DNA of 29,885 nucleotides from a virus: the IMG/VR virus record IMGVR_UViG_3300009285_000432, positions 1 to 29,885 of that record. The stretch is one strand, 5' to 3'. This document shows positions 1 through 29,885 of this stretch, piece by piece. Within the stretch, counting starts at the first letter, position 1. The number at the start of each line of letters is the position of its first letter. The notes beneath the pieces were generated by a model. It worked only from the letters and a program-made list of their open reading frames with translations, ran no database searches and was not told the DNA's origin. The translations under genes were made by a program, and so were the position numbers.

Positions 1-144
1 TCTGATTCGCCGGGGCCCTCCGCAACACTTGCAGAGCATGCGGGTTCCTCCCTCACGCCCCGGCTCTTACATCAGGACGCTGTTGGTGGCAGCGTGGGGC
101 GGGTTAGCGTGCCCGCCCCGTACCTGAAAAAGGAAAGACAATGA
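1..144 (+). CDS. C-terminal end of an unidentified upstream protein (partial)
   Basis: The reading frame is open from the first base and ends at a TGA that overlaps the next ATG as ATGA, the usual junction in this operon. The visible 47 residues are rich in Ser, Gly, Pro and Ala and end in KKERQ, so they look like a flexible tail. No family can be named. Its position before NinB-like and NinG-like genes suggests an early DNA-metabolism protein. The open frame could be chance, because another frame also stays open almost to base 128. Confidence 0.45.
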   Translation, partial: SDSPGPSATLAEHAGSSLTPRLLHQDAVGGSVGRVSVPAPYLKKERQ

Positions 145-545
145 TCATAGCAAGAGCAACGATAGAAGACGGCGGACTGAGCTTGAAGCACCGCCGGGCG
201 TTTGAGGAGAGGGTACAGAAACTCCCAGACGGTGACTACCGCATGATCCTCGAAGAGGAGAGGGAGTACCGGAGCAATCGGTTGAATCGTTTTTATTGGG
301 GCGTGGTCGTTGAGGGGTTCTGTAGAAAATTCGAGGGACACACGAAGGACGAGATGCACGAAGTCTTGAGGTACAAGTTCAACCGGAGGACGGTCACAGA
401 CCCCGCGACGGGGGAAGTTTTGGAGTTGGGTATGCCGACACATTCGATGCCCCAGGCGGAGTTCCAGATTTATGTTGATGCCTGTCAGAGATACGGAGAC
501 GAACAAGGCGTTGTGTTTGACATGAATTGGGAGGAGGAGGTTTGA
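141..545 (+). CDS. NinB-like recombination-associated protein
   Basis: This 134-residue protein has the pattern of NinB-type and related phage proteins: a basic segment YRSNRLNRFYWG near residues 46-57, followed by a helix with HTKDEMHEVLRYKF and a C-terminal helical part. In lambda, NinB (Orf) binds single-stranded DNA and SSB and helps RecA or Red recombination. SD AAGGAAAG precedes the ATG. The gene is followed directly by a NinG-like gene, the same functional pairing as the lambda nin region, which supports the call. The assignment rests on motif memory and context, so a related phage early family remains possible. Confidence 0.6.
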   Translation: MIIARATIEDGGLSLKHRRAFEERVQKLPDGDYRMILEEEREYRSNRLNRFYWGVVVEGFCRKFEGHTKDEMHEVLRYKFNRRTVTDPATGEVLELGMPTHSMPQAEFQIYVDACQRYGDEQGVVFDMNWEEEV

Positions 546-898
546 CCCGCAAACAGGTAGTCAAGAAGCTGGATGCAGAGTTCTCGAAGTTCATCCGCAA
601 TCGTGACAAGAGGTGCGTGTTGTGTGGAACGACGGAGAATCTACAATGCGGGCATCTCTTGACCCGCGTGGCGTATTCTACGCGTTGGGATGAGGTCAAC
701 TGTCACTGCCAATGCCGCAGTCACAATCTAGAGCACGAATACCGACCCCATGTATTCACGCAGTGGTTTCTGAGGAAGTTCGGTCAGACGCGGTACGACC
801 TGCTGATTTTCAAGCACAACACAACGGCGAAGCTGTCAACAAACGATTTGCTAGCACTCTGGACTCACTACAAACAGAAGAACGGGAGGAAGCCATGA
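542..898 (+). CDS. NinG/Rap-like recombination nuclease
   Basis: I place the start at TTG 542, because GGAGGAGG lies just before it. A longer version from ATG 527 would add four residues that are themselves read from the SD. The 118-residue product has the NinG layout: CVLC (C25, C28), then CGH (C36, H38), a second Cys/His cluster NCHCQCRSHN, and a downstream helix WFLRKFGQTRYDLL. Lambda NinG (Rap) is a structure-specific endonuclease that cuts branched recombination intermediates. The gene overlaps its neighbours on both sides and is probably translated together with the NinB-like gene. Confidence 0.75.
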   Translation: MTRKQVVKKLDAEFSKFIRNRDKRCVLCGTTENLQCGHLLTRVAYSTRWDEVNCHCQCRSHNLEHEYRPHVFTQWFLRKFGQTRYDLLIFKHNTTAKLSTNDLLALWTHYKQKNGRKP

Positions 899-1074
899 AG
901 ATCAAGCTTGTTGTGACAAAGATAGAGCCACACCCGAAGGCGGGGGAGCGCAACTACCAGTCGTATGGGGATGGTGTATTCCCAGACGAAATTGGGACGG
1001 AGATTCTTGTTGTCGAACTCACCGAAGAGGAATACGCGGCAGTCAAGAGGGCCGTGTTGGAGGTGAAGCCATGA
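895..1074 (+). CDS. Small acidic hypothetical protein
   Basis: A 59-residue protein whose ATG overlaps the NinG stop as ATGA, with GGGAGG upstream. A longer frame is open upstream but would run through the NinG gene. It starts MKIKLVVTKIE, has a Gly/Tyr-rich middle and ends with a helix TEEEYAAVKRAVLEV. I recognise no family. The layout of a beta strand, a loop and an amphipathic helix is common in small phage accessory proteins. Confidence 0.7.
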   Translation: MKIKLVVTKIEPHPKAGERNYQSYGDGVFPDEIGTEILVVELTEEEYAAVKRAVLEVKP

Positions 1075-1277
1075 CCTACTCAACCATACCCCTATCCGAC
1101 CCTCGGTGTCTCCGCCTCGGTCGCTACCGTGACCCCGGGGATGTAGACGATACGGACTGCTGTGAATACTGCGGCGAGCCGTTGGATGACTGTCGCATGG
1201 ACACATCTGACGGCCTGGTTTGCGACAACTGCCGGATACGCAAGGCAGACTTCTTCGAGGATGACAATGCTGATTGA
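1071..1277 (+). CDS. Small zinc-ribbon-like protein
   Basis: A 68-residue protein joined by ATGA to the gene before. The centre reads CCEYCGEPLDDCR and then CDNC, giving CxxC pairs spaced like a small zinc ribbon (about residues 28-31 and 50-53). The tail is acidic. It is one of several Cys-rich small proteins in this operon. Such proteins often bind zinc and contact nucleic acid or a host protein, but no specific role can be read here. Confidence 0.7.
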   Translation: MTYSTIPLSDPRCLRLGRYRDPGDVDDTDCCEYCGEPLDDCRMDTSDGLVCDNCRIRKADFFEDDNAD

Positions 1278-1485
1278 CTTCGAGACAACGCTCCGGGTGA
1301 AAGTCAAAGCAGAGGTTGACCCGACATTTCAGACGGCGGACATACTCGAACTGTTGATTGTCGAGTTGACTGACCGTGAGAAGAACACGCTTGAGGGCTT
1401 CGCCTTGCACGAGTACCATGTACAGACGAACCAGGTCACGGACAGAGCCAAGAAATTTAGAGAGAGGATCGACAAGAATGGGTGA
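1267..1485 (+). CDS. Small hypothetical protein
   Basis: A 72-residue protein. I chose ATG 1267 because GAGG sits six bases upstream; ATG 1261 would add two residues. The frame continues further upstream only through the previous gene. The product contains TADILELLIVELTDREKNTL and a basic C-terminal helix ending KKFRERIDKNG. Its internal acidic stretch ELLIVELTDREK resembles the ILVVELTEEEY of the product of 895-1074, so the two may be distant paralogs. Function unknown. Confidence 0.65.
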   Translation: MLIDFETTLRVKVKAEVDPTFQTADILELLIVELTDREKNTLEGFALHEYHVQTNQVTDRAKKFRERIDKNG

Positions 1486-1690
1486 TCGTGTCAGAGGGAT
1501 ACGCTGCCCCGCGTGTGGCATGGAGAAGGTTGAAGAGAAGCGGCTCCATGGTGGTCATTGGTTATGGAATTGCTACAACGGGGAGTGTGACCAGCTCCCC
1601 GAACTCAACGGGCATGATCGGAAGTGGGTCAAGAAAATGTGGCTTGCGATGTGTAAAGACGGGAGGAAGAATGCAGACAAAGCTCTTTGA
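1478..1690 (+). CDS. Small zinc-finger protein
   Basis: A 70-residue protein starting MGDRVRG, with the start placed at ATG 1478 where it overlaps the preceding stop. It has CPACG near residue 10 and a second Cys region WNCYNGECDQL near residue 37, so four Cys could hold one zinc. The rest is basic. The pattern resembles small Zn-ribbon proteins of phage early regions; no named family is certain. Confidence 0.65.
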   Translation: MGDRVRGIRCPACGMEKVEEKRLHGGHWLWNCYNGECDQLPELNGHDRKWVKKMWLAMCKDGRKNADKAL

Positions 1691-1958
1691 CTTCCCGCCT
1701 CACGCTCCGTACCAGTGGAACCGTAGCTCTATCGACGGCGCGAAGAAAGCAAATCAATCGAACGCGGAGAGAATCCTTGCTTTTATCCGTGCCTCAGACG
1801 GAGCCACGCGGCGGGAGATTTCCGAATCCACCGGACTCCCGATCAACATAGTCACAGGTAGAGTCCGTGAGTTGATGGATCGTAAAGATGTGATGGTTGA
1901 CGGTACACGGCTCTCGCCCTACGGGGTGAGGGTGGAAATACTCAAAACAGGAGGATGA
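1671..1958 (+). CDS. Winged-helix DNA-binding protein
   Basis: A 95-residue protein. ATG 1671 follows SD GGGAGG. Residues about 30-80 read as a winged helix: RILAFIRASDGATRREIS, then ESTGLPINIVTGRVRELMDR as the recognition helix, then a beta wing VMVDGTRLSPYG. This is the MarR/GntR-like pattern of N-terminal replication or repressor domains. It is a candidate regulator of early transcription. Its last 13 residues, PYGVRVEILKTGG, are encoded by a repeat that recurs at the end of the next gene. Confidence 0.7.
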   Translation: MQTKLFDFPPHAPYQWNRSSIDGAKKANQSNAERILAFIRASDGATRREISESTGLPINIVTGRVRELMDRKDVMVDGTRLSPYGVRVEILKTGG

Positions 1959-1962
1959 AATG
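1915..1962 (+). repeat. Boundary repeat family 3, copy 1
   Basis: Begins CGCCCTACGGGGTG, continues with GTGGAAATACTCAAAACAGG and ends GAGGATGAAATGG. It encodes the end of the winged-helix protein and supplies the SD and ATG of the gene at 1960. Copies 2 and 3 follow at the next two junctions. Confidence 0.8.
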
Positions 1963-2517
1963 GTAAAGACACCGTTGTTCCCAGTCTATGAATTTCGACC
2001 GTTAGCAGAGATTGCTAGTCGTGGGCTAAAACGGTTTGCTGGCGGGAAATGGATTGACGACGATGGCGAGCACGATCTTGCGTTTATCGGTTTCGTCGGC
2101 GCACCGATGGTATACTATATCACCATACCGTACCAACGGAACATCTTGTGGAAGTTTTGTCACGGCGGCAACTGGGGGGCAGTAGTGGATCAGCATCCTC
2201 GCGGGAATGCGTGGCACTATATGCTCAGGGATGGAGAACGCGAATGGGGAGGGGCGTGGGGTAGGGAAACGCATGAAAACGAGGTAGTTGGGCGAAAAGC
2301 AATGGATGAAACCGCACGGCAATATAGGGGTGCAAATGGTAGTGGTCCCGAGTTCGATTGCAACGATGCCTATATGCGTGACGGTTTGGTGCGGGTGCGT
2401 GAAACGCGAGAGATTGTTACCGTCCCCGATCCGTTTGAGTGTATGTACTGTGGCATTATACACCCGCCCTACGGGGTGCAAGTGGAGGTGCTCAAAACGG
2501 GAGGAGAAATAGCATGA
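1960..2517 (+). CDS. Hypothetical early protein
   Basis: A 185-residue protein with a good SD (GGAGG) from boundary repeat copy 1. It is rich in Trp, Tyr and Gly (GGNWGAVV, WGGAWGRE) and carries CMYCG near residue 162, a single CxxC. I recognise no family. The C-terminal PYGVQVEVLKTGG matches the end of the preceding, unrelated winged-helix protein, which fits a shared DNA element at the gene end better than common ancestry of the proteins. Confidence 0.7.
   Translation: MVKTPLFPVYEFRPLAEIASRGLKRFAGGKWIDDDGEHDLAFIGFVGAPMVYYITIPYQRNILWKFCHGGNWGAVVDQHPRGNAWHYMLRDGEREWGGAWGRETHENEVVGRKAMDETARQYRGANGSGPEFDCNDAYMRDGLVRVRETREIVTVPDPFECMYCGIIHPPYGVQVEVLKTGGEIA
2465..2516 (+). repeat. Boundary repeat family 3, copy 2
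   Basis: Begins CGCCCTACGGGGTG identically to copy 1, then GTGGAGGTGCTCAAAACGGG and AGGAGAAATAGCATG. It ends one gene and provides SD and start for 2514-2729. Confidence 0.8.
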
Positions 2518-2729
2518 CACTCAAAATCATATGCTGCAAGTGTGGCGAGGAATTTGATGTTGCAGACATCCGCGTACCGGATCGCTTTGATGCTCCGATA
2601 GTTGTCCGCGTCTATCCATGTGAAAGATGCGCGGGACATAAGTGTGCCTGCGGAGAGACGTTCGATTCGAGTCTATCACAGTGTAACGAAACAAAGATGT
2701 GTGAGTCCTGTTTGGACTCGGTTCAATAA
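2514..2729 (+). CDS. Small double zinc-ribbon protein
   Basis: A 71-residue protein; the start at 2514 is set by SD GGGAGGAG in boundary repeat copy 2. It has several Cys pairs: CCKCG near residue 7, CERC near residue 37, CACG, and CESC near the end, enough for two zinc sites. It overlaps the previous stop. It resembles rubredoxin-like or Zn-ribbon microproteins; role unknown. Confidence 0.7.
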   Translation: MTLKIICCKCGEEFDVADIRVPDRFDAPIVVRVYPCERCAGHKCACGETFDSSLSQCNETKMCESCLDSVQ

Positions 2730-2730
2730 A

Positions 2731-2780
2731 CCCCGTAGAGGTGGGGGGGGGAAATACTCAAAAAGTGGAGGTGTGCCATG
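2731..2780 (+). repeat. Boundary repeat family 3, copy 3 (diverged)
   Basis: CCCCGTAGAGGTGGGGGGGG followed by GAAATACTCAAAAAGTGGAG and GTGTGCCATG. The middle GGAAATACTCAAAA matches copy 1. Unlike copies 1 and 2 it lies outside coding sequence, between the stop at 2729 and the start at 2778, and keeps the SD. Confidence 0.65.
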
Positions 2781-3002
2781 AAGCTCGGATGCTGTTACAT
2801 GTATCCCACTATGTTGCTGTGTGCTAACGCGGCGGATTTTGAAATCCACGAAAATACGCGAGCCGACCCGGATAATTATACCTATACTTGTGGCGAGCAT
2901 CTGGCGCAGATGTTGGGGACAACTGAAGGTTTCCCGCCCTGTAATTCCTGGACGGTTGAAGAGCTGGGCGAGGAGGTGAAGCAGAATTGGCAAGGCAAGT
3001 GA
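2778..3002 (+). CDS. Small Cys-containing hypothetical protein
   Basis: A 74-residue protein with SD GTGGAGG. It begins MKLGCCYMYPTMLLC and has further Cys at TCGEH and PPCN. Its cysteines are not in a clear zinc-ribbon order. The C-terminal helix VEELGEEVKQNW is acidic. No family recognised. Its stop overlaps the next GTG start. Confidence 0.6.
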   Translation: MKLGCCYMYPTMLLCANAADFEIHENTRADPDNYTYTCGEHLAQMLGTTEGFPPCNSWTVEELGEEVKQNWQGK

Positions 3003-3127
3003 AGAAGCCCAAACCCTGCTTACACCTTGACCGTAAGCTGGTCGGTTACACATCAGAAGGTCGCAGGCCGATATGGCACTGCGAAAAATGCGGTAAGGTG
3101 TTCACGGACAAACAAGAGGAGAAGTGA
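2999..3127 (+). CDS. 42-residue zinc-finger microprotein
   Basis: A short GTG-started frame overlapping the preceding stop as GTGA and ending two bases before the next ATG. The product has KPCLHL near the start and HCEKCGKVF near residue 27, giving a C-x-H plus C-x2-C zinc-finger pattern. The coding signal rests on the overlap, the zinc pattern and the fact that it fills an otherwise empty gap. The SD is weak, so translation may depend on coupling. Confidence 0.6.
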   Translation: MKKPKPCLHLDRKLVGYTSEGRRPIWHCEKCGKVFTDKQEEK

Positions 3128-3128
3128 C

Positions 3129-3404
3129 ATGAAAGCATTGATGCTGTTGCTGTTGCTCGCCGTACCATTGTACGGTGATGTGAACAAAGAGGCGCAGAAA
3201 TTCACGCTCACGGTGACGATCACGTACAACGCCGTGACGCTTGAAGAGGCGACGAAGATCGAGGCCCAGGTCAGGCGGAACCATGTGGACGCTTGCAAGG
3301 TGATTCTGGACGTGATCCGAGCTGAGGCCGTAGGAACGGGTGCGAGGTTGATATTGGACAGCGTCTCTATCTGTCCCCATCCCTTCAACCTGCTCGTCCG
3401 TTAG
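3129..3404 (+). CDS. Small secreted protein with signal peptide
   Basis: A 91-residue protein with SD GAGGAG upstream. The N-terminus MKALMLLLLLAVPLYGD is a clear Sec signal peptide with likely cleavage near residue 16. The mature part is about 75 residues with a beta strand FTLTVTITYNAV, a helix and two Cys. Early secreted phage proteins can act in superinfection exclusion or on the cell envelope; that is inference. It is the last gene before the promoter region at 3405-3607. Confidence 0.65.
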   Translation: MKALMLLLLLAVPLYGDVNKEAQKFTLTVTITYNAVTLEEATKIEAQVRRNHVDACKVILDVIRAEAVGTGARLILDSVSICPHPFNLLVR

Positions 3405-3426
3405 TTGCCGGATCGGAAAAAATAAC

Positions 3427-3456
3427 TTGACAAGTGTATCCCTTTTTTCGTATATT
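3427..3456 (+). promoter_or_regulatory. Strong sigma70-like promoter
   Basis: TTGACA at 3427-3432 and TATATT at 3451-3456 with an 18-bp T-rich spacer. It also fits a Bacteroidota-type pattern, TTG-N21-TATATTTC. The expected start of transcription is near 3463, one base before the long hairpin at 3464. It would drive the leader ORF and HNH gene. Confidence 0.75.
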
Positions 3457-3463
3457 TCTTGCA

Positions 3464-3546
3464 CTACGCGAAACCAATAGGAGACGGTATGACACATACA
3501 ACGCTTTATTCGGGTGCTCTGTCTGGGCCGTCTCCTATTCGCGTAG
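3464..3546 (+). promoter_or_regulatory. Transcript-start hairpin over the leader ribosome-binding site
   Basis: The 5' arm (3464-3487) and 3' arm (3528-3546) pair over 19 bp: CTACGCGA plus ATAGGAGACGG against CCGTCTCCTATTCGCGTAG, with a 5-nt bulge (AACCA) in the 5' arm. The SD AGGAGA lies inside the 5' arm, the ATG at 3489 is in the 40-nt loop, and the 3' arm is inside the leader ORF. The fold should block ribosome entry or stabilise the RNA 5' end. Confidence 0.75.
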
Positions 3547-3611
3547 GGCTGGTTCATTCCGGGCACGAGCATCCGGATAAGGCGTTTCTGTTTCCGGGGA
3601 GAATTCAATGA
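3489..3611 (+). CDS. Leader ORF (40 residues) before HNH gene
   Basis: ATG at 3489 follows AGGAGAC, and the TGA at 3609-3611 overlaps the HNH start codon as ATGA. The product begins MTHTTLYSGALSG and has no known domain; it includes HSGHEH, which could bind metal. The gene sits within and just after the promoter hairpin, so it may act mainly as a leader whose translation opens the hairpin and couples to the HNH gene. The peptide itself may or may not be functional. Confidence 0.55.
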   Translation: MTHTTLYSGALSGPSPIRVGLVHSGHEHPDKAFLFPGRIQ

Positions 3612-4120
3612 ACTATTCCGAATATCTCCAGACTCCGACATGGAAGGACTTGCGGCAGAAAGCAATCGCAAGAGCCGGGTCACGCTGTCAGCTTTGCAAC
3701 TCGCCGAAGAAACTTGAAGTACACCACAGATGCTATCCTAACGAGTTAGGCGCAGAAGAACTCCTCGATCTCACCGTGCTGTGCAAATCATGCCATTTTG
3801 TTGTGACTACCGTCATCCAGGGCAAGGGTGTTCCGTCAAAGCACAAGGCAAAGATTCACCGATTGCCGCAGCAGGCAACGTCTGCGCCCGTTAACAAGTC
3901 ACGCAATTGGACGGCGAAGGATCGGGAGTTGAAGTATCAACGGTGTATGCGAAACGTGCGCCAGTTCGAGAAAGCGGTAGAGAGAGCAATACGAGAAGGA
4001 AAGACGGGGGACTATCACCGAAGATTAGTGAAGCGTTGGAAGAAGAGAGCACTACAATATGAGGACCCGGCATGGATGACCACTAGACCAACGGCAGAGG
4101 AGATGCCTAAGGTCGGGTAG
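3608..4120 (+). CDS. HNH endonuclease
   Basis: A 170-residue protein with a textbook HNH domain: YLQTPTWKDLRQKAIAR, then C27 and C30, the catalytic H39-H40 in LEVHH, and C59-x2-C62-H63. The second half is basic (NWTAKDRELKYQRC, KRWKKRAL) and probably holds DNA. HNH proteins of this type are either free-standing homing nucleases or phage DNA-processing nucleases. This copy is far from the terminase genes, so a packaging role is less likely. Its promoter and hairpin leader suggest separate regulation from the upstream operon. Confidence 0.85.
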   Translation: MNYSEYLQTPTWKDLRQKAIARAGSRCQLCNSPKKLEVHHRCYPNELGAEELLDLTVLCKSCHFVVTTVIQGKGVPSKHKAKIHRLPQQATSAPVNKSRNWTAKDRELKYQRCMRNVRQFEKAVERAIREGKTGDYHRRLVKRWKKRALQYEDPAWMTTRPTAEEMPKVG

Positions 4121-4147
4121 AGCTCCCATCAATGGGGTAACGACGTA

Positions 4148-4210
4148 ATGCGTCCAAACTTCGGAGAGACACCGTTGGTTCGAGCAAAGCATTTGTTGCA
4201 CGTTGTATGA
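4148..4210 (+). CDS. Possible 20-residue microprotein
   Basis: A short frame starting MRPNFGETPL and ending in ATGA with the next tiny ORF. The SD (GGGGTA) is poor. Only the overlap chain supports it. Confidence 0.2.
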   Translation: MRPNFGETPLVRAKHLLHVV

Positions 4211-4311
4211 GTAAACGGAACATGACCATCCCGCCGGCAGTTCAAACGGGGGTAGGGGGGCGAGCTTCGCAAAAAACGCTCGCTCGGTATTGCGCATACA
4301 AAGATACATGA
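4207..4311 (+). CDS. Possible 34-residue microprotein
   Basis: A frame starting MSKRNMTIPP, rich in basic and small residues, joined by ATGA overlaps on both sides. It has no SD of its own and would need coupled translation. Confidence 0.22.
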   Translation: MSKRNMTIPPAVQTGVGGRASQKTLARYCAYKDT

Positions 4312-4406
4312 AAGACGAAAAGCAACTGAGTTCATTAAGGGACGGTGTGACTCTTCGCTACTGCGGGGAGATAAAGGCGTACTATGAGAAAGGGAAGAGG
4401 TCGGAC

Positions 4407-4607
4407 ATGGGGAAAAGACGGATACCGCATGTTTGCCCAGTGTGCAACGGTCATGGGACAGTCTCAAAGCCGGATTATATTGCTGGCGATCAAATGATGT
4501 GGACGGGTTCAAGCGTAGCATTATACGAGTGCCGAGCTTGTCGCGGATCGGGAATTGTATGGGACGGCGAGGTTACATCACCCATGAAAACGAAGGAGGA
4601 ACTATGA
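4407..4607 (+). CDS. DnaJ-type zinc-finger-like small protein
   Basis: I use ATG 4407 because GGAAGAGG precedes it by six bases. A longer start at 4308 would add 33 residues. The 66-residue product has CPVCNGHGTV and CRACRGSGIVW, two CxxCxGxG motifs like those of the DnaJ central zinc finger, which here would form one zinc site. In DnaJ these repeats bind substrate; small phage proteins with the same motif are common and of unknown role. Ends with ATGA into the next gene. Confidence 0.65.
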   Translation: MGKRRIPHVCPVCNGHGTVSKPDYIAGDQMMWTGSSVALYECRACRGSGIVWDGEVTSPMKTKEEL

Positions 4608-5158
4608 AACTGCGTCGGATAGTGATTGAGGGCGAGAACGTTGCGCAGTATTGGCCCGCTGGCATTTCTGATGGGTTGATCATCCCGTGTTTTGGTTGCG
4701 GGAAAACCGTTGACTTCGATTTTGTGGTAACAGACGATACTTGGAAGTCTGTCGTGCCACGCGAATACCGGACAGCAGCTCTATGCCTGCGTTGTTTTGA
4801 TGAGATGGCAACACACAAAGGCATTGAGTGGGTGAAATATGTTGTTTCGGTGCAGTACACGGGCGAGAACAAGACGCTGTATCTTGTGCCCGACAAAATC
4901 ATTCGATACCAATACGATGGAGATCGTATGGCCGTGCAAGAACGAGACAATGAAACAAGAGCGGTGCCCCACGCAGAGCTTGTCAAGCAGGCCGTGGAAC
5001 AGTACAACAACTTGGCTCGCGACGCTAATCATTTCAACTCCGTGATTCTCGAAGCCCTGGAGTTCTACCGCAAATGGGGAGATTCACCGTGGAAGGAATA
5101 TCTATCCTATCAAGAAATGCGGCGTAGGTCGATGGAGAAGGAATCCAAAGATGGGTAA
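4604..5158 (+). CDS. Hypothetical protein with one CxxC pair set
   Basis: A 184-residue protein with SD AAGGAGGA. The N-terminal third has CFGCG near residue 29 and CLRC near residue 64, consistent with a zinc ribbon formed by two CxxC pairs. The rest is mixed alpha and beta with a helical end (EYLSYQEMRRRSMEKE). No family recognised. It follows another Cys-rich gene and precedes one, suggesting a cluster of related small zinc proteins. Confidence 0.7.
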   Translation: MKLRRIVIEGENVAQYWPAGISDGLIIPCFGCGKTVDFDFVVTDDTWKSVVPREYRTAALCLRCFDEMATHKGIEWVKYVVSVQYTGENKTLYLVPDKIIRYQYDGDRMAVQERDNETRAVPHAELVKQAVEQYNNLARDANHFNSVILEALEFYRKWGDSPWKEYLSYQEMRRRSMEKESKDG

Positions 5159-5378
5159 ATGGAAATCCGTCCAGCCGGGGGAGAAGATGTTCTGGAACTG
5201 CAATCATCCTATCAGGTTGGTGTGTTGCGATTGTGGCCTTGTTCACATATTCAAGATCGCTAAAGGCATGAGGCGCGGTTTCATCCTCGTCCAGGCGTGG
5301 CGGGACAACAGAGCAACGGCAGCTCGCCGTCGGCATAGGTCGAAAAGATTCAGGCGTGCGATAACAGAGGAACCGTGA
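5151..5378 (+). CDS. Small zinc-ribbon and Arg-rich protein
   Basis: A 75-residue protein overlapping the previous gene by eight bases. It has WNCNHP and CCDCGLVH near residues 16-30, typical of a zinc ribbon, and a strongly basic C-terminal half with RRRHRSKRFRR, fitting nucleic-acid binding. It ends one base before the next ATG. Role unknown. Confidence 0.7.
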   Translation: MGKWKSVQPGEKMFWNCNHPIRLVCCDCGLVHIFKIAKGMRRGFILVQAWRDNRATAARRRHRSKRFRRAITEEP

Positions 5379-5379
5379 A

Positions 5380-5742
5380 ATGCCAAGAGCAAGAATAGCG
5401 CACTACGAAATGTGCAAGGTGTTCAAGAGTTTGTACGAGGAGAAGTTCAGCGGGTTCTACTGCATCACTCCGGTGGATGCGAAAGTAGCGCATGAGTTCT
5501 GGGTCTTGAATGGTGAGCTTGCAGAGGAGCAGATGAGACCCCACGCGATGAACTACTTTGCCGATGAGTTCGAGGGATGGAGCGAGCGTCGGTGGCCTGC
5601 CTGGCTATTCTTCAAGCACTTCAATTCGTTCGCTCCGAGGATTGAGAAGCCGACGGTGAAGGTTGGTCAGCATACACATGAGTTGGTGATCCACTGCACC
5701 CGTTGCAACCGTAACCACAGAGCGAATGAGGATTGTGAATGA
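5380..5742 (+). CDS. Hypothetical early phage protein with CCHC-like tail
   Basis: A 120-residue protein with a weak SD. The body is rich in aromatic residues (YCITPVDAKVAHEFW; WPAWLFFKHFNSFAP) and is predicted helical; the last motif resembles ends of phage replication or helicase-loader domains, but I cannot name the family. The C-terminus CTRCNRNHRANEDCE reads as C-x2-C-x3-H-x5-C and is encoded by boundary cassette A. It recurs on the next two, unrelated proteins. Confidence 0.7.
   Translation: MPRARIAHYEMCKVFKSLYEEKFSGFYCITPVDAKVAHEFWVLNGELAEEQMRPHAMNYFADEFEGWSERRWPAWLFFKHFNSFAPRIEKPTVKVGQHTHELVIHCTRCNRNHRANEDCE
5685..5742 (+). repeat. Boundary cassette family 1, copy A
   Basis: Contains GGTGATCCAC, TGCACCCGTTGCAACCGTAA and CCACAGAGCGAATGAGGATT, ending TGTGAATGA. 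It encodes the end of 5380-5742 and supplies SD GAGG and the ATG of the methyltransferase at 5739. Confidence 0.85.
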
Positions 5743-6722
5743 TCTTGCATGGTGACGCATTAATGATGCTCAAAACTCTACCCGATGAATCGGTGCAGTG
5801 TTGTGTGACCAGCCCGCCGTACTGGGGACTACGGGATTACGGCGTTCCAGGTCAGCTCGGCCTGGAGAAAACGCCGGAGGAGTACGTTGCCAAGTTGGTA
5901 GATGTCTTTCGTGAAGTCCGGCGCGTCCTGCGGAGTGACGGAGTGTTGTGGCTGAATTTGGGGGATAGCTACGCCACAGACTTGAAGGGTGGCCCGAAAT
6001 CGAAACCCGGCGATAAGTCATATACAAACAAAGGGACGCTCGGCATTGATCCCATTAAACAACAGCATGGACTGAAACCCAAAGACCTTGTTGGTATCCC
6101 GTGGCGTGTTGCTTTCGCCCTTCAAGCAGACGGATGGTGGCTCCGTCAGGACATCATTTGGGCGAAGCCGAACCCGATGCCGGAGTCAGTCACCGATCGT
6201 TGCACAAAGAGCCATGAGTACATATTCCTGCTGAGTAAGAGTGCGCGGTATTACTACGACGCGAAAGCGGTGCAGGAAGAAGCGCAAACACCGTTTTCAA
6301 GTGGCGGGCTATCTCGGGGCGAGAGAAGCGAAGACACACACATGATAAGTGGTGAGAACCACAGTGGTCCAGGTTTCGTGACGGGCACACATCGGAACCG
6401 CAGAAGCGTGTGGCATCTATCAACCAAGCCTTTCTCCGGCGCACACTTCGCAACCTTCCCGCCCGAGATTCCAGAAATATGTATCAAGGCAGGAAGCAAA
6501 GAAGGCGATACGATCCTTGATCCCTTCGCCGGAAGCGGTACAACACTGGAAGTGGCTGAGAGATTGGGCCGGAAGTCAATCGGTATCGAACTCAACGAGA
6601 AGGACATCAGGAAATTCATAGAGCCGCGCCTTGCGAACATTGATCCATTGTTCAAGCAAGAACCCGGCTGCACCCGTTGCAACAGAAACCACAGAGCAGA
6701 CGGAGATTGTGAAACATCTTGA
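5739..6722 (+). CDS. Beta-class DNA methyltransferase (N4-cytosine or N6-adenine)
   Basis: A 327-residue enzyme that transfers a methyl group from S-adenosylmethionine to an exocyclic amine of DNA. The catalytic motif TSPPYWGLRDYG is at residues 24-35, and the SAM-binding motif DPFAGSGTT at 261-269, so the order is that of class beta. SPPY favours N4-cytosine but does not exclude N6-adenine. The target recognition region lies between the two. No cognate restriction gene is beside it, so it is probably an orphan enzyme that protects phage DNA or changes regulation. The last residues CTRCNRNHRADGDCETS are the boundary-cassette tail. Confidence 0.92.
   Translation: MILHGDALMMLKTLPDESVQCCVTSPPYWGLRDYGVPGQLGLEKTPEEYVAKLVDVFREVRRVLRSDGVLWLNLGDSYATDLKGGPKSKPGDKSYTNKGTLGIDPIKQQHGLKPKDLVGIPWRVAFALQADGWWLRQDIIWAKPNPMPESVTDRCTKSHEYIFLLSKSARYYYDAKAVQEEAQTPFSSGGLSRGERSEDTHMISGENHSGPGFVTGTHRNRRSVWHLSTKPFSGAHFATFPPEIPEICIKAGSKEGDTILDPFAGSGTTLEVAERLGRKSIGIELNEKDIRKFIEPRLANIDPLFKQEPGCTRCNRNHRADGDCETS
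6669..6713 (+). repeat. Boundary cassette family 1, copy B
   Basis: TGCACCCGTTGCAACAGAAA then CCACAGAGCAGACGGAGATT and GTGAA. It encodes the methyltransferase tail and provides SD CGGAGA plus the GTG start at 6709. A 30-nt core is identical to copy C. Confidence 0.9.
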
Positions 6723-7716
6723 TCTTTTTTCCGGTATCGGTGGTTTTGCGCTTGCATCCTCTTGGGTGTGGGGTGATGAATATGAGAACGTAGGACACTC
6801 GGAGGTTGAGCCGTATGCCTGCAAAGTCTACCACAGGCACTTTCCAGAATCGGAGTGCTTAGGTGACATCACGAAAATCAAGTGGACGGAAGGACAAGCC
6901 GACCTTATCACGGGAGGATTCCCCTGCCAGCCACATTCAGTCGCGGGGAAAAGGAAGGCGTCGGCAGACAGCCGGGATCTTTGGGGTGAATGTGCGAGAG
7001 CCGTTCGCATGGTACGACCCCGATACGCCGTATTTGAGAACGTCCCAGGGCTCCTTGTTTCAGAGGGAGGGCGATTCTTCAACCGAGTTTTGCATGACCT
7101 GGCCGAGATCGGGTATGATGCGGAGTGGTATACTGTCGGGGCTTGGCAGGTTGGTGCTAGCCACAAAAGGGACCGCATCTGGATTGTGGCCTACTCCCGT
7201 AGCGAACGACGACAACAAATCCGTCGAAGCGCATCTGGCGATGAAGGCGCGGATGAAAGGTGGACCACGACACACAATCACATCGCTACAGGTTGCGGCA
7301 AAGCAATTCGCCACCCCCCAATCGCGGGACTTCCGGACTGGTCAGGCGGAGAGATGGGACAACCCTGGCCGGTCACGGAATTTGAACGACCAGATGGCAA
7401 AGAAGGTGGCGATGTTCAGAACCCCGACCGTAGCGGAAGCAAAGAATCAGGAGTGCAGCAATCAGGTGTATCTGCAAAACCAGGTGGGAGCAAACAAGGG
7501 CAACGGGAAATTGAGCGTGTCTTTTGTCGAATGGCTAATGGGCTATCCTCTCCGATGGTCGGCACCCTTCCAGTTATCAATCGTGTGGACCGACTTAAAG
7601 GACTCGGAAACGCAATCGTCCCCCAAGTAACATACGTGATTCTTGATGCAATCCGAAGGGCAGACACCATGACCCCTTGCAACAGAAACCACAGAGCAGA
7701 CGGAGACTGTGAATGA
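6709..7716 (+). CDS. dcm: C5-cytosine DNA methyltransferase
   Basis: A 335-residue enzyme that methylates carbon 5 of cytosine in DNA. The start is GTG 6709, seven bases after CGGAGA, so the protein begins at MKHLDLFSGIGGF, which is motif I. Motif IV GGFPCQPHS gives the catalytic Cys 73, motif VI FENVPG includes E110, motif VIII is ASHKRDRIWIV, and motif X LKGLGNAIVPQ is near the C-terminus. The variable region (about residues 160-300) should recognise the target. A 255-codon frame is embedded in the +2 phase. The C-terminus carries the cassette tail PCNRNHRADGDCE. Confidence 0.93.
   Translation: MKHLDLFSGIGGFALASSWVWGDEYENVGHSEVEPYACKVYHRHFPESECLGDITKIKWTEGQADLITGGFPCQPHSVAGKRKASADSRDLWGECARAVRMVRPRYAVFENVPGLLVSEGGRFFNRVLHDLAEIGYDAEWYTVGAWQVGASHKRDRIWIVAYSRSERRQQIRRSASGDEGADERWTTTHNHIATGCGKAIRHPPIAGLPDWSGGEMGQPWPVTEFERPDGKEGGDVQNPDRSGSKESGVQQSGVSAKPGGSKQGQREIERVFCRMANGLSSPMVGTLPVINRVDRLKGLGNAIVPQVTYVILDAIRRADTMTPCNRNHRADGDCE
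6863..7630 (+). CDS. Candidate overlapping gene inside the C5-methyltransferase (WPTP/VEWLMG-type protein)
   Basis: A 255-codon frame lies wholly inside the methyltransferase gene in another phase. It starts at GTG 6863 with GGAG nearby. Its product contains a chain of motifs that I recall from phage and mobile-element proteins often found beside C5-methyltransferases: FAWYDPDTPYLRTSQGSLF, then WPRSGMMRSG, GLWPTPVAND, ATPQSRDF, FRTPTVAEA and FVEWLMGYPLRWS. These repeated (W)PTP...D units and the final WLMG motif do not look like a chance shadow. The methyltransferase frame is intact too, so this would be true dual coding. The first 40 residues look less convincing, and the family memory needs a database check. 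Confidence 0.45.
   Translation: MTSRKSSGRKDKPTLSREDSPASHIQSRGKGRRRQTAGIFGVNVREPFAWYDPDTPYLRTSQGSLFQREGDSSTEFCMTWPRSGMMRSGILSGLGRLVLATKGTASGLWPTPVANDDNKSVEAHLAMKARMKGGPRHTITSLQVAAKQFATPQSRDFRTGQAERWDNPGRSRNLNDQMAKKVAMFRTPTVAEAKNQECSNQVYLQNQVGANKGNGKLSVSFVEWLMGYPLRWSAPFQLSIVWTDLKDSETQSSPK
7673..7716 (+). repeat. Boundary cassette family 1, copy C
   Basis: CCCCTTGCAACAGAAACC followed by ACAGAGCAGACGGAGACTGT and GAATGA. It encodes the C5-methyltransferase tail and supplies SD and ATG for 7713. Confidence 0.9.
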
Positions 7717-8240
7717 CGGAGGTTGAAGTACAAAATCTGGTTTGGCGGGAGTACGCAACGAGCAGCAACCTCGTTGTCATTCCATGCTCCAACGTCCTTG
7801 GGTGGGAGGCGGATATGTTGGTCGTAACGCGGGCACTCTTGGCGCATGAGTTTGAAATCAAATTGACGCGGGCGGATTTCCGGGCGGACATGGGCAAAGA
7901 GAAGTGGGCGCATTTTCAGGCGTTCCGGGCAGGAAGCATGGTGTTGCAGGTGGACCGATATGGGTTTAGTGCGCGCGTGCTTCGTCCAGCGAACTATTTT
8001 TGGTATGTCTGCCCGCCGGACCTCTTGGTGACTGCCGATGTGCCGACCTTTGCTGGTTTGGCCTATGCGACAAGAGACGGATTGCGGACGATGAAAAAGC
8101 CGGAGCGATTACACAGGGAGAAGCTGTCACAATCTCAGGTGATGCAAATTACCCGTGCTATGAGTTTTCGGTACTGGCAAAGGCGTAACCGCAGAGCGGA
8201 CGGAGATTGTCACACACAAACAACAGGAGACACACAATGA
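7713..8240 (+). CDS. PD-(D/E)XK nuclease-like protein
   Basis: A 175-residue protein starting at ATG 7713 with SD CGGAGA from cassette C. WEADMLVVTRALLAHEFEIK places D34 and the pair E-x-K 13 to 16 residues later, the spacing of the PD-(D/E)XK nuclease core. The middle VCPPDLLV and LAYATRDGLRTMKKPERLHR look like the later strands and helix of such folds. The partner may be DNA damage, packaging or host DNA; nothing here decides. Its C-terminus NRRADGDC is a degenerate form of the cassette tail. Confidence 0.6.
   Translation: MTEVEVQNLVWREYATSSNLVVIPCSNVLGWEADMLVVTRALLAHEFEIKLTRADFRADMGKEKWAHFQAFRAGSMVLQVDRYGFSARVLRPANYFWYVCPPDLLVTADVPTFAGLAYATRDGLRTMKKPERLHREKLSQSQVMQITRAMSFRYWQRRNRRADGDCHTQTTGDTQ
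8183..8210 (+). repeat. Boundary cassette family 1, copy D (degenerate)
   Basis: CGTAACCGCAGAGCGGACGG then AGATTGT. It lies inside the end of the nuclease-like gene, but the next start is 27 bases later and uses its own SD (CAGGAGA). Confidence 0.75.
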
Positions 8241-8503
8241 TACAACTCGGATCGTATGTGCGCGATAAAATCACGGGGATAGAGGGCTATGTAATGGGCA
8301 GGACCGAATACCTCACTGGGTGCGCCCACGCAGGCATTCAGCGACCCGGTCTGTCGAAGGACGGCAAGACGTTTGAGTGGGAGTGGGTGGATGAAACCCG
8401 AGTGGATCTCGTCAAGGGCAAGAAGCCGGTGCGGTTGAATGTTCAGGCTCAACAACGATCTGATCGAGCGGGTGGACCAGCACCTAACGCGCCGCAACTG
8501 TAA
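8237..8503 (+). CDS. Small KOW/SH3-like phage protein
   Basis: An 88-residue protein joined by ATGA to the previous gene, with SD AGGAGA. The pattern GSYVRDKITGIEGYVMGRTEYL is a small beta-barrel (KOW or SH3-like) entry, followed by GCAHAGIQRPGL and an acidic EWEWVDET. Similar small proteins of about this length are common in phage early regions and are annotated as hypothetical; they may bind nucleic acid. The C-terminal 25 residues are low-complexity. Confidence 0.7.
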   Translation: MIQLGSYVRDKITGIEGYVMGRTEYLTGCAHAGIQRPGLSKDGKTFEWEWVDETRVDLVKGKKPVRLNVQAQQRSDRAGGPAPNAPQL

Positions 8504-8516
8504 CGGGCTCAGTCTG

Positions 8517-8552
8517 CCACAGAGCAGACCAACAATGCGGGGAGGTGAGATG
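8517..8552 (+). repeat. Boundary cassette family 2, copy G (hybrid)
   Basis: Begins CCACAGAGCAGACC like family 1, then AACAATGCGGGGAGGTGAGATG like family 2. It holds SD GGAGGTGAG and ATG 8550; a second ATG at 8535 is in frame 15 bases earlier. Confidence 0.8.
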
Positions 8553-8774
8553 AGATTCTGGCGTTGGAGCAAAGAATACCATGAGATGAAGCGCAAAGCA
8601 TTCTGGCGTTCTGAGGAATTGCTTGCACAGAATACCGGATATTCTCTTGCACTAATGTTTGGGGCGAAAGACGAAGGAAATTGCAGGTTCATGGTGTCGT
8701 GGACAGCCCGAAACGCCAAAAGGATGGAGCGAGTCTCACAAGGGAAGAAGCCGTTTGGGATCGGCAAGAAGTGA
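8550..8774 (+). CDS. Small basic hypothetical protein
   Basis: A 74-residue protein with SD GGAGGTGAG. It starts MRFWRWSKEYHEMKRKAFWR and ends KKPFGIGKK, so both ends are basic and rich in Trp and Phe. The middle is mildly hydrophobic (GYSLALMFGAK). No family recognised. An in-frame ATG at 8535 would add MRGGE. Confidence 0.6.
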   Translation: MRFWRWSKEYHEMKRKAFWRSEELLAQNTGYSLALMFGAKDEGNCRFMVSWTARNAKRMERVSQGKKPFGIGKK

Positions 8775-8786
8775 GGTGTGGCTGCC

Positions 8787-8820
8787 TGCAACCGTAACTA
8801 CAGAGATGAACGGAAAGATT
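8787..8820 (+). repeat. Boundary cassette family 1, copy E (degenerate, intergenic)
   Basis: TGCAACCGTAACTACAGAGA followed by TGAACGGAAAGATT. It lies between genes and no longer holds a usable start; the gene at 8842 uses GGAGGT further on. Confidence 0.65.
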
Positions 8821-8841
8821 GGCGAAAAACGGAGGTACACA

Positions 8842-9132
8842 ATGAAGGATAAGCAAGCGTTTGGGATTAACGAGCGCGGATTCACGTTCAAAGCGTGGTA
8901 CTGCACAGACAATGATGGAGACGCGATCATTGAGGTTTGGTGCAATGAGATACTCGTTCGAGAGTTCCTGTATCCAGCGTACAAAATCTGGAATATCGCT
9001 GCACACGTTTCTGACATCATTGATGGAGAATTGTCAAAGACAGATACCGAACGTGGCTATCGAATCGCTGGAGACATGATGCTTGTTGGAGGATGCGTTA
9101 TGCCACGACCAATTCCTGGGGAGAACCGATGA
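8842..9132 (+). CDS. Hypothetical protein
   Basis: A 96-residue acidic protein with SD CGGAGG seven bases before ATG 8842. A longer start at 8806 lacks a good SD. The sequence alternates short strands (FTFKAWYCTDNDGDAIIEVW) with a helix (YKIWNIAAHVSDIIDGEL). No family recognised. Its stop overlaps a 15-residue ORF that looks like gene debris. Confidence 0.65.
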   Translation: MKDKQAFGINERGFTFKAWYCTDNDGDAIIEVWCNEILVREFLYPAYKIWNIAAHVSDIIDGELSKTDTERGYRIAGDMMLVGGCVMPRPIPGENR

Positions 9133-9176
9133 ACAGAAAGAGGGATGAACTGAAGAGTGGTTCTAACAATGACTGA
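9129..9176 (+). pseudogene. Fifteen-codon fragment with a copied RDELK segment
   Basis: ATG 9129 overlaps the preceding stop, but the frame ends after 15 codons. The 17-nt segment AGAGGGATGAACTGAAG at 9139-9155 occurs again at 9431-9447 inside the next gene, where it encodes part of the coiled coil. The fragment plus cassette F looks like debris of a duplicated or deleted gene. Confidence 0.4.
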
Positions 9177-9180
9177 ATGC

Positions 9181-9240
9181 TGGTGATCCACAGTGTACCC
9201 GCTCGAACCGTAACCACAGAGCAGACGGAGATTACAAATG
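9181..9240 (+). repeat. Boundary cassette family 1, copy F
   Basis: TGGTGATCCACAGTGTACCC, then AACCGTAACCACAGAGCAGA and CGGAGATTACAAATG. It keeps the full length of copy A, including GGTGATCCAC, but the peptide frame is broken. It retains SD and an ATG at 9238 in frame with the next gene. Confidence 0.85.
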
Positions 9241-9270
9241 AGCAGACCAACAATGCGGGGAGAAGCCATG
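9241..9270 (+). repeat. Boundary cassette family 2, copy H
   Basis: AGCAGACCAACAATGCGGGG then AGAAGCCATG. It follows cassette F in tandem, so the gene after it has three in-frame ATGs (9238, 9253, 9268). Confidence 0.85.
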
Positions 9271-9615
9271 AGTGAGATGCTGGATATAGAGGAATTGCGA
9301 AATAACCCGACACGATTACTGGGGATTGTTTCGCAGTTGTCGTTTGATGCAAAGTTTGAACGTAGTCTCCGAGCCAGCGCCGAAGGAGAAGTCAACCGTC
9401 TCGCCACCGAGAACGCCTCCCTTACCCGCGAGAGGGATGAACTGAAGCACAAAACGAGGACACCCGATAGGGTCGAGAATTTCGTAAACTCATTCACCTC
9501 AGTTGATGCCGAGGGTTATCAGTATATGACGCGAGACGACTATCGGCGGTTTCTGTCCGCAATTCACGAAGAACAAGACTTGTTTTCTGACCAACAATGC
9601 GAGGAGGTGAGATGA
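9268..9615 (+). CDS. Coiled-coil hypothetical protein
   Basis: A 115-residue protein from ATG 9268 (MSEMLDIEEL), downstream of GGGGAG. ATG 9238, with its own SD from cassette F, would add ten residues, and both starts could be used. Residues about 35-65 form a coiled coil (EGEVNRLATENASLTRERDE). The C-terminal part YMTRDDYRRFLSAIHEEQDL is helical, and the end DQQCEEVR comes from cassette I. Function unknown; its start MSEM matches the gene at 10237. Confidence 0.7.
   Translation: MSEMLDIEELRNNPTRLLGIVSQLSFDAKFERSLRASAEGEVNRLATENASLTRERDELKHKTRTPDRVENFVNSFTSVDAEGYQYMTRDDYRRFLSAIHEEQDLFSDQQCEEVR
9589..9614 (+). repeat. Boundary cassette family 2, copy I
   Basis: GACCAACAATGCGAGGAGGT then GAGATG. 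Encodes DQQCEEVR-stop and starts the gene at 9612. Confidence 0.85.
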
Positions 9616-9869
9616 AAAAATTTGAAATGAGGTTCGGGGCGTTTGTGCCAACCCTCGCTGCCCAGATTGAACAGCAGGGGTTCAAACTCAGACGGATCGA
9701 TGTGGCTCACCACCAACGCGATGTCGATGCAGTTACGCGGCTTGCCGTTCGTGGCATCTTGTCCGAGGCAGAATCTCGAAGGGCGCGACAACGCCTGGTG
9801 AATCGGATAGCGAAAACCGTTAAGCCGTTGAACCACAAACCAGATCAACAATGCGAGGAGATGAGATGA
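9612..9869 (+). CDS. Small basic hypothetical protein
   Basis: An 85-residue protein with SD GAGGAGG and ATGA overlap. It begins MKKFEMRFGAFVPTLAAQI and contains many Arg and Gln in predicted helices (HHQRDVDAVTRLAVRGIL; EAESRRARQRLVNRIAKTV). No family recognised. The C-terminus DQQCEEMR is encoded by cassette J. Confidence 0.65.
   Translation: MKKFEMRFGAFVPTLAAQIEQQGFKLRRIDVAHHQRDVDAVTRLAVRGILSEAESRRARQRLVNRIAKTVKPLNHKPDQQCEEMR
9843..9868 (+). repeat. Boundary cassette family 2, copy J
   Basis: GATCAACAATGCGAGGAGAT then GAGATG. Ends the previous gene and starts the one at 9866. Confidence 0.85.
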
Positions 9870-10240
9870 ATGACGAACGTCCCAGAATTGTCTGTTTATG
9901 TGGGTCGACTCGATTCTATGAGACGTGGCAGCGAGTGAATTACGAGGAAACGTGCGCCGGGAGGATCGTCTTGGCGGTTGGCTTTTATCCTCATTCGCAG
10001 AATCAGGCTCATGGAGAGACAGTAGGCACGGATCCGGCCCTAAAGATTCGGCTTGACGAATTGCACAAGCGCAAGATCGACCTTGCGGACGAAGTGCTTG
10101 TGTTGAACGTTGGCGGGTATGTAGGCGACAGTACGAAATCCGAAATACGCTACGCCATTGAGTACGGTAAACCAGTCCGCTGGCTCGAACCCGATAAGGC
10201 GTGGAGCCCTACCGACCAACAATGCGAGGAGAAGCCATGA
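9866..10240 (+). CDS. Nucleoside 2-deoxyribosyltransferase-like protein
   Basis: A 124-residue Rossmann-like protein of the nucleoside deoxyribosyltransferase superfamily. The start VCLCGSTRFYETW (residues 9-21) is the typical first strand and loop, and KRKIDLADEVLVLNVGGYVG with DSTKSEIRYA and GKPVRWLE matches the second half, where the aspartates and the final Glu act on the N-glycosidic bond in known enzymes. Members cleave or exchange bases of nucleosides or nucleotides. In a phage with three DNA methyltransferases it could clean up or rework nucleotide pools; that is inference. The end DQQCEEKP is from cassette K. Confidence 0.75.
   Translation: MNDERPRIVCLCGSTRFYETWQRVNYEETCAGRIVLAVGFYPHSQNQAHGETVGTDPALKIRLDELHKRKIDLADEVLVLNVGGYVGDSTKSEIRYAIEYGKPVRWLEPDKAWSPTDQQCEEKP
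10214..10239 (+). repeat. Boundary cassette family 2, copy K
   Basis: GACCAACAATGCGAGGAGAA then GCCATG. Same start context as copy H (AGAAGCCATGAGTGAGATGC). Confidence 0.85.
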
Positions 10241-10731
10241 GTGAGATGCCGGAGAGTGTGAGTCGCAGCGAGGCAGCTGGCAGGCAGATTCAAGATTCCG
10301 TGAGGGCGATCAACTACGGGACACCAGTGCCGCTTGACCTCGACGGTGTCGTGGAAAAGCTACTCTTCTATTTCACGATACTCTACACAGGGCCTTCATG
10401 GGGCGGCGACACCCGGACATCGGAGGGGTGGCACCAGAAGAAGGAGGCGCTTCGCTTGATGTTCCGGTCTCGCCTGGCCCCAACCTTTGAAGCTCACGAA
10501 GCGATCAGGGTCGCCGAGGTTGAATCCCTCACCGCCGAGTGTGATGCTTTGCAGAGGGAGTTGGGAAAGATGAGGGCGGCAAATGTCGTGTACCGAGGGA
10601 GGGGCGATACCCGAGAGATAGATGAACCGAGAGAGGAAATCGAACGCCTGAACAAGACCGTCGAAGCCCTCACGAACGACAACGCCAGACTTCTGCTCCA
10701 GATCAATCAGATGGGGGAGGCGAGGAGGTGA
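10237..10731 (+). CDS. Hypothetical protein with C-terminal coiled coil
   Basis: A 164-residue protein starting MSEMPESVSRSEAAG with SD GAGGAGAAG. The middle has a possible hydrophobic helix (VVEKLLFYFTILYTG) and a Trp-rich loop. Residues about 95-160 form a long coiled coil (VESLTAECDALQREL; EEIERLNKTVEALTNDN). The overall plan, coiled coil plus cassette start, matches the gene at 9268. Function unknown. Confidence 0.65.
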   Translation: MSEMPESVSRSEAAGRQIQDSVRAINYGTPVPLDLDGVVEKLLFYFTILYTGPSWGGDTRTSEGWHQKKEALRLMFRSRLAPTFEAHEAIRVAEVESLTAECDALQRELGKMRAANVVYRGRGDTREIDEPREEIERLNKTVEALTNDNARLLLQINQMGEARR

Positions 10732-10814
10732 CGATCTATTACGCCTTCAACGCCCTTCTCGTTCTCGCTGCCGGTGCGGCTCTTTGGTACACTCTCTCAG
10801 AGAGGCGCAAATGA
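10728..10814 (+). CDS. 28-residue single-TM microprotein
   Basis: A GTG-started frame with SD GGGGGAGG, overlapping the previous stop (GTGA) and the next start (ATGA). The product is one hydrophobic segment, YYAFNALLVLAAGAALWYTL, followed by SERRK, so a membrane helix with a positive C-terminus, probably cytoplasmic. It is placed just before the glycan module. It might be a small holin-like or regulatory peptide, but nothing proves a role. Confidence 0.6.
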   Translation: MTIYYAFNALLVLAAGAALWYTLSERRK

Positions 10815-11500
10815 GAGTCTGCGTAGTTGCTCCGATGCTTAACGAAATCCGATTCGTTCGGGCGTGGTGCCAGAACGTCAAAAGATACGCGGACGATGTT
10901 GTGGTGATAGATACCGGCTCAACGGACGGGACCGTTGCTGTTTTGATGGAAGAGGGCATACAGGTCAAGAAGGTACTTGTGTTTTCTCCCTATGTCTGGC
11001 CGGAGGCAGCGATTAGGAATACTTTTGATCTCTACACGGACTGTGAGTGGATAGTCTACCAGGACGCAGACGAGCTTGTGGGGGATGAGTTTGTAAATGA
11101 TTTGAAGCGGCTACGGGAAACGCGACTACCCTTTGTGAGGTTCCCACAGCTACCGTTTTGGGGTGGACCCGATAGACTCAGGGCGAGGACTCTGAGGACT
11201 TTTGACGATTGGCGACATTGGTATCCCAATAATACGAAGGTCAAGATGTATCGCCGGGGAGTCTGTTCCTGGGCTGGGGGGCATGAATCAAGCGGGTGCA
11301 ACCCATATCTCAGATACCGTAAACTTGGAAAGTGGTCGCAGAGGATTTGCTATTACTCGCAGGCTCCGCTTTACCATTACCACTATGCTTTCCCGATGAA
11401 GCCGGGGGATCTCCGAAGAGGGGATACCGAAGCCGTGACTAAGCCATTCACGGGGACGCACCCGAAAGAGGCATACATGATCGAAGGGCTGTTCAAATGA
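10811..11500 (+). CDS. GT2-family glycosyltransferase
   Basis: A 229-residue inverting GT-A glycosyltransferase. The N-terminus MRVCVVAPMLNEIRFV and VVVIDTGSTDGT match the GT2 nucleotide-sugar fold, and QDADE (D85, D87) is the metal-binding DxD-type motif. The C-terminal half has PNNTKVKMYRRG and many His and Tyr, as in WaaE/KdtX-like enzymes that add a sugar to the LPS core. It overlaps its neighbours by four bases, so it is translated with the rest of the glycan module. Confidence 0.85.
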   Translation: MRVCVVAPMLNEIRFVRAWCQNVKRYADDVVVIDTGSTDGTVAVLMEEGIQVKKVLVFSPYVWPEAAIRNTFDLYTDCEWIVYQDADELVGDEFVNDLKRLRETRLPFVRFPQLPFWGGPDRLRARTLRTFDDWRHWYPNNTKVKMYRRGVCSWAGGHESSGCNPYLRYRKLGKWSQRICYYSQAPLYHYHYAFPMKPGDLRRGDTEAVTKPFTGTHPKEAYMIEGLFK

Positions 11501-11805
11501 AACTACCGAGAGCCGGGGAGTTAGTAAGTAGGTTTTTCCGCATTGCTCGGTACATGACTCTGGTTTCTCTGCCGGCGACCCTTTTGACATTCGTGAAGGT
11601 CTACGGGTACAGGTGGTGGATGATCCTTGTCTTTACCCCGATTTTTCTTATTGCCTGGTGGATTGACCCAAAACTTCACCGGGGAGAGGTTGAGTATTCA
11701 AACCGGAACAACGAAGAATGGCGGAAGTACCTAGAGGAGTGGCAGAAACACAGGAAGGAAATCGAAGAACTTCTGAGACTTTTACGATCAAAGGAGGTCA
11801 AGTGA
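11497..11805 (+). CDS. Two-TM protein with cytoplasmic coiled coil
   Basis: A 102-residue protein with two hydrophobic helices, about residues 17-35 and 40-56 (WWMILVFTPIFLIAWWI), followed by a charged helix EEWRKYLEEWQKHRKEIEEL that should form a coiled coil. It lies between a glycosyltransferase and a radical SAM gene, so it might anchor them to the membrane. No family recognised. Confidence 0.7.
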   Translation: MKLPRAGELVSRFFRIARYMTLVSLPATLLTFVKVYGYRWWMILVFTPIFLIAWWIDPKLHRGEVEYSNRNNEEWRKYLEEWQKHRKEIEELLRLLRSKEVK

Positions 11806-12782
11806 ACGCAATCCAACGCCTGCGCCGCGACGTTGCGGAAAGACTCAAGCAGAGAGAAACGCTGTTCGTCATTGACATCATCAACGCTTGCTCTCTTCGG
11901 TGTCCTTCATGCCCGATAGCAGCTTACCCCCCACGGAAGGGGAAGATGGCCATTGAGTTATTCCGGGCCATTCTAGACAAGGCCCAGCGGGAAGCGAAAA
12001 TCTCTCATATCCAAATGTACTCGTTTTCCGATGCCTGTCTGCATCCTGCTTTACATCTGTTCATCCGAGAGGCAACCAGCAGGGGGATAGGAACCTATCT
12101 TTCGACCATGCTTCAACGGACGATGTGCGACTTCGCAAAGGTGATTGACGCAAGACCCACGGAGTTCCGCGTTTCATTCCCCGGCTGGAAGAAGATGAGC
12201 TACTATCAACGGGGTGCGGACCCAGAGAGGTTCGACAAGACCTTTGCGGAGGTGATGAAGCTACCGCGCCACAAAGAGACCTTGTGGTCAATGGTTTTCC
12301 ATTGGTACAAGGACAACCTCGACGAGTTTCCTGCGGTGAAGAAGTTGGCCGAGGACAATGGGCTGAAGCTTGTTGTCATTCCGGCGATCTTCATGGTCCC
12401 GGAGAAGATCGTATCAGGTGAGTACACGCAACAGGACAAGGAACTCATCTCCCGGCTGCTCGAAACGCCGGAGGAGTGTATCGCCGGGATGCGAAAGCGA
12501 ACAACAGATTACTGCCAGTGTTGGGATCAAATCACCATAGACGCACAGGGGGATGTGATGTTATGTCAGTTGGTTTTCGAGGAGAGGTTCAAGCTCATGC
12601 CGTTCCTCGGTCATCCCTTGCCGGAGATTCGCAAGGCGATTCGTTCTCACTCCTTTTGCTCGGGGTGTCTTGCGAAAGGCATTAATGCGTACAATGAACT
12701 CTACGCTGATTTCACGGTGTCGGATGACCCGATAGGGGACATGGATAAGTTCCACAAAAAGGAAAGGTTCCTACCCCGATGA
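11802..12782 (+). CDS. Radical SAM protein with SPASM/twitch-type C-terminus
   Basis: A 326-residue protein started at GTG 11802 with SD AAGGAGGT. C30-x3-C34-x2-C37 in CSLRCPSC binds the [4Fe-4S] cluster that cleaves S-adenosylmethionine. The C-terminal half has C240-x9-G-x4-C255 (WDQITIDAQGDVMLC) and C286-x2-C289, a twitch or SPASM arrangement for auxiliary clusters. In glycan gene clusters, such enzymes often modify sugars or sugar-linked groups; in other contexts they modify peptides. No precursor peptide is obvious. The usual GEP motif after the first helix reads SDACLHP. Substrate unknown. Confidence 0.85.
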   Translation: MNAIQRLRRDVAERLKQRETLFVIDIINACSLRCPSCPIAAYPPRKGKMAIELFRAILDKAQREAKISHIQMYSFSDACLHPALHLFIREATSRGIGTYLSTMLQRTMCDFAKVIDARPTEFRVSFPGWKKMSYYQRGADPERFDKTFAEVMKLPRHKETLWSMVFHWYKDNLDEFPAVKKLAEDNGLKLVVIPAIFMVPEKIVSGEYTQQDKELISRLLETPEECIAGMRKRTTDYCQCWDQITIDAQGDVMLCQLVFEERFKLMPFLGHPLPEIRKAIRSHSFCSGCLAKGINAYNELYADFTVSDDPIGDMDKFHKKERFLPR

Positions 12783-13210
12783 TCCGCGTCCTGGTTGAAG
12801 ATCAGTCTCGGATGGGAGATGTGCTGATGTCAACTCCGGCATACGTCGCGGTGCTTGAACACTTTCCTCATGCGGAACTTCTTACGCTTCCCTGTTCGGC
12901 TGAGATCGGCAGGCGGTTTTTCCGTATAGTCCACACTTCATGGGCAACGGTCGGGAGGCCGGATATATGTGTAACCTTCCACGTCAACCGCAGCACGAAC
13001 CTGGAGATGTTCCTTCGGGGAATTCCCGTGCGTATAGGTTACTGCTTCCCCCGCAAGGGTTTCGCTTTGAACGTGGCGAAGCTCTGCCTCAGTATCCGCG
13101 TTGAGACGGAGGGGCAGATGTTCACGGACAGATACCGCGTGGATGAAGTCTGTGATTTGCTAGAGAAAGCGTTTGGCTGGACAATCACTCAAAGGGAGAC
13201 GAGCATCTAA
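12779..13210 (+). CDS. GT9 glycosyltransferase, N-terminal half
   Basis: A 143-residue protein that matches only the first Rossmann domain of GT9 (heptosyltransferase-type) enzymes: RMGDVLMSTPAYVAVLEHFP is the signature near the start, followed by the NRSTNLEMFLRG and IRIGY-like strand segments. It stops at the linker (TDRYRVDEVCDLLEKAFG) that normally leads to the second domain. That second domain is encoded separately at 13752-14168. GT9 enzymes move ADP-heptose or similar sugars onto lipid A core or surface glycans. The stop overlaps the next start as TAATG. Confidence 0.8.
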   Translation: MIRVLVEDQSRMGDVLMSTPAYVAVLEHFPHAELLTLPCSAEIGRRFFRIVHTSWATVGRPDICVTFHVNRSTNLEMFLRGIPVRIGYCFPRKGFALNVAKLCLSIRVETEGQMFTDRYRVDEVCDLLEKAFGWTITQRETSI

Positions 13211-13755
13211 TGCACTACTGGACCGAATACGCGATCCGAAGGACACCCGAAAAACTCTCGTCCGTTCTTGATGTTGGCATAGGTCATTGTGAACCCGCCA
13301 TGCAGCTCATGCTCATGCGCGAGGTCAAGAATCTTGTCGGGGTAGAGTATTTCGGGCCGTATGCAAAGCGGAAACTTGCCGGGCTGTACGACAAGATTCT
13401 CCTCGGAGAAGCCCGGGAGATTCTGCCCACCCTTCCGGCGAAGTCGTTTGATCTTGTCATGGCATTTTTCATCCTTGAGCATCTTGAACGGGGAGAGGTC
13501 GCCCAGGTGATCGGACAGCTTGAGCACGTCGGTAAGTTTGTTATCGTTACGAGCCACAACAAATTCTTCCCGGGGTCTGCGGCTGACGGGAACGAACGCC
13601 AGCGTCACAAATGCTTGGTTCGTTCGCGTGAGATGGAAGAGCGGGGGTATAAGACCCGTGGACTCGACTTTGCGCGGTTCCCGCCGATCTGGACGCTTAC
13701 GAGATTATTTCCGCGCCTGAATACTGATTGGTTGGCATGGAAGGCTGTGCCGTGA
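13210..13755 (+). CDS. SAM-dependent methyltransferase (class I)
   Basis: A 181-residue protein with the class I methyltransferase fold: VLDVGIGHCEPAM (motif I, SAM loop), VGVEYF (motif II acidic strand end) and FDLVMAFFILEHLERGE (motif IV region with EHL). The C-terminal half is basic and has many Phe and Arg. It is of the small-molecule or glycan type rather than DNA type. Its position between the two halves of a GT9 enzyme suggests that it modifies the same sugar or that it was inserted there. Confidence 0.8.
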   Translation: MHYWTEYAIRRTPEKLSSVLDVGIGHCEPAMQLMLMREVKNLVGVEYFGPYAKRKLAGLYDKILLGEAREILPTLPAKSFDLVMAFFILEHLERGEVAQVIGQLEHVGKFVIVTSHNKFFPGSAADGNERQRHKCLVRSREMEERGYKTRGLDFARFPPIWTLTRLFPRLNTDWLAWKAVP

Positions 13756-14168
13756 GAGCCGTATTCCACATAACACCCGATTCAAACCGTGCGGAGCGGT
13801 GTTGGGACAAATTCCCAGAACTGGCAGCGTGGCTTGTCCTTGAGTGTGGCGCAACGGTCTATGTGGTCGGGACTCCGGGGGAGATTGCTGATGACTTCAT
13901 GGCTAAGACCGAGGCGATACGCGGGAGCGTCATAGACTTGAGTGGACAGACCACGTTGACCGATCTGGTTTCAATCGTTCGCGATTGCGACTTGCTGGTT
14001 TGTATCAACTCCTTTGTGATGCACCTGGGGGTCACGTTAGGGGTCAAGATGTTTGCGATTGTCGGGGCGACCGATCCCAAAGTCATTCTTCCGCCTGGTG
14101 TCCCTCACGCCTATTCTTTGTACGCGAAAGACATTCCACTCGAAACCGTCATGGAAGGCATACGATGA
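13752..14168 (+). CDS. GT9 glycosyltransferase, C-terminal half
   Basis: A 138-residue protein starting at GTG 13752 (GTGA overlap with the methyltransferase stop); ATG 13728 would add eight residues. It matches the second, nucleotide-sugar-binding domain of GT9 enzymes: WDKFPELAAWLVLECGATVY, then DLSGQTTLTDLVSIVRDCD, then INSFVMHLGVTLG (N86, S87, M90, H91) and GATDP. The usual ND-SGP-MHLA motif is thus altered to NSFVMHLG. It lacks an N-terminal domain of its own and probably works with the product of 12779-13210. The SD is weak, so translation may be coupled. Confidence 0.8.
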   Translation: MRAVFHITPDSNRAERCWDKFPELAAWLVLECGATVYVVGTPGEIADDFMAKTEAIRGSVIDLSGQTTLTDLVSIVRDCDLLVCINSFVMHLGVTLGVKMFAIVGATDPKVILPPGVPHAYSLYAKDIPLETVMEGIR

Positions 14169-14839
14169 TCTCCGTCATTATTCCGTCACGCGATCCTGTC
14201 CCGTTGCCAGTTTTCCCGCCGTGGATTGAAGCCCTGAATCCTCACGGCGGGCACTTCGTTGAAAACTGTCGTGAGGGATTCAGAAGGTCCAGGTGGAGAT
14301 ACATTCTCTACCTGAACGACGATGCCATCATCACCTCACGCAGTATTGGGATGTTGGCTGACTACCTTGACATCCATCCCGACGTTGCTATTGTCGGTCC
14401 GCACATTTCCCCGGGCCTGAGTTACGGAAGAGAAGCCTCGCTCTTCAATGCGCTTTGTGACTTCCTCCGCTTGCCAGTTTTGTTCCCTTCTCTCTCTCGT
14501 GCTCAAGAAGGGAATCGCAAAGAACACGATGTTGATTACGTTTCTGGGGCATGTCTCATGGCAAGGCGCGAGTTTGCCGACTTCTCCCCGGAGTTCACCG
14601 CGTTCTACGAGGACGTAGACCTTTGCAAACGCGCTAGGGTATTGGGGCGCAGAGTGGTCTACTGCCCTCACGTATCCGTTTATCACGAAGGAGGGGCGAG
14701 TTACAAAGGCGCGGAGAAGGAGCGTCTGATGCACGACGGATTAGTTACGTTCTTGAACAAGTGGCACGGGCCTTTATATGCGGCTCTCACTGTTTGGCTC
14801 TACGAACATCGGCTGTTCGCTCGAAGGAAGGTGAAATGA
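14165..14839 (+). CDS. GT2-family glycosyltransferase (rhamnosyltransferase-like)
   Basis: A 224-residue GT2 enzyme, shorter than usual (about 280-320). It begins MISVIIPSRDPV, has LYLNDDAII as the nucleotide-sugar metal site, and the later FTAFYEDVDLCKRA with VVYCPHVSVYHEGGASY, typical of WbbL-like rhamnosyltransferases, where ED-x-D is catalytic. The segment between the first strand and NDD seems shortened, which may reflect a deletion. It overlaps both neighbours. Confidence 0.8.
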   Translation: MISVIIPSRDPVPLPVFPPWIEALNPHGGHFVENCREGFRRSRWRYILYLNDDAIITSRSIGMLADYLDIHPDVAIVGPHISPGLSYGREASLFNALCDFLRLPVLFPSLSRAQEGNRKEHDVDYVSGACLMARREFADFSPEFTAFYEDVDLCKRARVLGRRVVYCPHVSVYHEGGASYKGAEKERLMHDGLVTFLNKWHGPLYAALTVWLYEHRLFARRKVK

Positions 14840-15063
14840 ACGCTGAACTGAAGCCCTGGGTGAAGTACCTAAAGGACACGGCACCGGAGATGTTCAAGGA
14901 ATGCGTTGATAGCCTGGAGGCAACGCGGCAAAGCAAAGACCTCGAGGCCAAATTGCTTAGGGAGAAAATCATTGATCTAAAATTGGAGTTGCGGGAGCTG
15001 TGGGAGTTCTTCGATGCGCTGAGCGGGTTAATTGAGCGATCTACCGAGAGGAGAGAGAAATGA
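14836..15063 (+). CDS. Small coiled-coil protein
   Basis: A 75-residue protein with SD GGAAGGTG. It is almost entirely helical, with a heptad-like middle (SLEATRQSKDLEAKLLREKI) and a charged end ERSTERREK. No family recognised. It links the glycan module to the last early zinc protein. Confidence 0.65.
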   Translation: MNAELKPWVKYLKDTAPEMFKECVDSLEATRQSKDLEAKLLREKIIDLKLELRELWEFFDALSGLIERSTERREK

Positions 15064-15299
15064 CCTGCCAGTACTGCCAGAGACAAATGACCCGCCGGGA
15101 TGCTGTAGGTTCCTACGCGGATGAAGACCGGACCTACAGTTGCAGGTGGTGTTACGAAACGATCCTCAGGGAGAGGATTGAGAGGATTCACTCGCTTCCC
15201 TACTACCTCCAGCCCGAGACGGTGGAAGAGCGTGCCCGGCTAAGCGTGATCGAGAATCGTCTGTGGTGGGTCGTGAACAAAAAAAAGTGCTTGCGTTGA
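15060..15299 (+). CDS. Small zinc-ribbon protein
   Basis: A 79-residue protein, ATGA overlap, SD GAGAGG. It has CQYCQR near residue 3 and CRWC near residue 28, giving one zinc ribbon, followed by a helical basic part. Its stop codon lies inside the second promoter. It is the last gene before the late region and thus sits where lambda encodes its late regulator Q, though it shows no Q-specific signature. Confidence 0.65.
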   Translation: MTCQYCQRQMTRRDAVGSYADEDRTYSCRWCYETILRERIERIHSLPYYLQPETVEERARLSVIENRLWWVVNKKKCLR

Positions 15300-15318
15300 T
15301 ACCCCTTATTTGTATATT
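15291..15318 (+). promoter_or_regulatory. Candidate late promoter
   Basis: TTGCGT at 15291-15296 and TATATT at 15313-15318 with a 16-bp spacer (TATTAT at 15315 gives 18). The spacer and -10 area, ATACCCCTTATTTGTATATT, resembles that of the promoter at 3427 (GTATCCCTTTTTTCGTATATT). It overlaps the end of the preceding gene. Confidence 0.6.
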
Positions 15319-15376
15319 ATGGGGTTGGTGACGTAGGCCAACGTTACCCGGTTGACATAGGCAATTGGATTCACTC

Positions 15377-15407
15377 AGCCCGTCCCTCGAGGGGAGACGG
15401 GCTTTTT
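15377..15407 (+). terminator. Intrinsic terminator just after the late promoter
   Basis: AGCCCGTC pairs with GACGGGCT, with inner pairing of CCCT and AGGG, followed by TTTTT at 15403-15407. It lies about 60 bp past the promoter -10 element, so transcripts from that promoter would be very short unless antiterminated. Confidence 0.85.
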
Positions 15408-15414
15408 CGTTTAT

Positions 15415-15480
15415 GGGCCGGTAGGAACCGGAAGGGAGCGACACTGTCTGACAAACGGCTGCCCGTTCCGTGGCCGGCCC
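15415..15480 (+). promoter_or_regulatory. Structured leader before the late operon
   Basis: GGGCCGG (15415-15421) can pair with CCGGCCC (15474-15480). CCGGT (15418-15422) can instead pair with ACCGG (15427-15431). A third hairpin is AACGG-CTGC-CCGTT (15454-15467). The first two are mutually exclusive. No riboswitch class fits. Confidence 0.5.
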
Positions 15481-15509
15481 TGATTCCCCACCCTTGAAAG
15501 GAGTCTTCA

Positions 15510-15614
15510 ATGATCGCAGTATTCACATCCCGCAAAGAGGCCGAACGGCTAGCGAAACTCATCGGCGGTACGGTCGTTGAACTCATTGAAAAACCCTCAA
15601 ATCCTGCCGAATAG
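15510..15614 (+). CDS. 34-residue late-operon microprotein
   Basis: ATG 15510 follows AAAGGAG at a good spacing. The product MIAVFTSRKEAERLAKLIGG and on is a compact helix-strand unit, resembling the short DNA-binding or signal-receptor microproteins at late-operon starts. It ends with TAG about 40 bp before the ParB-methyltransferase gene. Strong SD and a natural fold pattern support it; function unknown. Confidence 0.6.
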   Translation: MIAVFTSRKEAERLAKLIGGTVVELIEKPSNPAE

Positions 15615-15655
15615 GAAGCGTTAAGTGCTTGGAAGCGAAATAAAGGGGGGTTCGG

Positions 15656-16879
15656 TTGGCTGACTGGCAGAACCGCATAGTCGGGTATGGGGCGGAACCA
15701 CCGTGGGCACTGAAGGCAAACCCGAAGAACTGGCGCAAGCATCCGCGCCATCAGGCAAGTGCATTAAGCGGGGTGTTATTCGAAGTCGGAATAGTGCAGA
15801 ACGTTATTGTCAACAAAACCACCGGCAATCTTGTCGATGGCCATTTGCGCGTTGAACTCGCGCTGAAGTCAAAGCAATCATCTATACCAGTAACTTACGT
15901 TGAACTCTCCCTCACAGAAGAGGCAGAAATTCTCGCGACCCTCGATCCGGTTTCCGCGCTGGCGACATCAGACAAGGTGAGGCTAGAAGATTTGCTCGCT
16001 AGCATCAAAAGTTCTGACGATGCGGTGAACAATCTTCTGCGTGATGTCGCGGTCAAGTCGGGCATCAAGATCGACGGGGAGATCGATGAAGATGAGGTCC
16101 CCGAACCACCCCAAGAGCCGAAGACGGTCAGGGGTGATTTGTATGAGATTGGCAGGCATCGGTTATTGTGTGGGGATTCGACGAATAGTGATGACGTGGC
16201 GAAACTTCTGGGGGGCGCGTCACCCCACCTAATGGTTACCGATCCTCCTTATGGGGTGGAGTACGATCCCCACTGGCGCGCAGAGGCGGGCGTGAATAAG
16301 AGCATTCGGAAGATGGGGTTGGTTGCAAACGATAATCGTGTGGACTGGAGCGCAGCGTATGCGTTGTTTCCGTCGACCGTTGCCTACGTTTGGCATGCCG
16401 GTCAGCATGCCAGCGAAGTACAGAAATCGCTGAACGATGCTGGGTACGGTATCGTGTGCCAGATTATATGGGCAAAGGATCGGTTTGCCCTTTCTCGCGG
16501 AGATTACCATTGGCAACATGAGCCCTGTTGGTACGCAGTACGGAACGGCAGTAATCACTCCTGGACAGCAGGCAGGGACCAGTCGACGCTCTGGAGGGTT
16601 AATCGCGCCGACGATGCTGGACACGGCCACGGGACCCAGAAGCCGGTAGAATGTATGGCTCGTCCCATTAGGAACAATTCGAGCGAAGGGCAGGCTGTTT
16701 GTGATCCGTTTCTCGGTTCAGGTACGACCCTCATCGCCGCAGAACAGCTCCATCGCGCTTGTTACGGCATGGGAATAGATCCAAAGTATTGCGATGTGAT
16801 TGTTTCGAGATGGGTAAAGTTCACGAATGGCAAGGTAAAGAGAAACGGTGAAGAGATTGAGTGGGACGCCCAAGGCTAA
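15656..16879 (+). CDS. ParB-domain / DNA methyltransferase fusion
   Basis: A 407-residue protein started at TTG 15656 with SD AAAGGGGGG. The N-terminal ParB/sulfiredoxin-like domain spans about residues 20-110 (NPKNWRKHP, then NLVDGHLRVELAL). The methyltransferase domain follows: RHRLLCGDS, catalytic DPPYGVEY at residue 196 and SAM motif DPFLGSGTT at residue 350, so class beta, N6-adenine or N4-cytosine. Such fusions commonly lie beside the small terminase in phages and may mark or protect packaged DNA; the ParB part may bind DNA or a nucleotide. It overlaps the TerS start. Confidence 0.9.
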   Translation: MADWQNRIVGYGAEPPWALKANPKNWRKHPRHQASALSGVLFEVGIVQNVIVNKTTGNLVDGHLRVELALKSKQSSIPVTYVELSLTEEAEILATLDPVSALATSDKVRLEDLLASIKSSDDAVNNLLRDVAVKSGIKIDGEIDEDEVPEPPQEPKTVRGDLYEIGRHRLLCGDSTNSDDVAKLLGGASPHLMVTDPPYGVEYDPHWRAEAGVNKSIRKMGLVANDNRVDWSAAYALFPSTVAYVWHAGQHASEVQKSLNDAGYGIVCQIIWAKDRFALSRGDYHWQHEPCWYAVRNGSNHSWTAGRDQSTLWRVNRADDAGHGHGTQKPVECMARPIRNNSSEGQAVCDPFLGSGTTLIAAEQLHRACYGMGIDPKYCDVIVSRWVKFTNGKVKRNGEEIEWDAQG

Positions 16880-17322
16880 ACATAGACCCGGCCCAAATCG
16901 AGGCTCTAGCGAAAATCGGATGCACGGTTTCCGAAATGGCAGCATTTCTAGACTGCGGCAAAAGAACGCTGGAAAGGCGATATGGCGCAGTCATAGAAAA
17001 GGGTCGGGAGGGGATGAAACTGTCCTTGCGTCGGATGCAGTACCAGACGGCGGACAAGGGCAACGTGGCTATGCAGATTTGGCTGGGCAAGCAGTACTTG
17101 GGGCAGAGAGAGCCGAGAGATAATGTCATTGACACAATCAACACAAGAGAGGTTGCGCGACAGTTCGCGCAGATGGTTCACGCCACCGAACAGGGTCTTA
17201 GAGCATCCGGTGATCCGGAGCTACAGGAACTCAAGCCAGAGATTCGTGACGGTTCACGCGGGCCGGAGGAGTTACAAGACGGAGTACGGGAAGCGCCGGA
17301 TAATCAAAGCGGGGATGTGTGA
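16861..17322 (+). CDS. Terminase small subunit
   Basis: A 153-residue protein started at GTG 16861, inside the end of the methyltransferase gene. MGRPRLNIDPAQIEALAKIG and CTVSEMAAFLDCGKRTLERR form a helix-turn-helix typical of small terminase subunits, which recognise the packaging site and start DNA translocation. The last third is low-complexity, rich in Glu and Pro. It overlaps the large subunit gene by 200 nt, unusually long. Confidence 0.8.
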   Translation: MGRPRLNIDPAQIEALAKIGCTVSEMAAFLDCGKRTLERRYGAVIEKGREGMKLSLRRMQYQTADKGNVAMQIWLGKQYLGQREPRDNVIDTINTREVARQFAQMVHATEQGLRASGDPELQELKPEIRDGSRGPEELQDGVREAPDNQSGDV

Positions 17323-18403
17323 TCCTGGAGTCAATCTGTTCATCGGTGCGCCGACCCGTGAGCAGGCGAAGCGCGTGTTTTGGCCGGACATCAAGCTGCT
17401 CGCAGGTCCGACCATATCAGATAAATCAGAGAGCGAGTTGTGGATTGAGCTTATCACCGGGTCAAGGATACACTGTATTGGGTTTGACAAACCAGAGAGG
17501 TTTGACGGTTCGGTATGGCACGGCGGGATTTTAGACGAATACGCGGACATGAAGCCCGAGGTTTGGGGAGAGCATGTTTACCCGGCCCTGATAGATACCG
17601 GGGGTTGGTGCTGGTTCATCGGTGTGCCCGCGGGGATGAATCACTTTTACGATCTCATTCAATCGGCAAAAGAACGCAACGATGAGGACTGGGTTGACTA
17701 CTGCTGGCACTCGGCTGACGTTATCGACCCCGCAGAAGTCGAACGGGCAAAGGCAACGATGGACCCGAGGACGTTCAGACAAGAGCTTGAGGGATCGTTT
17801 GAATCGTACGAAGGGCGTGCTTTTGCTTACTATAACCCTGCCTCTCATCGCGGTGCTATCAGTTTTGACCGCAGCCATCCTTTGTGCGTTGCTTGCGATT
17901 TCAACCTTGATCCTTGCATTTGGCTACTGGGTCAGGACGTTCGGGGCAAGATTCGGGTTGTGGGGGAAATCGTCCAACGAAGGACGGACATATTCCGCAT
18001 GTGCGTTGAACTCTGGAAGCGATACGAAACACTGGGAGGAGGAAAGCTCATATTCTACGGAGATTATCAACACGGAACAGCCAGAAGCGTTTCTGCTGTA
18101 TCAAGTTCTTGGGGGATCCTTCGTGGTGAGTTCCCACGGGCAGAGTTCAGGATCAAACCAAACCCGAGGATCATCGACGGCATCAATTCTGTCAACGCAA
18201 AACTGAGAAACGCCAAGGGCGAGACGGCACTTATTATCGATCCATCGGCAGTTGAGTTGCATAAGGACTTGAATCAGGTGAGCACACAAGACATCCTTGA
18301 TAGGACGGAGGGGAGTGGCCGGGGCCATGCGTCGTCATGCCTTCGGTACTGGATGCACTACGAATACCCGATCATCACCGGTGGCAAGTTGGAGGTCATG
18401 TAA
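17123..18403 (+). CDS. terL: Terminase large subunit
   Basis: A 426-residue packaging motor. The ATPase has an adenine-binding lead RYxx-like region, Walker A-like AGRRSYKT (residues 46-53) and Walker B GGILDEYAD (D138, E139). The C-terminal nuclease has ACDFN (D259) and FYGDY (D314). The place of the third metal ligand reads GHASSCLRYW, where Asp is usual in HxSDALxY, so it seems to be Ser. The protein cuts and moves DNA into the portal. The start at 17123 overlaps TerS by 67 codons, and the conserved part begins by residue 20. Confidence 0.9.
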   Translation: MSLTQSTQERLRDSSRRWFTPPNRVLEHPVIRSYRNSSQRFVTVHAGRRSYKTEYGKRRIIKAGMCDPGVNLFIGAPTREQAKRVFWPDIKLLAGPTISDKSESELWIELITGSRIHCIGFDKPERFDGSVWHGGILDEYADMKPEVWGEHVYPALIDTGGWCWFIGVPAGMNHFYDLIQSAKERNDEDWVDYCWHSADVIDPAEVERAKATMDPRTFRQELEGSFESYEGRAFAYYNPASHRGAISFDRSHPLCVACDFNLDPCIWLLGQDVRGKIRVVGEIVQRRTDIFRMCVELWKRYETLGGGKLIFYGDYQHGTARSVSAVSSSWGILRGEFPRAEFRIKPNPRIIDGINSVNAKLRNAKGETALIIDPSAVELHKDLNQVSTQDILDRTEGSGRGHASSCLRYWMHYEYPIITGGKLEVM

Positions 18404-19890
18404 TGGCACGAGCAGCGTTCACGCCGCTATTTCAGCCGCAGGTCAAGGACACTTTGAAGATCGTCTTTGAAGAGGCGCAGGCAAAGTCTTTTGACCTTCT
18501 CCTGGAACGTCGGCAAGAGTGCATGGACTACTACCACAACGAGATTCAGGCGCAGGACGGCGGGGACGATAACTACCTGAAGAATTATTCAGGGTATGTT
18601 GGTAGAGACGGAAAGATCACGTACAAAAACTTCCTCCTCCTAGAACACGCAAACCTTACCGAGCGGGTGATTGACCTGAAGAGCCGGACGTTCCGGGAGC
18701 AGCCCATCAGGCTCATTGACGGCGAGGAGGCGGTGAACTACACCGAGGCGCTTGAAGCCTCCCGGTGGTTCGCCATGTCGAAGCGTGTTGAGGCATACAT
18801 GAATCTTCTCCATGACGTAGCCGTGGGAGTGTTTTACGACAAGGTGAAGAAACGCCTCAGTTATCTGCTTGTGCCGGAGTATTACCCGGTGTTTGACGAG
18901 AACGACCCCCTACAGATTGACCCGGTGGCGATTGTCTACCCTACCGCTAAACGTGATGATATTGGTTCGGTCGTTTACGCCTATTACGATATGGCGCGTC
19001 ACGCGGAGCTGACGAACGACGGGAAGATCATGCTCGAAGAGCCGAACACTTACGGGGTGTTCAACTTCTTCTTCCCGCACAGGAAGGTTCCCATCATCAA
19101 TCACTTCTCGACCCCTGCTGTTGATTTGGTAGATGCTAACCGGGCGATTGACGCGGCGATTACAGCGTTGAATCAGAACCTGCACTACAACGGATTCAAG
19201 CAGATGGTCATTACGGGGGACGTAGCCGAAAGCAATCAGACGGGGGTTGAGGTCCAGTTCGCACTTGGGAATGCTCAGGTCATTACGTTAAAGCCCAGCA
19301 TGACCGGAGACGGTCCGCAGCCGGGGGTTGACGTGATTGATATGAGTGTAGACTACACTTCGCACATCAACGCCATTCAAGCGAAGATGAGACACGTGTT
19401 TGAGTCCTACAATCTTTCAGGCCAGTACAAGATCGAAGGGGATGCAGCCTCGGGGTATTCGGTCGATTTACAGAACGCCAAAGACTACGAGGACCGGAGA
19501 GACAGGTATGATGTTATCGCTGACTACATCGAGCATCCATTGCATACGATTGTGAGCGCAATCGGGGCGAAGTTCGGCATCGGGGTTGAGCAGGGAGAAT
19601 TGACAATAGACTTCGCAGAGCCGAAGTCCGAGCAGAACATCCCGGACAGGATTGCATGGCAGAAATACTTGATTGAGACAAAGCAAAAGACTGTCCCTGA
19701 GATCATGGTTGAGAACAATGCGGAGTTGACGCTCGAAGACGCAGAGAAGCGGTACATGGAGAATCTTGAGAAGTTCAAAGCGGTGTCAGATATACTGACA
19801 CCCGAAGAATTGCGCGACACAAACGAGCCGGACGGCTCACAATCACAACTAGGAGATACGCCGGATGGCGGAACTACAGGAACACGATGA
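18403..19890 (+). CDS. Portal protein
   Basis: A 495-residue protein overlapping the terminase stop (TAATG). The start MARAAFTPLF and ECMDYYHNEIQ, NYLKNYSGYV and LLEHANLTERVIDLKSRTFR have the order of SPP1-type (Gp6-like) portals, which form the ring for DNA entry and the tail join. Length suits the family. The C-terminal 25 residues are a flexible Gly, Thr and Asp tail. Position after TerL and before scaffold and capsid supports the call strongly. Confidence 0.88.
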   Translation: MARAAFTPLFQPQVKDTLKIVFEEAQAKSFDLLLERRQECMDYYHNEIQAQDGGDDNYLKNYSGYVGRDGKITYKNFLLLEHANLTERVIDLKSRTFREQPIRLIDGEEAVNYTEALEASRWFAMSKRVEAYMNLLHDVAVGVFYDKVKKRLSYLLVPEYYPVFDENDPLQIDPVAIVYPTAKRDDIGSVVYAYYDMARHAELTNDGKIMLEEPNTYGVFNFFFPHRKVPIINHFSTPAVDLVDANRAIDAAITALNQNLHYNGFKQMVITGDVAESNQTGVEVQFALGNAQVITLKPSMTGDGPQPGVDVIDMSVDYTSHINAIQAKMRHVFESYNLSGQYKIEGDAASGYSVDLQNAKDYEDRRDRYDVIADYIEHPLHTIVSAIGAKFGIGVEQGELTIDFAEPKSEQNIPDRIAWQKYLIETKQKTVPEIMVENNAELTLEDAEKRYMENLEKFKAVSDILTPEELRDTNEPDGSQSQLGDTPDGGTTGTR

Positions 19891-20038
19891 AGTGGCGGCC
19901 TTGAATGCGGGAATCGGACGCAACTCGGCTGTCCGTCGAGAGGCACGGGTCAAGCAGGTACTTGAAGAGATCAATGCCAAGCTCGACACAATACTCGCCC
20001 GGATGGGCGGCGAAGTCAAACAAACAAAGGCAAAGTAA
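19865..20038 (+). CDS. 57-residue protein between portal and scaffold
   Basis: The ATG at 19865 overlaps the portal end, with CTAGGAGAT upstream, and the TAA overlaps the scaffold start (TAATG). The product is mostly helical, with RREARVKQVLEEINAKLDTI, and ends QTKAK. Portal-linked small proteins of this kind are frequent in phages; none is certain here. The double overlap and SD support coding. Confidence 0.7.
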   Translation: MAELQEHDEVAALNAGIGRNSAVRREARVKQVLEEINAKLDTILARMGGEVKQTKAK

Positions 20039-20625
20039 TGTCAGAAGACAATGGTGGGGCGGCGGTAGCCGCAAACGCGGGGGCCGCGGCAGCGGCTGAC
20101 AGCAAGGCCGCAGCAGCGGCAGCGGGTAAAGAGGAAACCTACTCAGCAGAGTTTGTAGCCAAAATACTCGCCGAGAAAAAAGACATGCAAAACAAGCTCA
20201 GGCTACGCGAAGAGGCGGAACGCAAGGCGGAAGAAGAGAAGTTGAAGGAAGCCGGAAAGCTCCAGGAACTTCTCGCGGCGAAGGAAAAAGAGATCGAAGC
20301 CTTAGGTGGGCTCAAGGGCGAGATCGAGAAGTACCGGGCGGCTGAAGAGGCCAGGCGTGAAAAGCTCCTGAAGGAACTCCCGAAGGAGAAGCGCGAACTC
20401 TACGGCTCGGTATCAATCGAAGTCCTTGAGGACCTGGTTGCGTCTCTCAGCTCTGCCGATCCAACCAAGCGATCCAAGCCGGGGCCAAGCGATGCGGACA
20501 AATCATTCGATGAGATGACGCAGGAAGAGCGTGTGGCCCTGAAGATTGCAAGCCCTGAGCGATACCAGAAACTCTACCGTGAATGGTACAAGAAGAAAAA
20601 CGGGGTCTACCCGCCATTCGCGTGA
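20038..20625 (+). CDS. Scaffold protein
   Basis: A 195-residue protein with the usual scaffold layout: a disordered Ala-rich N-terminus (GAAAAADSKAAAAAAG), a long charged coiled coil (about residues 35-115), and a C-terminal basic region YQKLYREWYKKKNG that should bind the capsid protein. It lies directly before the major capsid gene. Scaffolds help the procapsid to assemble and then leave. Confidence 0.85.
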   Translation: MSEDNGGAAVAANAGAAAAADSKAAAAAAGKEETYSAEFVAKILAEKKDMQNKLRLREEAERKAEEEKLKEAGKLQELLAAKEKEIEALGGLKGEIEKYRAAEEARREKLLKELPKEKRELYGSVSIEVLEDLVASLSSADPTKRSKPGPSDADKSFDEMTQEERVALKIASPERYQKLYREWYKKKNGVYPPFA

Positions 20626-20639
20626 GAAAGGATTGAAGC

Positions 20640-21596
20640 ATGGCAGCTACAGTCTATACCGGTGTAAACTACCGGACAGTCCAGGCGGATCACGTCGCAG
20701 CCGAAATGCCCTCAAAGGGCAAGCTCTTCGGTGCGGGCGCGGTTCGCATCGATCCAAACCCGCCCTTCAGATCGCAGGGTGGTAGTACGTTTGAAGTCCC
20801 ACACTGGTTGGAATTGAGCACGGCGGACGCGGCCCCTACGGCGGCCACGGATGCAACGCTCGGAGCCATTTCGGACTTCAAGGACATCGGAGTGATCTGC
20901 CAGCGGCAGTTGCCGGTTGGTGTCGAACGCTCCGTTCTGTTGGCCCTCGGAGATCAGCCGATTGGGGATGAGATTTTGTCTCAGGTTCCCGGCTACTGGT
21001 CGAAGAGAATGCAGGTCGCGCTCTACTCGGTGCTCAAGGGCGCGTTTGCATCTGCAATGTCGGGCGCGGAGTTCGTGAAAGACCTTGGTGTCCCGATGAC
21101 TTCGGTTTCGGTTGCGGACATCATCGGTCTTTCCTGCATTGGGGATCAGTGGGAAGAGTTCAAGATCTGGGTGGTTTCACCGACTCAGTTCGGACAACTC
21201 ACCGATGCGGGTCTCACGACATACGTTAATGCCGGAGCTTTCGGCGAGCGTGCGCTTCAGACGGGCGTTGTGCCGACGTTTCTCGGGAAGCAGATCGTCA
21301 TGGACGGTCAGATCCAGGAGACGGACGGCTCGACCTACCTGTTGAAGCCGAACGGTTTGTACCTCGGATTCCAGTCCGATCCCGGAGTCGAGTACGAACG
21401 CAAGGCCACGCTGGCCGGTGGTACCGATGCGTATATGTTCCAGGCCGCGTTCATGCCGCATCTGTTCGGTCTGAACTATGCCGGAGCTGCGAAGCCGACG
21501 AACACGACTCTTGCGACCGGCGCAAGCTGGACCCTGAGTCAGACGACGGACTACCAGCTTCACAAGGCGGTCAAGATCAAATTTGCCAACACGTAA
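20640..21596 (+). CDS. Major capsid protein
   Basis: A 318-residue protein with SD AAAGGA. It follows the scaffold gene and precedes the connector, the standard place for the shell protein. The sequence has the mix of an HK97-fold capsid: a Gly/Ala-rich N-arm (GKLFGAGAVRIDP), a long spine helix around GYWSKRMQVALYSVLKGAF, and a beta-rich C-terminal part with WVVSPTQFGQLTDAG. No single diagnostic motif exists, so the call rests on position, length and this pattern. Confidence 0.85.
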   Translation: MAATVYTGVNYRTVQADHVAAEMPSKGKLFGAGAVRIDPNPPFRSQGGSTFEVPHWLELSTADAAPTAATDATLGAISDFKDIGVICQRQLPVGVERSVLLALGDQPIGDEILSQVPGYWSKRMQVALYSVLKGAFASAMSGAEFVKDLGVPMTSVSVADIIGLSCIGDQWEEFKIWVVSPTQFGQLTDAGLTTYVNAGAFGERALQTGVVPTFLGKQIVMDGQIQETDGSTYLLKPNGLYLGFQSDPGVEYERKATLAGGTDAYMFQAAFMPHLFGLNYAGAAKPTNTTLATGASWTLSQTTDYQLHKAVKIKFANT

Positions 21597-21612
21597 CCAG
21601 GAGAATACGACC

Positions 21613-22137
21613 ATGAGAAACATTCTGTTCGTTGTACTGGCCGCGCTCCTCTTTGTGGGTGTGGCAAATTCACAGCCGAACCTGGAGAGGGTGCACAAGT
21701 ATTTCGTGTACGTCTCTGCCAAGAACACGATCGACACGATCCCGGGCCACGAGGTAGGCAACAGTGGCGCAGGGTACGCCGGGTGGCTCTACGTAGGTGG
21801 TGATGATGTCATGCTCACCTACTGGGCCAAAGACTCCGTGCAGTCAAACGTGTATGTTGACTATGCGGATTCCGGCGTGACGTCGGGTGCGAACTCAAGC
21901 GACATTGACAATATTCCGTTCGGAACCGTTACCGTTGCCGAGAATGACACTCTCGAAACGATGGACGCTACGAGCGACATGGGTATTGTCACGCGGACGT
22001 TGAGGAACCAGGCCACCAATTCGATTGGAGGTGCGCGATTCTTGCGCTTCCGCGTTTTCAACGTGGACGCTGACAACTTCGCGGCTGCGGCTACAGACAG
22101 GATCATACGCTTGACTGTCTTACGCATCAAGCGGTAA
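21613..22137 (+). CDS. Secreted structural-region protein
   Basis: A 174-residue protein with SD GGAGAA, placed between capsid and connector genes. MRNILFVVLAALLFVGVANS is a clear Sec signal peptide with cleavage before QPN. The mature part is beta-rich (GYAGWLYVGGDDVMLTYWAK; RFLRFRVFNVDADNF) and lacks long helices, as in a beta-sandwich. A signal peptide is odd for a head protein. It could reach the periplasm or outer membrane during infection, or be a decoration protein whose N-terminus is not a real signal. It ends at a strong terminator. Confidence 0.7.
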   Translation: MRNILFVVLAALLFVGVANSQPNLERVHKYFVYVSAKNTIDTIPGHEVGNSGAGYAGWLYVGGDDVMLTYWAKDSVQSNVYVDYADSGVTSGANSSDIDNIPFGTVTVAENDTLETMDATSDMGIVTRTLRNQATNSIGGARFLRFRVFNVDADNFAAAATDRIIRLTVLRIKR

Positions 22138-22147
22138 TTCATCAATC

Positions 22148-22177
22148 GGGGCGGGTGTAAGGGCCCGCCCCATTTTG
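22148..22177 (+). terminator. Intrinsic terminator after capsid genes
   Basis: GGGGCGGG (22148-22155) pairs with CCCGCCCC (22164-22171) around an 8-nt loop, then ATTTTG. It should raise the level of capsid mRNA over downstream tail genes. Confidence 0.85.
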
Positions 22178-22187
22178 TGAGGCCGGT

Positions 22188-22832
22188 ATGAGCTTAACGT
22201 CGCGGTCCATTGTCACGACAGCCGAATGTGATCTGTACCTGAAGAAGACAATCACGGGCTCCGCTCTTGAGTCCACGATTGAGCTTTTCATTGACTTGTG
22301 TTCGGGCCAGATCGAAGAAGAGGCCGGGAGGAAGTTCGGGGCGCAGGAAAAGACGTTTTACCTGGACGGCTCCGGGACTTCAACGATCATCCTTCCCTAT
22401 CCATTGGTTGCGTTGTACGGAGACACGGATGCCGAGAAGCTGGCAAATCTCCAGTACCGGGATGGGGTTGATGAGGACTGGACTGATCTTGTCGATGACA
22501 TTGATTTGATCCACTTTGACGAAACCGATCCATTGAGGATTGAGCTTCTCGACGACGAGTATTTCCCGGGCGGGCAGCAGAACATCAGAATCAGGATGTA
22601 CGCGGGTTATGATTCAGTTCCGGCTACGATCAAAAAGACCTGCCTTGAAATGGTAGCTGTCATGTGGCAGGAATCCGGCAACGGACAGGGGCGTATCGGG
22701 ATGTCGAGTCAAGGCGGAGGCAGCGCGGGTGAGAACTCATCGTTTGACGATCTCTGGCTCACGCGCTGGAGACCCGCAATCAACGGCATTTATCCGCGCA
22801 AAGAATCAAACGTATCGGTGATCAACCTATGA
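22188..22832 (+). CDS. Head-tail connector protein (gp6-like)
   Basis: A 214-residue protein just after the terminator. The pattern of helices TAECDLYLKKTITG and FIDLCSGQIEEEAGRKF with the strand FYLDGSGTSTIILPY matches gp6-type connectors that bind the portal and give a platform for the tail. No signal peptide is present. The C-terminal region has a Gly/Ser-rich loop. Position after capsid genes supports the call. The next gene overlaps by four bases. Confidence 0.8.
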   Translation: MSLTSRSIVTTAECDLYLKKTITGSALESTIELFIDLCSGQIEEEAGRKFGAQEKTFYLDGSGTSTIILPYPLVALYGDTDAEKLANLQYRDGVDEDWTDLVDDIDLIHFDETDPLRIELLDDEYFPGGQQNIRIRMYAGYDSVPATIKKTCLEMVAVMWQESGNGQGRIGMSSQGGGSAGENSSFDDLWLTRWRPAINGIYPRKESNVSVINL

Positions 22833-23179
22833 AGACGCTACTGGTTTTCCTCGTTCTGTTCGCAGGCGTTGCGAACGCACAGCTCACGAAGCAGGTGTTG
22901 TGGAGCTCAACCGATAACGGCTACGTCACAACGGCAAAGACAAAGGTTTACTTCCCATCGGCTTATGACAAGATTGTGATGTTTGACATCGACCACGACA
23001 CGACGGCCTACGGGAGGACACCGCTCTTGTGCTATGCGTTCGGGAATGATACAGCAAACACGCAGAGGTTCTTCCTGAGGCCGGGCGAGACAATGCGCGT
23101 CGAGGGGCTCAACCTTTTGCATATCTACATCTGGGCATCGACCGGAACCGTTCCGGCGCGGGTCGCCATTTACAGGTAG
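22829..23179 (+). CDS. Second secreted structural-region protein
   Basis: A 116-residue protein with the signal peptide MKTLLVFLVLFAGVANAQ. The hydrophobic core and GVANAQ are very similar to GVANSQ of the protein at 21613, though the mature parts differ. The mature part is beta-rich (VYFPSAYDKIVMFDIDHDTT; LLHIYIWASTGTVPARVAIY) and predicted as a small beta-sandwich. Such a pair inside a head-tail operon is unusual. A role at the host envelope or in the virion is open. Confidence 0.7.
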   Translation: MKTLLVFLVLFAGVANAQLTKQVLWSSTDNGYVTTAKTKVYFPSAYDKIVMFDIDHDTTAYGRTPLLCYAFGNDTANTQRFFLRPGETMRVEGLNLLHIYIWASTGTVPARVAIYR

Positions 23180-23191
23180 GAGAGAATTCAG

Positions 23192-23641
23192 ATGGCAATG
23201 ACAACGACAACAAAGACGCTCGTGGACGCTTTGCCGGCTGATCCGGCATCGAGCGAGACCTCGCTTGCCAATCATGCGTCGCACCATAATGCCATACACG
23301 ACGCATTGCAGGAGATTTACGGGATCAAGAGGTTCGTCGGGAAGTACACACAGTCGGGGAGTTCCGCCCCCGTCCTGGTGGCGAGCCTGGAAAACACGAC
23401 CGGGGCCACTCTCACGCCCTCCTACGTCTCCTCCGGGAGATATAGGTTCACGTTTGATTCTGCGGTGATGCCCACAGATGGCAAAGCGCGCGTAACAATC
23501 TCAAACGCCTATGATGGGGCCGCGAGAATACTCCTGGCGCGCAGGGTAGCGTCCACGTATGTTGACGTTGTGGCAATGGACGTGACTGGGTATACTGCCG
23601 ACGGCAACGAGTTTTGGCTCGCAATCGAGATTTACCCATGA
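23192..23641 (+). CDS. Hypothetical virion-region protein
   Basis: A 149-residue protein with SD GGAGAG. The N-terminal third has SLANHASHHNAIHDALQEIY, a helical His-rich segment often seen in phage fibre or receptor-binding N-termini. The rest is beta-rich (SGRYRFTFDSAVMPTDGKAR; EFWLAIEIYP). It may be a tail or decoration protein, but its place before tail completion genes gives no firm name. Confidence 0.6.
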   Translation: MAMTTTTKTLVDALPADPASSETSLANHASHHNAIHDALQEIYGIKRFVGKYTQSGSSAPVLVASLENTTGATLTPSYVSSGRYRFTFDSAVMPTDGKARVTISNAYDGAARILLARRVASTYVDVVAMDVTGYTADGNEFWLAIEIYP

Positions 23642-24189
23642 CGACGTATGCCAACGCATATTTCGGCTACTCGTCACGGCGGCTTTCCTACGTCGGGGCG
23701 ATTCTTTCTTCGAGGCGCGAGCTGGTGAGGGACTGGATCGCTGCGGCTTTCGAGGCGATAGACTCGGACGAAGGATTCAGGACCGACCCGGAAGTCCACA
23801 AGCATTTTCTCTATCCGGCTGCGACTTCGGGAGGGACGCACATTTGCATCATCCTTGAGAACGAAACGATGACCGCTCTGGATGACAACGAGACAGAGTT
23901 TGACTCGGACATCAAGGTCGTCTGCCTCGGAAGGTTCAACGCAACCGTGACTTTCTCGGGGACTGAACTTGTGTCGGGGTCAGAGACCGACGGGGAGTAT
24001 TTGCTCGATGACATGAAACGGGTTGTCTACACACTCATGCTCTCGGACGTGAACCTTGCATCGAACCGAAAACTGATCCTCGGGAAGAAAGGTGTCAATA
24101 TGTTCGGCCCGACGTACTACCCGGGCAATCAGGGTGAATGCAGGCTTGAGTTCTGGGTGAGAATCTACGCGCAGGACGGGGAGTTTTAG
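23638..24189 (+). CDS. Tail completion or terminator-like protein
   Basis: A 183-residue protein with ATGA overlap with the gene before. It is mixed alpha/beta with a helix RRELVRDWIAAAFEAID and beta strands THICIILENETM and ECRLEFWVRIYAQDG. Placement after the connector and before the gpG-like gene is the usual slot of the tail terminator or a head-closure protein. The sequence itself gives no diagnostic motif. Confidence 0.6.
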   Translation: MTTYANAYFGYSSRRLSYVGAILSSRRELVRDWIAAAFEAIDSDEGFRTDPEVHKHFLYPAATSGGTHICIILENETMTALDDNETEFDSDIKVVCLGRFNATVTFSGTELVSGSETDGEYLLDDMKRVVYTLMLSDVNLASNRKLILGKKGVNMFGPTYYPGNQGECRLEFWVRIYAQDGEF

Positions 24190-24624
24190 ATGATCGACGG
24201 ACACATAGACGGCTCTTTGCCAAGCGGAGAGGTGGACTGGGTGGAGCTTTGCGAACAGGCAGCGACGCTAATGTACGCCTCGGTGATGGAAAACTTCGCC
24301 GTAGGTGGTCGGCCTACATGGGTCCCCCGGAAAGACGGAACTCCGGCGACGCTTTTTCAGTCAGGGAGGCTCAAGGGGGCAATCCAAATGGTCTCGGGCA
24401 ATGATTTCGCCGAGGTGTTTATCAGTAACGGCCAGGTTCCGTATGCGTTTATCCATCAATTCAGTGGCTATGCAGGGAGAAACCACGCGGCGTACATTCC
24501 CGCCAGACCTTACATGATGTTTCAGGACGAGGACAAGGAGCGTCTTGTCAAAATGTTCGCAGGTGAGGTCATCAAAATGATGTCAACCCCTAAAAAGCAC
24601 AGGAGTTCAGAAAATGACGATTGA
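24190..24624 (+). CDS. Virion morphogenesis protein (Mu gpG / tail completion type)
   Basis: A 144-residue protein. FQSGRLKGAIQMVSGNDFAE and EVFISNGQVPYAFIHQFSG followed by IPARPYMMFQDEDKERL match phage virion morphogenesis proteins (Phage_tail_S), which complete the tail or join it to the head. The conserved blocks sit at about residues 55-125, as in the family. It overlaps the next start by 11 bases. Confidence 0.8.
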   Translation: MIDGHIDGSLPSGEVDWVELCEQAATLMYASVMENFAVGGRPTWVPRKDGTPATLFQSGRLKGAIQMVSGNDFAEVFISNGQVPYAFIHQFSGYAGRNHAAYIPARPYMMFQDEDKERLVKMFAGEVIKMMSTPKKHRSSENDD

Positions 24625-24895
24625 AGTCGCTGGCAATCAGTACGAAATCAACAAGCCAACGCTCAGAATCGAGCGCAAAGTCCGCCGCGCGTACTCGCAG
24701 TTCATCGAACTGGTGGGATCGGAGAAGGACGAGGACTTTGACGCTGCGGTGAAGCTCTGGAGTGAGATCGTGGGGCTTGTTTTCGTCAACCCGGACGGCG
24801 TTTTGGGTGCCGACAACCTGACAATCGGGGAAATGGGGGATGTGCTGATAAGTTTTTTCGCCTCTGCCTCGGAGATGAAACAGAAGTCTGGATAA
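24614..24895 (+). CDS. Tail assembly chaperone, short form (gpG-like)
   Basis: A 93-residue protein with SD AGGAG. It is acidic, with basic turns and a helical end. It is followed by a frame open in the -1 phase and lies directly before the tape measure, the standard position of lambda gpG-type chaperones that hold the tape measure during tail assembly. The slippery heptamer TTTTTTC at 24853-24859 sits in its last third. It ends with TAA within a 7-bp hairpin. Confidence 0.8.
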   Translation: MTIEVAGNQYEINKPTLRIERKVRRAYSQFIELVGSEKDEDFDAAVKLWSEIVGLVFVNPDGVLGADNLTIGEMGDVLISFFASASEMKQKSG

Positions 24896-25101
24896 AAGAC
24901 TTCGCGCAATTCACGCTTGCGGGTCCGGCGAGCCTTTTGCCGGAAAAATATGATATAGACTACCTGATTTTCTCGCTTTCAGACGGTGACATAACGAGGC
25001 AGGCGGAAGTTGAGGAATATACGAGAGGTGAAGCCGTGAAGTGGTTGATGCTCAGGAAATACGAGTCCTACATGACAGACCGAGCAACGAAACATGGATG
25101 A
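24614..25101 (+). CDS. Tail assembly chaperone, long form by -1 frameshift (gpGT-like)
   Basis: Joining 24614-24859 to 24859-25101 in the -1 phase gives a 162-residue protein. The second part begins RLCLGDETEVWIKDFAQ and ends with YESYMTDRATKHG; it has no usable start of its own, and no stop interrupts the -1 frame from the slip site. The extension is helical. In lambda the equivalent fusion binds the tape measure and tail tube in a fixed ratio with the short form. The TGA overlaps the tape measure start. Confidence 0.82.
24853..24859 (+). promoter_or_regulatory. -1 programmed frameshift site TTTTTTC
   Basis: In zero frame the codons are AGT TTT TTC, so the heptamer is T TTT TTC, a canonical X XXY YYZ slippery site. 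A 7-bp stem GAAGTCT (24883-24889) with AGACTTC (24897-24903) lies 23 nt downstream and encloses the short-form stop; it may aid slippage, although the distance is longer than usual. Confidence 0.85.
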
Positions 25102-26662
25102 GAAGCTCAGAATACGCCTTGACGTAGAGGGTAGCCAGGACGTTAAGAAGGCCGAAGCCGAAATTGCGAAGATCGTTCTTGCGGTGAAGGCCCTTGAGCA
25201 GGAGTTCAAACGCGGGAAGATTTCCGGGGATCAGTTTGTTGCGTTTGCCAAGTCCGCCGACAAAGCCGTGCAGGATTTCGGCATTACGACCAAGAAGTCG
25301 GTCAATGCTCTGAGCACGATTTACCACGCTCAGAACAGGGGAGCGATAGGATTCAAGTCGCTTGCGACCGAGGTTGTCAAAGCAAACCAGCAGCTTGGTG
25401 GTGCGGCTACGCAGCTGAAGTCCACCAGCAATGCCGCGTTGAACCTCAACCGCATTCTCCAGGACTCGCCCTTCGGCATCATGGGCATTTCAAACAACAT
25501 CGACCCGTTTCTTCAGTCTTTGCGGGCGGTCAAAGCCGAAATGGCAGCAACGGGCCGACAGGGGTCCGCGCTTCTAGTAACACTCAAGTCAATGTTCACC
25601 GGCAGTGGGTTGGCCATGCTGGCCGGGGGGCTTATCCCGGTCGCTCTAATTATGTTGCCGAAACTGATAGCGATGTTCGGCCAGGCGAAAGATGACGCGC
25701 GGGACCTTGACGCGGCTTTGAAGTCAATGGTCGGGATGGACAACCCTAACGACCCGTGGGGAACGCCCCAGGCAAGGCAGGAGCAGCTCGAAGCGTCGAA
25801 GGCCAATGTCAAAGCCATGAAGTCCGGTCTTGGCCAGAGGGCGTACCGTTTCGGCGGCCTCGGCACGGTGGCGGCAGGGATGTTTCAGAGGGAGACCGCG
25901 AGAGACGAGCAGAGGAAACGGGAACTCGCGGTGGAAGAAGCGATCGTGCGGGTGTTGGAACAACAGGTCAAACTCGACGATGCGCGTCTGGCTATACGGC
26001 TGAGGCTTGGTGTGGTTGTTGGTGAAGAGGCGAAGACAGAACTGGCGAAAACAGGCGGGGGCGGACAGTCGGCCCTCGGAGCGATGTTCCCCGGGGCACA
26101 GTTCGGTGCAATCAGCAAATGGGGGGCCAGTACAGGCATCACCGCACAGGGGCCGAATATCACTCCCCCGAGAATGGCACAGAATCTCCCCCAAAACTGG
26201 AGCCAGGCGAAGGATGTCTCGGTCAAAATGGATCAGTCGATCCTGTCTATGGGGAATACGCTGGCAAATTCTCTCGCCTCGGGATTCCAGCGTGGGTTCC
26301 AGGCCGGGGAGAACCTTCTGGATTCATTTACTCGGGCCGTTCTGGCCGCGCTGGCTTCGATTGCGGCACAGCAGGCTGCTGCGGCGGCTGTGGCGGGGGT
26401 TCTATCGCTGATCCCTGGAGTGGGGGCGTTCGGGCAGATATTCGGCGCGCTCGGAGGCATCAGCCTCGGAGGCGGAGGTTCCCCGGGGATGACAGAGACA
26501 ATCGACAGCACCAACTCGGTTCGCATGGGCGGTCTGTCGGGTGAGATTCGTGGACTGAGGGCCGACATGAGGCGGGGAGTCTTCAAGATTCAAGGCGGGG
26601 ATTTGGCAATGACGGTGAGCCGGGCCGAGCAGGTCAGATCGGGTATGTTGATAGGCGGATAA
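25094..26662 (+). CDS. Tape measure protein
   Basis: A 522-residue protein that sets tail length and enters the host. The first 100 residues form charged coiled coils, then NRILQDSPFGIMGISNNI (about residues 114-135), a motif I know from Bacteroidota phage tape measures. There are hydrophobic segments around GLAMLAGGLIPVALIMLPKL and the Ala-rich AALASIAAQQAAAAAVAGVL before a Gly-rich end. At 0.15 nm per residue the tail would be about 80 nm. It directly follows the chaperone pair. Confidence 0.88.
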   Translation: MDEKLRIRLDVEGSQDVKKAEAEIAKIVLAVKALEQEFKRGKISGDQFVAFAKSADKAVQDFGITTKKSVNALSTIYHAQNRGAIGFKSLATEVVKANQQLGGAATQLKSTSNAALNLNRILQDSPFGIMGISNNIDPFLQSLRAVKAEMAATGRQGSALLVTLKSMFTGSGLAMLAGGLIPVALIMLPKLIAMFGQAKDDARDLDAALKSMVGMDNPNDPWGTPQARQEQLEASKANVKAMKSGLGQRAYRFGGLGTVAAGMFQRETARDEQRKRELAVEEAIVRVLEQQVKLDDARLAIRLRLGVVVGEEAKTELAKTGGGGQSALGAMFPGAQFGAISKWGASTGITAQGPNITPPRMAQNLPQNWSQAKDVSVKMDQSILSMGNTLANSLASGFQRGFQAGENLLDSFTRAVLAALASIAAQQAAAAAVAGVLSLIPGVGAFGQIFGALGGISLGGGGSPGMTETIDSTNSVRMGGLSGEIRGLRADMRRGVFKIQGGDLAMTVSRAEQVRSGMLIGG

Positions 26663-28387
26663 ATGGCACGCACATTTCTGACATTCGATGCAATCACTCT
26701 CCCGACGGGCACTCTGACCGTGCGGCTGGACTACGCCGATACGATCACACTCACAAACCCCGGGAGCATAGGGCCGTTTGAGATCGGGGAGTTTGCGGAG
26801 AGGGTTGAAATCAAATCGGGCACGATTGAGATGCCGTCGGTACAACTCACGGTCGCTGAAAACTATTCGACACACGCCGAGGGGTTCTGGTTTAAGCTCT
26901 TCACCCAGTCAGTTGATCTTGAGCTCCCGACCCTGAGATTTTATCTCAACGAGGGTTCGGGGGATACGTTCCTTTTCTGGGGCGTGGTGGATTTGACAAC
27001 GGTGCAAACGGATGAAATGTACATCAGCGGGTCAACGTACAAACGCCCGGTCGTCAGGTTCACAATCATTTCAAACCTCAAGCTCCTTGAGGCGATCGAT
27101 GCGGCGGCATACATCGCCGCTGTTGCGACTCACGCAGTCGATGAAAACCTGCTGGCTCAGGTTTCCGATCTTGGCTACACGGTCACAGGCGGAGCAGCAG
27201 GCACGTACGGTTATCGTGTGGCGGTGAGGGATACAAACTATGAGTTTGTGTGGTGTGACGAACTCGTTATCACCGACGGCCCCACAACTCTTGACGCAAG
27301 CCACTACATTGATCTGTCATGGACCGGAATTGGAGGCGCGGCGAACTACGCGATCTACAGGACTCAGGGCGGGCCGGATCAGGGGTTTATCACAGCCGGA
27401 GCTGGAAACTCGTTCCACGATGACGGGGTTGCAGCCGGTACCGTGGGATCGACTCAGTCTCAAAGATCATGCCGGCAGTTTGTTTCTCTCGCCGATTTTT
27501 TCCGTGAGGCGGTTGTTCAAGGATTGGGGTCTACGTACGTAACATCTTTACTCACGCTTGATACTCACGACGTGAGGCCGATGTACGACTCAACGAGTTA
27601 CGACGTGGAAAGCATATACATACTCATCAAAGACAACTATGGGACAGCTTCCGGGCCTGATTGGGTCTATACGCCATACTGGGACACCGCAGACGGAGAA
27701 TGTCTGTTGACTCGGTTCGGGAGCATCCTGAGTCTCTTGGGTCACATCTGTAACCACTTTGCCTATTACCCGAGGTACTACTACGACATTGCTACATCGA
27801 GGCACAAAATCGAGTTGCTGACAAGAGGCCGTGCGGGGAGTACGATTACACTCGACGGAGGACTGGCCTCATCTCTCCAGAGCGTTGCGGCGTACATGCT
27901 CCCCCGCTCGATAGGAATTTCAAGGGCGAGGCAGGACAAAGACATCCCGCAGGAATACGCCTATGAAGGGATCAATGAGGAGTTTGACCTCCAGTTTGCG
28001 CTCTCGTTTGTCTGCTATCACGCAGACTCTACAGCTGATGACTACGAGTATCTGTACTATCTCGATGACGCGGCGGGGATCATCACAGGTCTTCCGATGA
28101 ACGGCGCGTACTTTTACAACTACGCGACTCCCGATTATGAATCCGTAACAACCGGGCACATCCTGCAAAGAGCTTTAGGACTTTACTGGTACAACCTGAC
28201 TTATCGCAAGAGGAGGATGTACGAGCGGGATTATTTCTCGATCAAGTCATCAGGGTCTCACGCCGGGGTCAAAGTCCTTGCAAGGACACAGATCACGGAC
28301 GGAGTCGATACGATGACGTTTTACGCCAATGAGGTCCGCAAGGACATCACGACGAACACGCTACACATTCAATGGTTTGAACAATAG
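26663..28387 (+). CDS. Distal tail or baseplate hub protein with FnIII-like insert
   Basis: A 574-residue protein directly after the tape measure, where the distal tail or hub gene sits. The N-terminal beta-rich part (LTVRLDYADTITLTNPG; FRFYL-like strand in LPTLRFYLNEGSGDTFLFWG) suits a Dit or hub N-domain. Residues about 170-258 have the pattern GTYGYRVAVRD, IDLSWTGIGGAANYAIYRTQ, of an FnIII-like domain that may bind sugars. The C-terminal half has many Tyr and acidic residues. No enzyme motif is visible. Confidence 0.65.
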   Translation: MARTFLTFDAITLPTGTLTVRLDYADTITLTNPGSIGPFEIGEFAERVEIKSGTIEMPSVQLTVAENYSTHAEGFWFKLFTQSVDLELPTLRFYLNEGSGDTFLFWGVVDLTTVQTDEMYISGSTYKRPVVRFTIISNLKLLEAIDAAAYIAAVATHAVDENLLAQVSDLGYTVTGGAAGTYGYRVAVRDTNYEFVWCDELVITDGPTTLDASHYIDLSWTGIGGAANYAIYRTQGGPDQGFITAGAGNSFHDDGVAAGTVGSTQSQRSCRQFVSLADFFREAVVQGLGSTYVTSLLTLDTHDVRPMYDSTSYDVESIYILIKDNYGTASGPDWVYTPYWDTADGECLLTRFGSILSLLGHICNHFAYYPRYYYDIATSRHKIELLTRGRAGSTITLDGGLASSLQSVAAYMLPRSIGISRARQDKDIPQEYAYEGINEEFDLQFALSFVCYHADSTADDYEYLYYLDDAAGIITGLPMNGAYFYNYATPDYESVTTGHILQRALGLYWYNLTYRKRRMYERDYFSIKSSGSHAGVKVLARTQITDGVDTMTFYANEVRKDITTNTLHIQWFEQ

Positions 28388-28396
28388 GAGAATCAA

Positions 28397-29284
28397 ATGG
28401 CAATCACACGCGCGAACATTCTTGGCGGAGGCGTTGAATCCTGGAAAGTGAAGTGGGGAATCGACGAAACTCCCGACGATGCGTACTACTCTCTCGGCAC
28501 TCTGGCCGATGCGAGCGTCCGCGTCGATGTTATGCAGGGCATGTCCGGGGAGGCGGGTGAAAACCGTCCGACCTGGTGCAAGTTAGAGGCAACAGCAAAA
28601 ATGCTTTGCACGGACAAAACGACCGTGCTTGAGCTGTTGCACAACCTCGGGAATGCGTACCTGGCACACAAGATCACGGCAAAGAACGGCACGACGTTCA
28701 AAGGGGACTTCGGAATGGGCTGGAGGTTCGACTCCTCTTCGGATTTCGGAGGCGATCGGTTTATCGAAGTCCGGGCGGTGCACAACTTCCTTCTTGCTCA
28801 CGCCTCGCTCGAAGACCTGGCCGACGTGCTCGATACTCCTGCAGCAGACGGGACTCCCGATGCGGGGGATGTGCTCTATACATGGAGCGCGGCGACGAGA
28901 CACCCCGCAGGGGTGACGACGATCACCGTTGACCCTACGGGGTCTCCGGCGCATCCGGGGGTGTACAACAATGCGCGGTTCATCGCAGAGTGCAACATGA
29001 CCTCGGATGGACTGGGGAGAAACATCGGAAACAACACGATCCGTCTGACCTCGGAGTTTGACTGTCTCCAGACTCTCACGGAGCTGGCCCTGATGGGGTC
29101 GCTGATTGTCGCTACCGATGACAACGTGATGACGCTCGCCGATGGAACGGTTATCACCATGACCGGACTCATGTATCCGCTCAACGTCTACACTCTCCCA
29201 AGCGGGATGGAGAATGAGGCAACGATGCGTTACTCGATGACGAAGGTCATCAAATCGAGTGAGTGGGCGGGGATCGTGTCGTGA
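28397..29284 (+). CDS. Tail structural protein, possible tail tube or baseplate
   Basis: A 295-residue protein with SD AGGAGA. The middle has TFKGDFGMGWRFDSSSDFGG and DRFIEVRAVHNF, reminiscent of tail-tube proteins, and many beta strands with turns. No major tail protein is seen in its usual place before the chaperones (22829-24613), so this may be the tube protein in a displaced position; equally it could be a baseplate component. The stop overlaps the next start. Confidence 0.5.
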   Translation: MAITRANILGGGVESWKVKWGIDETPDDAYYSLGTLADASVRVDVMQGMSGEAGENRPTWCKLEATAKMLCTDKTTVLELLHNLGNAYLAHKITAKNGTTFKGDFGMGWRFDSSSDFGGDRFIEVRAVHNFLLAHASLEDLADVLDTPAADGTPDAGDVLYTWSAATRHPAGVTTITVDPTGSPAHPGVYNNARFIAECNMTSDGLGRNIGNNTIRLTSEFDCLQTLTELALMGSLIVATDDNVMTLADGTVITMTGLMYPLNVYTLPSGMENEATMRYSMTKVIKSSEWAGIVS

Positions 29285-29885
29285 GCATCTGGCTAGGGCA
29301 TACATCTCTCACGGTTGAGAATTGCGAGGACGCATGGAACGAGTCCTCGCATGCGGACATAACGTCTACGCTCAATTCGTCGGACTACATGGTCGGATCG
29401 GGGTCCGCGTCTTTGGTTGCAGGCGCGAACATCGCAACGGGGAATCTGCTCGCTACCGAGGTTGTAGCTCTTGACCTATCAAGCTATACGCATCTCTGCC
29501 TCTGGGTCAAGTCCTCGGCTACACAAGTGGCGGGGGCTCTCAAATTCGTCATGGACGAAGACGCTTCTTGCGCTTCTCCGTCTGAGACGCTTGACCTTCC
29601 GGCACTCGTTGCTAACCAATGGACGGCGTGTGTCCTGACATTTGCCGCTGCGACTTCGACGCGGAACGCCATCATATCGGTAGGGTTGAAATCCGGCGCA
29701 ACGATCGTAAGCGGCACGGCGATTCTCCTCGACGATCTTCGGGCGTTGACTGCAAGGCAGTTTAGTCCGATCATCATTCACGGACTGAACCGGCCTGATG
29801 CCGTACAGCATTCACGCGCGATGGTCCAGGAACAGCTCGATGGGAACATGTACGAGTTGACCCCGCAGAAACGGCGAAGAATCAT
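29281..29885 (+). CDS. Beta-sandwich tail or baseplate protein (truncated at the window end)
   Basis: GTG 29281 overlaps the previous stop as GTGA, and the frame stays open for 201 codons to the last base. It begins MSIWLGHTSLTVENCEDAWN and contains LDLSSYTHLCLWVKSS, TLDLPALVANQWTACVLTF and GTAILLDDLRAL, a jelly-roll or carbohydrate-binding-like beta-sandwich. The part after residue 165 has helical, charged segments. It probably belongs to the baseplate or receptor-binding apparatus; the C-terminus is missing. Confidence 0.65.
   Translation, partial: MSIWLGHTSLTVENCEDAWNESSHADITSTLNSSDYMVGSGSASLVAGANIATGNLLATEVVALDLSSYTHLCLWVKSSATQVAGALKFVMDEDASCASPSETLDLPALVANQWTACVLTFAAATSTRNAIISVGLKSGATIVSGTAILLDDLRALTARQFSPIIIHGLNRPDAVQHSRAMVQEQLDGNMYELTPQKRRRI

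Follow-up and report, generated by a model that had tools for sequence, protein, structure and literature searches.

The window analysed here is the entire linear virus record IMGVR_UViG_3300009285_000432 of IMG/VR (29,885 bp), a fragment of a tailed phage whose genes, many of them small, lie nearly all on the + strand. Besides the large terminase subunit (TerL) and the major capsid protein, three DNA methyltransferases are encoded. The closest TerL relatives are 47-56% identical and spread across short contigs, and the bacterial-genome matches of the virus comprise Bacteroidetes and Deltaproteobacteria MAGs, among others. Phages need to keep their own DNA-cutting enzymes in check. At the locus described here, a promoter-proximal leader that contains a short open reading frame (ORF) runs directly into the gene of an HNH endonuclease (Table 1).

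Table 1. Features of the leader and the HNH gene, with two structural genes of the window for reference; SD, Shine-Dalgarno sequence; S1 to S3, predicted stems.
Feature	Position	Strand	Basis or remark
Sigma-70-type promoter, TTGACA-18-TATATT	3427-3456	+	Consensus scan; TTGACA 3427-3432, spacer 18 nt, TATATT 3451-3456
Predicted transcription start (A)	3463	+	7 nt past the -10 element; read from the sequence
S1, arm A	3464-3487	+	Holds the leader SD; 5-nt bulge 3472-3476
Leader SD, AGGAGA	3479-3484	+	Sequence
Leader ORF, 40 codons (MTHTTLYSGALSGPSPIRVGLVHSGHEHPDKAFLFPGRIQ)	3489-3611	+	
S2, arm B	3500-3526	+	Within the S1 loop
S1, arm A'	3528-3546	+	
S2, arm B'	3559-3586	+	One bulged base, 3566; downstream of S1
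Imperfect U-rich stretch, UCUGUUUCC	3587-3595	+	3' of S2; partner of 3480-3486 in the fold predicted with S2
S3, small hairpin over the HNH SD	3598-3629	+	Stem 3598-3606/3620-3629
HNH endonuclease gene, 170 aa	3608-4120	+	HNH families, alignment
Terminase large subunit	17123-18403		
Major capsid protein	20640		

Promoter, leader ORF and HNH gene

The promoter upstream of the leader agrees with the consensus at 11 of 12 positions; among the five sites that a consensus promoter scan gave for positions 1-15000 it ranks first. Since promoter-like sites total fewer than the 9.5 that shuffles give on average, what matters is the quality of this one alone. Its core CCCTTTTTTCGTATATT is repeated with two mismatches at 15302-15318, in an intergenic region (3 matches compared to 0.37 expected), which supports the view that the site represents a real promoter type of the phage. 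From the position of the -10 element we infer the transcription start; an earlier note on this DNA had placed a promoter here and the start one base ahead of S1, and its coordinates are correct.

The leader ORF shows good SD spacing and its frame stays open for 40 codons up to the HNH gene, where, as the earlier note had described, its TGA overlaps the ATG at 3608 in the form ATGA. In codon statistics the frame ranks first of six, but the signal is too weak to decide: only 7% of genuine gene segments fall below its score, and 4% of off-frame segments rise above it. The leader peptide belongs to no family and has no homologue in the protein searches, which gave only matches with E = 9. The HNH gene carries its own SD, GGGGAG, and may thus be translated independently; judged from the arrangement of the two frames, translational coupling of leader and HNH gene is plausible.

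The HNH protein matches PF01844 with an E value of 5.6e-4, just below the curated cut-off, and also matches the PHROG HNH families. Aligned with relatives from phages and plasmids, it keeps the zinc Cys pairs and the His-His motif, with the similarity (28-49% identity) mostly limited to the first 60-100 residues. Since the gene does not adjoin the terminase gene, a role in homing or DNA processing appears more likely than one in packaging. An RNA-guided HNH nuclease of the HEARO/IscB-like type was dropped as a candidate, because the protein has 170 aa, the HNH domain is its sole match and Rfam gave no match. On the 3' side of the gene, between 4121 and 4406, about 170-290 nt hold no clear gene and a GGCGAGC...GCTCGC repeat is present near 4260; this stretch is possibly the boundary of an HNH cassette (3405-4120).

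Two interleaved stems and their predicted folding

The earlier note had reported a 19-bp stem in the leader, with the SD in the stem and the ATG in the loop, and both statements are borne out. S1 is composed of 8 bp (3464-3471/3539-3546) and 11 bp (3477-3487/3528-3538), all of them Watson-Crick pairs, to either side of the bulge, and has a duplex energy of -29.7 kcal/mol. The leader SD lies within arm A, and the leader ATG (3489-3491) within the 40-nt loop. A second stem, S2, is absent from the earlier note although it is the stronger of the two: it comprises 27 bp with five G-U pairs, no mismatch and one bulged base, and its duplex energy amounts to -45.0 kcal/mol. No other stem of the window equals its ungapped 20-bp portion. 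For neither S1 nor S2 was the duplex energy reached in any of 5000 dinucleotide shuffles.

The two stems are interleaved without common bases, the four arms following each other in the order A-12-B-1-A'-12-B' (gaps in nt). When this geometry was slid along the window, the top score among about 9900 + strand positions was obtained at 3463. Such an order corresponds to a pseudoknot or a two-state arrangement, in which the stems probably compete. The leader region is moreover the most stable 130-nt segment of the + strand for its GC content (z -5.0), compared to about -3.1 for the - strand, and this better folding of the + strand fits selection on the RNA. The presence of G-U pairs in S2 together with the lack of A-C mismatches likewise argues for selection on the + strand RNA, five pairs being few. 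A second folded segment, the next most stable of the + strand in the window (z -4.3), is found at 14191-14390 within a coding region.

To follow the order of folding, growing transcripts were folded in an equilibrium, pseudoknot-free model, which also underlies the fold energies given below. Hereby, only weak structures are predicted up to about 3532, S1 appears at about 3538-3580, and from 3586 on the S2 fold prevails; the minimum-energy fold of the full-length leader contains S2 without S1. For positions 3463-3660 the fold with S1 forced has -68.6 kcal/mol compared to -77.8 kcal/mol for the free fold and is thus, in the absence of a pseudoknot, worse by 9.2 kcal/mol. S1 may hence be only transient, since it is gone from the predicted S2 end state. 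As S1 and S2 share no bases, a partial pseudoknot of the two is possible; a complete one is unlikely, since arm B' would then be wrapped around the loop segment for roughly two and a half turns.

Both SD sequences are largely occluded in these predictions. For the leader SD the free fold of 3463-3660 gives a mean unpaired probability of 0.17, which drops to 0.00 once S1 is forced; in the S2 fold this SD is mostly paired with 3589-3595 instead of the S1 arm. For the HNH SD the corresponding values are 0.21 and 0.01. In a local test covering -60 to +60 the HNH SD region gives 0.01; this is the joint minimum over 37 starts of the window, whose median is 0.43. Such a predicted occlusion is what a coupled gene would need. 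S3, the hairpin that covers the HNH SD, does not exceed its shuffles in stability (z -0.45), and the occlusion therefore counts as support and not as proof.

Proposed control of the HNH gene and alternative readings

Taken from this anatomy, our preferred reading is that the folded leader acts through its ORF to hold back the HNH gene, with S1 forming first and S2 acting as its competitor or pseudoknot partner; we regard the chances of this reading as evenly balanced. The position of the promoter, which places the RNA start at the foot of S1, counts in its favour. Transcripts from the 3427 promoter would then open with a structured control leader of ~125 nt for the nuclease gene. Arm A, bearing the SD of the leader ORF, would emerge first, and A' would follow about 45-65 nt later, whereupon S1 would close over the SD, so that the leader would be translated only by ribosomes that start within the short interval before closure. 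With the HNH SD base-paired, the nuclease would be made mainly when a ribosome finishing the leader at ATGA opens the region. S2 would subsequently replace S1, or kiss it as a partial pseudoknot, to yield a slow second state. Kinetics, coupling and a benefit to the phage are what we infer here: nuclease synthesis would be low, delayed or conditional. The earlier note had proposed SD hiding combined with coupling. All the anatomy it named is present and this remains the most economical reading, but S2 had gone unseen, and the full leader is predicted to end in a fold other than S1. Control by temperature or by a ligand, which it had also named, finds no support here.

A more far-reaching proposal, which we put forward tentatively and hold to be rather unlikely, is that S1 and S2 (19 and 27 bp), both long and interleaved with gaps of 12, 1 and 12 nt, constitute an unusual two-state RNA that nearly fills 123 nt while also coding for a peptide, and that this kinetic or pseudoknot switch ties the synthesis of a phage nuclease to a race of ribosomes at the 5' end. 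To our knowledge, no two-state switch of such size has been described among phage or plasmid leaders. If the leader works as proposed, it would be a compact example of a peptide-coding stretch, about 120 nt long, that doubles as a two-state RNA and in which the sequence of transcription of the parts decides on nuclease synthesis.

The main rival to control by SD hiding takes S1 and S2 as elements of RNA processing or stability. S2, with 27 bp long enough for RNase III, would be a substrate of this enzyme, and S1, which begins at +2 of the predicted transcript, would guard the 5' end against 5'-end-dependent decay, so that cleavage and not SD hiding would set the nuclease output. RNase III sites in phage leaders and mRNA-stabilising 5' stems are established, and the stems found here are long and near perfect. 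Such a role, however, leaves the placement of SD and ATG in S1 and its loop unexplained, as well as the interleaving, and we consider it unlikely. S2 and the following UUUCUGUUU could alternatively form a weak terminator within the leader, with S1 as early antiterminator and the ribosomes on the leader ORF deciding between the two. S2 is indeed very stable and followed by 6-7 U in 9 nt, and S1 forms ahead of the synthesis of B'. The run of U is, however, broken, and part of it is base-paired in the predicted fold. A terminator scan gave no site in the leader, but S2 is outside its reach because it accepts loops of up to 8 nt only. Altogether, attenuation appears improbable.

The strong, + strand-biased fold, along with the weak codon signal of the leader ORF and the lack of a protein relative, would also be expected of an independent structured or trans-acting non-coding RNA whose overlap with the 40-codon ORF is incidental. 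We think this quite improbable: good SD spacing, 40 open codons and the ATGA junction are hard to combine by chance, no terminator frees such an RNA and Rfam holds no match. Least probable is a function at the DNA level, with the inverted repeats serving as protein-binding or cruciform sites (operator, recombination, replication) and RNA folding as a side effect. The perfect Watson-Crick repeat of S1 would be as good in DNA, but the five G-U pairs of S2 without an A-C mismatch favour RNA, the arms are far apart, the S1 bulge is one-sided and folding is better for the + strand than for its complement.

Relatives and comparison with known systems

A homologous leader was found neither by protein search nor by DNA pattern or covariance model, which we count against the control-leader reading. 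As a single query against viral_contigs and genome_contigs the HNH protein found no relative; the HNH alignment was too diverse for use as a query. The pattern GGAGACGG-N-ATG...CCGTCTCC gave four matches in viral_contigs, all in unrelated sequence that contains the inner repeat alone by chance, and single-sequence covariance models of S1 and S2 retrieved only the window itself from 33 sources (359 kb, TerL relatives included). The TerL relatives have the late module in common, and an HNH gene of this kind was not found in those fragments; a search with the protein encoded at 7713-8237 likewise yielded no relative. Rfam at the gathering score (riboswitch, thermometer, leader, ribozyme) gave no match in the window, and a permissive search gave only sub-threshold eukaryotic families. 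Among five other, distant HNH genes, three have no hairpin ahead of them. In Circinus the hairpin (z -3.4) resembles a terminator belonging to the gene upstream. One is clear: in the Rhodobacteraceae phage LS06-2018-MD05 a long hairpin (1387-1447, z -2.0) lies inside an ORF of 34 codons overlapping the start of the HNH gene; the hairpin does not cover the RBS and is an architectural parallel only, no homologue of the S1/S2 leader.

Control by leader peptide and pseudoknot is known from plasmid rep genes (repY/repZ of ColIb-P9 and IncB; tap/repA of R1), in which short pseudoknots and a countertranscript RNA regulate a replication gene. The present leader resembles repY/repZ in its structure, in the short ORF overlapping the gene (3489-3611 versus 3608, ATGA) and in the pairing of a loop with a downstream segment, here B in the S1 loop with B', which ends 21 nt before the HNH ATG. 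In contrast to the short pseudoknots of the plasmids this second pairing has 27 bp, the consensus scan shows no - strand promoter-like site near 3427-3700 for a countertranscript, and the downstream gene encodes an HNH endonuclease instead of a replication initiator.

Among phages, RNA structures that hide the RBS are established for the homing endonucleases I-TevI, I-TevII, I-TevIII, segB and Aeh1 mobE (PMC2988022). The I-TevI structure arises solely on the long transcripts of the early and middle classes, the late-promoter RNA lacking enough sequence (PMC2988022). Here as in the T-even phages, a stem covers an SD near the promoter of a phage nuclease gene and nuclease synthesis is expected to be held down. 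Whereas the T-even hairpins hide the SD of the endonuclease itself, S1 hides that of the leader ORF, with the HNH SD lying under the weak S3. The only strong promoter-like site is located upstream of the whole arm, none being placed to yield a transcript class that lacks the 5' arm, and the present leader has a second, interleaved stem. The T-even genes encode mobile homing endonucleases; the protein described here has an HNH domain, and no close relative was found that could offer an empty site for comparison. For seg43(25) of Aeromonas phage 25, a very stable hairpin is described just upstream of an endonuclease RBS that it does not hide (PMC2988022). S2 would sit in a like manner, as a stable stem upstream of the endonuclease RBS that does not itself hide it; seg43(25) has a single hairpin, and no leader ORF is mentioned in its description (PMC2988022).

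The mRNAs of the type I toxins timP and tisB are controlled by pseudoknots, with co-transcriptional folding that masks the SD, followed in timP by a slow structural switch (PMC11295053). Masking of the SD during transcription and a slow second state are likewise what we propose for the present leader; no antitoxin RNA was found here, and the gene encodes a 170-aa nuclease rather than a small membrane toxin. By analogy, the leader would thus work like the RBS-hiding hairpins of phages and like leader-peptide/pseudoknot control, as a member of neither. If true, it would add a case of the pseudoknot type to the RBS-hiding controls of the T-even endonucleases.

Two further observations concern other parts of the window. 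At 15289-15412 a second promoter core (TATATT 15313-15318) is followed about 70 nt on by a clear intrinsic terminator (GCCCGTCCCTCGAGGGGAGACGGGC, then TTTTTCG), delimiting a small-RNA candidate about 85 nt in length (fold z -2.25) upstream of a ParB/methyltransferase gene. Pairing of this RNA with the leader was rejected as too weak: the 8-mer GGAGACGG occurs five times compared to 1.7 expected, and 4 of 100 shuffles reach five. Finally, the small genes at 8550, 9612 and 9866 carry the near-identical upstream sequence CAACAATGCG(G/A)GGAG(G/A)TGAG ahead of their ATG, which suggests that they are duplicates.
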